Shown here piece by piece: positions 1-64,000 of a DNA stretch of 64,000 bases. The notes under the pieces were generated by a model. That model had not been told where the DNA came from. It saw only the letters and a program-made list of their open reading frames with translations, and did not search any database. The stretch comes from Chitinophagales bacterium (GTDB lineage Bacteria > Bacteroidota > Bacteroidia > Chitinophagales > Saprospiraceae). How positions within the stretch are numbered: position 1 is the first letter of the stretch; the number at the start of each line of letters is the position of its first letter. The position numbers and the translations under genes were made by a program. The stretch lies in the NCBI GenBank assembly GCA_013299105.1, contig JAAFJY010000027.1, positions 1 to 64,000 on the forward strand, read 5' to 3'.

Positions 1-1
1 T

Positions 2-154
2 GCTTTGATCTACCGCACCCAGGGCGATTATGCCAAGGGTGTGAACCAAGTGAGGTTGACGAAGCAGGACTTGAAAGCCAGTGGAGTCTTGTACTACACG
101 CTGGAGACGGAAGATTTTACCGCAACTAAGAAAATGGTGATTTTGACAAAGTGA
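2..154 (+). CDS. C-terminal end of a T9SS-sorted secreted protein (partial)
   Basis: Only the last 50 codons lie in the window, in frame 2, ending at a TGA at 152-154. The visible tail contains GVLYYTLETEDFTATKKMVI followed by LTK. This matches the end of the Por/type IX secretion C-terminal sorting domain: a G-x-Y-x-Y-x-L strand, then a short strand with K-K-M-v-i. Known family role: the domain directs the protein through the T9SS across the outer membrane and is removed at the surface. What the upstream part does cannot be told from here. A strong stem-loop follows at 187-224. Confidence 0.75.
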   Translation, partial: ALIYRTQGDYAKGVNQVRLTKQDLKASGVLYYTLETEDFTATKKMVILTK

Positions 155-186
155 TAAAGCAATAAGTCAGCATCATCGGACATCAA

Positions 187-230
187 GCAAGGGCCGTTCT
201 TCGAAAGGGGGACGGCCCTTTGCTTTTACA
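187..230 (+). terminator. Stem-loop terminator after the partial T9SS gene
   Basis: Arms 187-198 and 212-224 pair almost perfectly (one bulged base) around a 13-nt loop, and a short T-rich stretch follows. It sits 33 nt after the stop codon of the gene ending at 154, so it is the likely end of that transcript. Confidence 0.7.
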
Positions 231-287
231 TATCAATATGCAGCCTTAAATATTGATCAAAAAATAAGTGGGCACAATTTGTTTTTA

Positions 288-295
288 TATATTTG
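288..295 (+). promoter_or_regulatory. Promoter -7 box TATATTTG
   Basis: TATATTTG fits the Bacteroidota -7 consensus TAnnTTTG exactly. It lies 36 nt upstream of the first ATG of the 332-868 gene, which favours that ATG over an upstream in-frame TTG that overlaps the box itself. No convincing -33 TTTG is seen. Confidence 0.5.
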
Positions 296-331
296 CCTCA
301 AATAAATGGCATTTTTAAATCAAAACTATAT

Positions 332-868
332 ATGATGAAACTAATTTCCATTGTTATTTTCTTTTTAGTTGGTCTTGCTTATAAGATGGTTAAGCAAATG
401 CTGGATGGGGGAGAACCAGTAAAGTACGGTTCAGAGGAATTGGTGAATGTCTTATCCCGAAACCCCACACACATGTACAATGTAATGGAAGAATTGTACG
501 CGCTGTATGGAAAATTACCAATCAATGATTATCCAGGATTGTTGGACCAGGTTTTGAATATGGCCCCTAATCAGTCTTTGCGCAAATTCACTGTATTGAA
601 GACCTACCGTGTTAATGAAAATACCGTGTTATGTATTACCAATTGTATAGACAGGGGTGTTGTCCATTCTTCGAGTGGTAAACCAAAGGAGACTGATGTC
701 CTTTTCGAATTTAATTTTGCCATCACCAAAAAGGACGATAAAGGGGTTTATGAATTCTACTCTGAGTTGCATGAAGACTTGGCGGAAAAAAACCTTCGCG
801 GCACTTTTTTTGAAGACATAGCGATGTTTGCAAAACCAACATATTCAGTTGGCGGACAGCAAAGCTAA
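332..868 (+). CDS. Small membrane-anchored or exported protein of unknown function
   Basis: The 178-residue product starts with two adjacent Met (332 and 335), then a hydrophobic stretch (LISIVIFFLVGLAY). This is a signal peptide or N-terminal anchor. The rest is soluble and mixed, with no motif I recognise. The reading frame is open from a TTG at 293, but that codon lies inside a good -7 promoter box, so the ATG at 332 or 335 is preferred. The gene is richer in A+T than the housekeeping genes further on. It stands alone between a terminator and a convergent DinB-family gene. Function unknown. Confidence 0.6.
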   Translation: MMKLISIVIFFLVGLAYKMVKQMLDGGEPVKYGSEELVNVLSRNPTHMYNVMEELYALYGKLPINDYPGLLDQVLNMAPNQSLRKFTVLKTYRVNENTVLCITNCIDRGVVHSSSGKPKETDVLFEFNFAITKKDDKGVYEFYSELHEDLAEKNLRGTFFEDIAMFAKPTYSVGGQQS

Positions 869-948
869 TGTCAAAACGATTTTAGCAACTGGACTATTCT
901 CAACGAGACGTCCAGTTGCTGAAATGTTACCCCTTGGTTCCCCTTTCG

Positions 949-1470
949 CTACATAAGCACGGGGAAATAACGTTCCTCCAAAATTTTGTAGTGGTGAAGC
1001 TCATGGCCCACCACCACGAAACCCAAAGCGAGGGGAGTAATTGTTTTTCCATTCGCACTGCCTTTTTTGAGTAGCATTTCGTCAGTAAAGCTGTTGAAAA
1101 GCATGATACTGACTTTGCGTACCAACAGAAACTCTTCCCTCAGGTCAGCAAAATTGCGGTGGGCTGGATTGGAGTGCTGAGCATAGCTGTCTTCATCAAA
1201 ACCTGGAAGATTGGCTTGTTCTCCACGGGCAATACACAAAGCCCGGTAGGTCAGAATGCGCTCGGTATCAATCATGTGCTGAAGGAGCTCCTTGCCCGTC
1301 CATTTTCCACTGGCATAAGCTTGATCTGCCAAGGCTTCCCATTTGCCCCAATCTTGACTTTCTAATGTGTGCAAAGAATTTTCTACCGCTGTTTTCACCT
1401 CTACATCGGGTGCTTGGTGGATGTAGCGGTCAAAAAACTGTGGATAAACATCAATGGCTGATTTCTTCAT
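949..1470 (-). CDS. DinB-family (four-helix, metal-binding) protein
   Basis: The 173-residue product has the DinB/YfiT pattern: a helix with LLQHMIDTERI about 70 residues in and a late VGHELHHYKIL segment. These supply the three histidines that bind a divalent metal in this superfamily. Members include thiol (bacillithiol/mycothiol) S-transferases and damage-inducible proteins of unknown activity, so the substrate cannot be given. The ATG at 1470 (MKKSAID) is chosen over a GTG at 1500 because homologues begin near the xYPxFFDRYI segment. It converges with the gene ending at 868. Confidence 0.85.
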   Translation of the reverse strand: MKKSAIDVYPQFFDRYIHQAPDVEVKTAVENSLHTLESQDWGKWEALADQAYASGKWTGKELLQHMIDTERILTYRALCIARGEQANLPGFDEDSYAQHSNPAHRNFADLREEFLLVRKVSIMLFNSFTDEMLLKKGSANGKTITPLALGFVVVGHELHHYKILEERYFPVLM

Positions 1471-1538
1471 GACGCTGTTTGGGTTTGTTGAGCAAAGCAC
1501 TCAAATGATTAAAAATCTCGTTTCAGCACCCAACGTGG

Positions 1539-1985
1539 TCATTCAAAAGTAGTAGAAGTCGTCAAGGTACGCAAGTCAATCAAAACTTGTATGTATTCTT
1601 GTGATTCTTGGATTGGGTATTTTCCAGCCATTAGTTCAATCGGGCCAGTTTTCAGGGCATCACAAACGCTCGATTCCAATACTTTTGGCTCTTCCAAAAC
1701 AAACTCCAAGTTTTGGAAATGCGCTTGGTACAGCAAAGGGTCGAGGCTTTGGCGAAAAATTCGCAGTTCGAGTGACCCTTTTGCAGTTATCCTGGCCAAT
1801 GCAAGGCTGCTGCACTTGCATTGGGTCAGGGAATTGGCATTTTCTTGCAGCTTTACTTGACAAATTCCCATACCCCGGCAATTTCTGCTGGGTAGGCCGT
1901 AGATGATCTCTACAGACAAGCCATTTGATTGGGCTTGTAGTGGAGTCAGTGCGCTGTTTGGTGATGTGTTTGACATTTTTCTCAT
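1539..1985 (-). CDS. Hypothetical protein with paired cysteines
   Basis: This 148-residue soluble protein has no signal peptide. The N-terminal half contains NCRGMGICQV and later QCKCSS, so four cysteines come in two groups; this could bind a metal, but no known cluster motif is matched. A second ATG lies three codons in. It lies 38 nt upstream of the DinB-family gene on the same strand and may be cotranscribed with it. I do not recognise the family. An overlapping reading frame on the same strand (1660-2091) looks like a shadow. Confidence 0.55.
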   Translation of the reverse strand: MRKMSNTSPNSALTPLQAQSNGLSVEIIYGLPSRNCRGMGICQVKLQENANSLTQCKCSSLALARITAKGSLELRIFRQSLDPLLYQAHFQNLEFVLEEPKVLESSVCDALKTGPIELMAGKYPIQESQEYIQVLIDLRTLTTSTTFE

Positions 1986-2896
1986 GGGTGATCATGCTTT
2001 TGACGCAACAGCTCAGTCTCTTTGTTTTGAAAAAACGTAAAAACTCAGCCAGCGGTTTCAAACCAAAAAAGAATACAGCTCTTAGTACCACGAGACTTGT
2101 TGGGTTGTGTTACAAGAGAAGGCCTTCAGAGGCCTGAAAATGAGAATGGCGAAAACGCTACAAAACATCAAGCAAAAAGCCAGTCTTTGTGAAAAGACAA
2201 AACGATTTGCGCTGGATTACAATGAAATAAAGTAATAAACAACCAAAAAGTGTTCGATTGAAAAAATAGCCTCGGGATACGCATCAAAAAGAACTGGCCC
2301 GGTTTTTTAACATGGACACAGATAGGGAATCACAAAGTAGAAGCAGTTGGCTATTTAGGGTAGGAATAAAATTCCTCGGAGAGCGTTTTCGACAAACCTT
2401 GCAGCCGTCGAAAACGCTCTAGAGCAGGATGGAAAGAAACGAAAAAAATGTCAATTACCTGCTGCCTGAGGACTAAATTTTAGTTGTTCATAGCTTTCAT
2501 GTTTCAAAGATCATGCTTTCTGCGGAAAAAAACATGGCAGTTTTTTCGCAAAATGGCCACCCCTGATTTTGGCGATTAGAAAGGTTGTGCTTAGAATTTA
2601 TATTGTTTTTACGCCTGTGGGTAGTAAATGTTTTATTTTTTTCAAAAAAATAACGCCAAATAGCATCATGCTGTAAATATTTTCTTAATTTTATTTCTGT
2701 ATTGTAATTATTATCACCCAATGTTATTACCCTAAGAGTTAATTCAAGGCTGAGGAAAGAGCGCTTTGGATATATTCTTATTCATTCAACTTTTTTCAAT
2801 GGACTACATATTCATTGAGCCTAAGCCTTATTAGTTTCACCCAAGCACAAGATTGAGGCTGAACACTCTTCAACTTGAGCCAAAACACAGTTCCCA
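1986..2896. other. Gene-free stretch, 0.9 kb
   Basis: I see no convincing gene here. A 74-codon open frame on the minus strand (2497-2721) is low in complexity and Asn/Lys-rich, as expected of AT-rich spacer. The one structured element is a perfect hairpin at 2380-2420. The promoter of the 2897 gene must lie in the last 150 bp, but no TAnnTTTG box stands out. Confidence 0.5.
2380..2420. repeat. Perfect 14-bp inverted repeat
   Basis: AGAGCGTTTTCGAC (2380-2393) is followed after 13 nt by its exact reverse complement (2407-2420). No T-run follows on either strand, so it is not a classical terminator. It could be an RNA hairpin, a protein-binding site or the remnant of a repeat element. Confidence 0.7.
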
Positions 2897-4369
2897 ATGG
2901 AAGCTTTTCGAGAATTAGCCTATCTATTGCAGCAGTACGCTAGTACTGAAATACCCGTTCTTCACGAACACCAAACCGAAGATCTGGATTACCAGATTTT
3001 CTTGGCTTTGGTCGATGGCAAAATCAAAACACGTGCCGAAGCTGCAATAATGGGCGGATGGGCAGTAGATGATGAAGCCTTTCTTGAGCTTCGAGTGCAA
3101 TTGTTGCATCGACTTTGGAATTCCGTTTTTTTTATCGACATCAATTATGAAGAATATGAGCTGCCGGAAAGGGTTGCTTATTTGGCCTGGCAACGCTTGG
3201 CAGCCATGAAAACAATCATTGGTGCGGGCGCAATTAAATCTTTACAGGATGTTTCCTTGCCGTTGTTAGAAATCGCCAAGCAGTACGACTTGACCATGAT
3301 TGCGTTGGAAACAGCCATGCACCTGCGTCAATATTATGCGATCCATGAGGGCAAAAGAGACGAATATGATCACAGTTGTGTGGTCATTGAAAAGCTTGAA
3401 AAAATACTCAAGATTGAGCGGCTAGCAGATGAAAAATACGAAGCATATTGCCTTGATCAGCTGGAAGGGCTATTGAATCCCAAGGAGTTGGCGGAACAAG
3501 CTCGAAAATTATGGACTACCCTCGAACCCTTTAAGCCGGATTGCGAAACCACCAGTTTTCTATTCGTTTTCCATTACTTGCGGATGCAGGAATCAGTGAT
3601 CAATGGTGATTGGGGCCGAGTAGATACGGTTTGTAGCCAGGCCCTTGAAGACTTGAGGAAAAGATCAGCTACTACTAGAGAAATGCAAAGTGCGTTCTTG
3701 CTAAACTTGACCCTGGCCCAAGTGTATGGTGGCGATTTAGCCCTGGCAACACAAACCCTGAACCAAGCTATCGACTACGAAGAGATGGGCAGCAGCAACT
3801 GGTTTCGCTTGCAGGAGTTGAAAATGAGCATTCTTTTTCAGCACCGAGCTTTTGTAGAGGCTTGGGAATTGTACCGTTTTTTGGGCAAACACCCTGCGTC
3901 GAGCCAGTGGCTGAGTGGTACAAGCATCCTGGAAGCGTATAAATTTTGTTTCCTCATGCTGGTTGAACAGCACTGTATGGTCATTTCTCCTCGTGAAAAG
4001 GGCGATCTGAAAGTTTACCAATACGCACCAGAATACCTGAGCCCAAAATACCCTTTAGATGGGGATGGAGACGAAAAATACGCCCTGTTTTTTATGCAAA
4101 TTCCAAGGCTTTTTCAGCGCCGTGAATGGATAAAGCTCAAAGACATGGCCCTTGCCCTGGCGAGTGGAGATGTAGATTACCCACCGATCCAACGTTTTCA
4201 GGCCCTGGCTGAGTTTTTTACCCTGCTTCCTGCAACTGAAGACCCCAAAACCAGTTTGCAGCTGGTACAAGCAGCACTGAAACAATGCCCTTTGGATCTA
4301 AGTGCCCCCGAAGCAACCCGCGAGCTCATTCCTTTTGAACTACTCTTAGAGTTGGCTGAGAAAGTCTGA
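2897..4369 (+). CDS. Helical-repeat protein of unknown function, paralogue 1
   Basis: The 490-residue product has no signal peptide and is rich in helix-forming residues with TPR-like spacing (ALATQTLNQAIDYEEMGS, then a WFRLQELKMSILFQ helix). It aligns along its length with the next gene: shared features are FLALVDGKIKTRAEAA/YKALVDGEVQTDEQAA near residue 35, a W/Y-R-R-L-A-A-M/L-x-T helix near residue 105, and S-x-x-W-F-x-x-Q-E-L near residue 300. The two genes are 51 nt apart and probably cotranscribed. I know this pair only as a type of conserved Saprospiria hypothetical; a scaffolding role is a guess from the helical repeats. Confidence 0.65.
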   Translation: MEAFRELAYLLQQYASTEIPVLHEHQTEDLDYQIFLALVDGKIKTRAEAAIMGGWAVDDEAFLELRVQLLHRLWNSVFFIDINYEEYELPERVAYLAWQRLAAMKTIIGAGAIKSLQDVSLPLLEIAKQYDLTMIALETAMHLRQYYAIHEGKRDEYDHSCVVIEKLEKILKIERLADEKYEAYCLDQLEGLLNPKELAEQARKLWTTLEPFKPDCETTSFLFVFHYLRMQESVINGDWGRVDTVCSQALEDLRKRSATTREMQSAFLLNLTLAQVYGGDLALATQTLNQAIDYEEMGSSNWFRLQELKMSILFQHRAFVEAWELYRFLGKHPASSQWLSGTSILEAYKFCFLMLVEQHCMVISPREKGDLKVYQYAPEYLSPKYPLDGDGDEKYALFFMQIPRLFQRREWIKLKDMALALASGDVDYPPIQRFQALAEFFTLLPATEDPKTSLQLVQAALKQCPLDLSAPEATRELIPFELLLELAEKV

Positions 4370-4420
4370 GGCATTAACTGTATTGGTAAACCCTGAAGTG
4401 AAGTCTTTAAAGTCCTCACT

Positions 4421-5941
4421 ATGAATGAGCTGTTAGAACTCCGTAAACTTTTCAACCGCAATAAGATCCGACAGTTGGAAATACTGGGTCATCCGATTCA
4501 TCCGGATGCTCCACCCAGCCGTTTTCAGGTCATGTACAAGGCATTGGTGGATGGCGAGGTTCAAACCGATGAACAAGCTGCCGCGCTATTTGGCTTAAAC
4601 ACCAAAGACCGGGCTTTTAGGCGCTTTAAGCTGGAGTTTCGCCGCCGCCTGTATACCACCTTATTGTTTTTGGACACGGATAATGCCGAGGTTTTCAACG
4701 CTACCCAAAAGGCGTCTTTTTACTGTTGGAGGCGCACAGCCTTGATGGAAACCCTCTGGCAACGCCGTTGCTACGAAAATGCCAGACTAGTGGCCGAGGA
4801 AATGATTGAAGTGGCGTTGAAGTATGATCAAGTCACGGTCGTCATGGAGATTTCCAAGTTGCTCAAACGTTATTATAGCCAATACCACCCCAATCGGGAA
4901 AAATACAAGCATTACTTGGAGATGAACGAGCGCTACACCACTTTTTGGTTGGCCGAAAACAAAGCGAGGATGTGTTATGAGCAAATGGTGATGCCTTTTG
5001 TGAAGTCCAAGTCTTCTCAACTGAATGTTGCTGACTTAGGGGAGTCTTTTTTGAAGGAATTGAGACCTCTGGCAGAGATTTGTGATACACAGATTTTTTT
5101 GGTGGCGTATTATTCTGTTGAGATAATGGTGAATATGATAAGATTCGATTGGGAAAAAGCTCTTGAGAGTTGTAACGATAGCGAAAAGAAATTAATGAAG
5201 AAAGGTGATGTTTCGAACAGAGTACTAAATATTATCTGGGGTAATAAGGCGATTTGCCTAATTATGTTAAGAGAATATGAATTAGCTGTTCAAGTTGTTA
5301 ACCAAAAACTAGACACAGCAATAAAAGGCTCAACACCTTGGTTTAAAGCTCAAGAATTAATGATTATTGCAAGAATAAAATCGGAGAAGTATGAATTAGC
5401 TTGGGAGGGATTAAATTCTTTCTATAATGCACCACAGTTTATAAATGCACCGAACACTATAAAAGAAAGCTGGCAAATCTTTTATGCTTTTTTGACTCTA
5501 CTCTATCTGAAAGGAGAACTGAAGCTCAATGAGTATGAACAAAAACAAGTGAAAACATTTAGATTAAGTAGATTTTTGAATGAGGTGCCTGTAAACTCCA
5601 AGGATAAAAAGGGTTTGAATATCACTATCACAATAATACAAGTTTTGTTTGCGCTGTTGGAGGGTGATTTTGAAAAAATTGAAGTAAGGGTTGATGGAAT
5701 CCGGAAATATCAGTCACGTTATTTCAGAGATGAACCAGGTTACTATCGTACAAATATTTTTATTAAAATTATTGCTCAACTTAACCCTGCAAAATTTAGA
5801 AAGGACTTATTTCGGAAAAAAACACTGCGTTTCTTTGATCAGATGATGAATACACCACCTTCTTTTTCACAAGAGAGGCACGAAATCGAAGTGATTCCAT
5901 ATGAAAAACTCTATTCTTGGATCATTGATTGGCTTGAGTAA
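4421..5941 (+). CDS. Helical-repeat protein of unknown function, paralogue 2 (compositional mosaic)
   Basis: The 506-residue product is homologous to the preceding gene along its whole length (for example GSTPWFKAQEL against GSSNWFRLQEL). Up to about 5090 the DNA is as GC-rich as its neighbours. After that it becomes clearly AT-rich, with frequent ATA, AGA, TTA and AAA codons, although the reading frame and the homology continue. This fits recombination between differently composed alleles, or gene conversion of the 5' part from paralogue 1. A perfect stem-loop follows at 5947-5980. Function unknown. Confidence 0.65.
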   Translation: MNELLELRKLFNRNKIRQLEILGHPIHPDAPPSRFQVMYKALVDGEVQTDEQAAALFGLNTKDRAFRRFKLEFRRRLYTTLLFLDTDNAEVFNATQKASFYCWRRTALMETLWQRRCYENARLVAEEMIEVALKYDQVTVVMEISKLLKRYYSQYHPNREKYKHYLEMNERYTTFWLAENKARMCYEQMVMPFVKSKSSQLNVADLGESFLKELRPLAEICDTQIFLVAYYSVEIMVNMIRFDWEKALESCNDSEKKLMKKGDVSNRVLNIIWGNKAICLIMLREYELAVQVVNQKLDTAIKGSTPWFKAQELMIIARIKSEKYELAWEGLNSFYNAPQFINAPNTIKESWQIFYAFLTLLYLKGELKLNEYEQKQVKTFRLSRFLNEVPVNSKDKKGLNITITIIQVLFALLEGDFEKIEVRVDGIRKYQSRYFRDEPGYYRTNIFIKIIAQLNPAKFRKDLFRKKTLRFFDQMMNTPPSFSQERHEIEVIPYEKLYSWIIDWLE

Positions 5942-5946
5942 TTTTT

Positions 5947-5980
5947 GCTCCTTCGGTAGTTACAGGTCTACCGAAGGAGC
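5947..5980 (+). terminator. Perfect 13-bp stem-loop after the paralogue pair
   Basis: GCTCCTTCGGTAG (5947-5959) pairs exactly with 5968-5980 around an 8-nt loop, only 6 nt after the stop at 5941. There is no downstream T-run. It probably ends or stabilises the 3' end of the paralogue transcript. The minus-strand small gene at 5995-6153 runs towards it as well. Confidence 0.6.
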
Positions 5981-5994
5981 TTGAGGTCCACCCT

Positions 5995-6153
5995 TTAAAA
6001 TAGAATGTCTTCAATGAGTATCTTTTTGCCATTGACATTCTGTTGTTCTATTTGTTGTTCAACGTCTTCTCGGCTGTTATTACTATTAGTTGGTTCAGGC
6101 TCCAAAAACAAATTTCCAAAAACAAGCAGGATGGTAGTGATAAAGGTTGTCAT
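5995..6153 (-). CDS. Possible 52-residue exported peptide
   Basis: An ATG at 6153 opens a 52-codon frame ending in TAA at 5995. The peptide begins with a hydrophobic segment (MTTFITTILLVFGNLFL) and continues with a polar part rich in Asn, Gln and Glu, ending KILIEDILF. The membrane-like N-terminus plus polar tail, and the close fit between the stop codon and the hairpin at 5947-5980, make it more credible than a random frame. It lies downstream of the P450 gene on the same strand, 187 nt away. No family recognised. Confidence 0.35.
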   Translation of the reverse strand: MTTFITTILLVFGNLFLEPEPTNSNNSREDVEQQIEQQNVNGKKILIEDILF

Positions 6154-6268
6154 AGCTTTATGGTTTTGCGTGGTGTAAAATGAATTGGTTTACATCAGCA
6201 AAACTAGGCCATGCGGCCATGCCAGTCACGGCAACTCTGACAGCTTTGAGCCAGGGCAGAAAATGAGG

Positions 6269-6334
6269 TTTGTCCGAAATCAAGCCTAAATGGCTACCCC
6301 TGAAAATCGGCATTTAGGCGGGATTTCAGACAAA
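6269..6334 (-). terminator. 24-bp imperfect inverted repeat after the P450 gene
   Basis: Arms 6269-6292 and 6311-6334 pair with three mismatches around an 18-nt loop. It starts 6 nt beyond the P450 stop codon. No T-run follows on the minus strand, so it may act as a weak terminator or a 3'-end stabiliser. Confidence 0.5.
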
Positions 6335-6340
6335 TGACGG

Positions 6341-7684
6341 CTATTTTCTCGTCAACTCCACCCAAATTGGCCCTTCCGGCCGCAAGGTAATCAAGGGGCG
6401 AACGCCCACGGGCTGCTCATTTTTCAAGGTACAATGGAAGTGTTGGAAGAAATGGGCCAGGCTCAACTGCATTTCCATGACCGCAAAATGATTGCCGATG
6501 CACATCCTGGGCCCACTGCCAAAGGGCAAATAGGCCGCTGAATTCCAATTGGCCCCTTTGGCAAAGCGCTCCGGTAAAAATTGATCGGCACGCTCCCAAT
6601 GCTCCGGCGCGTGGTGGGCACCATAGATATAGGTAGCCACAATCGAGCCTTTGGCAATTTTTACGCCATTGAATTCATCGTCGGCCAGGGCCAGCCGGTC
6701 GGTGATCCAGGCGGGTGGGTAACAACGCAAAACCTCGTTAACCACCTGGGCCAGGTAGGGGAGCTGGGGCAAATCATCAAAATTGGGCCTCCGTCCTGCC
6801 AATACAGCGTCCAGTTCAGCCTGGAGCTGGACTGCTTTATCGGGGTTTTGGCCCAACAAATAAAAAGCCCAGGCCAGGGCATTGGCCGAGGTTTCGTGGC
6901 CAGCTACAAAGAGAATTTTGACCTCGTCTAGCAATTGCTGCTCGCTCATGGGCTCACCATTGTCCTCATAGCGGGCGTCGAGTAGCATTTGCAAAAGGTC
7001 GTCGCGTTCCTTTCCACTTGCCCTCCGGTAGCGGATCAGGCCCAGGATGATCTCGTCCAATTCGGCAGCCATCAGTTCGTGTTGGCGGTATTGGCCCGAT
7101 GCGCGCAGCCACCAATGCAAGTAAGGTTGCCGGATCAAACGGATCACAAAAGCTTGCAAGCGCATGATCTTGTCGCTGATCTCCTGCAACTGTTGATCGG
7201 GTACTGCGGTGCTGAAAATGGATTGGATGATGATGCCAAAAGCCAGCTCCATCATGTGTTGGGTCATGTCCAATGGGCCAGCGCTGGCTTGTTTTTCCAT
7301 TTTAGCTATTTTTTCCTGGATCACCCCATTCATCAAGTGGGTCAGGTTTTGCAGCCTCGACTTGTGGAACCCAGGTTGGATCAAACGACGTTGCCGCAGC
7401 CAATGATCACCGTCGATGGTCAGCAAGCCAAAACCCACGAAATGGCCCAATTCGCGGAAATGAGTGGGCGACTTTTGGTAGTTGCGGTGATTTTTTTGCA
7501 AAACGTGCTGGATGAAAGCCGGATCAGCAGTGAACAAGGCCCGGACTACTCCACCCAGGTAAAACACATAGGTATCGCCATATGCTTTGATGTTTTGGCT
7601 GATCACCGCAAGTGGATCTCGCAAAAAGCGGACCGAGTTGAGCAGGGTTTGCAAGCGTGGAATGCTGGGTATTTGGCGCGACAT
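6341..7684 (-). CDS. Cytochrome P450
   Basis: A 447-residue soluble P450 with all diagnostic parts: WLRQRR near residue 95 (C-helix heme propionate contact), the I-helix oxygen-activation motif AGHETS at 261-266, ExxR at E317/R320, and the heme loop PFGSGPRMCIG with the axial Cys at 395. There is no N-terminal membrane anchor. The length and AGHETS type resemble the CYP102/CYP4-like fatty-acid and alkane hydroxylases, which use separate redox partners; none is encoded nearby. It is divergent from an acyl-CoA dehydrogenase and shares a control region with it, so a fatty-acid-related substrate is inferred. The start at 7684 lies 12 nt after a good -7 box. Confidence 0.95.
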   Translation of the reverse strand: MSRQIPSIPRLQTLLNSVRFLRDPLAVISQNIKAYGDTYVFYLGGVVRALFTADPAFIQHVLQKNHRNYQKSPTHFRELGHFVGFGLLTIDGDHWLRQRRLIQPGFHKSRLQNLTHLMNGVIQEKIAKMEKQASAGPLDMTQHMMELAFGIIIQSIFSTAVPDQQLQEISDKIMRLQAFVIRLIRQPYLHWWLRASGQYRQHELMAAELDEIILGLIRYRRASGKERDDLLQMLLDARYEDNGEPMSEQQLLDEVKILFVAGHETSANALAWAFYLLGQNPDKAVQLQAELDAVLAGRRPNFDDLPQLPYLAQVVNEVLRCYPPAWITDRLALADDEFNGVKIAKGSIVATYIYGAHHAPEHWERADQFLPERFAKGANWNSAAYLPFGSGPRMCIGNHFAVMEMQLSLAHFFQHFHCTLKNEQPVGVRPLITLRPEGPIWVELTRK

Positions 7685-7696
7685 GTTTTTTTACGA

Positions 7697-7704
7697 CAAA
7701 CTTA
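7697..7704 (-). promoter_or_regulatory. P450 promoter -7 box TAAGTTTG
   Basis: TAAGTTTG on the minus strand matches TAnnTTTG and ends 12 nt before the P450 ATG, implying a very short or absent leader. Confidence 0.5.
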
Positions 7705-7767
7705 CCGCTTTTGCAGGGTTAAAGACTATTACCAAGGGCTTTGATTCAGCGTCATTTGTCGATTTTC

Positions 7768-7781
7768 AGCGAATTTTCGCT
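7768..7781. promoter_or_regulatory. Near-palindrome AGCGAATTTTCGCT (copy 1)
   Basis: This is the exact reverse complement of the 14-mer at 7831-7844, 63 bp away. Both are followed by A-tracts, and they lie in the 184-bp space between the divergent P450 and acyl-CoA dehydrogenase genes. TetR-type fatty-acid regulators bind such sites; the regulator is not encoded in the window. Confidence 0.5.
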
Positions 7782-7822
7782 AAAAAAACACCTTTCGTCT
7801 TTACAAATTCTAAAGAAGAATG

Positions 7823-7830
7823 TAACTTTG
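7823..7830 (+). promoter_or_regulatory. Acyl-CoA dehydrogenase promoter -7 box TAACTTTG
   Basis: It matches TAnnTTTG exactly. The expected transcription start falls inside the 14-bp near-palindrome that follows immediately, so a protein bound there would block initiation. Confidence 0.6.
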
Positions 7831-7844
7831 AGCGAAAATTCGCT
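7831..7844. promoter_or_regulatory. Near-palindrome AGCGAAAATTCGCT (copy 2), candidate operator
   Basis: It abuts the -7 box of the acyl-CoA dehydrogenase promoter, covering the predicted start site. With its mirror copy at 7768-7781 it could bind one regulator that controls both divergent genes. Confidence 0.5.
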
Positions 7845-7868
7845 AAAAACTCAAACACACATTACACC

Positions 7869-9668
7869 ATGTCTGCTGTACTAGAAGCCATTGCCATCAA
7901 AGGAGGCGCGTTTTTGATTCAAAATTCGCACCCAGAAGACGTCTTCATTCCAGAAGAATTCAACGAAGAGCAATTGATGATCCGCGCAACTGTGCGCGAT
8001 TTTGTACAAAATGAAATTCATCCGCTGGCGGAAAAATTGGAAAACCAGGAACCTGGCCTGACCGTCAGTTTGCTCGAAAAAATGGCGGAATTAGGCTTGC
8101 TAGGGGCACACATGCCCGAAGCATATGGCGGTATGGCGCTTGATACCAATACCAATACCATGATTGCAGACAGCATGGGCCCTGCTGGTGGTTTCACGGT
8201 GGCCTATGCAGCACACATTGGTATTGGCATGTTGCCCATCTTTTACTTTGGCACCGAAGCGCAAAAGAGCAAGTACCTGCCCCGCCTGATCAATGGTGAA
8301 TTAAAGGCTGCTTATTGCCTCACCGAACCAGGCTCAGGCTCAGACGCCCTGGCTGCCAAGACCCGTGCTGACTTGAGTGCCGACGGCAGTCACTACTTGA
8401 TGAACGGGCAAAAAATGTGGATATCCAACGCTGGTTTTGCTGATATTTTTATTGTATTTGCAAAAGTAGACGGCGATAAGTTCACTGGGTTTATTGTAGA
8501 AAGGGATTCAAACGGCCTGACTTTTGGTGCAGAAGAAAAGAAATTGGGCATCAAGGGCTCCTCGACCCGCCAGGTGTTTTTTGAAAACGTAAAAGTACCA
8601 GCTGAAAACGTGTTGGGGCAAATTGGCAAAGGCCACCTCATCGCCTTCAATGCCTTGAATACAGGTCGCTTCAAATTGTGCGCCCTCAGCATCGGTGGGG
8701 CCAAAAAAAGTGCTGAAACCGCGATCCAATATGCCAATGAGCGCATCCAGTTTGGCGTACCCATCGCCACTTTCGGTGCCATTCAACACAAACTCGCCGA
8801 ACAAGCCATCCGTTTGTTTTCGACTGAAAGCGCCATGTACCGCGTGTCCAACCTCTTGGAACTGAAAAAACAGGAGCTGACCGACAATGGGGTAGATTTT
8901 GCCCAGGCCAAGCTGCAAGCTGCCGAAGAATACGCCATTGAATGCTCTATTCTCAAAGTGGTAGGCTCTGAAGCCCTCGATTTTGTGGTAGATGAAACCC
9001 TGCAAGTGCATGGTGGCATGGGTTTTTCGGAGGAAGGAACTGCTGCTCGTGCTTACCGCGATGCCCGCATCAACCGCATTTACGAAGGTACCAACGAGAT
9101 CAACCGCCTGTTGAGCATCGACATGTTGCTCAAGCGCGCCATGAAAGGTGAGCTCGATATCGTAGGCCCAGCCTGGAGCGTGCAAAAAGAACTGGCGGGA
9201 ATGCCCAGCTTGGAAAAACCAGAAGGCGCTTATGGCGAAGAAGTCAAAGCCGTAGCAGAGTTCAAAAAAGTGCTGCTGATGGTGGCTGGCTCGGCTGCCA
9301 AGCTGCAAATGGAAGGCCAGCTCAACCTGAAAGACGAGCAAGAAATCATCATGAACCTGGCCGACATGATGAACGACCTCTACCTGGCTGAATCGCTGCT
9401 GCTGCGGGTGCAAAAACTGGCTGACATGCCAAATCGTCCCCATCCACAAGCGGTTTATGACGCGATCTTGAAGGTCTTCCTGCACGATGCCACCTTGCGC
9501 ATCCACACCAATGGCACGAATGCCCTGGCCTCATTTGCCGATGGCGACTTGCTGCGCACCATGCTGATGGGCTTGAAGCGTTTCACCAAGTACCCGCCAC
9601 AAAATGTGAAGGCCCTGCGCCGCCAAATCGCCGAGACCCTGATCCAGGCCAACGAGTACTGTTTGTGA
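7869..9668 (+). CDS. Acyl-CoA dehydrogenase, long/very-long-chain type
   Basis: A 599-residue flavoprotein of fatty-acid beta-oxidation, forming the trans-2 double bond of acyl-CoA and passing electrons to ETF. Visible: an N-terminal helical domain; YCLTEPGSGSDA and the following MNGQKMWISNA at the FAD/substrate site; the C-terminal helical domain with QVHGGMGFSEEG; and RIYEGTNEINR, where the Glu is the catalytic base position of VLCAD-type enzymes. A further ~150-residue helical C-terminal extension makes it longer than the ~380-residue short/medium-chain enzymes, as in VLCAD/ACAD9. The ATG at 7869 is chosen because the open frame upstream overlaps the P450 gene and the shared control region. 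Confidence 0.93.
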   Translation: MSAVLEAIAIKGGAFLIQNSHPEDVFIPEEFNEEQLMIRATVRDFVQNEIHPLAEKLENQEPGLTVSLLEKMAELGLLGAHMPEAYGGMALDTNTNTMIADSMGPAGGFTVAYAAHIGIGMLPIFYFGTEAQKSKYLPRLINGELKAAYCLTEPGSGSDALAAKTRADLSADGSHYLMNGQKMWISNAGFADIFIVFAKVDGDKFTGFIVERDSNGLTFGAEEKKLGIKGSSTRQVFFENVKVPAENVLGQIGKGHLIAFNALNTGRFKLCALSIGGAKKSAETAIQYANERIQFGVPIATFGAIQHKLAEQAIRLFSTESAMYRVSNLLELKKQELTDNGVDFAQAKLQAAEEYAIECSILKVVGSEALDFVVDETLQVHGGMGFSEEGTAARAYRDARINRIYEGTNEINRLLSIDMLLKRAMKGELDIVGPAWSVQKELAGMPSLEKPEGAYGEEVKAVAEFKKVLLMVAGSAAKLQMEGQLNLKDEQEIIMNLADMMNDLYLAESLLLRVQKLADMPNRPHPQAVYDAILKVFLHDATLRIHTNGTNALASFADGDLLRTMLMGLKRFTKYPPQNVKALRRQIAETLIQANEYCL

Positions 9669-9723
9669 TCAATGGAAGGCACCTGAGCCTTTAGTGATAT
9701 AATGTTATGTGTTTGTAGTTTCG

Positions 9724-9759
9724 AGGCACGCTCATTGATTTGTGAGCGTGCCTTTTTTT
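9724..9759 (+). terminator. Rho-independent terminator of the acyl-CoA dehydrogenase gene
   Basis: An 11-bp perfect stem (9724-9734 with 9742-9752), a 7-nt loop and a run of T from 9753: a textbook intrinsic terminator 55 nt after the stop. Confidence 0.9.
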
Positions 9760-9760
9760 A

Positions 9761-9812
9761 ATGGTTAGTTGTTAATGGTTAGTTTTTAATGGTTAATGGT
9801 TAGTTGTTAGTG
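9761..9812. repeat. TTAATGGTTAGTTG microrepeats, left array
   Basis: Several short direct copies built from TTAATGG and TTAGTTG. The same units occur in reverse complement at 10001-10057, so the two arrays flank about 190 bp as inverted repeats. Confidence 0.7.
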
Positions 9813-9847
9813 GGGAATTTGTCAAATCTGCAAAACCTCGTCTAACT

Positions 9848-10000
9848 ATGCTAAACCACCAAAGTTTTCGTGTGAATGACAAAAGCGTATTTTTTGAAAC
9901 ACAAAAGAAGCAAAAGGGTCAAAAGCACCACGCTTTCGGCGTCTTCAATTGGCACAAATATTTTGTGGCTCTGCACATACCTGATGTGACCGAATTATAA
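9848..10000 (+). CDS. Doubtful 50-codon frame between inverted microrepeats
   Basis: An ATG at 9848 opens a 50-codon frame ending at 10000. The predicted peptide is basic, with FFETQKKQKGQKHHAFGVFN in its middle. It fills the space between two inverted microrepeat arrays. No ribosome-binding site or known family supports it; it may be part of a dispersed repeat unit rather than a gene. Confidence 0.2.
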   Translation: MLNHQSFRVNDKSVFFETQKKQKGQKHHAFGVFNWHKYFVALHIPDVTEL

Positions 10001-10057
10001 CAACTAATCATTAATAATTGTCATTAACCATTAACAACTAACAACTAACCATTAATA
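10001..10057. repeat. CAACTAACCATTAA microrepeats, right array
   Basis: Reverse-complement copies of the 9761-9812 units (CCATTAACAACTAAC and variants). They run into the 3' end of the hydrolase gene that stops at 10052. Confidence 0.7.
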
Positions 10058-11080
10058 AGATTTCTTCAAAAAAGAGATCAGGCCCGCAAAATAGGTCTCC
10101 TGGTCGTCCCACATACACATGTGGCCGCCCTTGGGACAAAGCAGGAATTTTCCGCCGGGGATTTGCTGGCTCATCCACTCCATGTACTTGGGATCCATCG
10201 TGTCGTGCGTGGCACCGATCACCAGGGTGGGGACCTTGATTTTGCCCAGGTCTTTGCTGCGGTCCCATTTTTCCAATTTGCCGGAAATGCCAAACTCGCT
10301 GGGGCCTTGCATGATCACGTATTGCTCGGAGTTGACGCGACCCAGGGCCCTGGTCATGGGTTCAGGCCACTCGGCCAAGGGCAAACGGCAAATGTGCTGG
10401 TTGTAAAAATGCGGGGTCAGGAGCTCCATGTAGCGGGGGCTGGCAAAATCGCCCTTGGCTTCGATGGCCTGGATTTCGGCCAGTACTTTGGGGTCGATTT
10501 GTTTGGCCAAAACATCGGCAGCGTATTGGTCGTAGGCCACGCAATCGGCCATCATGTTGGAGATGATCAGGCCCTTGAGGTGCTGCTGGTACTTCATGCT
10601 GTACTCCATCGCCAGGATACCACCCCAGGAATGCCCCAGTAGGTAAAAATTGTCTTTGTTGAGCCCCAAAGCCTGGCGTACTTGCTCTACTTCTTCCACG
10701 GAACGGGCCAGGTCCCAGAGGCTGGTGTCTTGGGGGTGGTCAGCATTGCCCGCACCAAGCTGGTCGTAGTAGATGTACTCGATGCCTTCTTGTGGCAAAT
10801 AACTGTCGAAACACTCGAAATATTCGTGCGGTACGGCTGGGCCGCCGTGCAGGAGCAGAAGTTTGACCTTGGGGTTGTTGCCCACGCGTTTGGTCCAGAC
10901 CTTGAACTTGCCTTTGGGCGTTTCGATGCTGATCATTTTTACGCCCCCGGTTTTTACGCCCGTTTCGGTGCTGCTCAGGTAAGTCTTGTAATCTGGGGCA
11001 GTGCTTTCAGTTTTGGACTGCTGACAAGCGCTGATCAGGATGATGCAACAAAAAATGAGGATGGATTGAAGTGTTTGCAT
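10052..11080 (-). CDS. Proline-iminopeptidase-like alpha/beta hydrolase, lipoprotein
   Basis: A 342-residue S33-family hydrolase with a lipoprotein signal (LISAC, Cys19). The fold markers are LLLHGGPAVPHEYF (oxyanion-hole HGGP), DQLGAGNAD, the nucleophile elbow GHSWGG (Ser151), a late Asp in GATHDTMDP and the His in KGGHMCMWDD. The family removes N-terminal proline from peptides or cleaves related amides. With the lipid anchor it should act on periplasmic peptides; the exact substrate is unknown. It is followed at its 3' end by AT-rich microrepeats and runs in the same direction as ybeY, which lies upstream. Confidence 0.88.
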   Translation of the reverse strand: MQTLQSILIFCCIILISACQQSKTESTAPDYKTYLSSTETGVKTGGVKMISIETPKGKFKVWTKRVGNNPKVKLLLLHGGPAVPHEYFECFDSYLPQEGIEYIYYDQLGAGNADHPQDTSLWDLARSVEEVEQVRQALGLNKDNFYLLGHSWGGILAMEYSMKYQQHLKGLIISNMMADCVAYDQYAADVLAKQIDPKVLAEIQAIEAKGDFASPRYMELLTPHFYNQHICRLPLAEWPEPMTRALGRVNSEQYVIMQGPSEFGISGKLEKWDRSKDLGKIKVPTLVIGATHDTMDPKYMEWMSQQIPGGKFLLCPKGGHMCMWDDQETYFAGLISFLKKSY

Positions 11081-11140
11081 GAAGGTGGTTTTTGTTCAGT
11101 GTCATTGACTGCAACAAAATACACAGGGCTGTGCAAAAAA

Positions 11141-11614
11141 TCACATTCCCTCCCACATTCCCAGCGCAGCGTCTTCCTTTTCAGTCATTTGTGCTTTTTC
11201 CTCCGGCGTTTTATCCCCAAAACCACAAAGGTGCAGCACCCCGTGGGCCATCACGCGGTACAATTCGCGTTCAAAACTGACTTGAAAAGTGTGGGCATTT
11301 TCGCGGATGCGCTCAATGCTGATGAACACATCGCCTTCAATTTCGGGAGGGTCCTGGTAGGGAAAGGTGATGATGTCGGTGAGGGTATCGTGTTGCAAGT
11401 GCTCCTGGTTGAGTGCCAGGAGGTAGTCGTCGGTGCAAAAAATGTAATTGACGAAATTTAGGTTACAATTCTCGGTCAGAATGATTTTTTCGACCCACTT
11501 GCGCAGCTTTTCTGGCGCATCGGGCTCGAAGTCGATGTCTTCCGCAAAAAAATTGATGGGATATTCGGCTTCCTCGTCAAAGGAATCACCAGCAACAAAG
11601 TCGAAATACTCCAT
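11141..11614 (-). CDS. ybeY: rRNA maturation RNase YbeY
   Basis: The 157-residue endoribonuclease works in 16S rRNA 3'-end maturation and ribosome quality control. The UPF0054 signature is present as HGVLHLCGFGDKT (residues 124-136): His124 and His128 are the first two zinc ligands. The usual third His is replaced by Asp134, a form I know from other Bacteroidota members (GYKDKT), so it is probably functional. It follows the RsbW-like ATPase gene on the same strand, separated by 96 nt holding a dispersed repeat. Confidence 0.92.
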   Translation of the reverse strand: MEYFDFVAGDSFDEEAEYPINFFAEDIDFEPDAPEKLRKWVEKIILTENCNLNFVNYIFCTDDYLLALNQEHLQHDTLTDIITFPYQDPPEIEGDVFISIERIRENAHTFQVSFERELYRVMAHGVLHLCGFGDKTPEEKAQMTEKEDAALGMWEGM

Positions 11615-11642
11615 AAAAGAATGGAAATGTAGCTTTTACGCT

Positions 11643-11712
11643 GTTATGCAGCGCATAATGGGCATTTTGGAACAACTTTTCTGACAAGTAATGGCGAAAA
11701 GGGGCCATTTTT
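11643..11712 (+). repeat. TTATGCAGCGCATAATG repeat, copy 1
   Basis: It starts with GTTATGCAGCGCATAATG, an interrupted palindrome, and ends with AAAAGGGGCCATTTT. The same two blocks recur in the same order at 29473-29532 with a different middle. It fills the ybeY/RsbW-like gap and reaches the stop codon of the latter. Confidence 0.65.
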
Positions 11713-12118
11713 AGCGGCTTCCTTCTTGGCAATCCAATCTGAATTGCATTTCTACGGTGCTCCCATTGTTTTCGAAGCGGATGCCATCTGACAACTGTTG
11801 CATCATGAACACCCCACGACCGCCGCATTTGCAGCAATTTTCGGGAGACGTGGGATCGGGTACTTTGGCAGGGTCAAAGCCACGGCCTTGATCAGAAACC
11901 CTGACGGCTAGACAATCGGATGTTTTGCGGAATTGTACCTCTACTGTTTTGGATTTGTCACAAGCATTGCCGTGAATAATCGCATTGTTCACCGCTTCGG
12001 TGAGGCTGATCAGAATATTGCCGTAGAGATCGGGGCTGACTTTGTACTTTCTAAGCATTTGATCCAAAAAACCTTGGAGCAAATCAACGCTACGTGGAGT
12101 AGAAGGTATTCTCAGCAT
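11711..12118 (-). CDS. RsbW-like anti-sigma ATPase/kinase
   Basis: A 135-residue single-domain GHKL ATPase of the RsbW/SpoIIAB type. The N-box is SLTEAVNNAIIHGNA, the G1 box VSDQGRGFDPAKVPD, and the G2 box GGRGVFMM. In the family such proteins bind a sigma factor or an anti-anti-sigma (STAS) partner and phosphorylate the latter; no STAS gene is adjacent. An odd CCKCGGRG segment places three cysteines next to the G2 box, and these might sense redox state or metal (inference). An RsbW-like gene next to ybeY is an arrangement I know from other Bacteroidota. Confidence 0.85.
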   Translation of the reverse strand: MLRIPSTPRSVDLLQGFLDQMLRKYKVSPDLYGNILISLTEAVNNAIIHGNACDKSKTVEVQFRKTSDCLAVRVSDQGRGFDPAKVPDPTSPENCCKCGGRGVFMMQQLSDGIRFENNGSTVEMQFRLDCQEGSR

Positions 12119-12463
12119 AACCTTATTTAGAGTGACGCCAATATTAAAATAAAGGGTTAATCACCTGTTCTGCACTTCCATTGGCGACTAAATGCGCGAA
12201 AACAGGGGCAATTTAAGCCTTTTTTGCTTAGGATGCAACTGGTTTTTACCAACACAATGCACAAATATCTGTTAGTGAAGGTGAAAAACGAATTTGCGGC
12301 GACCTAAGGCATTCATCTATATTATACGAGAAAGAATCAGCGAGGTCACCCGCAAAAGCTTATGAAAACGCCACGGGCTCAAAAAAAGTTGAAACGTGCT
12401 GAAAAACAAAGTGGTAGCGGCATTGCTCTTTTCAACATTTCAACCTTCAACCTTTCAACTAAA
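12119..12463. other. Spacer with TTCAAC microrepeats
   Basis: No gene is seen. The right end (about 12430-12460) carries TTCAACATTTCAACC followed by two more TTCAAC units, just after the stop of tgt. The same units recur in other spacers (about 13652-13712, 50330-50356, 57052-57082). Confidence 0.5.
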
Positions 12464-13600
12464 CTAAAGTCGCTGCTCCACTTTCCGCAGCATTTCCGCT
12501 TTCCAAGTGCTGAAAGTACCGTCGGCGATGTGTTTGCGGGCCTCGCCTACCAACCACAAAAAGAAGGAGAGGTTGTGCAAAGTAGCGATTTGCATCCCCA
12601 AAATCTCGCCGCAGTGGACCAGGTGCCGCAGGTAAGCTTTGCTGTAAAAACGGCTGCTGCTGCAAGTACTTTCGGGGTCGATGGGCGAAAAATCGTGGCT
12701 CCATTTGGCGTTGCGCATGTTCATGACCCCATTGGCGGTGTACAACAACCCATGCCGGGCATTGCGGCTGGGCAACACACAATCGAACATGTCGATGCCC
12801 AGGGCGATGCACTCCAGGAGGTTGCTCGGCGTACCCACGCCCATGAGGTAACGGGGCTTGTCGCGGGGCAAAATGCCGCAGACCAGCTCGGTCATGGCGT
12901 ACATTTCTTCGGCGGGCTCGCCTACCGACAAGCCGCCGATCGCATTGGCTGGCCGCTCAAAAGATGCGATGGCTTCGGCAGACTGGATGCGCAGGTCTTT
13001 GTAGGTGCTGCCTTGCACGATGGGGAAAAGGGTTTGCTCATAGCCGTACAGGCCTTGGGTTTCGTCAAAATGGGCACAGCAGCGCTTGAGCCAGCGATGG
13101 GTCATTTCCATCGACTTTTGGGCGTATTTGTATTCGCAAGGGTAGGGCGTACATTCGTCAAAAGCCATGATGATGTCGCCGCCGATGATGCGTTGGATGT
13201 CGATGGCTCGCTCAGGACTAAACAAGTGCTTGGAGCCGTCGATGTGCGATTGGAAAGTCACCCCTTCTTCTACAATTTTACGGGTACCACTCAGGGAATA
13301 GACCTGATAGCCGCCGCTGTCGGTGAGAATGGGCTTGTCCCAGCCGTTGAATTTGTGCAACCCCCCCACCTGTTGCAAAACTTCGGTACCAGGCCGCAGG
13401 TACAAGTGGTAAGTATTGCCCAGGATGATCTGGGCCTTGATTTCGTCCACCAATTCGTGCTGGTGAACGGCTTTGACCGAACCAGCCGTGCCAACGGGCA
13501 TGAAAATGGGGGTTTCAATGGGGCCATGTGCCGTTTGAATCAGCCCGGCTCTGGCCGAGGATTGTGGGTCATTGTGCTGTATGGTGAAGGAAAAAGACAT
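12464..13600 (-). CDS. tgt: tRNA-guanine(34) transglycosylase (queuosine pathway)
   Basis: The 378-residue TIM-barrel enzyme swaps guanine-34 of Asp/Asn/His/Tyr tRNAs for preQ1. Landmarks: GNTYHLYLRPG, DSGGYQV with Asp94, DECTPYP, GGLSVGEP, YLMGVGTP and FDCVLPSRNARHG with the nucleophile Asp273. The zinc site is degenerate: the usual C-x-C-x2-C reads Ser311, Cys313, Ser316, while the distal His342 is kept. I recall that many Bacteroidota Tgt proteins have lost this zinc site while keeping the catalytic residues, so activity is likely. No other queuosine gene is adjacent. Confidence 0.95.
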   Translation of the reverse strand: MSFSFTIQHNDPQSSARAGLIQTAHGPIETPIFMPVGTAGSVKAVHQHELVDEIKAQIILGNTYHLYLRPGTEVLQQVGGLHKFNGWDKPILTDSGGYQVYSLSGTRKIVEEGVTFQSHIDGSKHLFSPERAIDIQRIIGGDIIMAFDECTPYPCEYKYAQKSMEMTHRWLKRCCAHFDETQGLYGYEQTLFPIVQGSTYKDLRIQSAEAIASFERPANAIGGLSVGEPAEEMYAMTELVCGILPRDKPRYLMGVGTPSNLLECIALGIDMFDCVLPSRNARHGLLYTANGVMNMRNAKWSHDFSPIDPESTCSSSRFYSKAYLRHLVHCGEILGMQIATLHNLSFFLWLVGEARKHIADGTFSTWKAEMLRKVEQRL

Positions 13601-13651
13601 TCGAAAGGGATTCCGGGTTTGCGGGAAATTGGGGGCTTTTAGCCTAAATGT

Positions 13652-13712
13652 TGAAATATTTATATGTTGAAAAGAAGGTATTATTTGCGGAGCCTACTTT
13701 TCAACCCTTCAA
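13652..13712. repeat. TTCAAC/GTTGAA microrepeats forming a hairpin
   Basis: GTTGAAAAG and CTTTTCAAC lie about 22 nt apart and can pair; further GTTGAA and TTCAAC units flank them. They lie between tgt and the SlyD-like gene. Confidence 0.5.
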
Positions 13713-13718
13713 CGACAT

Positions 13719-14234
13719 TCAATTTTCCCAATCCAAATAATTGATGCCATCCTCTTCGATGTAGGATTTGCGGATCAACTCCTCCACAGTGGCGTTGCGT
13801 ACTTTCAGGACTACACCTTTGAAATTTAAGGTTTTCCCAGCCATTGCATGGTTGAAGTCTACAACTATTTGCTCTTCGTTGATGGACAAAATTACGCCGG
13901 GGTGCTCGTAGCCCTCTTCGTCGTGAAGGGTGATGTATTGTCCTCTCTCGATCGGCCCATTTAGTTCCTCTTCCTGAAACAAGGTCCTGGGCAAGGGGAT
14001 GATGCCGTCTGGGTCGGTATCCCCATAGGCATGCTCCGGACTCAGGGTGAACTCAAATGGATCACCCTCTTTCAAGCCTTCCAATTGTTCTTCAAAAGCA
14101 GGTAAAAGCTGTCCGGCTCCAAAGAAAAATTTGAAAGGATAGTGCACGCTCATTTCTTCGAGGAGCTCGCCATCTGGGCCATTTTCGCGCAACTGGTAAC
14201 TGAGAATGACGATCTTGTTTTCTTCAACCTGCAT
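13719..14234 (-). CDS. SlyD-like FKBP-type peptidyl-prolyl isomerase
   Basis: The 171-residue protein has the split FKBP domain of the SlyD family: YQLRENGPDGELLEE, FFFGAGQLLPAFEEQLEGL, then the inserted IF chaperone flap around HAYGDTDPDGIIPL to FNHAMAGKTLNFKGVVL. It catalyses prolyl cis/trans isomerisation and chaperones cytoplasmic proteins. Unlike E. coli SlyD, it lacks the His/Cys-rich nickel-binding tail and ends with an acidic YIEEDGINYLDWEN. It is very acidic overall. It lies upstream of tgt on the same strand, 118 nt away. Confidence 0.88.
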   Translation of the reverse strand: MQVEENKIVILSYQLRENGPDGELLEEMSVHYPFKFFFGAGQLLPAFEEQLEGLKEGDPFEFTLSPEHAYGDTDPDGIIPLPRTLFQEEELNGPIERGQYITLHDEEGYEHPGVILSINEEQIVVDFNHAMAGKTLNFKGVVLKVRNATVEELIRKSYIEEDGINYLDWEN

Positions 14235-14250
14235 AGGTGGATTTTGAGAT

Positions 14251-14394
14251 TAAGGGAGCGTGAAAAATGAGGTGGACGGATTTGGGTTCGTGAAAAAAGA
14301 AAAGCAACTGGATGAAAGGAAGTTGTGTTCTTTTTTTGCTAAACCTCAAAAGCAAATACGTCCAATTTATTTTAGCTCAAATACTAAAGAACAA
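14251..14394 (+). repeat. ~140-bp hairpin repeat element, copy A
   Basis: This copy begins TAAGGGAGCG and ends near TTTTAGCTCAAATACTAAAG. The ends are inverted repeats of each other (GAGC...GTGGACGGATTTG against CAAATACGTCC...AGCTC), and an inner inverted pair surrounds a short loop, so the whole can fold into one long hairpin. Near-identical copies lie at 31271-31415 (same orientation) and 40283-40422 (opposite). It encodes nothing. It is MITE- or REP-like. Confidence 0.75.
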
Positions 14395-14472
14395 AGATAG
14401 GGCGGTTCTTTGAAAAAACGAACTCGGAATCAATCTTGCTTCAGCATACCACAATCGTCCAGTTTCGTAAAA

Positions 14473-15762
14473 TCAAGCTCCTGCAAATCGACCCCAGCCA
14501 GGGTATTTCAACAACAGCAACAAGAAAAAATTAAATACCGCCACGCCCATTGCATTGTCGATACTGGCCTCGACCATAAATGCCGCTACTGACATGGAAT
14601 AATGGGCCAATAAAAGGTCATCAACGTAGTTTTTTCGAAAAAACAAGGGCAAAAACAAGCCAATCAGGAACAAAACCAGGCCCAAAATGCCCGAACCAGC
14701 CATTACAAACAAAAACTGGTTGTGGGGAATCATTACCTTAGGGGTATCCGGGAAATGGGTTTGGTATTGGAACTCTACTTCGCGCCGCAAATTGCCAGCC
14801 CCTACTCCGCACCAAGGTGCAGATTGAAAAATATACCAGCCTACCTGCAAAGTCCGCAAGCGCTCAGCATCAGAGTGCAGAGTGGCATTGCCATTTCGAT
14901 ATTGCTGCAAATCGTACAAAGTGTAGTTCAGTTTTTCCTGCAAACTGGGCATGGTTTTCAAGGCAAACAATGGCAACAAAAATAAGCCCGCAAGCAGTAA
15001 GAACAAGTAAACAAAACGCCGACTCAGGTAAATGTGTCGAACGCCCAAGACCAAAACCGCAAAGTACAAGGCCAACAAACCGCTGCGCACTGCGATAAAA
15101 TGCAAAAAAGCCAGTAAGAAAATTGTCAGCCCGGCAATCAGGTATTTTTCCCAGCTTTTTTTCCAAAAATAACCTTTGAACCAAAGGAAATAGCCCACAA
15201 AAATACCCATTGCTACCATAGAACTGAACCGAATATGATTGGCAGGCATGGGAATGTGGCGGCCTTCTTTCAACTCGAGTTGAGCTTCTTGAAAATGAAA
15301 AAGGTAATTTAGAAAGATACCCAGACCAGTAATTGACAACAAAACAAGCAGAAAATACAACAAGCCCAGGAATTGCCTTTGGCTGAAATTGGGCAACATG
15401 AAATACACCCAAGGCATCAGAAAAAAAGGCACTTTGGTTTTCAAGCGTTCCAAAAAATATTCAGGGTCTTGTACGTCAAAAGCACTGAGCAGGGGAAGTA
15501 GCATAAAAATGGCGAGGATCCACAAGTCAGGTCTTTTCACAAATGCTTGCCAACGCGCCTTGAAATCTACCCGCTCGCGCAGCAATTCCCAAACGACCAA
15601 AATGGTGAGACCAAACATGCTGGCTGATTGCACCCAAGGGGCCACGATCATGCCCAGCAATTGGGCCGCCAGGCAAAACCAGCTGAGGTAGAGCCTGATC
15701 TCGATTTCACTATAAAGGCCAATTTGCAGCCGGGAACCATCCTTGAATCTGTTGACGTTCAT
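14473..15762 (-). CDS. O-antigen ligase-like membrane protein (Wzy_C)
   Basis: The 429-residue protein has about ten hydrophobic segments. A long periplasmic loop between the late helices includes WYIFQSAPWCGVGAGNLRRE and MIPHNQFLFVMAGSGILG, the G-x-G-x-x-N and H-N-x-x-L motifs of WaaL/Wzy_C proteins. The family joins or polymerises undecaprenyl-linked glycans at the outer face of the inner membrane. The ATG at 15762 is preferred to a TTG at 15807 because a TAATTTTG -7 box overlaps that upstream codon. It is divergent from pheS and not in a polysaccharide gene cluster. Confidence 0.8.
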   Translation of the reverse strand: MNVNRFKDGSRLQIGLYSEIEIRLYLSWFCLAAQLLGMIVAPWVQSASMFGLTILVVWELLRERVDFKARWQAFVKRPDLWILAIFMLLPLLSAFDVQDPEYFLERLKTKVPFFLMPWVYFMLPNFSQRQFLGLLYFLLVLLSITGLGIFLNYLFHFQEAQLELKEGRHIPMPANHIRFSSMVAMGIFVGYFLWFKGYFWKKSWEKYLIAGLTIFLLAFLHFIAVRSGLLALYFAVLVLGVRHIYLSRRFVYLFLLLAGLFLLPLFALKTMPSLQEKLNYTLYDLQQYRNGNATLHSDAERLRTLQVGWYIFQSAPWCGVGAGNLRREVEFQYQTHFPDTPKVMIPHNQFLFVMAGSGILGLVLFLIGLFLPLFFRKNYVDDLLLAHYSMSVAAFMVEASIDNAMGVAVFNFFLLLLLKYPGWGRFAGA

Positions 15763-15804
15763 GTACGGGAGAGTCGAATTGGCGCAAAAACGCTGACTCG
15801 CCGG

Positions 15805-15812
15805 CAAAATTA
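15805..15812 (-). promoter_or_regulatory. -7 box TAATTTTG of the O-antigen-ligase-like gene
   Basis: It matches TAnnTTTG on the minus strand, 42 nt before the chosen ATG at 15762. Confidence 0.5.
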
Positions 15813-15857
15813 TATGCTTATGGCCAGTAAAAAGGCATATTTACAGGATAAATTGCC

Positions 15858-15865
15858 TAATTTTG
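15858..15865 (+). promoter_or_regulatory. -7 box TAATTTTG of the pheS-hisS-gatA operon
   Basis: It matches TAnnTTTG on the plus strand, 50 nt before the pheS ATG. With the minus-strand box at 15805-15812 it forms a divergent promoter pair 45 bp apart. Confidence 0.5.
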
Positions 15866-15915
15866 CGCGCCTTTTAAATCTTGAGAGCGTAAAAAAAGCT
15901 CAAATACTTACTGTT

Positions 15916-16947
15916 ATGTCCGCATTCGCGCAATTAGAGGAGCTCATTGCTGAAATTGAAACTGCTCAACCACAAACTGAAGAAGCAATTGAACAGTTTC
16001 GCATGCGTTTTTTGGGATCAAACAACGTGATCAAACCCCTGATGGGTGAAATCCGCAACGTGCCCAATGAGCAAAAGAAGGATTTTGGCCAATTGATCAA
16101 CAAAGCCAAAACTGCGGCGGAGGAAAAATTCGCTGCCTTGGCCGAGGTGCTCGCTGTTGCCGCTGAAAAATCGCAGTTGGGCAACCTTGACCTCAGTGCG
16201 CCAGGTGAACCTGTGGATTTGGGTTCGCGCCACCCTGTGGCCTTGACCATGAACCGCATCGTGAAAATTTTTGAACGCATCGGTTTTGTCGTGGCGGAAG
16301 AGCGAGAAATCGAGGACGATTGGCACAACTTCACGGCCATGAATACGCCGGAAGACCACCCTGCCCGCGACATGCAGGACACTTATTACCTGAAAGATAC
16401 GACCAAGTACGTTCTACGCAGCCAAACTTCCTCGGTACAAGCGAGGGTGATGACCACCCAAAAACCACCGATCCGCATCATCGCTCCAGGCCGGGTTTAC
16501 CGGAACGAAACGGTTTCGGCGCGTTCGCACTGCCAATTCCACCAAGTCGAAGGTTTGTACATAGACAAAGGCGTGTCTTTTGCCGATATGAAGCAAACCC
16601 TGTACTATTTCGCCAGGGAAATGTATGGTCCCGATACCAAAATCCGCTTGCGCCCTTCGTTTTTTCCATTCACCGAGCCTAGTGCGGAAATGGACGTGTC
16701 TTGCTTCATTTGCCACGGCGAGGGTTGCCGCATTTGCAAGCACAGTGGTTGGGTCGAAATCCTGGGCTGTGGCATGGTTGATCCCCAGGTTTTGATTAAT
16801 TGTGGCATCGACCCAGAAGTGTATTCGGGCTATGCATTCGGCATGGGCATTGAGCGCCAGGCCATGATGCGCTACACAATCACCGATATCCGCCTGATGT
16901 TTGAGAACGATACCCGCTTTTTGAAGCAATTTGCCTCGGTTATTTAG
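15916..16947 (+). CDS. pheS: Phenylalanyl-tRNA synthetase alpha subunit
   Basis: The 343-residue class II synthetase subunit works as an alpha2-beta2 enzyme with PheT, charging tRNA-Phe. It has the N-terminal coiled-coil region (about 1-85), motif 2 around RSQTSSVQARVM and GRVYRNETVSARSHCQFHQVEG, and motif 3 GMGIERQAMMRY near the C-terminus. A CFICHGEGCRICKHSGW stretch with four cysteines is typical of many bacterial PheS. The ATG at 15916 matches family N-termini; a longer open frame upstream runs through the promoter. pheT is not in the window. It is first of a three-gene operon. Confidence 0.96.
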   Translation: MSAFAQLEELIAEIETAQPQTEEAIEQFRMRFLGSNNVIKPLMGEIRNVPNEQKKDFGQLINKAKTAAEEKFAALAEVLAVAAEKSQLGNLDLSAPGEPVDLGSRHPVALTMNRIVKIFERIGFVVAEEREIEDDWHNFTAMNTPEDHPARDMQDTYYLKDTTKYVLRSQTSSVQARVMTTQKPPIRIIAPGRVYRNETVSARSHCQFHQVEGLYIDKGVSFADMKQTLYYFAREMYGPDTKIRLRPSFFPFTEPSAEMDVSCFICHGEGCRICKHSGWVEILGCGMVDPQVLINCGIDPEVYSGYAFGMGIERQAMMRYTITDIRLMFENDTRFLKQFASVI

Positions 16948-16956
16948 ACATTCTTT

Positions 16957-18300
16957 ATGAAACCATCCATCCCAAAGGGTACCCGCGACTTCAACCCGGA
17001 GCAGGTGCTCAAGCGCAACTATATATTTGACACCGTTCGTCGGGTGTTCATCAAGTACGGCTTTTTGCCCATCGAGACTCCCGTGATGGAAACCCTTGAC
17101 ACGCTGACTGGCAAGTACGGTGAAGAAGGTGACCGCTTGCTGTTCAAAGTGCTGAACAATGGCGATTTTATGGCCGATGCCGACCAGGCAGCGCTGGAAA
17201 CTCGTGATTCTCGCAAATTGGTATCGAGCATTTCCAAAAGGGGCTTGCGCTATGACCTCACGGTGCCTTTCGCCCGCTTTGTGGTGATGAATCAAAATGA
17301 GCTCTCTTTTCCCTTCAAACGCTACCAGATTCAACCCGTTTGGCGGGCCGATCGCCCACAAAAAGGCCGTTACCAAGAGTTTTACCAGTGCGATGTGGAC
17401 GTGGTCGGTTCAGAATCTCTGGCTTATGAGGCGGAGTTGATCCAGATTTACGACGAGGTTTTTGCGCAATTGCGCTTGCCCGTCATCGTCAAATACAACA
17501 ACCGAAAAGTACTGGCGGGCATCGCCGAAGCCGCAGGCATTCCCGACCTGATGGTGGAAATGACCGTAGCCATCGACAAGCTCGACAAAATTGGCATGGA
17601 CGGGGTGAAAAAAGAACTTACCGAGCGTGGCATCGCCGAAACTTCCATCGAAACCATCACCCAAATCCTAGAAATCAAGGACCTTGACGCTTTGGAAACA
17701 GCTTTTGCAAAAAGCGAAGTGGGCCAAAAAGGGATCCAGGAACTCAAAGCAGTACAAGCTTATTTGCAAGGCTACCAGGCTAGCAACGAATTGCGTTTTG
17801 ACATCACCCTGGCACGCGGTTTGAGCTATTACACGGGCTGTATTTTTGAAGTGCAGGCCAAAAACGTGGCAATGGGCAGCATCGGCGGTGGTGGTCGCTA
17901 CGACAACCTGACTGGGGTCTTTGGACTTCCCGGTGTATCTGGCGTGGGGGTTTCTTTTGGAGCCGAGCGCATTTATGATGTGTTGGAAGAACTAAAATTG
18001 TTTCCGACAGACCAGGCCAATACCCTCAAAGTGCTGTTCATGGCCTTCGACGCCAAAGCACATCAATACGCCTTCAATGCCCTGGGTAAAATGCGCGCCG
18101 CAGGCATCAACGCCGACTTGTACCCGGATCCGGTGAAGTTGGCCAAGCAAATGAAGTACGCCAACAATCGCAACGTACCATACGTGGTACTGGTAGGCGA
18201 CAACGAAATGGCTTCGGGCAAATTGGCCCTGAAAAACATGCAAACTGGCGAGCAACAGCTGCTCAGTATTGAAGAAATCATTGCCGTTTTAGGAGCTTAA
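16957..18300 (+). CDS. hisS: Histidyl-tRNA synthetase
   Basis: A 447-residue class II enzyme that charges tRNA-His. Visible: the N-terminal KGTRDFNPEQ, motif 1 near YGFLPIETPVMETL, motif 2 around RYQIQPVWRADRPQKGRYQEF, the histidine-specific ARGLSYYTGCIFEV segment, and motif 3 GVSFGAERIYDVL. The C-terminal anticodon-binding domain follows (LKVLFMAFDAKAHQYAFNAL onwards). Only 9 nt separate it from pheS and 12 nt from gatA, so the three are cotranscribed. Confidence 0.97.
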   Translation: MKPSIPKGTRDFNPEQVLKRNYIFDTVRRVFIKYGFLPIETPVMETLDTLTGKYGEEGDRLLFKVLNNGDFMADADQAALETRDSRKLVSSISKRGLRYDLTVPFARFVVMNQNELSFPFKRYQIQPVWRADRPQKGRYQEFYQCDVDVVGSESLAYEAELIQIYDEVFAQLRLPVIVKYNNRKVLAGIAEAAGIPDLMVEMTVAIDKLDKIGMDGVKKELTERGIAETSIETITQILEIKDLDALETAFAKSEVGQKGIQELKAVQAYLQGYQASNELRFDITLARGLSYYTGCIFEVQAKNVAMGSIGGGGRYDNLTGVFGLPGVSGVGVSFGAERIYDVLEELKLFPTDQANTLKVLFMAFDAKAHQYAFNALGKMRAAGINADLYPDPVKLAKQMKYANNRNVPYVVLVGDNEMASGKLALKNMQTGEQQLLSIEEIIAVLGA

Positions 18301-18312
18301 TCCCCCACTGCT

Positions 18313-19743
18313 ATGCCCAAATTTACCTCGCTCGAACAAGTACAACAAGCCATTCGCCAGGGCGAAAGCAGCCTGGAGGCGGTGGTGACACATTACTTGG
18401 AGCAGATTCAAGCCAGCCGCGACCTCAATATTTACATAGAGGTATATGCCGAGGAAGCCTTGGCCAAGGCACGTCAATTGGACCAGAAGTTCAAGCAAGA
18501 TACCAATTCAGTAGGCCGCTTGTTCGGCGCGATTTTGTCGCACAAAGACGTGATCTGCTGGCAAGGGCACGGCGTGACCGCAGGGTCAAAAATCCTGGAG
18601 GGATTTGAATCGCTTTTTTCGGCTACGGCTATTGAGCGGGTTTTGGCCGAAGATGCCATCATCATCGGGCGCACCAATTGTGATGAATTCGCGATGGGCT
18701 CCACCAATGAGACTTCGTTTTACGGCCCGGTGCGCAATGCCATCGACCCCAGCAAAGTGCCTGGTGGTTCATCAGGCGGCTCGGCGGTGTCGGTGCAGGC
18801 CGATACTTGTTTGATTGCACTGGGCTCCGATACTGGAGGCTCGGTGCGGCAGCCCGCGGCTTTTTGTGGCGTCATGGGCTTCAAGCCCACTTATGGGCGC
18901 ATTTCGAGGCATGGTTTGCTGGCTTATGGGTCTTCTTTTGACCAGATCGGAGTATTGGCCCACAGTGTAAGTGATTTGGCCTTGTGCCTTGAGATCATGG
19001 CCGGAGGCGATGATTTTGATGCAACGGCGAGTCAGCAAGCTGTTCCTGCATATTCTCAGCTTTTAAATTACCAGGGCAAAGCCAAAATTGCCTACTTTGA
19101 TACCGCGATCAATCACCCCAAGCTCGACCCGGAAATTCGCCAAAGCAGCCTTGATTTGATCGAAAAACTACGCGCCGATGGCCACCAAGTGGAGGCCGTG
19201 CCTTTTGATTATCTCGACTACATCATCCCGGCCTACTACGTTTTGACCACCGCCGAGGCTTCTTCCAACCTGTCGCGTTACGACGGCATTCGCTTTGGCT
19301 ACCGCAGCCCCAATGCTAAAACCTTGGAAGAGACCTACAAGAAATCGCGCGCAGAGGGTTTTGGTACCGAGGTCAAACGCCGCATCATGTTGGGCTCTTT
19401 TGTGCTCAGTTCGGGGTACTATGATGCCTACTATACCAAAGCTCAAAAAGTACGCCGCTTGATTTACGAGCAGACCAAGGAGATCTTCCAAAAACACGAT
19501 TTCCTGCTCATGCCTGCTGCCCCCAGCACCGCCTGGAACTTGGGCGAAAGCCTGGCGGACCCCGTGGCAATGTATTTGCTGGATATTTTTACTGTCCAAG
19601 CCAACATGGTGGGCATTCCAGGCATCGCCATCCCTGTGGGCACCCACAGCAATGGCCTGCCGATTGGTTTGCAATTGCTGGCAGGCCATTGGAAAGAGGC
19701 GGAGTTGTTGGCTTTTGCGGAGTTGGTACTTCAAACCTCGTAA
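18313..19743 (+). CDS. gatA: Asp/Glu-tRNA amidotransferase subunit A
   Basis: The 476-residue amidase-signature protein releases ammonia from glutamine for the GatCAB complex, which converts mischarged Glu-tRNA-Gln and Asp-tRNA-Asn. The Ser-cisSer-Lys triad is recognisable: Lys78 in SHKDV, the cis-Ser in GGSSGGSA (153-154) and Ser177 in GSDTGGSVRQPAAF. GRISRHGLLAYGSSFDQIG also matches. gatB and gatC are not in the window. Third gene of the translation operon. Confidence 0.95.
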   Translation: MPKFTSLEQVQQAIRQGESSLEAVVTHYLEQIQASRDLNIYIEVYAEEALAKARQLDQKFKQDTNSVGRLFGAILSHKDVICWQGHGVTAGSKILEGFESLFSATAIERVLAEDAIIIGRTNCDEFAMGSTNETSFYGPVRNAIDPSKVPGGSSGGSAVSVQADTCLIALGSDTGGSVRQPAAFCGVMGFKPTYGRISRHGLLAYGSSFDQIGVLAHSVSDLALCLEIMAGGDDFDATASQQAVPAYSQLLNYQGKAKIAYFDTAINHPKLDPEIRQSSLDLIEKLRADGHQVEAVPFDYLDYIIPAYYVLTTAEASSNLSRYDGIRFGYRSPNAKTLEETYKKSRAEGFGTEVKRRIMLGSFVLSSGYYDAYYTKAQKVRRLIYEQTKEIFQKHDFLLMPAAPSTAWNLGESLADPVAMYLLDIFTVQANMVGIPGIAIPVGTHSNGLPIGLQLLAGHWKEAELLAFAELVLQTS

Positions 19744-20269
19744 ATCCGAAAAGTGAACAGACCGAACTTAGTTGTTTCGTTTTTTAAGTTCGCTACACAC
19801 CATCGAGAATAAGTTTTTGAATTGAAGTGTTATGAGCGTCAATCCCTCTGACCTATTCACCTCCACCAATCAGCAAGTGGGATAATTATAAGAAATGCGA
19901 ATGATTGGTTTGAACGCAGTTTCAAATGTATCAAGAGGACATTTATAGCCCCTCTAATCTTACACTGTGGATCAAAACTTCCACTTAAAGCTAATCTCCT
20001 CACGGATTTTGTGGCGAGCAACTGTTCGGAGAACTTTGACGTTTGTAGTCACAGCGACCGGGTTTGATGGGCACTTCGGATGAACTGCGACATTCAACCT
20101 TTTTTTAACGTCGCACTTCATCCGAAGTGCTAAGACCAGCCCTGGGTATCACTTGCTACAAACGTCTCTCTTCTGCGAAGAAAGGCGCTCTCAAAAAGAC
20201 GGATCCCATCATTATTCGCATAAGAACTTAAAAAACGCTGTACTTACTGGCTGCATTTGAAGTTTGAGA
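19744..20269. other. Spacer with a nested inverted repeat
   Basis: No gene is visible in these 526 bp between gatA and the convergent epimerase gene. The central part holds the nested hairpin described at 20038-20166. Confidence 0.5.
20038..20166. repeat. Nested inverted repeat, 129 bp
   Basis: The inner 21-bp arms (20071-20091 and 20110-20130) pair with a single mismatch around an 18-nt loop containing a T7 run. The outer 11-bp arms GACGTTTGTAG (20038-20048) and CTACAAACGTC (20156-20166) are exact reverse complements. The two-level pairing looks like a folded repeat element rather than a simple terminator. Confidence 0.65.
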
Positions 20270-21448
20270 CTACCCGCCCAATCTCCGCCACACCTCCAAA
20301 CACATCCGCGAATTGTGATAAGGTCCCTTCCAGAAAGTGACCTTGTCTCGCCCCGTGGTGCTGCCATCGGGCTTTACACCGCCGTACCATTCGCCATTTT
20401 CCAGGTCTAGCAAATGGGTTTTGATGAAAGTCCAGCACTGCATGGATTTTTCCAAAAAATGGACCTTGCCTTTCAGTTGATAGGCGTTGAGAAAGCCCAC
20501 ACAGGCTTCGCAAATCACCCACCAACTGCGCTCGTCGTTGAGGTGTTTGGTGATGGGGTCGTATTCGTAGTCCATGCCACCATCGGGGTGCCAGCCGCTG
20601 AGGGCAGCTTTGGCCATTTTTCCGCAGCGTTGTTTGGCTTGGTTTTTCAAAATCGGATCGTCCAGTACTTCGGCAGCCTCCCAAACTAGCCAGGAGGCCT
20701 CAATGTCGTGGCCGTAGGAAATGGAGTGAGAAGTAGGGGTCCAGTTTTCCTCAAAAAAGAGGTTCATGCGCTGGGTTTTGGGGTCCACTACTTTTTGCAT
20801 CATCACTTCCAAGATGCTTTTGAGCCGGGGTTTTATGCCTGGCCATATGCGGTAGAGGTTGGTAAAAGCTTCCAACAAGTGCAGGTGGGTGTTCATCGAC
20901 TTGCGGTTTTTGCCTCGGCACAAGATGTACTCGTCAGTAGGACTCCAGTCTCGCTCAAAGGCTTCGATGTAGCCCAAAGCCTGCGGATCGTAGCTATATT
21001 TTTCAATCTTTTCATACACCGCGATCGCCAAGTCAAGGGCTTCTTGCCTTTTGCTGACCCGGTAGTATTCACTCAGGGCATACACTACAAATGCGTGGCC
21101 GTACATTTGTTTTTTGGTATTATCTGGCTGCCCATCGGCTTTTACGCTCCAAAAAACGCCGCCGTGTTCAGGGTCGATAAAGTAAGTTTTGAGGTAATGG
21201 AAGGCGCGTTCGGCCATTTTTAAATGCTCAGCTTTGCCAAAGTGCAGGTAAGCCGCAGCAAAACTCCAGAGGATGCGGCTGTTTATCACTACCGACTTGG
21301 GCGCTCCGGCCACCGCTTGGTTCTGGCCATTGACCTGCCCGTAGAATCCACCTTGGGCTGCATCAACGCTGTATTTTTGCCAATAATCCAAAATGCGGAA
21401 GTACTCCTGCTGTACTTCTTGTCGGAATTGAGTAAGGTTAATGGGCAT
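20270..21448 (-). CDS. AGE-family epimerase, probably cellobiose 2-epimerase
   Basis: A 392-residue (alpha/alpha)6-barrel enzyme of the N-acylglucosamine 2-epimerase family. The motifs KSMNTHLHLLEAFTNLY and SYGHDIEASWLVWEA carry the catalytic histidines and acids typical of cellobiose 2-epimerases, which turn the reducing-end glucose of cellobiose or the mannose of beta-mannobiose into its C2 epimer. INSRILWSFAAAYL and MYGHAFVVYALSEYYRV also fit. It is cytoplasmic, with no signal peptide. Most bacterial cellobiose epimerases are near 390-420 residues. No mannan-use genes adjoin it. Confidence 0.85.
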   Translation of the reverse strand: MPINLTQFRQEVQQEYFRILDYWQKYSVDAAQGGFYGQVNGQNQAVAGAPKSVVINSRILWSFAAAYLHFGKAEHLKMAERAFHYLKTYFIDPEHGGVFWSVKADGQPDNTKKQMYGHAFVVYALSEYYRVSKRQEALDLAIAVYEKIEKYSYDPQALGYIEAFERDWSPTDEYILCRGKNRKSMNTHLHLLEAFTNLYRIWPGIKPRLKSILEVMMQKVVDPKTQRMNLFFEENWTPTSHSISYGHDIEASWLVWEAAEVLDDPILKNQAKQRCGKMAKAALSGWHPDGGMDYEYDPITKHLNDERSWWVICEACVGFLNAYQLKGKVHFLEKSMQCWTFIKTHLLDLENGEWYGGVKPDGSTTGRDKVTFWKGPYHNSRMCLEVWRRLGG

Positions 21449-21788
21449 GGTAAAGGTTTTTCATCGAAAAAATAGTCCATTTTTTGACATTTCTCTGACT
21501 TTACTTGCCTTTTATGAAAATTATCCTTATATTTATTCCAGCTTTGGGAAAAGAATTCTCCTCTGGTCGTTTCAAGACCAATATCCATTCATCAAAACAG
21601 TATGATTTTACTTAGGTCCACCATTATGTAATGGACTTAGCGCTGTTTTACGCTTCATCTACTTACCTTCTTTCACGTTGTTTTGTCGCGACATCTTGTC
21701 CATAGTTGTCGCCCCTGTTGTGCATCCACTAGTGTGTTCGTCATATTTACTTGGAGCCCCACTGTAATACTTGTGGGGCTTATTTTTT
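21449..21788. other. Spacer upstream of the epimerase gene
   Basis: No protein gene is seen. A plus-strand intrinsic terminator lies at 21755-21787 although no plus-strand gene precedes it, and GTCCA/TGGAC can pair near 21615-21635. The space could hold a small RNA of about 200 nt, but no clear TAnnTTTG box was found for it. Confidence 0.35.
21755..21787 (+). terminator. Intrinsic terminator without a plus-strand gene
   Basis: AGCCCCAC (21755-21762) pairs with GTGGGGCT (21773-21780), a 10-nt loop lies between, and TATTTTTTCT follows. The T-run is on the plus strand only, so the signal points towards the end of the TfoX-N gene rather than away from it. Confidence 0.7.
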
Positions 21789-22130
21789 CTACTTCTTCTT
21801 ACTTGACTTGGCCCTGGGGTTAAACTCCAGGCATTTTTCCAACCAAAACTCAAGTTCAGTATCTTCTTCAAATCCATCGGGTTCGATGTAAAGAAAACCC
21901 GGCATGGAGCGACCACCATGCACCATTGGCTCAACTTCAGCACGTAGAGAAAGTAACGCATCCTCCACAGGGTCCACTCGAACCATCAGTTTACCGTCAC
22001 GACTCGTGCCCACGAGCATTTTATCCTCCACCAGAAAGCAGACCCCTCCGAACATTTTTTTCTGCTCAAAAACTACTCCTCGGAGTAGGAGCTGATCGGC
22101 AATGCGTTGGGCGGTAATGGTTTTGTCCAT
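21789..22130 (-). CDS. TfoX N-terminal-domain protein
   Basis: The 113-residue product is a stand-alone TfoX/Sxy N-terminal domain: KKMFGGVCFLVEDKMLVGTS, then KLMVRVDP and MVHGGRSMPGFLYIEPDG. In Proteobacteria TfoX activates competence genes; the role of single-domain versions in Bacteroidota is unknown. It ends with a basic KSSKKK tail. The ATG at 22130 is preferred to an upstream in-frame TTG at 22136. It follows the anti-sigma gene after 24 nt and may be cotranscribed. Confidence 0.88.
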   Translation of the reverse strand: MDKTITAQRIADQLLLRGVVFEQKKMFGGVCFLVEDKMLVGTSRDGKLMVRVDPVEDALLSLRAEVEPMVHGGRSMPGFLYIEPDGFEEDTELEFWLEKCLEFNPRAKSSKKK

Positions 22131-22154
22131 GGTCAAAGATTAGCGAGTAAAGCC

Positions 22155-22868
22155 TTACATTTTCTTCAACAAGTCCCTTGATTTCTCGTAAAACTCGGAG
22201 TCATTGGGCATGGCTTCCAGGGCTCTGCGGCACTCGACTTTGTTCCCTTCTTTCAACCAAGACAGGGCGTTGTACCAGTAGGCGTAATCCCGAAATGGTC
22301 CCTCGGCTTCACTCAAAGGCTGGAGGTACTGGCGGCCAGCGTTGAAATCTTTCAGCTCAATGGCACAAATTCCGGCGTAAAGGCGAGCCTGTTGGCTATT
22401 CGGATAAGCCTTCATGTAGTTTTCCAGCAAAGGACGGGCCTTGGCGTAATCTTTGGTCTTAAATGCAGCTTCAATAGCGCCCACACTGGCATCGGCACTG
22501 CTCGATTTTTCGGTTAAGGCCAATTCGGGGTATTGGGCGTATTGCTCATACAAGGAAGGGCGCAGCAGCGTGCGGCCAATCATTACCGCAGCCAAGACGG
22601 CGGCGATGCCGATGATCCAGCGCAGGTTGTTGTTGCGCTTAAGTGGCACAGTTTTGGCCGGCTGAAAAAAATCGGCTCCGATTTCTTCCAAGTTGGCCTG
22701 CAAAGCCTGGCGTTTGTCGCGTTTTTTCAAAAAACGGTCAACATCGTTATGAAAATTGACTTCCTGTGCCAGGTTTTCATCCTGCGCCAGGGCTTCGTCG
22801 AATTTTTGCCTTTCTTCGGGGCTCAACTCTCCTCGTAAGTAACGGTCGATATTTTCCTGTGGTTTCAT
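22155..22868 (-). CDS. Anti-sigma factor-like membrane protein with TPR-like periplasmic domain
   Basis: The 237-residue protein starts with a short acidic segment (IDRYLRGELSPEERQKFDEAL) seen in anti-sigma factors that lack a zinc finger. A single transmembrane helix follows at about 85-102 (WIIGIAAVLAAVMIG), and then a periplasmic region with TPR-like helices (AIEAAFKTKDYAKARPLLEN and next). It lies 55 nt after the ECF sigma gene. Family knowledge: it would hold the sigma factor at the membrane until a signal arrives. The signal is unknown. Confidence 0.75.
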   Translation of the reverse strand: MKPQENIDRYLRGELSPEERQKFDEALAQDENLAQEVNFHNDVDRFLKKRDKRQALQANLEEIGADFFQPAKTVPLKRNNNLRWIIGIAAVLAAVMIGRTLLRPSLYEQYAQYPELALTEKSSSADASVGAIEAAFKTKDYAKARPLLENYMKAYPNSQQARLYAGICAIELKDFNAGRQYLQPLSEAEGPFRDYAYWYNALSWLKEGNKVECRRALEAMPNDSEFYEKSRDLLKKM

Positions 22869-22923
22869 TGCAAATAACTTAATGCTGGGCTGATTTTTCA
22901 GGGGGGTACAGGGCCACCTTCAC

Positions 22924-23493
22924 TCAGTTTCGCAGCTTTTCCTCAAACAATTGTCGCAATCGGCCCACGCAGCGGTGTTTGCTTTGGTACACCGCGTTGG
23001 CGTTGCTCATGCCTAATTGGAGGGCGATTTCCTCGCCGGATAGGCCCTGGCTCAGCAAATTCAAGAGTTGTTGGCACTGCTCAGATAATAACCCGTAAGT
23101 CTGGCCAAGTGTTTCCTGTTTTCTTTGCTCTTCCAGGGCAGCATCTGGTTCGGCTCCCAGGCCCTCTTCATCTGTATATCTTTTTTCTTCAGCTAATCTT
23201 ACGCCCGATTCCCGACTTTTTTGTTGCAAGCGGTCAAACCATTTGCGGCGGCAAATGGAAAAGAGCAAGGCACCAAAAGAACTGGTAAGCGTAAATTCGG
23301 TTCCGCAGTAGCGGTCATAAATGGCAATTAGGCCATCCTGAAACAGGTCGCGGGCATCGTCTGAGGAGCCATTGTTGTCGAGCACCCACCGTTGAATCGA
23401 TGGTGCGTGACATTGGTAAATTTCCCGGATCAAACGAGAGTCATTTTGACAAAGTGCCTGCAAATAGTTTGGTTCGTTGGCAGTAGAAGTCAT
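22924..23493 (-). CDS. ECF-type RNA polymerase sigma factor
   Basis: A 189-residue sigma-70 family protein. Region 2 contains DARDLFQDGLIAIYDRY and FGALLFSICRRKWFDRL; region 4 is a helix-turn-helix (GLSGEEIALQLGMSNANAVYQ). The ATG at 23493 is chosen over a TTG 12 codons upstream. It forms a unit with the anti-sigma gene after it and is divergent from the giant cysteine-rich gene starting at 23813. It could control that gene, but no matching promoter pair was found. Confidence 0.88.
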   Translation of the reverse strand: MTSTANEPNYLQALCQNDSRLIREIYQCHAPSIQRWVLDNNGSSDDARDLFQDGLIAIYDRYCGTEFTLTSSFGALLFSICRRKWFDRLQQKSRESGVRLAEEKRYTDEEGLGAEPDAALEEQRKQETLGQTYGLLSEQCQQLLNLLSQGLSGEEIALQLGMSNANAVYQSKHRCVGRLRQLFEEKLRN

Positions 23494-23812
23494 GGTTGTT
23501 TCGGTATGTATGGGATTATGACAAAACAAAGCTCACAGTACGTTCAATTTCAAAGGTTCAGGTGCTTCCAACGAGCATGACAAAGGGGGCCGTCTGCAAG
23601 TAGACGGTGATTGACGGGTGAAAAATAAGTGTAAAAATGCCAGATTAGACGGTCCGATGAGGGGTAAGGCAAAGGTAAAAAAATTTTTTTAACGAAATTT
23701 TAACATTTTACCCCGTAAGATTTGCCCAAAGGTACGGATAAGGATGATGAGAGGCAAGAAAGCGAGTATGCTTTTTGTACTAAAACCTTACTTATCATCA
23801 AAATTTGTACCC
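23494..23812. other. Divergent control region, sigma factor / giant gene
   Basis: This 319-bp space holds a small perfect hairpin near 23590-23612 (CCGTCT/AGACGG), an AT-rich tract around 23680-23710, and a near-consensus box TAAGATTTG at about 23716 with one extra base compared with TAnnTTTG. The giant gene could start upstream at 23744, but its signal peptide fits the ATG at 23813. Confidence 0.4.
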
Positions 23813-26800
23813 ATGAAAATCCGGATGTTACAAACCTTGTTCTGGTTCGTGTTGGTCTGTTGTCAGGGCTTGCTGTACAACCCCTTACAGGCTCAGACTC
23901 CTACAGATCAGGATGAATTGACCCAAAAAATCTGTCTGGAACCCAAGATCACAATTTATGACGGCAACGACGCCACCGTGGTCCCTTTCCCCCATCCCAC
24001 TTTTTTCCAATACGCGGCCAAATGCGACGCCAAATACAAAATCTGCTTGGATTTTGGCTGCGCCCTGACCACCGCATCTCCAACTTACCGCGTAGATGTG
24101 ACGGCTCCCGACGGGACCCTTACCCAGTATCATACGGGTAGCGGCCCCGCTTGGTGTTTTGGGCACCAGTTCAACCAATCGGGCATCCATGCGGTCACGG
24201 TTAAGTTCTACTGCGGGCGTCAATTGTGCCACACCGTTACTTTTCTAGTTCATGTATGCGATTGCCCCTGTGAATGTGGCAAGATGCAGCACTATACTTT
24301 CAATGCTCCCAATTGGCGTAAAGGCATCGACGTTAAGTGCGACAGCACCTACGAATTCTGTGCCAAAGACAGCGTGTACCTGAGCGGCAAGTACCTGTGC
24401 CGTGGCGATTGCAAAGCCAAGTACCAATACTACATCAACAATGCAGCTCAAGCGCCTAATACTACGGGTTACCTGAAACTGCCCTCTACTCCTGGAATTT
24501 ATACCATCACTTTGGTGGTGACTTGCGGTGAAAAAACCTGTTACAAGTGTGCTTTCCGCGTGACGATCAAAGACTGTGAACAAGATTGCTGCGGAAAATG
24601 GGAAAATACCCCCGACCTGTTCAACGATACCCACAAGTACAAAGACGTTTGCGACAAAGGATTTGAAGTGCCCTGCGGAAAATACAACCTGGTAGGCAAT
24701 TACCTCTGCAAAGGCAACTGCAAACCGACTTACGATATTACGGTTACACCTGCAAGCGGTGGCCCAGCCGTTTATACCAGCCTCAACGACGCTACCCTAA
24801 ACGAAGTCATTCCTTTCACCACCGATGGCGGCTATCTGGTAACGGTAGTAGTGAAATGCGATGGCAAGATTTGCGACCGCTGCATTTTCAAAGTGTTTGT
24901 ATATGGTTGCAAGTGTGAATGTCCAAAAGAAGGTCTGGGCTGGAAGCCTCTCCAACTCAATGCTGGCCCGATTGCCCAGCCACTGCAATGTGGCAAGATT
25001 TACCCGGTCAACTGCAATGTGAAGTATGAATTCCTGGCAGGCTATAATTGTGCTGGTGCTGATTGCGAAGCAAAGATTGTAGGACAGGTGATCGCACCTG
25101 ATGGTACAACCACGCCTTTCAGCGGTGGATCGATCAGCCTGCCAATCATGTTTACCCAAACGGGGACTTACTGGATTTCGATGCAGCCTTATTGCGATGG
25201 CAAACCCTGCCCACCATGTCGCATTGGCTTCAAAGTAGAATGCCCACCCCAGGATTGCTGTGGCGAATGGGTGAAAAAACCGATCCTGAGTGGCAATGGC
25301 ATCTCTTTGGATGACCTGTGCGGCAAAGGCTTTGGCCTCAAGTGTGGCAAATACCTGTTGGACGGTGCTTACCGCTGCAAAGGCAATTGCCAGGCTACTT
25401 ACGACATCACCGTACAGCCTGCCAGCGGCGGCCCAGCCATTTATACCAGCCTGAACGACGCTACCTTGGCCGAAGTGATCAACTTTGGCAGCAATGGGGC
25501 CTATATCGTGACCATCATCGTAAAATGCGATGGCAAAGTATGCGATACTTGCCGATTTGAAGTAAAAGTTGAAGGCTGCAAGTGCGATTGTGCACCACAA
25601 GGCCAGGGCTGGAGAACTGCACTGCAAGGTGGCACCGACGCCGATGTAAGCCAAATCCTCAAGTGTGGTGAGACTTACAACGTCAAGTGCAATACCAAGT
25701 ACAATTTCATCGCGGCTTATGCCTGCGTTGGCGACGATTGCCAGGCCAAGATCGAAGGTAAAATTGTAGCGCCTGACGGCAGCAGCACTCCTTTCAGCAG
25801 CGCAAGCCCGCTGAACCAAAGCGTGGTGTTTACCCAAACGGGTCTCTACACCATCATCCTGCAACCTTACTGCGATGGCAAACCTTGCGAGCCTTGCCGG
25901 ATTTTCTTCAAAGTCGAATGCCCACAAGATTGCTGCGGCGAATGGGAGAAAAAACCACAATTGCGCTTTGAAGGCGGAGCCATTGAAGATGTTTGTGGCA
26001 AAGGTTTTGAACTGAGTTGTGGCAAATACCTGCTGCAAGGTTTGTACCGCTGCAAAGGCAATTGCAAGGCGACTTACGATGTCGTGTTCAAAGATGCTAC
26101 GACTGGCAGTGTATTGTATTCCAGCTTCAACGATGCGTCTTTGGCCGAAGTTATTGATATTCCTTACAATGGTTTCTTCTATGTGAGCATTGTAGTGAAA
26201 TGCGACGGTAAAGTTTGCGAAACTTGTGAATTCAAGTTCAAAGTCAACGACTGCAAATGCGAGTGCCCAAAGGAAGGCGAAGGTTGGAAAATCGGCCTTT
26301 TGTCTTCCACTGCAACGGGTACCGCTGGCATCGCGATCAAGTGTGGTGAAACTTACGAAGCCAAGTGCAACGTGAAGTACAACCTCGTCGCTGCTTTTGC
26401 TTGCGTAGGTGAAAACTGCCAAGCCAAAATCGAAGGCAAAATCATTGCCCCCGATGGCAGCACCCAGGCTTTGGGCGGCGCTGCGATCAACGAATCCGTA
26501 GTATTTACCCAAAGTGGCGTTTACACAGTGTTCCTGCAACCATACTGCGACGGCAAACCTTGCCCACCTTGTCGTTTCCAAATCAAAGTAGATTGTCCAC
26601 CTAGCGATTGCTGCGGCCAGTGGGAGAAAAAGCCTAGTCTTTCTAACTTGACCACGATCGTAAGTGGCATTTGCGACCAGGGCTTCGAGCTCAAGTGCGG
26701 CAGCTACCAGTTGCAAGGCTTGTACATCTGCAAAGGCAATTGCAAGGCCAGCTATGACATCCGCATCTTCAAGTCTGATGGCACGCCATTCTACACCAGC

Positions 26801-29239
26801 CTGAACGACGCTACCCTGAGCGAAGCATTGAATTTCACCGCCAATGGTGGTTACTATGGCTCGATCGTGGTAAAATGTGACGGCAAAGAATGCGAAAAGT
26901 GTGAATTCAAATTCGTAGTAAGCGGATGCCCACAAGAAGACTGCTGCGGCGAATGGGAGAAAAAGCCTGAGTTTTTTACCCAGGGCAATACCATCACCAA
27001 TGTGTGTGGCAATGGTTTTGGTGTAAAATGTGGCAAATACATCCTGCAAGGCGCTTACCGCTGCAAAGGCAACTGCAAAGCAACTTACGACATCACGATC
27101 TTCAATTCAGACGGTACACCATTCTACACCAGCCTGAACGACGCCAGCCTGAACGAAGTGTTGAATTTTACCGCCAACGGTGGCTACTATGGCTACATCG
27201 TGGTAAAATGTGACGGCAAAGAATGTGAGAAATGTGCATTCAAGTTCTTGGTTGAAGGTTGCCCACAAGAAGATTGCTGCGGCCAATGGGAACGCAAACC
27301 AACCCTGCACAGCCAAACTGGCGTTTTGGACGGCATTTGTGGCAAAACCATCACCGTCAAGTGCGACAAGTACTCAATCTTGGGCTCGTACAAGTGCAAA
27401 GGTGAGTGCAAGCCAAGCTTCGATATCACCGTGAAGCCTACCAATGGCGGCCCACTGTTTTACAGCAGTCTGAATGACGCCACGCTGAACGAATCCCTGA
27501 ATTTCACTACCAATGGCATCTATGAAGTCAGCATCGTAGTGAAATGCGGTGGCAAACCTTGCGACACTTGTGTATTCAAAGTAATCGTAGAATGTCCTCA
27601 AGACTGCTGCGGTGAGTGGCTGAAAAAACCCATCTTGGCTGGCAATGGCCAGGTTTGGGACGGCCTCTGCGGCAAAGGTTTAGAAATCAAGTGCGGCAAG
27701 TACGAGCTCGCTGGCTTGTACCAGTGCAAAGGCGACTGCAAAGCCACCTACGACATCTACGTGAATCCATCATCGGGCGGCCCAGCGATCTACGGATCAA
27801 TGAACGACGCTACGCTGAATGAGGTGATCAACTTCGGCACCAACGGCACCTATGTAGTGACCATTGTGGTGAAATGTGGTGGCAAAATCTGCGACAAGTG
27901 CGAGTTCAAAGTCACCGTATCGGGTTGTACCTGCACTTGCCCTCCACAAGGCCAGGGTTGGGAAAAGCTCCAACTCAACGTGGCTGGCAATATCACCAAT
28001 GTGAAGTGTGGTGAAACCTACGCCGCCAAATGCAACCAATTGTATTTTGTAGAAGCCATTTTCAACTGCAACGGTGGTGGCGACTGCGAAAACATCAAAG
28101 GCTCGATCATCGCGCCCAATGGCACGGTTACGCCATTTTCTGGTGGTGATTATGTAGGAGTGCCCGTGATTTTCAACCAAAGTGGTACTTACACGGTGCT
28201 TTTGCAGCCTTACTGTGGCGGTGTTCCTTGTGCTCCATGTCGTTTCTTCGTGAAGGTCGATTGCCCACAAACCGATTGCTGTGGCCAGTGGGAAAAAGCC
28301 CCAACCCTGAGCGGCAATGGCATCAACTTGAGCAACTTGTGCGACAAGAGCTTTGAACTGAAGTGTGGCAAGTATGAACTGAACGGCCTTTACATCTGCA
28401 AAGGCGATTGCAAAGCCAGCTACAACGTAAAAGTGGTGCGCGACGGCAACGTAGCGATTTACAGCAGCACCAATGATGCTACCTTGAACGAGGTGATCCC
28501 ATTCCTGGTGAACGGCACTTATGAGGTGTACATCGAAGTGAAATGCGGCGACAAAGTATGTGCCAAATGCTACTTCAGGGTGAAAGTAGGCGATTGCAAG
28601 TGCGACTGCCCCGCTGAAACCACTGGCACGAATCCTTGGACTTCCTTGCAGTACGTGAACAACAACGTCAACACCAAGCTGAAGTGTGGCGATACCACTA
28701 AAGTGAAGTGCAACAAGCTCGATACTTTGCTGGCGGTGTACAACTGTGCAGGCAACAATGAGCAGTGCGGCAGCATCAAAGCTACCATCACTTCACCACA
28801 AGGCGTTAGCACTACTTTTGTACTGAATGCACCCGCCAAGGTCATCCCACTGCCGCTGCTGCGCAATGGCTTGTGGAAAGTACAACTGGAGGCCCGCTGC
28901 GGTGACAAAGTGTGCAACAAGTGCGTACTGTACTTCAATGTTGCAGGTTGTTTGGTGATCGACACTCCCGTGCTCAATTTGCCCAACAACTTCGACAACG
29001 AAGTGAAGTTCAAAGCCTTCCCCAATCCAACCAATGGCACCTTGAATGTCGATTTGCCAGAAACGGATGGAGAAAGCTACCAACTGATCGTTCGCGACCT
29101 GAGTGGCAAGGTACTCTTGCAGCAGAAGTCCCAAAGTGCACGCGAAAACTTGTCGCTCGAAAACCTGGCTCGGGGAACTTACTTCCTGGAGGCTACTTCG
29201 AGCAAGAATCGCTTCAAGACTTTGATTGTGCGGCAGTAA
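23813..29239 (+). CDS. Giant secreted cysteine-rich repeat protein with T9SS sorting domain
   Basis: A 1808-residue protein with an N-terminal signal peptide (MLQTLFWFVLVCCQGLLYNP, then LQAQT). Two divergent N-terminal modules are followed from about residue 258 by two ~110-residue module types. A opens DCCG(E/Q)W and contains a (Y/R)xCKG(N/D)CKA(T/S)Y strand, SLNDATLNE and VVKC(D/G)GK; B contains GQGW-like starts, KCGETY, IAPDG and LQPYCDGKPCPPCR. The order is A-B-A-B-A-B-A-A-A-A-B-A-B. Each A has about ten cysteines, probably disulfide-bonded. The end (KAFPNPTNGTLNVDLPE to LIVRQ) is a T9SS type A sorting domain, so it should be exported and attached at the cell surface. A structural or adhesive role is inference. 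Confidence 0.9.
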   Translation: MKIRMLQTLFWFVLVCCQGLLYNPLQAQTPTDQDELTQKICLEPKITIYDGNDATVVPFPHPTFFQYAAKCDAKYKICLDFGCALTTASPTYRVDVTAPDGTLTQYHTGSGPAWCFGHQFNQSGIHAVTVKFYCGRQLCHTVTFLVHVCDCPCECGKMQHYTFNAPNWRKGIDVKCDSTYEFCAKDSVYLSGKYLCRGDCKAKYQYYINNAAQAPNTTGYLKLPSTPGIYTITLVVTCGEKTCYKCAFRVTIKDCEQDCCGKWENTPDLFNDTHKYKDVCDKGFEVPCGKYNLVGNYLCKGNCKPTYDITVTPASGGPAVYTSLNDATLNEVIPFTTDGGYLVTVVVKCDGKICDRCIFKVFVYGCKCECPKEGLGWKPLQLNAGPIAQPLQCGKIYPVNCNVKYEFLAGYNCAGADCEAKIVGQVIAPDGTTTPFSGGSISLPIMFTQTGTYWISMQPYCDGKPCPPCRIGFKVECPPQDCCGEWVKKPILSGNGISLDDLCGKGFGLKCGKYLLDGAYRCKGNCQATYDITVQPASGGPAIYTSLNDATLAEVINFGSNGAYIVTIIVKCDGKVCDTCRFEVKVEGCKCDCAPQGQGWRTALQGGTDADVSQILKCGETYNVKCNTKYNFIAAYACVGDDCQAKIEGKIVAPDGSSTPFSSASPLNQSVVFTQTGLYTIILQPYCDGKPCEPCRIFFKVECPQDCCGEWEKKPQLRFEGGAIEDVCGKGFELSCGKYLLQGLYRCKGNCKATYDVVFKDATTGSVLYSSFNDASLAEVIDIPYNGFFYVSIVVKCDGKVCETCEFKFKVNDCKCECPKEGEGWKIGLLSSTATGTAGIAIKCGETYEAKCNVKYNLVAAFACVGENCQAKIEGKIIAPDGSTQALGGAAINESVVFTQSGVYTVFLQPYCDGKPCPPCRFQIKVDCPPSDCCGQWEKKPSLSNLTTIVSGICDQGFELKCGSYQLQGLYICKGNCKASYDIRIFKSDGTPFYTSLNDATLSEALNFTANGGYYGSIVVKCDGKECEKCEFKFVVSGCPQEDCCGEWEKKPEFFTQGNTITNVCGNGFGVKCGKYILQGAYRCKGNCKATYDITIFNSDGTPFYTSLNDASLNEVLNFTANGGYYGYIVVKCDGKECEKCAFKFLVEGCPQEDCCGQWERKPTLHSQTGVLDGICGKTITVKCDKYSILGSYKCKGECKPSFDITVKPTNGGPLFYSSLNDATLNESLNFTTNGIYEVSIVVKCGGKPCDTCVFKVIVECPQDCCGEWLKKPILAGNGQVWDGLCGKGLEIKCGKYELAGLYQCKGDCKATYDIYVNPSSGGPAIYGSMNDATLNEVINFGTNGTYVVTIVVKCGGKICDKCEFKVTVSGCTCTCPPQGQGWEKLQLNVAGNITNVKCGETYAAKCNQLYFVEAIFNCNGGGDCENIKGSIIAPNGTVTPFSGGDYVGVPVIFNQSGTYTVLLQPYCGGVPCAPCRFFVKVDCPQTDCCGQWEKAPTLSGNGINLSNLCDKSFELKCGKYELNGLYICKGDCKASYNVKVVRDGNVAIYSSTNDATLNEVIPFLVNGTYEVYIEVKCGDKVCAKCYFRVKVGDCKCDCPAETTGTNPWTSLQYVNNNVNTKLKCGDTTKVKCNKLDTLLAVYNCAGNNEQCGSIKATITSPQGVSTTFVLNAPAKVIPLPLLRNGLWKVQLEARCGDKVCNKCVLYFNVAGCLVIDTPVLNLPNNFDNEVKFKAFPNPTNGTLNVDLPETDGESYQLIVRDLSGKVLLQQKSQSARENLSLENLARGTYFLEATSSKNRFKTLIVRQ
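24584..28990 (+). repeat. Thirteen-module internal repeat (A and B types)
   Basis: Approximate module starts: A 24584, B 24911, A 25253, B 25577, A 25928, B 26252, A 26605, A 26939, A 27272, A 27602, B 27927, A 28273, B 28597. A modules are about 324-335 bp and B modules about 340-375 bp. The four successive A modules from 26605 to 27926 break the alternation; the modules at 26605 and 26939 are especially alike (both carry a DGTPFYTSLNDA segment), which points to recent tandem duplication there. Confidence 0.8.
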
Positions 29240-29252
29240 GCCACTGTGATTT

Positions 29253-29388
29253 GTAAGAATTGACAACTACGTCGCCCCACTCACGCGGTGCCAATTGGGA
29301 ACACGGATTTAACGGATGCAACGAATCTTCACGGATTTCAAACATGACGTTGACCCCACTACTCAAAATCTTAGTTGTCAATTCTTAC
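29253..29388. mobile_element. 136-bp MITE-like element with perfect 17-bp terminal inverted repeats
   Basis: GTAAGAATTGACAACTA (29253-29269) reappears as its exact reverse complement at 29372-29388. The interior contains two related CACGGATTT units (near 29303 and 29331) and no coding frame. Size, perfect termini and lack of coding fit a miniature inverted-repeat element. It begins 14 nt after the giant gene. Clear target-site duplications are not seen. Confidence 0.5.
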
Positions 29389-29472
29389 CTGAAAATAATG
29401 AGTGTGTTTGGCCTTGGGAGATTGAAGCTAAAAATGAGAACCTTTTCGTTCAGGCAAGGCGCAAAAAGCGGA

Positions 29473-29532
29473 GTTATGCAGCGCATAATGAGCATTTTTG
29501 TAACGAAGCCTGGGCGGAAAGGGGCCATTTTG
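29473..29532 (+). repeat. TTATGCAGCGCATAATG repeat, copy 2
   Basis: It shares GTTATGCAGCGCATAATG at its start and AAAGGGGCCATTTT at its end with 11643-11712; the middle differs in length and sequence. Confidence 0.65.
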
Positions 29533-29586
29533 GGCCAATCTACAAAGGAGAAACCCACTGAAAAAAAATGTAGTCCCATTAACCGG

Positions 29587-29654
29587 ACGGGCGGCGGCTC
29601 TCTATTCTCAATGACCCTGACATAATCCCAGAACAAGCCGCCCGTTTCTTTTTT
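29587..29654 (+). terminator. Terminator-like stem with long loop
   Basis: ACGGGCGGC (29587-29595) pairs with GCCGCCCGT (29637-29645) and TTCTTTTTTC follows. The 41-nt loop is long for an intrinsic terminator and may be an attenuator-type structure. It would stop transcripts read through from the giant gene. Confidence 0.6.
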
Positions 29655-29711
29655 CTTCAGCGCCCAAACACGGTGAAAGCCGGGTTTGGGTGTTGTATTT
29701 TGGGGAGAATG

Positions 29712-30233
29712 CTACCTTCCTAAATTCCGCAGCCGAATCATCGAAAAATGCAAGGTGGAATTTTTTACGGTTTCTGCTACTGCTTTCAAGTCACTGACCA
29801 ATTCGAACTCCAGGTTATTTCTTTTGGCTAACTCATCTAAAATATCGTCGATTTGCCAAGTCCTGATTGGCTTTTCTATTTTGGTAGAAACGTAATAATC
29901 CGCTACCTGATCAAGTAAATTAAAGTTTTGTCCATCAAATTCATAGCCGTACAAAGTGGTGCTTTTGATGGTGTCCAGCCAGTCTTTCTGCACAAAAATT
30001 TTGTAAGCCTTGTTACGGCAAATAAATTGATCCAGCTCTGCTTGGCTCGTCAACTCGGATGCATAGCAACATACCCTCGGACAATCTCTGGGCAGCAAAT
30101 AATTGTGCAGCAGTTTTTCACCAATTCCAAAAACTACGGGCTGGTCTAACCCCTCAAAATGCGATGGTGAAGGTCTGGGAATGAATAGTTCAATCCCTGG
30201 AGTTTCGCTGATGTGGAAGATGTGAGTTGGCAA
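29712..30233 (-). CDS. DUF6886-like protein
   Basis: A 173-residue soluble protein. Its N-terminus (FHISETPGIELFIPRPSPSH, then QPVVFGIGEKLLHNYLLPRDCPRVCCY) follows the pattern I know from DUF6886 proteins: a His-Phe-Ser-E start, PRPPP, a P-x-V-W/F-x-I-x-E stretch and a PRDCPR motif. The fold is thought to be small and enzyme-like, but no activity is known. It is a single gene beside a toxin-antitoxin pair, in a region rich in repeats, so it may be part of variable gene content. Confidence 0.65.
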   Translation of the reverse strand: MPTHIFHISETPGIELFIPRPSPSHFEGLDQPVVFGIGEKLLHNYLLPRDCPRVCCYASELTSQAELDQFICRNKAYKIFVQKDWLDTIKSTTLYGYEFDGQNFNLLDQVADYYVSTKIEKPIRTWQIDDILDELAKRNNLEFELVSDLKAVAETVKNSTLHFSMIRLRNLGR

Positions 30234-30271
30234 GGTGCTTAGATGATAAAACTAGCATGACTAAAAACATG

Positions 30272-30355
30272 AGAATCGTCCGATTCTTCACACTAGTGGT
30301 CCAAATTGTAAATCTGCCCCAAGTTCCACGGGGTATTTGTAATTCGTACCACTAG
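30272..30355. repeat. Small inverted repeats and 27-bp dispersed repeat
   Basis: AGAATCG/CGATTCT (30272-30287) forms a tight hairpin. A 27-bp block at 30292-30318, starting ACTAGTGGTCC, recurs in reverse complement at 40104-40130 with one mismatch. CTAGTGGT near 30293 and ACCACTAG near 30348 are inverted copies of each other. Confidence 0.6.
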
Positions 30356-30366
30356 GAGAAATAAGT

Positions 30367-30419
30367 GAGTGTATAAAAATAAAGCGATCCAAACAAATTG
30401 GAGTGGTTTATTTTAGCTC
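30367..30419. repeat. Miniature derivative of the ~140-bp hairpin repeat
   Basis: It keeps the outer ends of the larger element: GAGTGTATAAAAATAA at the left and TTATTTTAGCTC at the right, with only about 25 nt between. It lies just after the stop codon of the PIN toxin gene, where it could end transcription. Confidence 0.5.
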
Positions 30420-30439
30420 TATTACTACGGATTGTTTTC

Positions 30440-30847
30440 TTAAAGTATTTGAACAAAATCCTGGTAGGTCAGGATTTTTAGTTGCTCAACTGGGTTTAAA
30501 ATCAGTAAATCAACATCTCCAGTTATCAAATAGTCTGCTTTTCCATCCAAAGCAAGGTTGAGTAAAAAATTGTCCTTTTCATCTCTACAAAGCTGAACGT
30601 CACTTGTTGCTGCAACTTGCTCACCATAGGCTTCGAAGCTGAGTAATAAGTCCTCTATATCATCTGCTTGAAAATATTTTCGGAACTTTGGCCGCAAAGC
30701 CACCTCAGTGAATTCTTGAATCAACCTATCACAAAAGAGTAGCACAATTTGATCCGTTTCAAATAGTTGATCAATAGCGTCGTATTTTTTGGAAATAAGA
30801 AAACTGATCCAAAGATTAGTGTCTAGAACTACTCTAATCCTTTGCAT
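30440..30847 (-). CDS. PIN-domain toxin of a type II toxin-antitoxin pair
   Basis: A 135-residue PIN-family (COG1569-type) ribonuclease. The acidic active-site residues are VVLDTNLWIS near the start, an EF(T)EV segment, DEKDNFLLNLAL and the LITGDVDLL motif. The ATG at 30847 lies inside the end of the antitoxin gene (14-nt overlap), so the two are translationally coupled. A GTG further upstream would put the start deeper into the antitoxin gene and is less likely. Expected role: RNA cleavage when the antitoxin is lost. Confidence 0.85.
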   Translation of the reverse strand: MQRIRVVLDTNLWISFLISKKYDAIDQLFETDQIVLLFCDRLIQEFTEVALRPKFRKYFQADDIEDLLLSFEAYGEQVAATSDVQLCRDEKDNFLLNLALDGKADYLITGDVDLLILNPVEQLKILTYQDFVQIL

Positions 30848-31067
30848 GCTTTCTTTGCTGCTTGGTCCTGACAATAGCTACCTCTCTTGCAATTTCTTCT
30901 TCGCTCAGCACAGGTACTTCTTCTGCTCTGGACCGAAGACGTTCTAAAATCTGTTGAAAAGAGTGCTTAGGGGAAGCAGGTCTGATGCGAATTAAATTCA
31001 AACGTGCCAATTCTTCTAAAAGCTTTTCAGCTTCAGGGTTGAGTAAGTCTATTTGAAACGATAGCAT
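30834..31067 (-). CDS. Antitoxin partner of the PIN toxin
   Basis: A 77-residue protein starting at the ATG at 31067 (MLSFQIDLLNPEAEKLLEEL). The N-terminus looks like a small DNA-binding/dimerisation domain with LEELARLNLIRI; the charged tail (LRSRAEEVPVLSEEEIAREV, then KTKQQRKHAKD-like) is the kind that wraps a PIN toxin. It precedes and overlaps the toxin gene as usual for such pairs. An upstream start (31142) would add 25 residues with no family support. Confidence 0.75.
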   Translation of the reverse strand: MLSFQIDLLNPEAEKLLEELARLNLIRIRPASPKHSFQQILERLRSRAEEVPVLSEEEIAREVAIVRTKQQRKHAKD

Positions 31068-31270
31068 GCAAAAGGATTTATTACCAGACCTAGGTTCTAC
31101 AAATTTGATGGTTTTATCGGTGTAAAACAAGTAGAGCGACACTTTTCTACGCTAAAAACTACGGCCAGAGCAATTGACACCAATTTTCTTATAAACTGCC
31201 AGATATGTATGTCTTGTGTCAAAAATACGCCAGCAATCCTGTAAATTCTGCTTCAGACAACAAATTAAGC

Positions 31271-31415
31271 TAAGGGAGCGTAAAAAAATAAGGTGGACGG
31301 ATTTGTGTTTAGTAAAAAAAGATAAGCAACTGACTGGAAGGAGGTTGTGTTCTTTTTTTACTAAACCTCAAAAGCAAATGTGTCCAACTTATTTTAGCTC
31401 AAATACTAAAAAACA
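31271..31415 (+). repeat. ~140-bp hairpin repeat element, copy B
   Basis: This copy begins TAAGGGAGCGTAAAA and ends near ATTTTAGCTCAAATACTAAA. It is closely similar along its length to copies A and C. An inner inverted pair, GTTTAGTAAAAAAAG and CTTTTTTTACTAAAC, makes the middle of the hairpin nearly perfect. Confidence 0.75.
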
Positions 31416-31439
31416 GAGGCGCAATTCCTCACGCCTCTG
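31405..31439 (-). terminator. Intrinsic terminator of the DUF1800-DUF1501 operon
   Basis: On the minus strand CAGAGGCG pairs with CGCCTCTG (31439-31432 with 31421-31414) and a T6 run follows. Its T-run overlaps the right end of repeat copy B. Confidence 0.8.
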
Positions 31440-31497
31440 CCATCCACGAATGTATGTTCGTCAAATTACCGATAAGTATGTGTTGTTTTCTTTGTTG

Positions 31498-33078
31498 TTA
31501 CCCCACAATCATCAATTTGCGGGAAACGCTGCTTTCATTCACACTGAGCTGGAAAGTGTACTGCCCTGGCGACAGGTTATGGCGGTTGAAAGGCACCAAA
31601 TGGGTACCCGCTGGAAAATTCCCGTCGGCCACTTGCTGTACCATGCGACCTGCGGCATCAAAGACCCGAATGCGTACCCGCCCGCCCTGGATGCTGAACT
31701 TGAAAGTAGTGCTGTGCTGACAAGGGTTCGGAAAAGCATTTACCTCCAGGATTTCACGCGGCACAAAGTCACGAATACTAGTAGTTTTGGACTTGAAAAT
31801 GGGTAAAATCGGAAATTTTTGCCCCAAAATCTTGTCCGGTGCATCCAGTCCAAACCAGTCCTTGAGCACCGTAGCATACACCGAGCGGAAGTCGTATTGC
31901 ATGGGCAAGTCACCTGATTCTTCCAGGTCTTTGGGGATCACTGGGTTTTTGCCAATGATGCCTGGCAATACGTTTTTGCCAAAAACAAACAAGGGCGAGG
32001 CCGCGCCGTGGTCGGTACCCATACTGCCATTGGCCTCGATTGTACGGCCAAACTCCGAAAAAGTCATGCCCGTCACCCGGTCGTCGATGCCCATGAGTTT
32101 GAGGTCGTCCTGGAAGGCCGCAACTGCCTCTGAGAGTTTAAACAATAGCTCGGCGTGGTCCCCTTCCAAGGGATTGCCGTTGCTGCTGATTTGTTCACTG
32201 TGGGTGTCGAAACCATCCAACGTTACTACATAGATCGGTGTTTTGAGACCTCCATTGATCAATTGGGCTACGATTTTGAGTTGATCGGCCAGGTAGTTTT
32301 TGTCGGCAGGAGGATAAAGGGCGGAGCGGTTTTTGCCTTTTTCTGCCGCTTTTTTCACCGATTCATAGTACACCTGTGCCAACTGGGCCGTGTAACGCAA
32401 GAACTCCAGTTCACGACCAAAAGGGGTGTCGGGTGCCTCTTCTACCACGTCGTTCACGAATTCGTAGTATGCCTTAGGGTCATTGATGGCCATCCCTGTG
32501 GGCAATTCATGCCCCATCAAGGCTAGGGAAATCGTCGAACCAATTTGAATGGCCAGCGGATCGGGATTTTCCGCATTTGGATAGCCTTTTGGGTAGCCAG
32601 GGTGTAAGTCTTCGATGTAGCGGCCCGCCCAACCATTTTCGATGTATTCATCCGAGTTAGAAGCCGACATCCAAATGTCCATTGAGCGAAAATGTGAATA
32701 ATCCTGCTCCGGATAACCCACGTCTTGTACCACTGAGACCAGGCCATCGTTGTACATTTTTTGGAAATGGGTCATCGAAGGGTGCAGGGCATTTTTATCC
32801 GCCTTGTTCAGTTTGAGTAGCTTGCTTTCAGGCAAAGCGATGCTTTTGCGCACTTTACTTAACATGCCAAATTGATCTAAGGGCACAAAGGTATGCAAGC
32901 CATCGTTGCCGCCCGCCAACTGGACCAGTACCAACACCCGATTGTCAGGTACGCCATTCAAAGCCAGCGCGTCCAAAAAAGGCAACTGTGGGTTGGGTTT
33001 CATTGAAAAACCCTTGATGCTGAATGCGCTTAGCGCTGTAGCCATGCCGCCATGTTGGAGAAATGATCTTCTTTTCAT
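31498..33078 (-). CDS. DUF1501 protein with T9SS sorting domain
   Basis: A 526-residue exported protein. It opens with a Tat-like leader (MKRRSFLQHGGMATALSAFS). The sulfatase-like DUF1501 core shows VLVQLAGGNDGLHTFVP, the QDVGYPEQDYSHFRSMDIW segment, a DGFDTHSEQ motif and GRTIEANGSMGTDHGAASP. From about residue 440 comes a T9SS type A domain (NAFPNPCQHSTTFKF to SRKLMIVG). DUF1501 proteins are paired with DUF1800 proteins across Bacteroidota and Planctomycetes; activity unknown. It follows the DUF1800 gene by 15 nt. Confidence 0.92.
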   Translation of the reverse strand: MKRRSFLQHGGMATALSAFSIKGFSMKPNPQLPFLDALALNGVPDNRVLVLVQLAGGNDGLHTFVPLDQFGMLSKVRKSIALPESKLLKLNKADKNALHPSMTHFQKMYNDGLVSVVQDVGYPEQDYSHFRSMDIWMSASNSDEYIENGWAGRYIEDLHPGYPKGYPNAENPDPLAIQIGSTISLALMGHELPTGMAINDPKAYYEFVNDVVEEAPDTPFGRELEFLRYTAQLAQVYYESVKKAAEKGKNRSALYPPADKNYLADQLKIVAQLINGGLKTPIYVVTLDGFDTHSEQISSNGNPLEGDHAELLFKLSEAVAAFQDDLKLMGIDDRVTGMTFSEFGRTIEANGSMGTDHGAASPLFVFGKNVLPGIIGKNPVIPKDLEESGDLPMQYDFRSVYATVLKDWFGLDAPDKILGQKFPILPIFKSKTTSIRDFVPREILEVNAFPNPCQHSTTFKFSIQGGRVRIRVFDAAGRMVQQVADGNFPAGTHLVPFNRHNLSPGQYTFQLSVNESSVSRKLMIVG

Positions 33079-33093
33079 TGGTCAAGGGTATTT

Positions 33094-34797
33094 TTAGATA
33101 AGCTGGTACTCAGGTAGGTTCATGATGTATTTGTTGAGGGCGCTCAGGCGGTACCAAACCGTGTCAAAAGCTCCTTTGTCACGCGGATTGGCCTGGTAGT
33201 TTTTCCAGGCGATGGTCCAGTAGTAATCCTGCGCCTGGTTGGAGAGCAGGATGTTTTTCATGTGCTTCTTCTTTGCATCCGAAACCGGAACAGGGAGCAA
33301 GACATTCAAAGTGTCCTCAATCAAGCGGTTGGGCTCATCGGGCCGGGGAAATTGCTGTGCAAAAGCAATGTGGTCGATTTTGATCTCGTAATTTTCCGAC
33401 TCAAAACGCCACTGGGCCATGATATCGGTGTAAATATTGCGGTTGCGCAAAGTGTCGGCGTTGATCCACATGCGGTAATAACCCGGCGACTGGCGATAAG
33501 CTTGCCAGCCCGCCACGTTGGGGGGATCGCCAGGGTACATTTGCATGCCACCCGCCCAGTAGCCGAGGTATTGTAGGATCTGAAACTGGTCGAAAGGCTT
33601 TGGCGCTTTGACGGTGATGTCAAAATTGCGGATCACCCCCAGCATCAAATCCAATGGGTTTTTGATGTAACTGGCCTTGTTGTAGGCATCAAAAAAGTGG
33701 GCACTTTTCAGTAAAGCCTCCATTACGGGCTTGATCTGGTAGTTATTTTTGCGGAAAATGATCGCGAGCGGTTTGATGATTTTTTCCTCCACTGCATCAT
33801 CAATGCGGTAAAAAACGAAGAAGCGATAAATTTTGCGACAAATGTGCTCGGCTACTTCATCTTTTTTGAAAATCATGTCGATCAGTTCTTTCAATTCGCG
33901 CTCGGCGTCAGTACCTCCTTTGATTACCGTATTGCTATAAAAAGCAGAGAATTTTTTATCGCCCTGGTCGTGTTCTGCCAAGTCAAGGAACACCTTGTTT
34001 GTATTGTAATCCAAGCGCCAACCAGTGAGCACTTTCGCTGCTTCCACCACATCGTCTTCGGTATAATGATCGGGATTGTCCTTGCCAATGGTGAAGAGTT
34101 CCTGCAATTCGCGCGAATAGTTTTCATCGGGGGCCGCTTTGCCATTCAACAGGCCATTAAGGAAAAAAAGCATCGAAGGTTCTAGGGTGACATCGCGGGT
34201 CATGGCCTTGAAATCGCCAAGCGCGTACTTACGCAAAGTGTTAAAATAGCGGTAAGTGGCCTGCCCGCTGAAGGATGCATCGGTACGCGTTGCAAAATGG
34301 TTGCTCCAAAAAAGGATCATTTTTTCCTCAATATTAGCTGGGCCATTGATCATGCGTTCCAGCCACCATCCTCGCCAGGAGTCGATGCGGTATCCTTCAG
34401 CATCATTATTGCGTTTGGCATTTACCCAGGTACTCCCGTTTGCAATTTCAGGGTCTTTGAATTCGTCGTTGTTGTAGTTGTTAATTGGAGGGGGAGGGGC
34501 CACATTGGGAACATTCAGCACAAAATCAACTGCTTTAGAAGCATTACCCGCATAAAACAAGCTTTCTAACTGGCTTCTTTTAATGCCAAAAGTTACTCGT
34601 CGGAGCAAGTGAGCAGCTTGCTCTCTCCCCCAGACCCCATTATAGGGTTCTAGTCCGCCTTGGAGGGTGAATTCACTCAGGCGGTCTTCAAAAGGTTTGG
34701 TGGTTTGGGTGGTTTCGCTGGAGCTTTCCTGGTTGACAGGAATGAGTTTTTGGAGAAAATCGCGTCTGGTCTTAGTACTTTGGGACATACTGGACAT
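33094..34797 (-). CDS. DUF1800 family protein
   Basis: A 567-residue protein with the DUF1800 pattern: AAHLLRRVTFGIKRSQLES near the start, WWLERMINGPANIEEKMILF and WSNHFATRTDASFSG, ENYSRELQELFTIGKDNPDHYTE-type segments, DVVEAAKVLTGWRLD, and PPNVAGWQAY. A leader-like start with TRRDFLQKL suggests Tat-type export, although the hydrophobic part is weak. First gene of the two-gene operon. Function unknown, though the family is linked by context to DUF1501. Confidence 0.92.
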   Translation of the reverse strand: MSSMSQSTKTRRDFLQKLIPVNQESSSETTQTTKPFEDRLSEFTLQGGLEPYNGVWGREQAAHLLRRVTFGIKRSQLESLFYAGNASKAVDFVLNVPNVAPPPPINNYNNDEFKDPEIANGSTWVNAKRNNDAEGYRIDSWRGWWLERMINGPANIEEKMILFWSNHFATRTDASFSGQATYRYFNTLRKYALGDFKAMTRDVTLEPSMLFFLNGLLNGKAAPDENYSRELQELFTIGKDNPDHYTEDDVVEAAKVLTGWRLDYNTNKVFLDLAEHDQGDKKFSAFYSNTVIKGGTDAERELKELIDMIFKKDEVAEHICRKIYRFFVFYRIDDAVEEKIIKPLAIIFRKNNYQIKPVMEALLKSAHFFDAYNKASYIKNPLDLMLGVIRNFDITVKAPKPFDQFQILQYLGYWAGGMQMYPGDPPNVAGWQAYRQSPGYYRMWINADTLRNRNIYTDIMAQWRFESENYEIKIDHIAFAQQFPRPDEPNRLIEDTLNVLLPVPVSDAKKKHMKNILLSNQAQDYYWTIAWKNYQANPRDKGAFDTVWYRLSALNKYIMNLPEYQLI

Positions 34798-34942
34798 TTT
34801 TGAGGAAAACGTATCAAATTGTGATCACCCTACTGAAGTCTTTGAATTTTAACTTTTTGAACATCAATTTTAGCCCTTTGAATTGATGTACTATTTGACT
34901 TTCAGCTCGAATCGACCTATCTTTCATGCCAAAATCAACAGC

Positions 34943-35680
34943 ATGATCGGCGGATTTTTAAAAGGATTGAGTTCGTATGGCACAGCGATCCAGCTTACTT
35001 TTCGTTACGGATTGTGGCTCTACTATTTGGTGCCCGCTTTGATCTCCATCCTGCTGGGCGGAGGTATAGGATATGGCATTTGGTCCGTTTCTGACGACCT
35101 GGCTGGCTGGATGATGGGGCTTTGGCCCTTCGAATGGGGCAAAGCCTGGGTAGACAATGTCGCACAAGTGTTTGGTGGATTGGCAGTAGGAGCCCTGGGT
35201 TTTGTCATTTTCCGCAACCTGGTTTTGGCATTGGCGGGCCCTTTCATGAGTCTTTTGTCCGAGAAAGTGGAACGCAAGCTTAGTGGACAGCCAGCCGCGC
35301 CTTTTTCAGTGAGTGGTTTTGTGAGCGATTTGATTAGGGGCCTGCGCATTGCATTGCGATTGATTGTTAGGGAGTTGTTTTTTACGGTGGTTTTTTTGTT
35401 GCTGGGTTTGTTTCCGTTGTTCAGCCCCTTTGCGGTGGTTTTTATTTTTGTTACCCAAGCTTATTACGCAGGCTTCGGTAACCTCGACTTTACCCTGGAG
35501 CGTCATTTCAGGGTGCGTGACAGTATTCGTTTTGTGCGGAGAAACCGAGGCTTGGCCATCGGCAATGGCACGGTTTATTTGTTGCTTTTGTTTTCGGTTG
35601 TGGGTTTTTTGGTGGCTTTGCCCTTGGCTACGGTTGCGGGCTGTGCGGCTTTGCGGCCTTTGTTGGAGAAGGAGGGGTAA
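34943..35680 (+). CDS. EI24/CysZ-like membrane protein
   Basis: The 245-residue protein has four or more hydrophobic segments (WLYYLVPALISILLGGGIGY, later FFTVVFLLLGLFPLF and VYLLLLFSVVGFLVALPLA) and a conserved LALAGPFMSLLSEKVERKL loop typical of the EI24/CysZ superfamily. CysZ is a sulfate transporter in E. coli; other members have unknown roles. The ATG at 34943 (MIGGFLKGL) is chosen since the upstream extension lacks family similarity. It is divergent from the DUF1800 gene. Confidence 0.82.
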   Translation: MIGGFLKGLSSYGTAIQLTFRYGLWLYYLVPALISILLGGGIGYGIWSVSDDLAGWMMGLWPFEWGKAWVDNVAQVFGGLAVGALGFVIFRNLVLALAGPFMSLLSEKVERKLSGQPAAPFSVSGFVSDLIRGLRIALRLIVRELFFTVVFLLLGLFPLFSPFAVVFIFVTQAYYAGFGNLDFTLERHFRVRDSIRFVRRNRGLAIGNGTVYLLLLFSVVGFLVALPLATVAGCAALRPLLEKEG

Positions 35681-35683
35681 TGC

Positions 35684-36343
35684 TCAATACATCCTATTTA
35701 AAGAATGATCGACTTTTTTTTGGCAAAAATTGTAAATCACATTGGCTAGAAGGAATACTTGAGTACTTCCAATATCAGGCCCATCACCTGATAAAACAAA
35801 ATTTTTGCTAGCATTTTGAATTGCAGGACCAATATAAAGAGGATGTCTTTGGGAACTAAACCCTCCTTGAATCTTGGTCGATAATAATTCTTTCCATGTT
35901 GCACAAACTTCAGGTTGATCTAACTCAGCTGGTTTATCGAATAAATGAAAATATAACCATACCTCAAAGCAAGGATTGCTTTGAGCAATATTCCAATCCT
36001 TGTACAAAGTACATCCCGCTCTTAGTTGATTAATTTTTTCATCCCATGCATCTGTATCAATGACAAACCAGACTTCATCCTGCTCTGATAAACCATATTC
36101 TGGCTCAGGGTTGCTTTCGGATTTTATTAGATTTTGTACTGCTAAATTATATAGCCCAGTTGGAGAGTTGTCTTCATCTTCTTTGAGTGGGTATAACACT
36201 AATTTGACCCGACTGTCAAGACCTTGGAAAAATAAAAAATACTGATACTCTCTTTTTCTTCCTTCGCAAAAAATGTATATATTTTTTGCATCTTTATTCG
36301 GCTCCTTTCGAGAAAAATTGCGCCTAGAGCGTTGCATATTCAT
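35684..36343 (-). CDS. RloB-like protein, possible Toprim-type nuclease
   Basis: The 219-residue product matches the RloB family: IYIFCEGRKREYQYF (Glu27), VWFVIDTDAW (Asp96 and Asp98) and SNPCFEVWLYFHLF (122-135). A Glu followed by a DxD pair at this spacing is also the Toprim metal-site pattern of OLD-type nucleases, so a nuclease role is inferred. RloA/RloB genes were named from restriction-modification loci of Campylobacter. Its start overlaps the ATPase gene by 20 nt, giving tight coupling. The DNA is AT-rich compared with neighbours, a sign of transfer. Confidence 0.8.
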   Translation of the reverse strand: MNMQRSRRNFSRKEPNKDAKNIYIFCEGRKREYQYFLFFQGLDSRVKLVLYPLKEDEDNSPTGLYNLAVQNLIKSESNPEPEYGLSEQDEVWFVIDTDAWDEKINQLRAGCTLYKDWNIAQSNPCFEVWLYFHLFDKPAELDQPEVCATWKELLSTKIQGGFSSQRHPLYIGPAIQNASKNFVLSGDGPDIGSTQVFLLANVIYNFCQKKVDHSLNRMY

Positions 36344-37685
36344 GCCAGTTTAAGTCTCTTAGATTTGCCAAGAATGGCACTGCACCATACCGACCATTGA
36401 TGTAACCTTTTCGAATATCAGTGGTATTGTGTTCTTTGTAATCACTCAACGAATACAAGTCGGTGCTTCTATCCGGGCCTTTTTCGGCAAACCAAATTTC
36501 GTCCTGTCGGAAAATGGACAGATCGAGTAGATTTGACTCATGAGTAGTGAAGATGAGTTGACCCAATGTATCAGGATCATGTGAGAATTTTTTGACCAAT
36601 TCCTTAGCTAAATTAGGGTGCATGCTTCTTTCTATCTCATCCACTACATAAACTTTTGGTTTTAGAACCACATCTTGGAAAACAGGTAAAAAATCCAATA
36701 GTCTGATTGTCCCGTCAGAAAGTTCATCAATATCAAACTCAGCTTCTTGACCGATAAAATCCTCTTGCGTTACTCTTAAATGTTTAGCTACCAATTTGCC
36801 ATTTTCTTTTTCAACAACAATTTCATCTCCATTTGGACTGTTCAATAACAATATATCTCGTTTATTCCCCGCAAATTTATCGCGAATAGCGGCTAAATAG
36901 GCTTCACTTTCGATGCCAAAGAATTCTTCAATCGATTTTTTCTCTACCCACAGCTTTGAAATTCCTAATCCATAAGCGCAAAGTGTGTCATGCGCAAATT
37001 TATTGAACTGAGGGTCTTTGTCTAAATAAGCAGTAATACCCAGCGGTTTTGTAGCAGGCATGATAATTTGCAGGGTTTGTTCAAACCATTTCATGGCAGT
37101 TTTGACCTCACTCAGGTGCGAATTATTCCTATTGGCTAACCACGGCAAAACAGGTTTTGAGTCATCTAAAAACTCTTCGATTGCTATTGCTTTTAAAATT
37201 TGACTCTTTGGGTCTTTTTCAAAATTAGCAGCAAAGTTGAGTTGATTTGATCCATCTGATGTCTTTTTTCGTTCAAAAAGTAACTCATCTTCTTTTTTTC
37301 CTAGACCTGAACGATAGAGCTCTTCCAGGCTAATCAGCCCATTGTCAAAAGAGATGGCGTAATAAAATGGTTTGCCTTCTTGTAAAAATTCAACGACTAA
37401 TGACTGAGTTAACGATTTAGAAGATTCAAATTTGAAGCGTGCTTCGAAAACCGCATTGCTTGAAACTTCACCTTTTAATAGGCTTTGAAGTAGATCTAAT
37501 GCCTTGATTAGATTAGATTTTCCAGCGGCATTAGCGCCATAAATTGCTGATAATTTTAGTAAATCCAATCCATCCAATCTGTATTTATGTCCTTCTGGTG
37601 TCCTGATTTTTGGACGAGCAAACATGTTGAACTCTTTGCTTTCAAAGAAAGAGTACACGTTTTTTAAAGCAAAGCGAATCAGCAT
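36324..37685 (-). CDS. RloA-like AAA (ABC-class) ATPase
   Basis: A 453-residue ATPase of the AAA_15/AAA_21 group. The Walker A motif GANAAGKS is at 50-57, the ABC-type signature ELSDGT at 321-326, Walker B VYVVDE at 345-350 followed by IERSMHP, and the H-loop FTTHES near 379-384. The long helical insertion between 60 and 300 is typical of OLD/RloA/AriA-like sensors. With the overlapping RloB-like gene it makes a two-gene module that resembles known phage-defence ATPase/nuclease pairs such as PARIS. That role is inference. The gene is AT-rich and has its own promoter and palindrome. Confidence 0.88.
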   Translation of the reverse strand: MLIRFALKNVYSFFESKEFNMFARPKIRTPEGHKYRLDGLDLLKLSAIYGANAAGKSNLIKALDLLQSLLKGEVSSNAVFEARFKFESSKSLTQSLVVEFLQEGKPFYYAISFDNGLISLEELYRSGLGKKEDELLFERKKTSDGSNQLNFAANFEKDPKSQILKAIAIEEFLDDSKPVLPWLANRNNSHLSEVKTAMKWFEQTLQIIMPATKPLGITAYLDKDPQFNKFAHDTLCAYGLGISKLWVEKKSIEEFFGIESEAYLAAIRDKFAGNKRDILLLNSPNGDEIVVEKENGKLVAKHLRVTQEDFIGQEAEFDIDELSDGTIRLLDFLPVFQDVVLKPKVYVVDEIERSMHPNLAKELVKKFSHDPDTLGQLIFTTHESNLLDLSIFRQDEIWFAEKGPDRSTDLYSLSDYKEHNTTDIRKGYINGRYGAVPFLANLRDLNWHEYATL

Positions 37686-37687
37686 AA

Positions 37688-37702
37688 CGTGAAAATTTCA
37701 CG
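37688..37702. promoter_or_regulatory. Palindrome CGTGAAAATTTCACG before the RloA-like gene
   Basis: 7-bp arms flank a single central base, 2 nt upstream of the ATPase ATG and directly after the -7 box. It covers the predicted transcription start and ribosome-binding region, so it is a good place for a repressor to keep the module silent. Confidence 0.55.
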
Positions 37703-37709
37703 CAATTTA

Positions 37710-37717
37710 CAAAATTA
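37710..37717 (-). promoter_or_regulatory. -7 box TAATTTTG of the RloA/RloB module
   Basis: An exact TAnnTTTG match on the minus strand, 24 nt before the ATG. The predicted start site falls at the edge of the palindrome 37688-37702. Confidence 0.55.
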
Positions 37718-37913
37718 AATGCGTGTTGTCAAGTTTTTTATTAAAATTCAAGGGTTATTTATTTTTTTTCACTTTAAAGTTTTCAGCTCACTACTTGTCC
37801 ATAGTAGATGATCTCAGTGTCTCATCCTACAGATATCCACAAAACACATAATTGTAACGCTGAAGGAAACGAGCGTTATTTGTTTGTTGAGGCAATCGCA
37901 AATACAACACCCA

Positions 37914-38486
37914 ATGAACATCAAACCAATCAGCAGGATTATAGTCTTTTCTACGTTAGCTTTTACTTTAGTTTTTGACACTAAAAACCTACCTGATGAC
38001 GAGACGATCACGCTTGCAAATACTGAATTTCATGCTAGTTTTAGTACTTTATTGAAATGTTTCGGCGAGTATGAGCGGTTCAAGCTGGCAGGCAAGGCGT
38101 TTATTTTTCATGGAATGGAGTTGCGCACGATGAATTGTTACCTGATTTATGAAAACGGCAAGGAAAGATATAAGGTACACCACTATAGATTCCATCAATA
38201 CATGCATCCAGAGGGCCAAAAATATCGCGATACCTGCATGGTTTTTCCATATTTACCACTGAAAGTTTGTTATAAAATGTTGCCTAAAAAGACAGTGAGA
38301 AAAGATTTAAGAATACTTGAAAATGTGTTGTTCAGCCGAAATTACCAATTGATTAACAATTTTGATGGAGATTATATCAATTTATTCAAGTTTAATAAAG
38401 GGACGCTGGTGGATCAGATCAAGTGTACTTCTGGAACTTATTTTGAGCTAGACCAAGCCTACTTCGATTTCCTAAAAGAACTTTAA
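37914..38486 (+). CDS. Small exported or anchored protein of unknown function
   Basis: The 190-residue product begins MNIKPISRIIVFSTLAFTLVF, a likely signal peptide or anchor, followed by a soluble domain with several aromatic residues (KVHHYRFHQYMHPEG) and no recognised motif. The ATG at 37914 is chosen; the TTG ten codons upstream has no support. The gene is AT-rich like the neighbouring RloA/RloB pair and is divergent from it with 228 bp between, so they may have arrived together. Function unknown. Confidence 0.55.
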   Translation: MNIKPISRIIVFSTLAFTLVFDTKNLPDDETITLANTEFHASFSTLLKCFGEYERFKLAGKAFIFHGMELRTMNCYLIYENGKERYKVHHYRFHQYMHPEGQKYRDTCMVFPYLPLKVCYKMLPKKTVRKDLRILENVLFSRNYQLINNFDGDYINLFKFNKGTLVDQIKCTSGTYFELDQAYFDFLKEL

Positions 38487-38624
38487 TCAAAAAAGTAGTA
38501 CACGCTTTATTCACGCTTGATGTCCAAAATTCCATTTCCACTTATACAGGTAGCCTCAAAAAAAACTCGTCTAATAGAAAACTCAAATTCCTTTCCTATT
38601 TTCATCCAATAAAACCACCACATC

Positions 38625-39953
38625 ATGGATCGCCGCACTTTCATTCAAAACACCGCCTTGGCCAGTAGCAGTTTGGCCCTTCCTACCGCCATTGTCGATT
38701 TCTCCAATGCCAAAATGCGCCTTGCGATGGTTGGTACGGGCAGCCGGGGCACGGGCATGTGGGGCAAAAGTGTACTCAACAAATACGCTGATCAGGTCGA
38801 ATTCGTAGGCCTTTGCGACCTCAATCCGGGTCGGGTAGAGACCGTCAAGCAATACATGGGAGTCTCTTGCCCTACTTTCACCAATTTTGAGGAGATGATG
38901 CGCAAGGTCAAACCCGATACCCTGATCGTGACCACCGTGGATGCCACCCACCACGAATTCATCATCAAAGGCATGGAAATGGGGGCCAATATCATCACCG
39001 AAAAACCCATGACCACCGATGAAACCAAATGCCAGGCCATCCTGGAAGCCGAACGGCGTACGGGCAAAAAAGTGACGGTGACCTTCAATTACCGCTATTC
39101 GCCCCATCGCCAAAAGTTGTATGAGCTTTTGCGACAAGGTGCCATCGGTGACATTGTTTCGGTGGATTTTCACTGGTACCTAGATGTGCGGCACGGGGCC
39201 GATTATTTCCGCCGCTGGCATGCTTACCGCGAAAAAAGTGGCACCTTGTTTGTTCACAAAGCGACCCACCACTTTGACTTGCTGAACTGGTGGCTGGAAT
39301 CCGAGCCAGAGGAGGTGTTTGCTTACGGCGCATTGGAACATTATGGCAAAAACGGCCAATTTAGAGGCACCAACTGCCGCACTTGTGCCCACCAAAAAGA
39401 CTGCAAATTCTATTGGGATGTGACCAAAAACCGCGAATACATGGGCTTGTACGTGGCCAATGAAAAACACGATGGCTACCTGCGCGACGGCTGTGTGTTC
39501 CGCGAAGACATCAATATTTACGACAAAATGGCGGCCCAAATCCGCTACGCCAATGGGGTATCAGTGAGCTATTCCCTGACCACTTACTCGCCTTACGAAG
39601 GCTATCGCATCGCCTTTAATGGCAAAAAAGGTCGCCTGGAAGCCTGGATTCAGGAAAGCAGCCCAGAACCCATACCCGATCACGACGAACTGGTTTTGAC
39701 CGAAAATTTTGGAAAAATCACCCGCATCAAGGTCTCCAACACGGAAGGTGGACACGGCGGCGGCGATGATCGCTTAAAAGACAAGATTTTCAAAGACCCC
39801 AACCTAGCCGATCCATTCCGCCAGTCAGCAGGCTCCTGCGATGGAGCCATGTCAATCCTGCTCGGCATCGCTGCCCGCAACAGCGTGGAGCAGAAAAAAG
39901 CTATCAAAATTGGGGATTTGACCGAGTTGAAGCCTTTGGCTAAGCGGCCGTAG
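38625..39953 (+). CDS. Gfo/Idh/MocA family oxidoreductase, exported
   Basis: A 442-residue NAD(P)-dependent sugar oxidoreductase-type protein. It begins MDRRTFIQNTALASSSLALP, a Tat-type leader. The Rossmann core shows RLAMVGTGSRGTGMW, then EKPMTTDE with the conserved Lys of the E-K-P motif. The C-terminal half includes a CRTCAHQKDCKFYWD segment: three cysteines in an unusual cluster that also occurs in secreted Gfo/Idh/MocA proteins of this phylum. The substrate is unknown, probably a sugar or inositol derivative. Confidence 0.9.
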   Translation: MDRRTFIQNTALASSSLALPTAIVDFSNAKMRLAMVGTGSRGTGMWGKSVLNKYADQVEFVGLCDLNPGRVETVKQYMGVSCPTFTNFEEMMRKVKPDTLIVTTVDATHHEFIIKGMEMGANIITEKPMTTDETKCQAILEAERRTGKKVTVTFNYRYSPHRQKLYELLRQGAIGDIVSVDFHWYLDVRHGADYFRRWHAYREKSGTLFVHKATHHFDLLNWWLESEPEEVFAYGALEHYGKNGQFRGTNCRTCAHQKDCKFYWDVTKNREYMGLYVANEKHDGYLRDGCVFREDINIYDKMAAQIRYANGVSVSYSLTTYSPYEGYRIAFNGKKGRLEAWIQESSPEPIPDHDELVLTENFGKITRIKVSNTEGGHGGGDDRLKDKIFKDPNLADPFRQSAGSCDGAMSILLGIAARNSVEQKKAIKIGDLTELKPLAKRP

Positions 39954-40103
39954 GTGTTAGACTTTATGAACAATAAATTAAATGGCCATAGCAGGGCCTG
40001 GGCAGTCTCAAACTTCTGGCGCAGCAAATAAGGATTGGCTCAATTTGAGAATCAATTTGAAAAAAGTGCTGAGATTTGCTGGAGCCTTTTTTAAGTACCC
40101 TGT

Positions 40104-40130
40104 GGCAGATTCACAATTTGGACCACTAGT
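40104..40130 (-). repeat. 27-bp dispersed repeat, second copy
   Basis: Reverse complement of 30292-30318 with one mismatch; nothing beyond these 27 bp is clearly shared. Confidence 0.6.
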
Positions 40131-40282
40131 ATCGTTCCTAAACGCAAGTTATACTTGATGCAACCTTGTTTTTGACTTTTGGTGTCAGCGTATTTCAGGC
40201 AAGGACAGGGTTTTTCATCCGAATGATCACATAACTAAAAAAAATTGTTGGCGTAAATTTATAAATTGTGGCTCCCTTCCTC

Positions 40283-40422
40283 TTTTAGTGTTCGAGCTAA
40301 AATAAGCTAACCCAATTTGCTTAGAGGTTTCGCAAAAAAAGAACACCTCTTCCTTTCAGTCAGTGGCTTATCTTTTTTCACTAAACCCAAATTCGTTTAC
40401 CTTATTTCTTTACGCTCCCCTT
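40283..40422 (-). repeat. ~140-bp hairpin repeat element, copy C
   Basis: In reverse complement this copy begins TAAGGGGAGCGTAAAG and follows copies A and B across their length, with scattered differences. Its end lies 2 bp from the palindrome at 40425, so insertion placed it right beside the regulator's promoter. Confidence 0.75.
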
Positions 40423-40424
40423 AC

Positions 40425-40440
40425 CCACATCAACATGTGG
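40425..40440. promoter_or_regulatory. Palindrome CCACATCAACATGTGG, candidate response-regulator site
   Basis: 6-bp arms flank CAAC. The palindrome plus the next four bases (TTGC) recur at 45216-45235 with one difference. In both places it starts exactly 39 bp before a CAnnTTTG box, and the TTG just after it stands 20 bp from that box, the normal Bacteroidota -33/-7 spacing. This arrangement fits an activator bound next to the -33 element. Confidence 0.6.
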
Positions 40441-40463
40441 TTGCTTCCCTTGACGCCAATGTC

Positions 40464-40471
40464 CAACTTTG
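40464..40471 (+). promoter_or_regulatory. Degenerate -7 box CAACTTTG of the regulator gene
   Basis: It has C instead of T at the first consensus position, as does its counterpart at 45255-45262. A weakened box is usual for activator-dependent promoters. It ends 4 nt before the ATG at 40476, so the transcript would start within or very near the start codon; a slightly displaced start site is possible. Confidence 0.45.
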
Positions 40472-40475
40472 CAAC

Positions 40476-41114
40476 ATGGAAAACATCAAACTCGCCATCG
40501 TCGAAGACGATCCCCTGATTCGGGAAAGTCTGGAAAATTTTCTACAGGAGCACCCAGCCATAAGCATCAGCTTGGTGAAGGGTAGCATGGAGGCCTTTTT
40601 GGAGGCCATCAAGGATGCAGATCGGCAAAAACTTGATGTGTTGCTGCTTGACATCGAGCTGCCCGGCATGTCGGGTATTCAAGGCATTTACCACATCCGC
40701 CAAAAGTACCCTGAACTGGACATTGTGATGCTCACGACCTTTGAAGAGGAAGAAATGATTTTCAACGCTTTGTGCGCGGGCGCTTGCTCTTACATTTCCA
40801 AAAGAACGCCGCTGGCCACTATCCGGGAGGCGGTGTTTACGGTGCACCGGGGTGGTTCGTACATGTCGCCCTCCATTGCCCGCAAAATTGCACAGCATTT
40901 CATGCCCAAAGAACAAACCGACCACGAATTGCTGTCGCTACGCCAAAAAGAAATCGTTCGGGGAATTGTGGATGGCCTGAGTTATAAAATGATAGCCGAT
41001 CGGCTCAACATCTCCATCGACACGGTGCGTGACCACATCAAACGTATTTATCGCGCCCTGGAAGTGAACAGCAAGGCAGAAGTGATTCGGAAGTCGCTGG
41101 ATGGAGAGATATGA
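40476..41114 (+). CDS. NarL/FixJ-type response regulator
   Basis: A 212-residue two-domain regulator. The receiver domain has acidic residues EDD at 10-12, the phosphorylated Asp59 in LLLDIELPGMSG, a Thr in MLTTFEEE and the Lys in SYISKRTPLA. The C-terminal LuxR-type helix-turn-helix shows LSLRQKEIVRGIVDGLSYKMIADRLNIS-type sequence and TVRDHIKRIYRALEVNSK. The partner is almost certainly the HisKA_3 kinase at 42182. The ATG at 40476 agrees with family starts; the 53-codon extension upstream crosses the repeat and promoter. Likely autoregulated through the palindrome at 40425. Confidence 0.93.
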   Translation: MENIKLAIVEDDPLIRESLENFLQEHPAISISLVKGSMEAFLEAIKDADRQKLDVLLLDIELPGMSGIQGIYHIRQKYPELDIVMLTTFEEEEMIFNALCAGACSYISKRTPLATIREAVFTVHRGGSYMSPSIARKIAQHFMPKEQTDHELLSLRQKEIVRGIVDGLSYKMIADRLNISIDTVRDHIKRIYRALEVNSKAEVIRKSLDGEI

Positions 41115-41236
41115 TGATTGTAACTGCTTTTTCTTTGCCTAATGAACCGCAATAAATCGGCGGCAATTGACACTGCGATTTTTCAGATTCATCAGAGCAT
41201 GTTTAAAACACACTCTTAAATAAAACACCTTAAACC

Positions 41237-42016
41237 ATGATTTTTCACGCACCTGAAGACCCTGGCCAGAGTCTCAAATTTCAAGAAGCCCAAGATTTGA
41301 TGGAAAACAACCGCATCAAATCAAAATTGCACGCCCTACGGCTTTACTGGACTTTTTTGCCTCAAGACTTGCTCAAGGACCTGCTGGCGGAACCCAATTG
41401 CGTGGGCGTCCGCTTGTACAATGCCTTTCGCGAAGCCAGTACCTGCGTTGTGGTTGGCGTTTTGGCCGACGGTTCCGAAATCCAGGAAACTCAGGATGGG
41501 CAATCCGGTTATGTTTTGGTCAGTTTTAAGTCGGGTTTTGATGAGGACCAGGGCATTGACGAATTGCAAACGAACAGGGTGCCACGCCTTGATGCGGGCC
41601 TAGCAGTGCGCACTTCTTGGGGGGTATTAACTGGAGGGGGCTTGCGCACGCCAGATTTTAGTTTTGCCTCTTTTTTTAGTCGCGACGCTATCCAGGCTTT
41701 GTTGAAGCCCCAGGGCTGCAACGGGGTCAATTTTTATGTGGTTGGGATGTTGAAAAAAGGCAAGTTTCCTTTTACTCACCTGGCTGTTTCGGCTCAACAC
41801 GAATCTGAAGCGAAGCGCGTAGGGCACTTAGGGCAGGTGGCCGTATGCATTCTTTGCCCCAAGCCCTGTCCACAGCACTGTGCAGCAGACACTGAGACCG
41901 AGGCCGCGCCGAAAGAAGCGCTTGCCGAAGCTGAAGTGGTGTTGGCTGCCCCGAAAATCACCTCGGTGATGCGGACGGAAAGCGATGAAGCCAAGTACCT
42001 GCTGAATTGGATGTAA
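41237..42016 (+). CDS. Unknown protein with two related halves
   Basis: A 259-residue soluble protein. Residues about 41-80 (FLPQDLLKDLLAEPNCVGVR, then YNAFREASTCVVVGVL) and 146-185 (FSRDAIQALLKPQGCNGVNF, then YVVGMLKKGK) are similar, so the protein is an internal duplication of a ~100-residue domain. The tail has a cysteine group (CILCPKPCPQHC) and an Ala/Glu-rich stretch. It lies between the regulator and kinase genes and could be an accessory part of that signalling system. I do not recognise the family. Confidence 0.6.
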   Translation: MIFHAPEDPGQSLKFQEAQDLMENNRIKSKLHALRLYWTFLPQDLLKDLLAEPNCVGVRLYNAFREASTCVVVGVLADGSEIQETQDGQSGYVLVSFKSGFDEDQGIDELQTNRVPRLDAGLAVRTSWGVLTGGGLRTPDFSFASFFSRDAIQALLKPQGCNGVNFYVVGMLKKGKFPFTHLAVSAQHESEAKRVGHLGQVAVCILCPKPCPQHCAADTETEAAPKEALAEAEVVLAAPKITSVMRTESDEAKYLLNWM

Positions 42017-42171
42017 TAGACTTCACAACCATTGTTTATAGAGCCTATTAACGAGCCTCGGTTGACGAAAAGCTGCCCCAAATTTGTCTCGAAACCACTG
42101 CCCTAAGTTTTTACACTAATTCTCGTTTATCTACAATTTTGTTGTAATTTCAGGGGGACAAATTCAGGCAG

Positions 42172-42179
42172 TAAATTTG
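42172..42179 (+). promoter_or_regulatory. -7 box TAAATTTG at the kinase start
   Basis: An exact TAnnTTTG match ending 2 nt before the ATG at 42182. If used, the message would begin at or inside the start codon, and translation might start at Met7 (42200), which directly precedes the signal-like hydrophobic segment. Confidence 0.35.
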
Positions 42180-42181
42180 CT

Positions 42182-45100
42182 ATGCGGCACCTAAAACAAA
42201 TGTTTTTCATCGGATTGTTGGGAATGGTAGGGACCTGTTTTGGTCAATACCATTCCCAACTCCATTTTCGGCGGCTGTCTAGAGAGAATGGCCTTGCGCT
42301 CAGCGAAAATACCTTTGTTTTCCAGGATTACTATGGCCTTACGTGGTTCAATTCCCGCGAGGGGCTGAACTGTTTCAACGGGCATACCATCCAGAAATTT
42401 GCTAAATTGAGTGGGCAACTCCTCACAGGCGCTTGCCTGGAGGACCCTGACCACAACCTCTGGTTTTCGACGCTCGAAGCCGTTTATTGCTACCGACGCA
42501 AGACGGGGGCCTTTCAGCGATACCAGTTGGCCCAACCCGGGAAAACGGCTCTCAAGTCGGCTTACTATGCTTTTCATTTGGATGAACAAGGCTTTCTATG
42601 GGTACAACTTGGCGGCAGCGTGCAAGGTTTTTTGTACCTCTTCAACACCCGAAATGGCACTTTTTCGCCAAAATTCCCCCTGCCTGGCGACCTGTGCTAC
42701 CTGCTTAAAGACCGAGCAGGAAAGCCCAAAACCATTGTTTCGACCAAGCGCCCCGAAGGTTGGGGATTGTTGTTGACCGATGTACAAAGCGGACGAGGAG
42801 CATGGAAAACGTTCCAAGTCTATTCAAACGGTAAACGCCCCCGTTACCCGGTTTATACCAATAGCGTCTATGTCGAGGGTGACAGCGTCATCTGGGCAGC
42901 AGTGTACGATGGAATTGGGGTCTATTTTCCCAAAAAAGGCCAGGCTATTATCGCTATCGGTCGGCACCCTGACCTAAAGATTGAAGGCCAGGGCATCGGC
43001 GAAATTTGGTCCCTTGCACCTTACGGTAAGCACCACCTGCTGGCCTCAACCGAAGAAGCGGGACTCTTGCTTTTTGACAAACGCAGCTTGCAGTTTGTGG
43101 ACCAAATACTGGCTGACCAAAACACGCCCTTTGGCCTGAAAAGCAACGCGCTAAAAGAAATGTACCTCTCGCCACAGCAAAATCTTTGGGTTACTGAAAT
43201 TAACCAAGGGCTTTCTTTTACCAATTTGCAAGGACAAAAATTCAAAACCTTGCCTAGCGCTAATGGCAAGTCTTTTGTCAGTATCTTCGAAGACCAAGGA
43301 CAGCGAATGTGGTGCAGCACACAGGATTCAGGATTGTATGTGTTCAATCACCAAGGCCAACTGTTGTACCATACCAATCGCTATGACAACCCTGGCAACC
43401 CAGCCGAGTCCACGATGTTGCCTATCCATGCATTTTTTGAAATCGGCAAAAATGATTTGTGGGGCTTGTACCTACAAAACCTCCTGCGCTGGGATGCCAA
43501 TAAAAAGCTGTTTCACTACGAAGGCGCTTACACCATCAGGCATCCCAGCGAAAAGGTGAACCCGCTCCAAAACCGGGCGGGAAAAATGATCCTGTCGGTC
43601 GGTAACGAACTGCTGGAACTTCACATCAAGCAACAACAACCCGAATACCAAACCTTCTTGGACCTTAGCCCTTGGCGGGTGCAACTCATCACAAACCTTT
43701 TTCAGGACTCCCGTGGACAGTATTATCTAGCCGACAACTACCGCCGCCTGCTCCTGGTGAAGGAACAAAATGATGCCGCCAGCCTGGTGCGCGATTTTGA
43801 GCACTTCGGTGAATGCCACGCTTTTTACGAAGACCAAAACCGGGTGTGGATTGCGGGCAGCAAAGGCTTGTTCAGTTTGCAGCCAGGCGGTGCCCCACAG
43901 GCGGCACCTGGACTACCCGCCGAGACCTTCTATACAGTCATTCCCGATGGCAAGGGCTATCTTTGGTTGAGTAGCAACAATGGCTTGTTGCGTTACCATC
44001 CGGTGCAGCGGCGTTGGGACCGTTTTTCGCAGGCTGATGGCCTCCAAAGCCAGGGATTTGCCCCCCGTGCCTGGCACAAGGCCTCCAATGGCGAAATTTG
44101 GTTGGGCGGGCCCAATGGTTTGAATGTTTTTCATCCCGATTCCATCAAAAATGAAGCGGGCTTCCCGCCACTGATGATTGACCACATCAAGGTCAACGAC
44201 GTAAATTATCAAGCTGGGCAAAATACCTTGACGCTCCAGCGCATCCCTCGACTCGGTCAGCAAGAAAATACCCTTTCCTTTGATTTTTTGGCAGTTGAGT
44301 ACCAAGATCCTGGAGCTATTCGATTGAAGTACCGCCTGCGCGGGCAGGATGAGGCCTGGATTGAAACCTCCAATCCGGGCTTTGTGCGCTTTTCCAAACT
44401 ACCGCCTGGGGCTTACACCCTGGAATGCCTGGCGACCAATGCCGATGGTATTTGGATGCCAGGGTCAATGGCTAAGAAATTAGCTTTCTTTATTCCTACC
44501 CCTTGGTGGCGCACTTGGTGGTTCTATATCTTTTGCATGGCTACCACTGCGGCCATTGCATACGGTATTTTCGCCTATCGTTTGCAACAAGCCTTAAAAA
44601 TTGAGCGCATCCGGGTGCGCATCTCCAGTGATTTGCACGACGATGTAGGCACAATATTGTCTGGCCTCGCCATGCAATCCGAAATCCTGGAATTGAGCGC
44701 TCCCGAACCCAGCAAACCCAAGCTTCGCCGCATCAGCGAATTGAGCCGCAGCGCCATGTCGCGGATGCGTGATACAGTATGGGCCATCGACGCCCGCAAA
44801 GACAAGCTCGAAAACCTGATCGACCGCATGCGCGAGCACGCCGAAGAAACCCTTACGCCCCGTGACATCCTGCTCGACTTGCAAGTGGATGATTTGGCCC
44901 TGACTAAAAACATGCCCTCCCAAATTCGGCAGGCGCTTTACCTGATCTATAAAGAAGCAGTTACCAATTGTGCGAAGCATTCCAAGGGCGATAAAGTACA
45001 AGTAAGGCTGCAAAAAATTGGTGCCAAGGGCCTGGAGATGTCCATTCATGACAATGGTGTGGTCATGCAAAAAAATTATAAAACTACTGGCCTGGGTTTG

Positions 45101-45199
45101 TCCAGCATGCACCTGCGCGCCCAGCAAATTGGGGCTGATTTTTCGATCGACACGGCCAATGGCTTTCTGATCACCGTGAAAATTCCACGTTTTTCCTAA
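42182..45199 (+). CDS. Two-component sensor kinase with beta-propeller sensor (Reg_prop/Y_Y_Y/HisKA_3)
   Basis: A 1005-residue membrane kinase. It has a signal segment (FFIGLLGMVGTCFGQ), about 650 residues of Reg_prop beta-propeller repeats (DYYGLTWFNSREGLNCFNG, DQGQRMWCSTQDSGLYVFN, KGYLWLSSNNGLLRYHP and others), and a Y_Y_Y domain around LKYRLRGQDEAWIETSNPGF. One transmembrane helix follows near 785, then HisKA_3 with DLHDDVGT (His819) and a HATPase_c domain (YKEAVTNCAKHS, TTGLGLSSM). Such sensors often detect glycans or surface signals. No receiver or AraC domain is fused; the separate regulator at 40476 is the likely target. Confidence 0.93.
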   Translation: MRHLKQMFFIGLLGMVGTCFGQYHSQLHFRRLSRENGLALSENTFVFQDYYGLTWFNSREGLNCFNGHTIQKFAKLSGQLLTGACLEDPDHNLWFSTLEAVYCYRRKTGAFQRYQLAQPGKTALKSAYYAFHLDEQGFLWVQLGGSVQGFLYLFNTRNGTFSPKFPLPGDLCYLLKDRAGKPKTIVSTKRPEGWGLLLTDVQSGRGAWKTFQVYSNGKRPRYPVYTNSVYVEGDSVIWAAVYDGIGVYFPKKGQAIIAIGRHPDLKIEGQGIGEIWSLAPYGKHHLLASTEEAGLLLFDKRSLQFVDQILADQNTPFGLKSNALKEMYLSPQQNLWVTEINQGLSFTNLQGQKFKTLPSANGKSFVSIFEDQGQRMWCSTQDSGLYVFNHQGQLLYHTNRYDNPGNPAESTMLPIHAFFEIGKNDLWGLYLQNLLRWDANKKLFHYEGAYTIRHPSEKVNPLQNRAGKMILSVGNELLELHIKQQQPEYQTFLDLSPWRVQLITNLFQDSRGQYYLADNYRRLLLVKEQNDAASLVRDFEHFGECHAFYEDQNRVWIAGSKGLFSLQPGGAPQAAPGLPAETFYTVIPDGKGYLWLSSNNGLLRYHPVQRRWDRFSQADGLQSQGFAPRAWHKASNGEIWLGGPNGLNVFHPDSIKNEAGFPPLMIDHIKVNDVNYQAGQNTLTLQRIPRLGQQENTLSFDFLAVEYQDPGAIRLKYRLRGQDEAWIETSNPGFVRFSKLPPGAYTLECLATNADGIWMPGSMAKKLAFFIPTPWWRTWWFYIFCMATTAAIAYGIFAYRLQQALKIERIRVRISSDLHDDVGTILSGLAMQSEILELSAPEPSKPKLRRISELSRSAMSRMRDTVWAIDARKDKLENLIDRMREHAEETLTPRDILLDLQVDDLALTKNMPSQIRQALYLIYKEAVTNCAKHSKGDKVQVRLQKIGAKGLEMSIHDNGVVMQKNYKTTGLGLSSMHLRAQQIGADFSIDTANGFLITVKIPRFS

Positions 45200-45215
45200 A
45201 AAACTCAGCACCTGT

Positions 45216-45231
45216 CCACATCAAAATGTGG
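45216..45231. promoter_or_regulatory. Palindrome CCACATCAAAATGTGG, second candidate response-regulator site
   Basis: It is followed by TTGC as at 40441-40444 and starts 39 bp before the CATTTTTG box at 45255-45262. The exact repetition of sequence and spacing ties the promoter of the post-kinase genes to the promoter of the regulator gene. Confidence 0.6.
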
Positions 45232-45254
45232 TTGCAACAGGGGCGTAAGGCCCG

Positions 45255-45262
45255 CATTTTTG
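45255..45262 (+). promoter_or_regulatory. Degenerate -7 box CATTTTTG
   Basis: C replaces the first T of TAnnTTTG. It is 43 nt before the ATG at 45306, leaving a normal leader. Confidence 0.45.
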
Positions 45263-45305
45263 TAAGGTAAACCAGCATCAAAAACACCTTACAAAATAAC
45301 CCGTT

Positions 45306-45932
45306 ATGCGACTACTCCCACGTTTCGTTCAGCTTTCCCAAGCGCAGGATTTAAACCATTTTTCAAGCGCCTACACCGAATGTTCCGGTTTTGAGGTAAA
45401 GCGTGATTACTACGAACTCAATCAAGTTTTTGCCATCTATTGGCGGCAGCGCATGCTTGGCGGTTTTGTACTCGGCAGCGGTGAAACGCTGCGTACCCTG
45501 GAAGTTTTTGTGAGCGAGGAACAACGTGCCGCCCTCTGCGACCAAGTGAACTCAGGACTCTCTCACACCGAGATGTGTTGCTTCTGGATGGAACCGGAGG
45601 CCCGCAAAAAAGCTTGGCTCAATTTTTACGTTTGGGCCTGCGTAGCCTATGCGCTCAGGTTTTTTGGGTCTCAACAACTCATTTTTGGCACCAACTCCGT
45701 ACGCCTAGCAGCCTTGTACAGCGCAACACCCAAATGCGTCCTGCTCCATGCCGACTACCTAAACCAAAAACAGACCTACGTCTTTACTGGTCCGCGCAAA
45801 CATTGCCTCCTCGGTGTGGCGCAAATCCTACTCTACAAGCTCAAGCGGGTGTTGAAGATCACCCACCGGCGACACCTGGCCAAAGTATTTACTGCGAACG
45901 GCGGATGCCATAAAACTTTTTTGTCGGAGTAA
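45306..45932 (+). CDS. Unknown protein, possibly GNAT-like fold
   Basis: A 208-residue protein without signal peptide. The alternation of strands in DYYELNQVFAIYWRQRMLGG and FVLGSGETLRTLEVFVSEEQ, then a helix and CCFWMEPEARKKAWLNFYVW, is reminiscent of N-acyltransferase folds, but no acetyl-CoA motif can be pointed out. The C-terminus is basic. Its promoter carries the palindrome shared with the response regulator, so it should belong to that regulon. Function not recognised. Confidence 0.55.
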   Translation: MRLLPRFVQLSQAQDLNHFSSAYTECSGFEVKRDYYELNQVFAIYWRQRMLGGFVLGSGETLRTLEVFVSEEQRAALCDQVNSGLSHTEMCCFWMEPEARKKAWLNFYVWACVAYALRFFGSQQLIFGTNSVRLAALYSATPKCVLLHADYLNQKQTYVFTGPRKHCLLGVAQILLYKLKRVLKITHRRHLAKVFTANGGCHKTFLSE

Positions 45933-46015
45933 TTCAGGTCGGCCTTTTTTGACCAAAAGGAGAGAGGCCTAAACTTTTATGATTCTCTTTAAACACACAC
46001 ATAAAACCTAATTGT

Positions 46016-47494
46016 ATGAAATTCAAGTTGCATTTTTATTTGCTTGCCTGCACCTCAAGGACTTTCCTGGTCTTGTGCCTGCTGTTGTTTTCCCTGCACT
46101 GCCTCTTGGCCCAAAATACCGTAGCCTTGCGGGCGGCCAACGGCCAATACGTTTGTGCAGAAGGAGGTGGGGGTGGCTCCGTGGTAGCCAATCGCAACAG
46201 TCGCGGAGCTTGGGAAACCTTGATTCTGGAAGACCGGGGCAATGGCCAGGTCTCTCTCCGAGCGCCCAGTGGTCATTACTTCTGCGCCGAAAACGGTGGG
46301 GGCTTTGAAATCGTTGCCAATCGCAGCGCTGTAGGTCCTTGGGAGCTTTTCACCCTGGAAAACCTGGGCAACAACCAGATTGCCCTGCGTGCAGCCAATG
46401 GCCAATACCTCTGCGCCGAAGGAAGCGGCGGCGGCCCGGTGGTGGCCAACCGCAATGCCCTAGGTGCCTGGGAAACCTTTACATTGGAAGGCACGCTCAA
46501 CCAACCCACCGCAACTACTCCTAGCACTACGCCCCAGGCTTCTCAAGCCATCCCGGACTCGGACATGTGCTGGGCTGCTTCTCAGCCACGTGGTGCCGGG
46601 ACCTTTCCCAACGAATGCGGCCCTAACGAGGAGTACCAAAATGGGCTTTGTTACACCAAATGCCAGCCAGGCTACTTTGGCGAAGGACCCGTTTGTTGGA
46701 AGCCTTGCCCTGATGGCTACCGCAACGACGGCGCTTTTTGCGCCAAGCCAGCTCCATACGGTCGCGGGGCAGGGTATCCTTGGAAATTTGGCGATGGGTT
46801 CAACCTCAGTTCGGCCAAGGCCCGCTGCGAAAAGGACAACCCCCAAGGCTGCGAACAATCGGGGGCGATAATGTACCCCAAGTGCCGTCCTGGTTTTCAT
46901 CCTGTGGGCTGTTGCATCTGCAGCCCCGATTGTCCAGCCGGATTTACCGACATCGGCGTTTCTTGCGCCAAACCCAGCTACGGACGTGGTGCTGGCACCA
47001 TTCCCAGAAACTGCGGCGGCGGAAAAGTGAACCAGGCTGGCCTTTGTTATGTGCCTTGTGGCGCTGGGTATCATGGCGTTGGTCCCGTATGTTGGGCCGA
47101 CGAATGCCCCGGTGTGTTTCCTATTCGCTGTGCTGCGGGCTGCGCAAAATCTTCTAACGACTGCCTGAGTGCCATTGTCAACCAGGTGATTACTCCGCTT
47201 GAAATGGTCGCCAACATCACGGGTATTGTTTTCTCTGGCGGCAGCTCGGCCGTAGCAAAAACCGCCGCCACAACCAGTGCCAAAACCATTGCCAAGGAAA
47301 GCATCAAAAGTCAATTGCAGCGCAAAGCCAAGGAAATTGGCAAAAACCTAGCCGAGGATGCTGCGGAGAATGCCGCCACAACTTTTTATGAAGCACAATT
47401 GACTGGGGAGTTCAGTTGGGAAGACCTTGATCCAACGGGTATCGCCAACGTGGTCAAGGCATTCAACAAGCCCTTGTGTAAAGACTTTAGGTAA
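46016..47494 (+). CDS. Secreted fascin-like/cysteine-rich protein
   Basis: A 492-residue exported protein (signal TFLVLCLLLFSLHCLLAQ). Residues about 35-155 hold three fascin-type units (ALRAANGQYVCAEGGGGGSV, LRAPSGHYFCAENGGG, ALRAANGQYLCAEGSGGG), likely one beta-trefoil. A Cys-rich middle follows, with units such as CQPGYFGEGPVCWKPCPDGY and CAKP...YGRGAG recurring three times. The C-terminal ~120 residues contain a small Ala/Gly-rich hydrophobic stretch and end LDPTGIANVVKAFNKPLC. The Cys-rich part resembles proteins known mainly from protists and algae as far as I recall. Fascin-like trefoils bind actin in eukaryotes or carbohydrates in other proteins; the role here is unknown. Confidence 0.7.
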   Translation: MKFKLHFYLLACTSRTFLVLCLLLFSLHCLLAQNTVALRAANGQYVCAEGGGGGSVVANRNSRGAWETLILEDRGNGQVSLRAPSGHYFCAENGGGFEIVANRSAVGPWELFTLENLGNNQIALRAANGQYLCAEGSGGGPVVANRNALGAWETFTLEGTLNQPTATTPSTTPQASQAIPDSDMCWAASQPRGAGTFPNECGPNEEYQNGLCYTKCQPGYFGEGPVCWKPCPDGYRNDGAFCAKPAPYGRGAGYPWKFGDGFNLSSAKARCEKDNPQGCEQSGAIMYPKCRPGFHPVGCCICSPDCPAGFTDIGVSCAKPSYGRGAGTIPRNCGGGKVNQAGLCYVPCGAGYHGVGPVCWADECPGVFPIRCAAGCAKSSNDCLSAIVNQVITPLEMVANITGIVFSGGSSAVAKTAATTSAKTIAKESIKSQLQRKAKEIGKNLAEDAAENAATTFYEAQLTGEFSWEDLDPTGIANVVKAFNKPLCKDFR

Positions 47495-47515
47495 ACTAGA
47501 CTTTATGTACTATTT

Positions 47516-47552
47516 GGAGGGGCGGCTTGGTCCTTGCAGCGCTTGCCCCTCC
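47516..47552 (+). terminator. Weak stem-loop between the fascin-like and thioredoxin genes
   Basis: GGAGGGGC (47516-47523) pairs with GCCCCTCC (47545-47552) around a 21-nt loop. No T-run follows, so read-through into the next gene is possible. Confidence 0.4.
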
Positions 47553-47577
47553 TAAAATCCTTCAACCCACGCCACTT

Positions 47578-48762
47578 ATGAAAACTTCTTGCATTGCCCT
47601 GTGCTGCCTTTTGGCCAGCGCATCCATCTTTGCCCAAGGCATTCGTTTTGAACCCGAAAACAATTCATGGCCGCAAGTACTGGAGAAGGCTCGGCAAACC
47701 AACAAGCTTATTTTTGTCGTCGCTTATTCCACCTCCTGTCACAATTGCCAGGAGATGCATGACCAGGTTTATCCCCTGCCTACCGTGGGCGAGACCTACA
47801 ATGAGCGTTATTTGAATGTAAAAATAGACGTGGACCGCGCCGAAGCTGCTGATTTTGCCTCGCAATACGGAATTTTAGCTTATCCGACCTACCTGTTTAT
47901 CGATGGTCAAGGCGAGCAGGTACACCGCAGCATGGGGGCTGATTCCGCAGAAAAATTCATTAAAATGGGCCAAAGGTCTCTTCTTCCGCAGCACCAGTTT
48001 TTTCCGCTTAAACAACGCTTTTTGCAAGGCGACCGCTCCTCGGTATTGCTCAAAGACTTGTGCCTCATGGTGATGAACCTGCAAGACCAGTCGCTGATGG
48101 ACACGATCCAGTCGGCCTATCTGGCCACCCAAAGCAATTGGTTGAGCCCTGAAAACCAGGAAGTGGTACTCAGTGGCCTGCACACCATTGAGCAAAAGCG
48201 CTTCTCCTTTTTGCTAAAACACAAGGCAGCTTTTATTGCGACTTATGACTCCGTTAAAATCAACAACCTGATCGAAAAAATTGTGCTGACCAGCCTGAGC
48301 CTAAAATCCTATAACCACGAGCAGGGCGATTTTGAATTGGCCAAAGCCCAAGCCTATGCGGCGCAATACCTGCCGCAGGATGTTTACGACCAATACCTCC
48401 TCTTATTTGAGTTCAACCAACACCTGCGAAAAAACGAAACCTTGGCTTTTCAACAAAAGGCCTGCCAGTATTTCGATACCTACCCTAGCTACAACCCCTA
48501 CTTGTACCACAACATCGCCCTGGCTTTTTATGAACAAACCGAGGACCAGGCCCTGTTGAGCAAGGCCCTGGACTGGTCCTTGAAAGCCCTGGCGCTCAAA
48601 AATCTGTACCAGTTTCACGACACGACCGCAGCCCTGTACTACAAACTTGGGCAGGTAGCAACAGCCAAAATTCATGTCCTGAAAGCCTTGGACCTAGCCA
48701 AAACAGAGGGCATTGAGCTGTCGGAAACCCTTGCTTTGTTGAAGAAAATAGAAGGGAAATAG
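47578..48762 (+). CDS. Exported thioredoxin-fold protein
   Basis: A 394-residue protein with a signal peptide (CIALCCLLASASIFAQ) and an N-terminal Thioredoxin_7-type domain: NKLIFVVAYSTSCHNCQEMH with the CHNC redox motif, and YGILAYPTYLFIDGQG with the cis-Pro. The remaining ~230 residues are helical, TPR-like. It should act in the periplasm as a disulfide reductase or isomerase. Coming right after the gene for a Cys-rich secreted protein, it may help that protein fold (inference). The ATG at 47578 is chosen; the upstream TTG at 47527 lies inside the preceding stem-loop. Confidence 0.87.
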   Translation: MKTSCIALCCLLASASIFAQGIRFEPENNSWPQVLEKARQTNKLIFVVAYSTSCHNCQEMHDQVYPLPTVGETYNERYLNVKIDVDRAEAADFASQYGILAYPTYLFIDGQGEQVHRSMGADSAEKFIKMGQRSLLPQHQFFPLKQRFLQGDRSSVLLKDLCLMVMNLQDQSLMDTIQSAYLATQSNWLSPENQEVVLSGLHTIEQKRFSFLLKHKAAFIATYDSVKINNLIEKIVLTSLSLKSYNHEQGDFELAKAQAYAAQYLPQDVYDQYLLLFEFNQHLRKNETLAFQQKACQYFDTYPSYNPYLYHNIALAFYEQTEDQALLSKALDWSLKALALKNLYQFHDTTAALYYKLGQVATAKIHVLKALDLAKTEGIELSETLALLKKIEGK

Positions 48763-48790
48763 CGGACTAGACAGCGAATTCCACGCTCCC

Positions 48791-50071
48791 CTATTCAAAA
48801 AACGGCACTCCAGGCACTGCGTACTTCTTCATCGCCTCCTCATTGATTTCTACCCCAACGCCAGGTTTTTCGGAGAGGGTGATGAAGCTATTGCTTACCC
48901 ATTCGCCGTCGTACTTTACGATTTCCTTGTACATCGGATCGGTGTGGAAGTAAGCTTGCCATTCCAAAATCAGGAAATTGGGCACTGAGGCACACACATG
49001 CGCCGACGCCATTGCACCCAAAAACGAAGCCACCATGTGCGGCGCGAAAGGCACATAATACAGGTTGGCGAGGTTGGCAATGCGCTGCCCTTCACCCAGG
49101 CCACCCGCTTTTTGCAAGTCGGGCATGATAATGTCCACCGCACCGATTTCAAGCAAGCGGCGGAAACCGTGGGCCAAGTAATGGTTCTCGCCAGCACAAA
49201 TGGGGGTAGTGGTTGAATCGGCGATGATTTTATAAGCCTCGGCATTTTCGGCTGGGATGGGCTCTTCCAGCCACATCAGCTTGAGTGGTTCCAGCATTTT
49301 CGCTACGGCTTGACCAGTCGGCGCATCGTAGCGGCCATGCATGTCCACACAGATGTCAACATTGGGGCCCACGGCTTCGCGGGCAGCAGCGATCTGGTCG
49401 TACATGCGCTTGTACTCGCCAGGGCTAGCGGTCCAGTTGTAGGCATCGTACTTGGCTGGGTCGTTCGCTTGGTCCAGGTCGAACTTGATGGCGTTGAAGC
49501 CCATGTTTTTGGCTTTCACAGCGGCATCGGCAAAGTCTTTGGGAGCGGGCAGGTTGCGTTGATAGAGTGCCGTATCGCAATACACCCGAATTTTGTCGCG
49601 GAATTTCCCGCCCAGCAGTTGGTAAATCGGCACGTTCAGCGCTTTGCCAGCTACGTCCCACAGTGCAGATTCGATGGCGCTTAGTACAGCAATGTACATC
49701 CCAGATTGCGCGCCTTGAAAAAATCCAGAGCGCCTAATGTCTTCAAATAAGCGGTGGACATTGAGCGGGTTTTTGCCTTTGAGGCGATTGGCAAAGTTTT
49801 TGACCAAATGATAGGTTCCAGGGATGGCATCCACGCCTTCACCGCAGCCCCAAATGTCTTGATTGGTGTAGACTTTTACAAAAAGGCTGCCCTTGACGTA
49901 GCCACATTTGATGTCGGTAATTTTCAGGTCGGCAGGTGCCGAGGGCTTGGGCGCTTTCTCGATGGCCGTTTCGTAGCTCCGACCAAAAGTAGCCAGCGGA
50001 GCAGCCGGGGCAAGGGCCGCTGCGAGGGCCGCTTTGGACAAAAATGAACGTCTGGAAGATGAGTTGGACAT
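48791..50071 (-). CDS. Enolase-superfamily sugar-acid dehydratase, exported
   Basis: A 426-residue mandelate racemase/muconate lactonising enzyme family protein with a Tat-type leader (SSSRRSFLSKAALAAALAPA). Core motifs: FNAIKFDLDQ with the Lys/Asp pair, VDICVDMHGRYD, MWLEEPIPAENAEA and CAGENHYLAHGFRRLLEIGA, supplying the metal-binding Asp/Glu/Glu, and a late PFAPH. The pattern is nearest to galactonate/gluconate-type dehydratases. An exported version is unusual compared with the cytoplasmic enzymes of Proteobacteria but common in this phylum. It lies downstream of the RraA-like gene on the same strand. Confidence 0.88.
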   Translation of the reverse strand: MSNSSSRRSFLSKAALAAALAPAAPLATFGRSYETAIEKAPKPSAPADLKITDIKCGYVKGSLFVKVYTNQDIWGCGEGVDAIPGTYHLVKNFANRLKGKNPLNVHRLFEDIRRSGFFQGAQSGMYIAVLSAIESALWDVAGKALNVPIYQLLGGKFRDKIRVYCDTALYQRNLPAPKDFADAAVKAKNMGFNAIKFDLDQANDPAKYDAYNWTASPGEYKRMYDQIAAAREAVGPNVDICVDMHGRYDAPTGQAVAKMLEPLKLMWLEEPIPAENAEAYKIIADSTTTPICAGENHYLAHGFRRLLEIGAVDIIMPDLQKAGGLGEGQRIANLANLYYVPFAPHMVASFLGAMASAHVCASVPNFLILEWQAYFHTDPMYKEIVKYDGEWVSNSFITLSEKPGVGVEINEEAMKKYAVPGVPFFE

Positions 50072-50415
50072 GGTGTTTTTGTTGTGATGATAAGTTTAGA
50101 ATCAGGTGGAGGGTTTTAGTTCTAAACTGGTGTTCTGGATTTACAAAACTAGTTGTTTCGACTTACGACTTACTAGTGACTACTTACGACTTACGAAGTA
50201 GGACACGCTGGCAAGATTTTAGATTTCTTGGGAATTCGTTTGCACGATTTAGGGTTTTTGATGGCAAAACCCAAAACAAAACACCCAAATCTAAAGTACT
50301 TTGACACCCTTTGGGTTCCTTCTTCTCAATATTTCAACCTTTCAACATTTCAACTACTTTAGCCTTTTGGTGAAACCTTGAGCTTGAGCCTTGAGATATT
50401 TTATTTGATTCCCCC
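50072..50415. other. Spacer between the RraA-like and enolase-superfamily genes
   Basis: No gene. It contains ACTTACGACTTAC units (50160-50200) and TTTCAACC/TTTCAACATTTCAAC microrepeats (50330-50356), plus GGGTTTTT/AAAACCC near 50250 that can pair. Confidence 0.5.
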
Positions 50416-51369
50416 TTACCAAGTACGCCCCTTCAGGAATTCCTGGATTTGGGCTTTGGGCACGGGCAATTTGTCCATGTGTTGGTTGAGCCAGGCTGAA
50501 AAGTCGCGCTCAATGTCATCGCTCCACTTGGTGTCAATCTGGCCAGGGGTGTATTTTTGCTCGCGCAAACGCTGGTGGCCAAACATGTCGCGCAAGCGCA
50601 CGATCTCGGAGGTTTTGACCACTTTTTCCAACAAGTGAGGCGGAATGAACATGACCCCGCCATCGCGGCCCAAAACCACATCGCCTGGCATGACCGTAGC
50701 TTTGCCGATGCGGGTAGGCTGATTGATGGCCACAAGGGTGGTATTCAATTGCCCGTCTGGGTTGTTGAGGTGGTGCGAAGGGTGATAGGAGCGGAAAAAT
50801 GAAGTAAAGGAGCCGATTTCTCTCAGGCCGTTGATGTCTCGAATGGCCCCATTGTACACGATGCCGTTGCCGCTTTTGGCAAAAATCGAGTTGCCGAGGT
50901 TGTCGCCTACTGTCGGGCCGTCTTCATGGGCTCCAAACTGGTCGACTACGTACACATCTCCCTTCACCAGCATGTCGATGGGCCAGGAGTTTTGGGATTT
51001 TATCCGCCCGTCCTTTTTATGGCCTTTGTCGTCGATGACCCGGTGAATGTCAGGGCGGCCAGGCATAAAGGTGGCAGTCAGGGCACGACCTACCAATACG
51101 CTATCTGGGTTGATGCATTGCCAGCCATCGTCGTATTGGAACTTGTAATTTTCATTGCGGAGCACGGCCCAGGCTTCTTCGTGGGTCACCTGTTTCAAGC
51201 GTTTCAAGAGCTCATCTGACACCTTGGGGCGGCCATCCGGGAAGCGTTCGCCTTTCCATTCGGGGGTCAGAAAAATCAGTTCTTCTTTGGAGATTTGCTG
51301 GCTATGCAGCGAAGGCAGACCCAAACCCCAAGCGGTGAGGGCCAGTGCAAAAAACCTGGCGATGGACAT
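50416..51369 (-). CDS. RraA-family protein, exported
   Basis: A 317-residue protein with a signal peptide (FFALALTAWGLGLPSLHSQQ). The RraA/HMG-aldolase fold is recognised by GPTVGDNLGNSIFAKSGNGI, IRDINGLREIG and PGDVVLGRDGGVMFIPPHL. Family members cleave 4-hydroxy-4-methyl-2-oxoglutarate or oxaloacetate with a divalent metal; RraA itself inhibits RNase E. An exported enzyme with extra N- and C-terminal parts argues for the aldolase/decarboxylase side. It is upstream of the enolase-superfamily gene, possibly in one sugar-acid pathway. Confidence 0.85.
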   Translation of the reverse strand: MSIARFFALALTAWGLGLPSLHSQQISKEELIFLTPEWKGERFPDGRPKVSDELLKRLKQVTHEEAWAVLRNENYKFQYDDGWQCINPDSVLVGRALTATFMPGRPDIHRVIDDKGHKKDGRIKSQNSWPIDMLVKGDVYVVDQFGAHEDGPTVGDNLGNSIFAKSGNGIVYNGAIRDINGLREIGSFTSFFRSYHPSHHLNNPDGQLNTTLVAINQPTRIGKATVMPGDVVLGRDGGVMFIPPHLLEKVVKTSEIVRLRDMFGHQRLREQKYTPGQIDTKWSDDIERDFSAWLNQHMDKLPVPKAQIQEFLKGRTW

Positions 51370-51689
51370 GATGCAGTTTGTTTATTTGTAAAAGTTTAGG
51401 TCAGTGGTTTCGAGGTAAAAAAGATGACACTTTTTTCGTCAGTCGAGCCTTCTTTTTTTTGATGATGCTTGGGCATCGCCAAAAAAAAAGAGGCGAAGAA
51501 TCACGGAAAAATGGCCTTTTTTAACCGAAATGGGAGCGACGTAAACTTTTACGTAGTATTTCAATACAGAGCTGTACTAAGGTAATATTTTTGTGAGGCA
51601 AGGTGAGCTTAAGCGCGTAATTTTTTCACTTTCAGCACCGAATGGTAGTTAAAAATAGACGAAGGGTAATTTTTTAGCGGTATTAGGAA

Positions 51690-51836
51690 GCCGTGTCACG
51701 CCTTGGCGTGAAAGCGGGCCAATTCTCTAATTCTTTAAAATTCTGGTCTGGGTCAACATCACGCAAGCAATTCTGCAATTCTATAATTCTGTGAATTCTG
51801 GTTCAGACTAAAAGTGGTTCAGACAAAAAAGCCTCA
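51690..51836 (+). repeat. ~140-bp dispersed repeat, copy 1
   Basis: It starts GCCGTGTCACGCCTTGGCG, with an internal TCACGCC/GGCGTGA hairpin, then a GGTCAACATCACGCAAGCA-like middle, and ends with AATTCTG units and GGTTCAGAC. The same order appears in reverse complement at 63424-63560. Fragments of its AATTCTG end lie at 31235-31259 and 59850-59878. Confidence 0.75.
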
Positions 51837-51891
51837 TTTGAGCGTTGAAACCGCCTTCTTTAAACTTTTACCTTCCTATACGATTTGTTGC

Positions 51892-51899
51892 TAATTTTG
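51892..51899 (+). promoter_or_regulatory. -7 box TAATTTTG of the nucleoside-hydrolase/esterase operon
   Basis: An exact TAnnTTTG match 20 nt before the ATG at 51920, with a CTTTTA stretch about 22 nt further upstream as a possible weak -33. Confidence 0.5.
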
Positions 51900-51919
51900 T
51901 TGAAAAGATCGCAACAACC

Positions 51920-52915
51920 ATGAAACAATTACTCCTCGCAAGCCTGCTGTTGTTAGGCAGCTCATTTTTTGTTTTTGGGCAAAAAAACTCCACCGCTGTC
52001 AACCTGATTTTTGACTCTGACATTGGCCCCGATTACGACGATGTAGGCGCGATGGCCCTCATGCACGCCCTGGCCGACAGTGGTCAGGTAAAAATTCTGG
52101 CTACTATTGCTTGCAACCAATCCAAGTATATTGCAGGAGTAATGGATGTCATCAACACCTACTTCAAGCGACCAAACATTCCAGTAGGCGTAGTGCACAC
52201 CAAGGCGGTCAACATGGTTTCTTGGCAAAAGTGGGATTCCGTCTTAGTGGCCAAATACCCTTCTCGCATCAAATCCAATGCCCAGGCTGAAAATGCCCTC
52301 ACCTTGTATCGCCGCATCCTGGCCCAACAACCCGATGCCAGCGTGACCATCACTACCGTTGGTTTTTTGAGCAACCTGGCCGATTTACTGCAATCCAAGC
52401 CTGATAAAATTTCGCCCCTCAGCGGCTTGGACCTGGTCAAACGCAAGGTCATTCGCTTGGTCACGATGGGTGGGCGTTTTCCCAATGGCAGTGAATACAA
52501 TATCCAATGCGACCCCATTTCGGCCAAGTATGTATTCGAAAACTGGCCTACCGAAGTCATTTTCAGCGGCTGGGAAATTGGCAACCCCATCCATACGGGT
52601 CTGCCTTTGATCCAGAACGAAAGCATCAAAAACTCACCCGTGAAAGAAGCTTTTGCCATCTCCATCCCCAAGGCCAAAGAAGATGCTGGGGGCCGCATGA
52701 GCTGGGATGAAACCGCAGTTTTGGTGGCTATCCAGGGCATCCGCAATTATTTTGAGGTGGTGGAAGGCCGTTTCATTTGCCGCGAATGGGGCAGCAATCA
52801 ATGGGACTCCAAGGGCAAAGGCCATTTTTACCTGGTCCAGAAAATGCCCATCCCCGAAATGGAAAAAGTGCTGAACACCCTGATGATGCACCAACCCCAA
52901 ACCCTTAAGAAGTGA
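51920..52915 (+). CDS. Nucleoside hydrolase-like protein, exported
   Basis: A 331-residue protein with a signal peptide (LLLASLLLLGSSFFVFGQ). The ribohydrolase signature is NLIFDSDIGPDYDDVGAMAL, the D-x-D-x-x-x-D-D calcium site. TTVGFLSNLADLLQ and a late His/Glu region (FSGWEIGNPIHTG) follow the family. Such enzymes cleave the N-glycosidic bond of nucleosides; secreted members with this reduced pattern may act on other glycosides. It overlaps the esterase gene after it by one base (TGATG), so the two are coupled. Confidence 0.85.
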   Translation: MKQLLLASLLLLGSSFFVFGQKNSTAVNLIFDSDIGPDYDDVGAMALMHALADSGQVKILATIACNQSKYIAGVMDVINTYFKRPNIPVGVVHTKAVNMVSWQKWDSVLVAKYPSRIKSNAQAENALTLYRRILAQQPDASVTITTVGFLSNLADLLQSKPDKISPLSGLDLVKRKVIRLVTMGGRFPNGSEYNIQCDPISAKYVFENWPTEVIFSGWEIGNPIHTGLPLIQNESIKNSPVKEAFAISIPKAKEDAGGRMSWDETAVLVAIQGIRNYFEVVEGRFICREWGSNQWDSKGKGHFYLVQKMPIPEMEKVLNTLMMHQPQTLKK

Positions 52916-54117
52916 TGAAAACCAAGTCTCTTTTCTGCCTTTTTCTACTGGTTTTGGCGGTAAAAACCAAGGCTCAATCCACGCTGCCCGATGTATTCAA
53001 AAGCCAACCGGGGCTGGTCGTAGACAGCAAGAAAACCTGGTTTGCTCAGCGCAGGCCAGAAATCATCGACTTGTTTACCCAGGAGGTGTATGGAAAAATT
53101 CCGGACACCAAGCTTTTTTCCTGGACTTACGAGAGTCTGGAAAAAGAAACTGCGGTGCTAGACGGCCAAGCCTATCGCCAACAAGTGCGCATGATTCTCA
53201 AAAATGCCCAAGGAAAAAAAATGCCAGTGGACATCATGTGCTATTACCCGGTTTCGGCCAAAAATAAAGCCGTGCCTTTCTTTGTCTTCCTGAACTACGG
53301 CAACCACACCTTATCGAGCGACAGCACGATTCAACTTTCAATTAGCTCCAACTATGAAATCGAGTTGGAGCGCAATGCCTATGGCCGCCGTTTTCCCATC
53401 GCAGACATCATCAAAGGCGGCTGTGGGGTGATTACAGCCTGTTACGACGACTTTGTACACGATTCGAATTCAAAATTTCGCAGCATCATCCAGGATTTTT
53501 ACCAAATGGACCCCGACTTGAGCAGTGCGATTTCCATTTGGACCTGGGGGCATAGCCGCTTGCTCGATTTTGCCCTGACCCAAAAAAAATTTGACCCCAA
53601 AAAAGCCGGGGTACTGGGGCATTCGCGCCTGGGCAAAACCGCCCTTTGGACCGCCGTCAACGACGAGCGTTTTCAATACGCATTTGTCAATGAATCGGGC
53701 AACAATGGGGTGAAACTGCACCACCATTTCACGACTAAGGCTGAAAACATCCGCCAGATGAATGCCGTTTTCCCACATTGGTCGTGCAAAAATTTCAAAA
53801 AGTACGACGGGCAAGACAGCCTGAGAACCATTCCTTTTGACCAACATTGGATCATGGCCTGCATAGCTCCACGCAAATTGTGCCTGGGCGATGCCAGCGA
53901 GGACCTCTGGGCCGATCCTGAGGGCAGCTATCTGGCCTTGCTGGAAGCAGAGAAAGTGTATCGGTTTTTGGGCAAAAAATCTCAACTGCCCACCCAAATG
54001 CCAAAGGTCTCAGAAGCTTGGTCAACTGGCTATTTAGGCTACCACCTCCGAGCTGGTCAACACGACCTGGCCCCAGAGGATTGGTTGAATTACGTCCACT
54101 ATCTCAAATCTTATTGA
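52915..54117 (+). CDS. CE15-like (glucuronoyl esterase-type) alpha/beta hydrolase, exported
   Basis: A 400-residue exported protein (signal LFCLFLLVLAVKTKAQ). The nucleophile elbow is GVLGHSRLGKTALWTAVNDE, followed by FVNESGNNGV, FDQHWIMACIAPRKL and finally GYHLRAGQHDLAPEDW with the catalytic His. This arrangement matches bacterial carbohydrate esterase family 15, which splits ester links between lignin alcohols and glucuronic acid of xylan; other substrates are possible. The ATG at 52915 overlaps the stop of the preceding gene. Confidence 0.85.
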   Translation: MKTKSLFCLFLLVLAVKTKAQSTLPDVFKSQPGLVVDSKKTWFAQRRPEIIDLFTQEVYGKIPDTKLFSWTYESLEKETAVLDGQAYRQQVRMILKNAQGKKMPVDIMCYYPVSAKNKAVPFFVFLNYGNHTLSSDSTIQLSISSNYEIELERNAYGRRFPIADIIKGGCGVITACYDDFVHDSNSKFRSIIQDFYQMDPDLSSAISIWTWGHSRLLDFALTQKKFDPKKAGVLGHSRLGKTALWTAVNDERFQYAFVNESGNNGVKLHHHFTTKAENIRQMNAVFPHWSCKNFKKYDGQDSLRTIPFDQHWIMACIAPRKLCLGDASEDLWADPEGSYLALLEAEKVYRFLGKKSQLPTQMPKVSEAWSTGYLGYHLRAGQHDLAPEDWLNYVHYLKSY

Positions 54118-54258
54118 GCATTTTTGCACTAAACCTCAAATCGTCAAAGCTGTTTTTTCGGCCTTGACGATTTTTTTTGCCCCAACTCAAACTATTTTTC
54201 CAAGCCCAGCATCAATTCAATGAACTAACTTTACACAGCACTACTCGCACCACGCTTC

Positions 54259-54828
54259 ATGGATCGGCAAACGGAAATATTGCTTCACCTGGCCCGGCAG
54301 GGCGACCAAAAATCGCTAGACAGCCTTTTTCGGCTCTGGTACCAACGGGCCTACCAGATGGCCATGCGCTACGTTGCCGACGAGCACATGGCGCGGGAAG
54401 CTGTACAGCACACCTTCATCGCCGTGCAACAACACCTTGATCAGTTGCAGCAGCCCGAAAAATTTGTAGGCTGGCTCTACCGCACAGTGATCAATAGTTG
54501 CCGCATGGAGGGGCGCAAAAAACAGCGTTCGCGTTTGACCGAGTTTCGACTGGATGCCCGACAAGAGCCCTTGGCCCAAAACCCCGATCGCAACCTTCAA
54601 TTAGAACAACGCAACCGCCTGTTGATGGACGCGGTGTATCAATTGCCCGAAGACCAGCGCACGGTGGTCATGCTGAAAGAATTGGACGGCTTGAAGTTTC
54701 GGGAAATTGCCGATTTGCTGCAAATTCCCGAAAACACCGCCAAATCGCGCTTGTACGTGGGCCTAAAAGCCCTGAAACAAATTTTAGTAGAACAACGCCT
54801 CACCAAAGAGATGTACTATGAAGAATGA
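54259..54828 (+). CDS. ECF-type RNA polymerase sigma factor
   Basis: A 189-residue sigma factor: region 2 with YQRAYQMAMRYVADEHMARE and FVGWLYRTVINSCRMEGRKK, region 4 with QLPEDQRTVVMLKELDGLKF and REIADLLQIPENTAKSRLYV. It is distinct from the sigma factor at 22924. It overlaps the anti-sigma gene by 11 nt. A TAACTTTA box, one base off the consensus, lies near 54226. Confidence 0.92.
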   Translation: MDRQTEILLHLARQGDQKSLDSLFRLWYQRAYQMAMRYVADEHMAREAVQHTFIAVQQHLDQLQQPEKFVGWLYRTVINSCRMEGRKKQRSRLTEFRLDARQEPLAQNPDRNLQLEQRNRLLMDAVYQLPEDQRTVVMLKELDGLKFREIADLLQIPENTAKSRLYVGLKALKQILVEQRLTKEMYYEE

Positions 54829-55666
54829 ATTGGATATCGCCAAACTAATGGACCAACTCTACGGCGAAGGTGACGCCGAAGGCCAGGGCGAACAGGCTTT
54901 CTTGGCCGAAAATCCTGAGCTGGCCGATGAACTGGCCGAGTTGAAGGGCTTGAGGGAGGAGCTGTATTCCTTTCACGAAATGGATTTGCCTGCGGCACCC
55001 GTTTTTCCCTTGGCTGCTGCGGCCTCAGCGCCTAAATTAAAAGTACTGCGCTGGCCCATGCGCATTGCGGCCGCAGTAGCTCTTTTGCTGCTGGGCTTTT
55101 TGCTCGGCAACAAAGTGCAAGTACGCATGGACGATGGGGAACTGGCCTTTAGCCTGGGCTCCAAGCCCAAGCAAGTGCAAGCTATCAGCCCAGAGTCAGT
55201 TTTAGCCGTAAACAGCAAGCTCAGTTCTGCTGATACCCAGTCCATCCAACTCTTGGTTCGAGAAGAACTGGCCTTGTACCACCAGTTGATGGAAAAAACC
55301 ATCACCCAAGCCCAGTATAACCTGCGCCATGACAACCAGGAACGCCTGAAATCCTTGCAAAACGAGTTTCAGCAAGAGTTGATGGCCATGAATACCACCC
55401 AGCGCCGCGAATTGGAAGCCATTTTGGCCAAAAACCAGGAAGCAAGCCTGGTAAGCCTGGTGCGCAACCTCGAAGAAGTACAAACCCAAAACCAGGGCAA
55501 GCTCAAATGGATCATCCAGCAGGGTTTTGTTGACTGGAATGTGCGCCGAGAGGCCGACCTGGAGCGCATCCGCGAAGAATTCAACCGGGTGTATACCGAG
55601 GTGAGTTTTCAAAAAACCGAACAAGACAAACTCAATCGCGCCATCATCCAGCGGGTTGACAATTGA
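54818..55666 (+). CDS. Anti-sigma factor-like membrane protein
   Basis: The 282-residue protein has an acidic N-terminal part (KNELDIAKLMDQLYGEGDAE), one transmembrane helix at about 84-101 (AAAVALLLLGFLLG), and a periplasmic half that is strongly helical and Gln/Glu-rich (about 140-280), probably a coiled coil. No zinc-binding His/Cys motif is present. It would tether the ECF sigma encoded just before it. The third gene of the operon starts 23 nt later and may supply or sense the signal. Confidence 0.78.
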   Translation: MKNELDIAKLMDQLYGEGDAEGQGEQAFLAENPELADELAELKGLREELYSFHEMDLPAAPVFPLAAAASAPKLKVLRWPMRIAAAVALLLLGFLLGNKVQVRMDDGELAFSLGSKPKQVQAISPESVLAVNSKLSSADTQSIQLLVREELALYHQLMEKTITQAQYNLRHDNQERLKSLQNEFQQELMAMNTTQRRELEAILAKNQEASLVSLVRNLEEVQTQNQGKLKWIIQQGFVDWNVRREADLERIREEFNRVYTEVSFQKTEQDKLNRAIIQRVDN

Positions 55667-55689
55667 CACATCATTTAAAATTTAAAGCC

Positions 55690-57048
55690 ATGAAAATCAC
55701 ACGACTGCTCTTCATATTGGCGGGCTTTTGGCTACTCGAACCCGCATTTGGTCAGCAAAACAGGGCCTACAGCCTGGCCACCGTACAAGGTTTTGGTACG
55801 AGTGGCAGCACTTACACCTTTGGCTCAAATACGCCGATGGACCGCGAAATGAGCGTGATCTGCGGGATTTTGGAAAAACTGATCCAGCAGGAATTCAACA
55901 ACGGGGATACTGCCGTCAATATCCGCAAAATTGAAGGAGCGCTGGTCCCCGGAAGTGGGGTCCTGCTGACGGTTGCGCACCGCCAGCCTTTTCAGCACCT
56001 TAGGCACAACAACTTACTTGGCGCTTATGGCTTGACAACAACAGGCAGTGCTGCCAAAAGCAAACCAAGTGCTGCTTCGCCTTGCAACGATTGCCCACCA
56101 CCAGCGCAAGACCCTTGTGCCGATTGCCCTGCTACTGTCAATACAGCTAGACTAGTGCAAGGACAATATGCCACTGTGCTCACCGCAGATGGGTTTCCAG
56201 CCGCGATTAATCGTTGGGGTGTGCCAGTAGCAGACCGAAAAACCGCCTTGCGCCGCCAAGACAGCACCTTCAGCAGCAAAATTCCTCGCCTAAAGCGCGT
56301 GATGGAGCGTTTTTTCAGCGAATATGGCGTGTTGTTCACCCAAGTGAAGCCCCAGGAAAAAATCTGGGTGAACTGGACTTACGGTGAAGACAGCTGGTAC
56401 AGCAATGCCCAGGATGCAGAATGCTCCCTGGTGGGCAGCATCAGCAAGCAGGATGCCCTGGCCTTGGGCGCTGGTAAAGCAAGCCCTGCTGAATTGGCCA
56501 AAAAAGTGAGCTACCACCAAACCCACTGCCAAGAAGAACCCCGCGACCAGGAATTGGAAGTATTCGGGGCCATTCTTGAGCGCCTCTATGGCCAAGGTAG
56601 CGAGGGCAGCCTGATCAATCGTGGACGCATCACTTATAAGCGGATCAATGGCTATGGCGTTCGTTTTGAAATGGGAACCCTGACTTTGCCCCAATATTTC
56701 AATGACATGTATTTCCCCAACGAAAAAGACCGTGCCCAATACCAGGCAGACTACAAAAAAGGCTTAGAGTTATTTGAAAAAGGGTTCACTTCAAGTCTTT
56801 TGGATTACAGCCGTGTGCTGCGCAGCCTGCAATCGGGCGAACTTTTGCAAATTTCATACGAAGTGAACGCTGGTTTTGACGAAAACAACCGCACCCTGAA
56901 GCGCGAAGTGATTTATACGGTTCCTCAAAACCTACTGGCCGATTTTGACTCGGGTAAAATCACCAAGGATCAAGCACTACAAGCCATCAAAAAAGAAGAA
57001 AAACTCAGCGGTCGCATGCCCGCCTTTCTGAACTTCTCTGGTAAGTAG
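55690..57048 (+). CDS. Exported protein of unknown function in the sigma operon
   Basis: A 452-residue protein with a signal peptide (LLFILAGFWLLEPAFGQ). A short cysteine stretch (CNDCPPPAQDPCADC, about 135-150) follows an N-terminal domain. The rest is mixed and soluble, with a repeated theme of FGAILERLYGQGSEG resembling VICGILEKLIQQEFNNGD near the start, so two related domains are possible. I do not recognise the family. Being the third gene of a sigma/anti-sigma operon, it may be the envelope stress or signal component. Confidence 0.6.
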   Translation: MKITRLLFILAGFWLLEPAFGQQNRAYSLATVQGFGTSGSTYTFGSNTPMDREMSVICGILEKLIQQEFNNGDTAVNIRKIEGALVPGSGVLLTVAHRQPFQHLRHNNLLGAYGLTTTGSAAKSKPSAASPCNDCPPPAQDPCADCPATVNTARLVQGQYATVLTADGFPAAINRWGVPVADRKTALRRQDSTFSSKIPRLKRVMERFFSEYGVLFTQVKPQEKIWVNWTYGEDSWYSNAQDAECSLVGSISKQDALALGAGKASPAELAKKVSYHQTHCQEEPRDQELEVFGAILERLYGQGSEGSLINRGRITYKRINGYGVRFEMGTLTLPQYFNDMYFPNEKDRAQYQADYKKGLELFEKGFTSSLLDYSRVLRSLQSGELLQISYEVNAGFDENNRTLKREVIYTVPQNLLADFDSGKITKDQALQAIKKEEKLSGRMPAFLNFSGK

Positions 57049-57114
57049 TCTCTTCAACATTTCAACCCTAAACCCTTCAACTAAATAGACATTTGTATTT
57101 CCTGATAATATCGT

Positions 57115-57152
57115 CCAGTGGCCCTTGCGTGATTGCGGGGCCACTGGCTTTT
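57115..57152 (+). terminator. Intrinsic terminator of the second sigma operon
   Basis: CCAGTGGCCC (57115-57124) pairs perfectly with GGGCCACTGG (57138-57147) around 13 nt, followed by CTTTT. Confidence 0.8.
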
Positions 57153-57363
57153 GAGAGGGGGAGCTCCGTGGAAGGGTCAGGCTTACGTTTACCAACCTTT
57201 TGAAGTTTAGCAAACGCAACGTGAATTCTGAGTAGAAGAGTTTGTTTTTCAGTGATTTACTCCGAAAAACAAGCAAAGATTGATCAATTTTAAATTTCAA
57301 AAAACTCAAACCGTGCAAACGAGACCTAAAAACACGACAAATTTCTCTATCGGGCCCCTAGAT

Positions 57364-57402
57364 CGTATGTCGTAAGTTGTATGTCGTTTATCGTATGTCA
57401 AA
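57364..57402. repeat. GTATGTCGT-type microrepeats
   Basis: Three related units (CGTATGTCGTAAG, TTGTATGTCGTTTA, TCGTATGTCAAA) stand in tandem. Similar TCGTAAGT-type units occur in reverse complement around 50160-50200. Confidence 0.6.
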
Positions 57403-57518
57403 GAAACATGCCGAACAAACCAGAGCCTACATTAAACGCAACCCGGATCCTTCCCAAAATAGCAAAATACTTTAGTTTGACCACTTCGGCGTTCCGCGAT
57501 TCATTCCGCGTTTTTCCC

Positions 57519-57526
57519 TACCTTTG
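57519..57526 (+). promoter_or_regulatory. -7 box TACCTTTG before the glycosyltransferase
   Basis: An exact TAnnTTTG match ending 4 nt before the ATG at 57531, pointing to a leaderless message if it is the real promoter. Confidence 0.4.
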
Positions 57527-57530
57527 TCCC

Positions 57531-58529
57531 ATGTTGATCAGTATTTTATTGCCCATTTACAACGAAGAGCGCTACCTAGCTGCCTGCCTGGACAGCATCC
57601 TCGCCCAAACCCACGAAGACTGGGAGTTATTGGTCGTGGACGATTTTTCAAACGACTCCACCCCAGAAATCCTGGCCGAATATGCCCGCCGCGATGCCCG
57701 CATCAAACCCCAACGCAACCGCGAGAAAGGGGTGATTCCAGCCTTGCGCCTGGCTTATGAATTGAGCCAGGGCCAATTCATTACCCGCATGGATGGAGAC
57801 GACAAAATGGCCCCACAAAAACTGCAAAAGCACCACGATCTCTTGGTTGAGCACGGCCCTGGGCATTTGTGCTCAGGTTTGGTGGCTTATTTTTCGGACG
57901 AAACCCTGGGCGAGGGGTATCGGCGCTACGGCGACTGGATCAACGAAGTGAACCTGGCCAATCGGCATTGGGCCGATTTGTACCGCGATTGTCCTATTCC
58001 TGCGCCCTGTTGGCTGGCTTACCGCGAAGACCTGGACCGCGCCCAGGCCTTTGAACCCAATGTCAAACCTGAAGATTACGACCTCATTTTTCGCTTTCGC
58101 CGCATTGGCCTGAAAGTGCTGACCGTGCCCGAAGTATTGTTGTATTGGCGCGACCACCAAGACCGCACCACCCGCATCACGCCCGATTACGACATCCAGC
58201 GCTACTTCAACATCAAGTTGCCCTGGTTTTTGGAACTGGACCGCCAGGCTGACCGGCCCCTGGTTTTGTGGGGAGCAGGGGGCAAGGGTAAAACCCTGGC
58301 CAAATTGTTGATCGAAGACCAGGTGCCTTTTCACTGGGTGTGCGACAACCCCGCCAAAATTGGCCACAACATATATGGTGTGGTCATGGAAGATTATCGC
58401 GGCATCAACAACTTGCTAAATCCGCAAATCATCCTGGCGGTAGCACAGCCAGAGGAACAAATCCACATTAAAGACATGTTGGCAGAATGGGATTCCATGC
58501 CAGGCAAAGACCACTTCTGGTTTTGCTGA
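57531..58529 (+). CDS. Family 2 glycosyltransferase with C-terminal Rossmann-like domain
   Basis: The 332-residue protein begins with a GT-A domain: ISILLPIYNEERYLAACLDS, VVDDFSNDSTPEI, ITRMDGDDKMAPQKL with the DxD-type metal site, and KPEDYDLIFRFRRIG. After residue ~240 comes a short domain with PLVLWGAGGKGKTLAKLLIE, a nucleotide-binding-like glycine loop. It transfers a sugar to an unknown acceptor in the cytoplasm. The ATG at 57531 fits family starts. Its stop overlaps the permease start (TGATG). Confidence 0.9.
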   Translation: MLISILLPIYNEERYLAACLDSILAQTHEDWELLVVDDFSNDSTPEILAEYARRDARIKPQRNREKGVIPALRLAYELSQGQFITRMDGDDKMAPQKLQKHHDLLVEHGPGHLCSGLVAYFSDETLGEGYRRYGDWINEVNLANRHWADLYRDCPIPAPCWLAYREDLDRAQAFEPNVKPEDYDLIFRFRRIGLKVLTVPEVLLYWRDHQDRTTRITPDYDIQRYFNIKLPWFLELDRQADRPLVLWGAGGKGKTLAKLLIEDQVPFHWVCDNPAKIGHNIYGVVMEDYRGINNLLNPQIILAVAQPEEQIHIKDMLAEWDSMPGKDHFWFC

Positions 58530-59809
58530 TGGGCAGTACAAAAGGCATCGGCTTTTGGCCCTCCCTCAGTTTGGTGATGGGCAATATGATCGGATCAGGT
58601 ATCTTTCTCTTACCTGCTACCTTGGCGATTTATGGCCAATGGAGTCTTTTGGGATGGGCCTTGTCTACCGCTGGAGCCCTGCTGTTGGCGCGTACTTTTG
58701 CCCAATTGAGTCGGCAAAAAGCCCTGAATGGAGGCCCTTATGCATATGCTCGCTTGGCTTTCGGCGATTTTGTAGGATTTATAGCAGCCTGGGCTTATTG
58801 GCTGAGTATCTGGATTGGCAATGCGGCTATTGCGGTGGCTTTGACGGCTAGTTTCAGTGCTTTTTTTCCGATTTTGAACGAAAACAATGGGGTGGCGGCC
58901 CTTACCACTTTGGCTTTTATCTGGCTGACTACGGGTTTGAACGTGTTGGGTGTGCGCAGTGCGGCCATTTTTCAAAGCATCACCACGGTCTTGCGCCTGT
59001 TGCCCATTTTGTTGATTTGCACCTGGGGATTCACGGGGTTTCAATGGCACAATTTGAGTGCCGTGGAGCGGCCTGATTCGATCTTACAGGCGGCCTTGGG
59101 TACGGCTGCCCTTACCCTTTGGTCGTTTTTGGGTATCGAATCGGTCACCGTGCCCGCTGCCGAGGTTCGTAATCCTGAGCGAACGATCCCTCTGGCTACC
59201 TGGTGGGGCACCTTACTTTCTGCTTTGATTTTTGTGTTGGCGTGCACTGCTGTCATGGGTATGTTTCCGGCTTCGGTTTTGCAGTCGGATGCCACGCCAT
59301 TTGCGAGTGCAGCTTTTTTGCTTTGGGGTGAAGGGGGGAACTGGATCGCCGCGGCTACCTGTATTGCTTGCTTGGGTGCCTTGAATGGTTGGATCTTGCT
59401 GCAAGGCCAAATTCCGGCAGCTGCTGCAAAGGATGGGCTTTTCCCGGCGATTTTTGCCCATAAAAACCAGCGTGGTGCACCTGTGCTGGCCTTGGTAATA
59501 TCGAGCGTACTGATGTCTGGAATGGTTTTGTTTAATTTCAGCTCAGCCTTGCAAGCTCAATTTCAAAACCTGATTTTGCTAGCGACCTTGGCTAATTTGA
59601 CGCCTTATGCATTGTGCTCAGTAGCTGAATTGGCCATAAGTAAAACAAAAAGCACAAGTCTCTGGCTGCGCTCAATGGCTACTTTTGTTTTCACCCTGGC
59701 GGCCATCATCGGTTGCGGATGGTTAGTGATTTGGAAAGGCAGTTTATTGCTTGTGGCAGGAGTGCCGATTTATTTTTTGCTGAAAAAATGGAAAGAGAAG
59801 AGTGATTAA
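58529..59809 (+). CDS. APC-family amino-acid permease
   Basis: A 426-residue membrane protein with about twelve hydrophobic helices. The first helix has the APC signature GFWPSLSLVMGNMIGSGIFL, with the unwound GSGIF. LWSFLGIESVTVPAAEVRNP in helix 6 is also typical of AdiC/YjeH-like exchangers. The substrate cannot be fixed. Its start overlaps the glycosyltransferase stop by one base. The upstream Met at 58487 would place the start inside the glycosyltransferase gene and is not supported. Confidence 0.9.
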   Translation: MGSTKGIGFWPSLSLVMGNMIGSGIFLLPATLAIYGQWSLLGWALSTAGALLLARTFAQLSRQKALNGGPYAYARLAFGDFVGFIAAWAYWLSIWIGNAAIAVALTASFSAFFPILNENNGVAALTTLAFIWLTTGLNVLGVRSAAIFQSITTVLRLLPILLICTWGFTGFQWHNLSAVERPDSILQAALGTAALTLWSFLGIESVTVPAAEVRNPERTIPLATWWGTLLSALIFVLACTAVMGMFPASVLQSDATPFASAAFLLWGEGGNWIAAATCIACLGALNGWILLQGQIPAAAAKDGLFPAIFAHKNQRGAPVLALVISSVLMSGMVLFNFSSALQAQFQNLILLATLANLTPYALCSVAELAISKTKSTSLWLRSMATFVFTLAAIIGCGWLVIWKGSLLLVAGVPIYFLLKKWKEKSD

Positions 59810-59849
59810 AGTAAGGTGAAGCCGCGAGAAGGAAAGGAATCACGATATA

Positions 59850-59878
59850 AATTCTGTAATTCTGGAAATTCTGCTTCA
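59850..59878 (+). repeat. Fragment of the AATTCTG/TTCAGAC repeat
   Basis: Three AATTCTG-type units end in GCTTCA, as in the right end of the repeat at 51690-51836. Confidence 0.5.
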
Positions 59879-61627
59879 AAATTGAAAATAAATAAAAGGC
59901 ACCAATTCCGAACTAGCCGTTTGAATCACCAGCCAAATGACCAATGCAAGGACCAAGGACTGCACCGGAACCGGGCTTTTGGCAAACATTTTTTCCCAAA
60001 AACCATACCAGCGGTCGGGTAAAAAATGCAAAACGAAGCCCAAGATGATGAGTAAAATCACGTTTTGATAGCCCTCCCATAGTTGAAACCACAACTCTGG
60101 GTGGAAATTGAGCGCGATTTGACTGAGCATGTTCATGGCCGTTTCCAAGGGCACCCCCTCCGCATTGACCGCACCAGCACGGAACAAAATCCAGCAAAAA
60201 GTAACGAAGTGGAAAACTACAAAGGCTCCCACAAAAGGCCCCAAGATCAAGCGACGGCTCACAAAGTCAATCACCACTGCCAACAAACATAAGAACAAAA
60301 GGAAGTTGAAAATGCCCAGGTTAACCAAACTGAATTGCAAGAAGTGATCAGGGCTCATGTAGCCTTTTACGTACTGGTTGAACCACCATCCTTCCAGGCC
60401 CAATTGCACCAAAAAGCAAATCATAAAAGCCCGCCAGGCTGGATTGCTGATGAATTTGCCGCCACGGCTGAACAGGCGGTCCACGCTCAAGGCCAAGCCA
60501 TGCAAACCACCCCAGGCGATGAAAACCCAGTTGGCCCCGTGCCAAAGCCCGCCCAGTAGCATGGTAATCATCAGGTTGAGATAAGTGCGGAATTTACCTT
60601 TGCGGTTGCCCCCCAAGGATACATACAGGTAGTCGCGCAACCAACTCGACAAAGAGATGTGCCACCGCCGCCAAAACTCCTGGATGCTGGTCGACTTGTA
60701 AGGCGTAAGGAAGTTATCAGGTAGCCAGAATCCCAACAGCAGGGCCAAGCCAATGGCCATGTCGGAATAGCCCGAAAAATCGCAATAAATCTGGATCGCA
60801 TAGCCATAAGCCCCCAACAGGTTTTCCAAACCAGAGTACAGGCTAGGATTGTCAAAAATCCGGTCCACGTAGTTCACGCTGATGTAGTCGGAAATGATCG
60901 CTTTTTTAATCAAACCACTCATGATCAGGAAAAAAGCGCGGCCCATTTGAGTTTGGGTCAGTTGGAGTGGCTTGCGGATTTGAGACAAAAAGTCGGCTGC
61001 TCGCACGATAGGGCCAGCGACCAATTGTGGAAAAAAGGTCACAAAAAAGCCAAAGTCCATGAGTTGGCGCATTAAACTGGGGAAATCGTGCACGTATTCC
61101 GTCAAAGGCACGATTTGCCTGCGGTACACGTCAATGCTGTAACTCATGGTTTGAAAAGCAAAAAAGGAAATCCCTGCGGGCAATAGGATTTTTTGGAAAT
61201 CCCAGTCGGTGCTGGTCAGGTAATTGCTGGTGCCAATCAGAAAATTGGTGTACTTGAAATAGCCTAACATGCCCAGGTTGAAGAGTATGCTGAGCCAAAG
61301 GGCAAATTTTTGTAACCCCCGGCTGGGAGCCCGGTAGATAAAATGCCCCAGGATAAAGTCGATGATCGTGGAGACGACGAGCAAAATCAGGAACCAGCCA
61401 CTGCATTTATAATAAAAAAACAGGGAAAAAGCAGTAGCGAAAAAAATCCGTAAATCCGGTAAGCGCTTAAGCAGGATGTAAATGCTAAAAAACAAGACAA
61501 ACAAGACCAAAAATTCCCTGCTGCTGAACAACAAAGGCCGCAATGGATCGAATGTCCATAACTTGGACAGCGCGTTCCAGTCGATGCTGCTGGGGATGAA
61601 AAGGAGTGTTTGTTCGTTCAGGATCAT
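59876..61627 (-). CDS. MBOAT-family O-acyltransferase (AlgI-like)
   Basis: A 583-residue protein with many transmembrane helices. Family motifs: SIDVYRRQIVPL, FFPQLVAGPIVRAADFL, FCDFSGYSDMAIGLALLLGF, EFWRRWHISLSSWLRDYLYV and GLWHGANWVFIAWG, whose His is the catalytic histidine of MBOAT proteins. AlgI-type members move an acetyl group across the inner membrane for O-acetylation of exported polysaccharides, together with an SGNH-type transferase. The two SGNH genes upstream on the same strand fit this; the nearest ends 36 nt before it. Confidence 0.93.
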   Translation of the reverse strand: MILNEQTLLFIPSSIDWNALSKLWTFDPLRPLLFSSREFLVLFVLFFSIYILLKRLPDLRIFFATAFSLFFYYKCSGWFLILLVVSTIIDFILGHFIYRAPSRGLQKFALWLSILFNLGMLGYFKYTNFLIGTSNYLTSTDWDFQKILLPAGISFFAFQTMSYSIDVYRRQIVPLTEYVHDFPSLMRQLMDFGFFVTFFPQLVAGPIVRAADFLSQIRKPLQLTQTQMGRAFFLIMSGLIKKAIISDYISVNYVDRIFDNPSLYSGLENLLGAYGYAIQIYCDFSGYSDMAIGLALLLGFWLPDNFLTPYKSTSIQEFWRRWHISLSSWLRDYLYVSLGGNRKGKFRTYLNLMITMLLGGLWHGANWVFIAWGGLHGLALSVDRLFSRGGKFISNPAWRAFMICFLVQLGLEGWWFNQYVKGYMSPDHFLQFSLVNLGIFNFLLFLCLLAVVIDFVSRRLILGPFVGAFVVFHFVTFCWILFRAGAVNAEGVPLETAMNMLSQIALNFHPELWFQLWEGYQNVILLIILGFVLHFLPDRWYGFWEKMFAKSPVPVQSLVLALVIWLVIQTASSELVPFIYFQF

Positions 61628-61663
61628 TATCGCTTGGCGGTGGAGCTTCGGGTTGTATGCTGG

Positions 61664-63277
61664 TTATCGACGATAGTTTTTCAGTAGCGCATCATACAGC
61701 AATTGGGCTTGCACCTGGTAGCCTTTTTCGCTGAAGTGAATGGCATCACTTTGTGCCAGCCCGGCTGCTCGCCATTGCCGCATGGAGCCCATGCCGCCCA
61801 TAATCTGAAATAAATCCCAGGTAGCCGCGCCATGCTGCTGCGCTTGACGACGCAAGATATTGCGAACCAGCAAACCATTCTCGTTCTCGACAGACTTATT
61901 TTTCAAAACATCGGGATTGATGGTCAATAAAATGGACGCTTGGGGCACTTGGTGCCTGAGTTTGGCCAGTAACTGACTTACTTGCAGTTCCATTGCCTCA
62001 ATCGATTTGGCTGATTGCACCGATTCGTTGGTCCCCAAAGTGATCACAATCAGGTCAGGCCACAACATGGCCGCCTGGGGCACAAAGTGCTCGGCTTGGT
62101 TGAAGTGGTAATAAGTGACCCCACTGGCCCCGGCTGCGCAATAAAGCACACCTGGCTGTTCATTGTTTTCCAAAATGACACCATATAAGGTACTGCGTTG
62201 CTGCTCGGCGTTGCTGCGCTGGGTACTCAGGCGCAGGGCTTGGGTGATGGTATCGAGGTATACCACACTGTGGGTAGGTTGGCCCGCGTCGGGAGCGCCA
62301 GAAATGCGGATCCCATTGCGATAATTGCTTGGCAAGGGGGTGTCTACTACTGCACTAGCCCGCGAGGGAGCCGGATGGGTGTTGCTGCGCTTGCTTGAAA
62401 TAGGAATTTGCAACATGTCGCCAGGATGGATCAAGAAACTAGACAAACCATTGGCTTGCTTCAAGGCGCTGATGCTGCAACTGTACTTGCGAGAAATGCT
62501 GTAAAGTGATTCCCCAGAACGCACTTTGTGCTTGGTTTTTACAGGCTCCGATGTAGGTACAGGTGACCGTTCCACCACCGGAACGGTTTTCGGCGGCGGG
62601 GGAGGGGCATTGTAGCTTCTACCGGGCACTTCCAATAGCCAATCGAAAGCATTTTCGCCTTTTTCATGAAAAAGTGTCACACTGTTGAATCGCGTGTCCA
62701 CTCCATAACGGTTGAGGGTTTTGAGCTCCAACTCGAAATTGGGATCGTAAGTTCTCAAGCCCATGCCACAGATGCCCAAGGGGATCTCTGTTTGTTGAAA
62801 AGTGCTTTTGCGGCCCTCATAACTGCCATTAGCCGTAGTTTTTAGGTCTTGCGGATTATAAGACCCCGCCTGCCGATAGGGAAAAACCAGGCCCCGGCCC
62901 GATTCTCCAAAACGTTTTTGCAGTAAAAATCGCAACCAACCCGTGAAAAAATCAGCCTGGATGTGGGAATCGCCGATGTGCAGGATGCGCACTTGGGTTG
63001 ATTTGCGGTTTTCCAAGTCGCGTAGGCGTTGGTAAAAAGGTTGCAACAACTCAGCTTGCACGATGAGGTTCTCTTCCATGCGAATGAAGGGATAATCGCT
63101 TTGTTCCAAGGGCCGCAAAGCTGGCAAAGTATCCGTTGGCTTGGGCACAAAACCCGACATGGCCCCTTTGGCAGTAGCAGCCTGGTCTTTTTTGTGTTCC
63201 TGAACTGGACTACAAGCGGGTGTGGCACCAGATAAAAAAACGCCCAAAAGCAAGTTGAGGAGGGACGGATTGAGCAT
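61664..63277 (-). CDS. SGNH hydrolase/acetyltransferase-like lipoprotein with inserted LysM
   Basis: A 537-residue probable lipoprotein (ATPAC, Cys22). SGNH block I is ILHIGDSHIQAD (Ser104), block III VITLGTNES (415-417), and block V SDAIHFSEKGY (Asp511, His514). Between blocks I and III lies a Pro-rich linker and a LysM domain at 249-292 (HKVRSGESLYSISRKYSCSI, then LIHPGDMLQIP), so the peptidoglycan-binding module is inserted inside the hydrolase domain instead of at an end. With the MBOAT gene after it, an O-acetyltransferase or deacetylase acting near peptidoglycan is inferred. Confidence 0.85.
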   Translation of the reverse strand: MLNPSLLNLLLGVFLSGATPACSPVQEHKKDQAATAKGAMSGFVPKPTDTLPALRPLEQSDYPFIRMEENLIVQAELLQPFYQRLRDLENRKSTQVRILHIGDSHIQADFFTGWLRFLLQKRFGESGRGLVFPYRQAGSYNPQDLKTTANGSYEGRKSTFQQTEIPLGICGMGLRTYDPNFELELKTLNRYGVDTRFNSVTLFHEKGENAFDWLLEVPGRSYNAPPPPPKTVPVVERSPVPTSEPVKTKHKVRSGESLYSISRKYSCSISALKQANGLSSFLIHPGDMLQIPISSKRSNTHPAPSRASAVVDTPLPSNYRNGIRISGAPDAGQPTHSVVYLDTITQALRLSTQRSNAEQQRSTLYGVILENNEQPGVLYCAAGASGVTYYHFNQAEHFVPQAAMLWPDLIVITLGTNESVQSAKSIEAMELQVSQLLAKLRHQVPQASILLTINPDVLKNKSVENENGLLVRNILRRQAQQHGAATWDLFQIMGGMGSMRQWRAAGLAQSDAIHFSEKGYQVQAQLLYDALLKNYRR

Positions 63278-63667
63278 GAAGTGAAGGTTGATCAGCTAAG
63301 AAAATTAATGTTGAGAGGGTTAGAACGAGGGGTTTAGAACAGGGGGTTATACGAAAATTGGTGGTGAGTAACCTATGAAAACTTCGGAGAAAAGCGGTCT
63401 CAATAATCAAGCGAGGTGTTTTTTATCTGAACCACATTTTTTTGTCTAAACCAGAATTTGCAGAATTACAGAATTGCAGAATTACTTGCATGACGTTGAC
63501 CGAGACAGCATTTGAAAAAATTTCAGAATAGGCCCGCTTTCACGCCAAGGCGCGACACGGCCCCACGGTCATAAATGCTGCATGTTCACCATAAAAATCA
63601 CAGCTACAGAAATTCCTCCGAAGTTTTCAGTACATTAAGAAACCGTTTTAAAACTTCCTTGTCAAGT
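63278..63667. other. Spacer between the two SGNH genes
   Basis: No gene is seen. The repeat at 63424-63560 occupies its middle. The minus-strand promoter of the LysM-SGNH gene may use TAATTTTC near 63306, one base off the TAnnTTTG consensus. Confidence 0.5.
63424..63560 (-). repeat. ~140-bp dispersed repeat, copy 2 (inverted)
   Basis: Reverse complement of the 51690-51836 repeat with scattered differences: it ends GGCCCGCTTTCACGCCAAGG followed by the GCGACACGGC block, and begins with TCTGAACCACAT and GTCTAAACCAG. Confidence 0.75.
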
Positions 63668-64000
63668 TCACTCGCCCAAAAGCCACTTCACCAGGTATCC
63701 GCTGGCCACTCTGCCTCCTGCGAAATTGAAGTGGGTATAATCGGTATTGGCCAAGCGAGGTTTGCTTTGTTCCACCCATTTTACCATGCTATCCTGGCCG
63801 CCCATGGCCTCGTACATGCTGAAAAACGAGGCTCCGTGTTCGGCTGCAGCTCGGCGCAGGGCGTTGTTGATGCGGGGTACGCTGGGGTCGGTATGCATGG
63901 CTCCGTCGATTTTCATGGATTTATCCGACGGCCCTACGATCAGAATGGGCACCCCAGGTAAAGCCTGTTGATAGTGCGCCAAAACGGCATTCATTTCGCG
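63668..64000 (-). CDS. C-terminal part of an SGNH/GDSL-type protein (partial)
   Basis: The 110 visible residues run from the window edge to the stop at 63668; the frame is open at the edge, so the Met at 63994 is probably internal. VPILIVGPSDKSMK and a late NTDYTHFNFAGGRVASGYLV (block V with Asp and His) mark it as an SGNH hydrolase. ALRRAAAEHGASFFSMYEAM-type sequence also aligns with the C-terminal part of the LysM-SGNH protein (GAATWDLFQIMGGMGSMRQW). It likely belongs to the same O-acetylation cluster. Confidence 0.75.
   Translation of the reverse strand, partial: REMNAVLAHYQQALPGVPILIVGPSDKSMKIDGAMHTDPSVPRINNALRRAAAEHGASFFSMYEAMGGQDSMVKWVEQSKPRLANTDYTHFNFAGGRVASGYLVKWLLGE

Follow-up and report, generated by a model that had tools for sequence, protein, structure and literature searches.

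The locus and its genes

The window, i.e., the whole stretch of 64,000 nucleotides of Saprospiraceae DNA that was analysed, carries on its forward strand a response regulator (RR) gene (40476-41114), followed by the genes of a companion protein and of a histidine kinase and, from position 45306, by a gene with its own predicted promoter. The 212-residue RR combines a receiver with a LuxR/NarL-type DNA-binding domain, both of which score above the curated Pfam cut-offs (Response_reg, 9.9e-23, 80.9 bits against 30.2; GerE, 1.7e-13, 50.4 bits against 23.5).

The companion (41237-42016, 259 residues), which alignment places as the first part of a variable cassette, consists of two similar halves, has a PCPxxC-type motif towards its C-terminus and ranges from 213 to 266 residues among the 18 compared. 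It was unmatched in Pfam and NCBIfam, PADLOC and PHROGs returned nothing at 0.01, and a sequence comparison with the PDB gave only matches with E ≥ 0.22, none of them convincing. Assigning a fold from the predicted structure (pLDDT 78.2) was abandoned, as no Foldseek match reached E ≤ 0.001 and TM-scores were about 0.11-0.18; only the presence of two alpha/beta halves can be stated. Simple hydropathy detects neither a signal peptide nor a membrane helix. Companion-like genes also adjoin kinases of other architectures.

The second part of the cassette is the sensor half of the kinase (42182-44497), made of propeller repeats and a Y_Y_Y domain; its end is approximate, having been transferred from the junction at about residue 773 in locus L016. 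The remainder (44498-45199), comprising a transmembrane segment near residue 780 and the kinase half with HisKA_3 and HATPase_c domains, is constant. The same sensor and kinase domains are found in the Reg_prop/Y_Y_Y two-component sensors of Bacteroidota. Unlike those systems, however, this one has a separate LuxR-type RR with a conserved predicted operator, an unannotated companion and a sensor half that is exchanged from strain to strain.

Predicted operators and promoters

The sequence-only reading had reported that the palindrome CCACAT-N4-ATGTGG occurs twice around the two-component pair, followed each time by TTGC and with a -7 box beginning 39 bp after the palindrome start, and this description is exact. 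The first predicted operator, CCACATCAACATGTGG (40425-40440), would span -51 to -36 of the RR promoter, with its centre at -43.5; it abuts the TTG of the -33 region (40441-40443), and the -7 box CAACTTTG lies at 40464-40471. The second, CCACATCAAAATGTGG (45216-45231), abuts a TTG at 45232-45234 and precedes the box CATTTTTG (45255-45262), for which a start at 45267 and a leader of 39 nt are predicted. PMC6847099 gives a distance of 4-5 nt between the -7 element and the transcription start of Bacteroidota promoters. Because this spacing puts the start of the RR transcript at 40476, on the A of its ATG, the RR mRNA is predicted to be leaderless.

The palindrome by itself is unremarkable within the window (three matches at up to three mismatches, 1.5 expected), and the twin match of palindrome and box is exact and far beyond chance. 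There are four exact copies of CCACATNNNNATGTGG in the 7.67-Mb host genome. Three sites have TTTR 43 bp after the palindrome start, compared with none in the reversed control: the two in the window and a third outside it (C4:159370-159416, minus strand), with the box CATCTTTG at +39. The remaining exact copy, at position 10109 of the window, lacks a box at the right distance and was taken as chance; one-mismatch palindromes, considered as additional host sites, occur at chance level (19 per strand vs 21 in the control).

The C-for-T box described for the two promoters is indeed present at all three host sites, but it is not a general rule among relatives: in a set of 118 distinct sites drawn from all the loci available, the first base of the box is T in 67%, C in 20% and G in 11%. 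Those sites have the TAnnTTTG box of the sigma-ABfr type (T 67% and A 92% at positions 1-2, G 75% at the last, TTT[GA] having been a search requirement), and their -33 region reads TTG at 69, 69 and 50%. The box and its standard place are thus shared with the housekeeping (sigma-ABfr) promoters of Bacteroidota as described in PMC6847099, whereas the three host sites differ from such promoters in the C-for-T substitution and in the activator-type palindrome that abuts the -33 region.

Conservation of the sites with the regulator

Among the 6-4-6 palindromes in 71 loci around RR relatives, CCACAT-N4-ATGTGG alone is over-represented, with 68 copies; the 59 other permutations of its arms have at most one copy each in the same loci. 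In 50 of the 68 copies, TTT[GA] lies exactly 43 bp after the palindrome start, in the direction of the RR. The combination of palindrome and box was found 82 times in 199 genomes of the family, vs twice in the reversed control, and four times, vs two in the control, in a class-wide sample of 394 genomes that excluded the window's own.

The site also follows the regulator from genome to genome. It is present in 17 of the 18 genomes whose RR scores at least 260 bits, a threshold picked after the data were seen, and in 8 of the remaining 181; G193 has the RR and no exact site, while G131 and G185 have one site each, which is near the control rate, yet no RR match at 1e-40. Counted at the RR gene itself, with one mismatch allowed within 330 bp upstream, the palindrome precedes 37 of 69 RRs (window included; L050, with a cut RR, and L085, at 27% identity, were dropped from 70). 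It is found at 29 of the 33 RRs with at least 60% identity and absent from the other four, and under the same conditions it is absent from all 21 RRs with less than 56% identity.

Predicted targets of the regulator

It had been proposed that the RR activates its own gene and the genes from 45306 onwards, including those for a fascin-like and a thioredoxin-like protein. Its own operon and the 45306 gene stand as predicted targets, as site, spacing and RR are co-conserved across genomes, and the RR very probably turns on both genes through these conserved predicted sites. Inclusion of the fascin and thioredoxin genes is not supported, since the orthologue pairs of the same genus lack the site and lie on a contig other than that of the RR. 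Orthologues of the fascin gene occur in two of the four other genomes of the genus (G125 and G589), matching residues 165-492 only, and adjoin a thioredoxin homologue (about 54% identity) in both. In the host genome alone, read-through from the second promoter into these two genes is possible.

The expectation of a small regulon agrees with the three sites of the host genome, the third member of which lies outside the window. A small, self-activated regulon formed by the RR operon, the 45306 gene and this third site is well supported by the sequence comparisons. The third gene encodes a conserved, probably secreted protein, and its site is retained upstream of the orthologue in those two genomes of the genus for which the preceding DNA is available (one exact, one with a single mismatch), with TTTG at +43 in both. 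In other genera, several of the target genes code for lectin-like or secreted proteins; a bias towards secreted products is weak (41 of 76 targets vs 279 of 770 other ORFs, p 0.003, by a home-made signal-peptide rule), and among the targets counted there were still two RRs and a number of synthase-like proteins that are nearly identical.

The 45306 gene (45306-45932) is a conserved member of the predicted regulon. In all 10 genomes that have both its orthologue and an RR of at least 260 bits, at least one copy of the orthologue carries its own site, with orthologue and RR on different contigs in two of them; in G186, the site is missing from a second synthase-like copy. Of the 10 other genomes with an orthologue, which lack such an RR, one has the site before it. 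The 208-residue product is predicted to adopt a GNAT-like synthase fold (model pLDDT 83.8): its best PDB match by Foldseek is FeeM (2g0b, E 2.8e-6), although TM-scores to it are only 0.51-0.60, and the AHL synthases MesI, EsaI and BjaI are among the best 25 matches. The predicted fold would thus be shared with FeeM-type N-acyl amino acid synthases and LuxI-type AHL synthases. Unlike these, the gene is placed under a two-component RR and its family remains below the Pfam cut-off for FeeM: two orthologues score 20.5 and 14.9 bits vs a gathering score of 27, with an E-value of 4.5e-4 for one orthologue. The window protein itself is unmatched in Pfam up to 0.001, and a PDB sequence search with the family found nothing.

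An exchanged cassette in a mosaic operon

Among relatives of the same genus whose RRs are 98-100% identical, the companions share only 18-44% and the sensor halves 30-56% identity. Both are replaced as one block, with flanking genes that keep 89-95% identity, and one cassette allele is common to more than one species. By these comparisons, the RR operon is a mosaic, in which sensor half and companion are swapped between close relatives. The trees conflict accordingly (AU p 5.6e-62 on the cassette data and 0.001 on RR DNA), the cassette tree being based on 11 of the 18 rows, chosen by us, and the clade tests naming groups already visible in the identity tables. A Mantel test covered 17 of the 18 operons, L018 having been dropped for its cut kinase. 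Some co-variation of companion and sensor would be expected from their physical linkage alone. The sensor changes within the genus, but the known targets do not.

Proposed mechanism and alternative explanations

The sites, their spacing, their co-occurrence with the RR, the conserved targets and the cassette exchange are all seen at the level of sequence, and they suggest a model to which we would give a probability of roughly 0.8: the RR binds both palindromes and activates its targets, and the kinase feeds the RR through an exchangeable specificity cassette. Both palindromes would be operators of the LuxR/NarL-type RR encoded at 40476, the dimer of which would sit just upstream of the -33 position, centred at about -43.5. 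From there, it would activate housekeeping sigma-type promoters of its own operon (RR, companion and kinase), of the FeeM-like gene at 45306 and of the C4 gene for a probably secreted protein; autoactivation would produce positive feedback. The kinase would control the RR by phosphotransfer. Sensor half and companion, presumably working together, would form a replaceable specificity cassette, with the RR, the operators, the kinase half and the targets as the constant parts.

This arrangement resembles the polymorphic ComQXPA quorum-sensing loci of Bacillus, but it is built from different parts. ComA is likewise a LuxR/NarL-type RR with a GerE domain, and its canonical site consists of two hexamers in inverted repeat, 4 nt apart (PMC4797271). 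In ComQXPA, as PMC4008528 describes it, the input half of the kinase is variable, its cytoplasmic half is conserved and the regulator is least diverse; here, too, a variable input half accompanies a constant kinase half and regulator. By contrast, the host palindrome differs from the ComA hexamers (TTGCGG) and is proximal, whereas an inverted repeat shifted to the -35-proximal place works poorly with ComA. By Pfam and NCBIfam matches, no gene of the operon (RR, companion, kinase) was recognised as ComQ or ComX. The companion is a two-repeat protein, and the propeller sensor has a single membrane helix, near residue 780, instead of a multi-helix membrane domain.

A tentative and rather doubtful extension of the likeness is that the locus serves self-recognition, as pherotypes do: the companion or a derivative might be the strain-specific ligand of the propeller, so that matching cells would activate the RR, which would amplify the system and induce the FeeM/AHL-synthase-like enzyme. 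A search of open-access literature, in which the papers listed were mostly judged by title, found no description of such a locus for Bacteroidota. Propeller-type hybrid sensors (Reg_prop/Y_Y_Y) of gut Bacteroidota sense nutrients such as glycans. A serious alternative, with a chance only slightly short of even, is that the cassette varies with strain-specific environmental ligands (e.g., glycans) and not with a self signal. The host sensor is of this Reg_prop/Y_Y_Y type, and the lectin-like or secreted targets of other genera fit as well. However, the known targets in the genus are not altered when the sensor changes; the companion, in which neither a signal peptide nor a membrane helix is predicted, changes with it, and one of the constant targets is synthase-like and not a gene of glycan use.

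It is improbable, although less so than the explanations that follow, that another regulator owns the sites, with the RR operon as merely one of its targets, or that the RR represses from them. The recognition helix TVRDHIK is common to other LuxR-type regulators, including relatives of about 50% identity without the palindrome, and position alone does not distinguish activation from repression. Nevertheless, the presence of the sites in a genome goes with that of the close RR orthologue, most close relatives have a site before their own RR gene, and two divergent loci, in which the helix TVRFHIK coincides with CTACAT-N4-ATGTAG, give a hint (from these two only) that RR and site change together. 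Still less probable is that sensor diversity is driven by phage or toxin attack, the companion being an immunity-like or hitch-hiking gene: an allele common to different species is compatible with balancing selection, whatever its cause, but PADLOC and PHROGs leave the companion unmatched, and the kinases of other architectures beside its relatives indicate a signalling rather than a defence setting. Finally, it is very unlikely that metagenome binning, or the comparison of paralogous operons, produced the mosaic as an artefact. MAGs are the source of four of the six loci of the genus (L016-L019), and L017 and L018 lie in a single one. However, L016 and L019 each lie on one contig and are collinear at 89-95% to either side of the block, the L017 allele also occurs in G018 (four contigs, completeness rated at 100%), and of the five genomes of the genus, four have one companion gene and the fifth has two.

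Biological meaning

An anonymous two-component pair can now be described as a defined predicted regulon, with one operator, one spacing, one regulator and named targets. Strain-specific sensing in Saprospiraceae is suggested by the exchangeable cassette of sensor and companion, which also points to a family of kinase companions that lacks annotation. Were the self-recognition reading true, the small CPxxC companions beside other HisKA_3 kinases would be further, more widespread instances of this principle. To our knowledge, few cell-cell recognition systems are known in Bacteroidota, and, if the companion is a ligand, it would provide a way into them.

Operators, spacing and the response regulator

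In the window, the gene for a LuxR/NarL-type response regulator (40476-41114, with receiver and GerE domains) is followed by that for an unannotated protein of 259 aa, here called the companion (41237-42016), a histidine kinase with propeller repeats and Y_Y_Y, HisKA_3 and HATPase_c domains (42182-45199) and a 208-aa product (45306-45932). Palindromes of the form CCACAT-N4-ATGTGG stand before the regulator gene (40425-40440) and before the 208-aa gene (45216-45231), each starting 39 bp from a -7 promoter box; direct re-inspection of the window agreed with the palindromes, boxes and spacings described in the sequence-only reading. The genome's fourth exact palindrome (10109-10124) has no box at the right distance, and it was read as a chance occurrence rather than as a further site.

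Seventy loci were fetched from named genomes with the regulator as query; together with the window region they make 71 loci (838,632 bases), in which all palindromes of the 6-4-6 type (arms of 6 bases, spacer of 4) were counted. The CCACAT arm occurred in 68 copies and the runner-up, TTTTTT, in 10, while none of the 59 other permutations of the CCACAT letters exceeded one copy in 69 loci (820,888 bases). When the 68 palindromes of the 71 loci are oriented with the regulator, 50 are followed by a TTT[GA] that begins at exactly 43 bp, counted from their start; any other distance in that direction accounts for at most eight, and in the opposite direction nine have TTT[GA] at 43 bp. The palindrome and its fixed box spacing are more than chance. 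With at most one mismatch and within 330 bp upstream, the palindrome was found in 29 of 33 loci with a regulator identity of at least 60% (box at 42-43 bp in 27), in 8 of 15 at 56-60% (box in 8) and in none of 21 below 56%.

Among 199 genomes of the family, the composite of palindrome and box was found at 82 sites in 25 genomes (reversed control, 2), and the regulator was searched in the same set. Taking a line of 260 bits, which was chosen post hoc with the data already seen, 18 genomes have a regulator match at or above it and 17 of these have the site, the other one (G193) having no exact site in its genome. Below this line, 8 of 181 genomes carry the site, 6 of them with weaker regulator matches; genomes G131 and G185 carry it, yet gave no regulator match at 1e-40. 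In a class-wide sample of 395 genomes, the pattern was observed 7 times in 4 genomes (control, 2 matches), 3 of these sites being in the window's own genome.

A one-arm variant, CCACAT-N4-ATGTAG, occurs in Neolewinella persica (L029) and in two Lewinella loci (L027, L033). At loci L064 (3266) and L066 (1917), CTACAT-N4-ATGTAG lies upstream of regulators whose recognition helix is TVRFHIK, not TVRDHIK, and in these two loci only the site sequence may have changed together with the regulator. Additionally, a large repeat protein (cluster c3), which by eye we take to be TPR-like, is encoded near the regulator in L042, L047, L048, L051, L052, L054, L056, L057 and L084, that is, in Flavobacteriaceae and some others; Saprospiraceae have the propeller kinase in that place. 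The exact palindrome is kept in seven of these nine loci.

Promoter geometry

According to PMC6847099, promoters of F. johnsoniae carry T-12 A-11 and TTTG (-8 to -5) as their -7 box, and transcription begins after a further 4 or 5 nt. If this spacing is carried over, the regulator transcript is predicted to start at the A of its own ATG, giving a leaderless mRNA (window 40464-40478). Among 35 loci with palindrome and box, the distance from TTT[GA] to the ATG is exactly 8 bp in 20 regulator loci and 9 bp in 2. As about 3.7% of the leaders in B. thetaiotaomicron are shorter than 10 nt (the figure stated in PMC7366714) and 87% of predicted leaders in F. johnsoniae exceed 10 nt (the figure stated in PMC6847099), a leaderless mRNA would be unusual, not unheard of. 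By the same analogy, a leader of 39 nt is predicted for the 45306 transcript, and the palindrome, centred on -43.5, would occupy -51 to -36 right next to the -33 region, which suggests a class II-like activator position. The TTG that follows the palindrome is conserved at T 69, T 69 and G 50% in 118 distinct sites and its left mirror at C 35, A 35 and A 33%; being stronger than the mirror, it seems to be more than an extension of the palindrome.

Targets of the operator

The sequence-only reading had assigned to the regulator, besides its own gene, the 208-aa gene and the fascin and thioredoxin genes downstream of it. The assignment of the 208-aa gene is strongly supported by conservation, while the fascin and thioredoxin genes failed the same test. 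An orthologue of the 45306 gene is present in 20 of 199 family genomes, and in 11 of the 20 it is preceded by an exact site of its own with the box at 43 bp. Ten of these 11 are all the orthologue-bearing genomes with a regulator match of at least 260 bits (the eleventh is G187), and the site is absent from the gene in all nine orthologue-bearing genomes whose regulator match is weaker or missing. G186 has two copies of the orthologue and a site at one only. In G051 and G133, orthologue and regulator are on separate contigs, and therefore the site is not a mere consequence of neighbourhood; in L035, L039, L041 and L082 the orthologue is divergent from the regulator, with its own operator. The fascin/Cys-rich and thioredoxin-like genes (window 46016-48762) are paired in two same-genus genomes as well, where they show no linkage to the regulator.

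The third site of the window's genome, outside the window (C4:159370-159416, minus strand), precedes a gene whose 298-aa product has a signal peptide according to a home-made, crude rule. Orthologues exist in three other genomes of the genus, preceded by an exact palindrome in G589 and one with a single mismatch in G125, with TTTG at 43 bp in both; in G588 the contig starts inside the orthologue. Distant relatives (22-29% identity, pairwise E 2e-18 to 9e-30) lie directly behind a site in L023, L033 and G051 and farther downstream of one in L037. In other genera, sites precede lectin-like and other secreted proteins, and desaturase-like genes (for fatty acids) are preceded by the operator in L120, L149 and L165, which represent three genera, Pfam having been run on, and confirming, L120 only.

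The 45306 product appears synthase-like in fold. Its structure model, built from seven sequences (mean pLDDT 83.8, pTM 0.77), has as top solved match the FeeM chains (2g0b; best E 2.8e-6; query-based TM 0.52-0.55 in the four best), followed by other GNAT enzymes and the AHL synthases MesI, EsaI and BjaI, and two orthologues match Pfam FeeM below its cut-off (E 4.5e-4 and 0.023). In genome G018 (L144, about 5505-7330), the gene is broken by an insertion carrying a DDE_Tnp_1 transposase.

An exchangeable input cassette

In the same-genus loci L016, L017, L018 and L019, the regulators are 98-100% identical and the kinase halves 92-95% where comparable, the sensor halves 30-56% and the companions 18-44%. 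In BLASTN, L016 and L019 align between 1832 and 14512 in stretches that are 89-95% identical, and the main gap (7688-10749) runs from the companion start codon to about kinase residue 773, just short of the membrane helix at about 780; three more gaps measure 47-110 bp. A second unaligned stretch (L016 6268-6946), differing in gene content, lies upstream of the operator.

G018 (four contigs, rated complete) and L017 have an allele in common (companion 85%, sensor 82%), although their regulators are only 91% identical; the regulator of L016 is identical to that of L017, yet its allele is another (companion 35%). One MAG contains two alleles, L017 and L018, with the same upstream flank. Regulator DNA groups L016-L019 (support 95/98) and rejects a grouping of L017 with G018 (AU p 0.001), while the cassette tree joins L017 with G018, and L019 with L020, L028 and L030 (100/100 each), and rejects an L016-L019 clade (p 5.6e-62). 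Across 17 operons, distances correlate at 0.91 between companion and sensor (partial Mantel 0.88; 0/5000 permutations) and at 0.59 between companion and regulator; the former is expected from joint exchange and is no proof of contact. Within the allele shared by G018 and L017, rough estimates for the companion (dN 0.089, dS 0.351) indicate purifying selection, and the companion's dS is below the values for sensor (0.79) and regulator (1.84), likewise rough, which fits a recent transfer. In the out-of-genus pairs compared, the companion ranked lowest in conservation among the four parts every time.

The companion consists of two halves that resemble each other in an alignment, and a PCPxxC-type motif is conserved at its end. 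A profile search matched 27 of 199 family genomes, and twelve of the weaker matches, when translated, were 105-140 aa with a single repeat and the same C-terminal motif; small unannotated CPxxC-ending proteins are found in L224, L225, L228-L231, L233, L234, L236, L237, L239 and L240. By our own ORF reading of 17 loci (L224-L240), 16 matches adjoin a kinase-like or regulator gene, the neighbours being propeller sensors, a response regulator, or a protein of 137-217 aa with several predicted membrane helices, which forms a three-gene set with the small protein and a short kinase. Among seven sensor or kinase neighbours, Pfam found HisKA_3 with HATPase_c in three, Reg_prop in three and HATPase_c alone in one; two multi-helix proteins and one companion gave no Pfam match. 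The family is thus associated with kinases generally, and this speaks for a signalling role of the companion.

Proposed working

At the level of sequence, these comparisons establish that the operators are conserved with a fixed spacing, that they depend on the regulator across genomes, that targets are conserved and that the input cassette is exchanged. The kinase would phosphorylate the regulator, a dimer of which would bind the operator and activate, and feedback would raise regulator, companion and kinase together, with companion and sensor jointly setting what is recognised. According to the main rival explanation, the diversity of the cassette reflects environmental ligands rather than a self signal. 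The locus may be likened to ComQXPA, the Bacillus quorum-sensing system, which works with a self signal (PMC4008528); that a self signal is likewise sensed here is the boldest and a tentative reading, to which we would give about three chances in ten.
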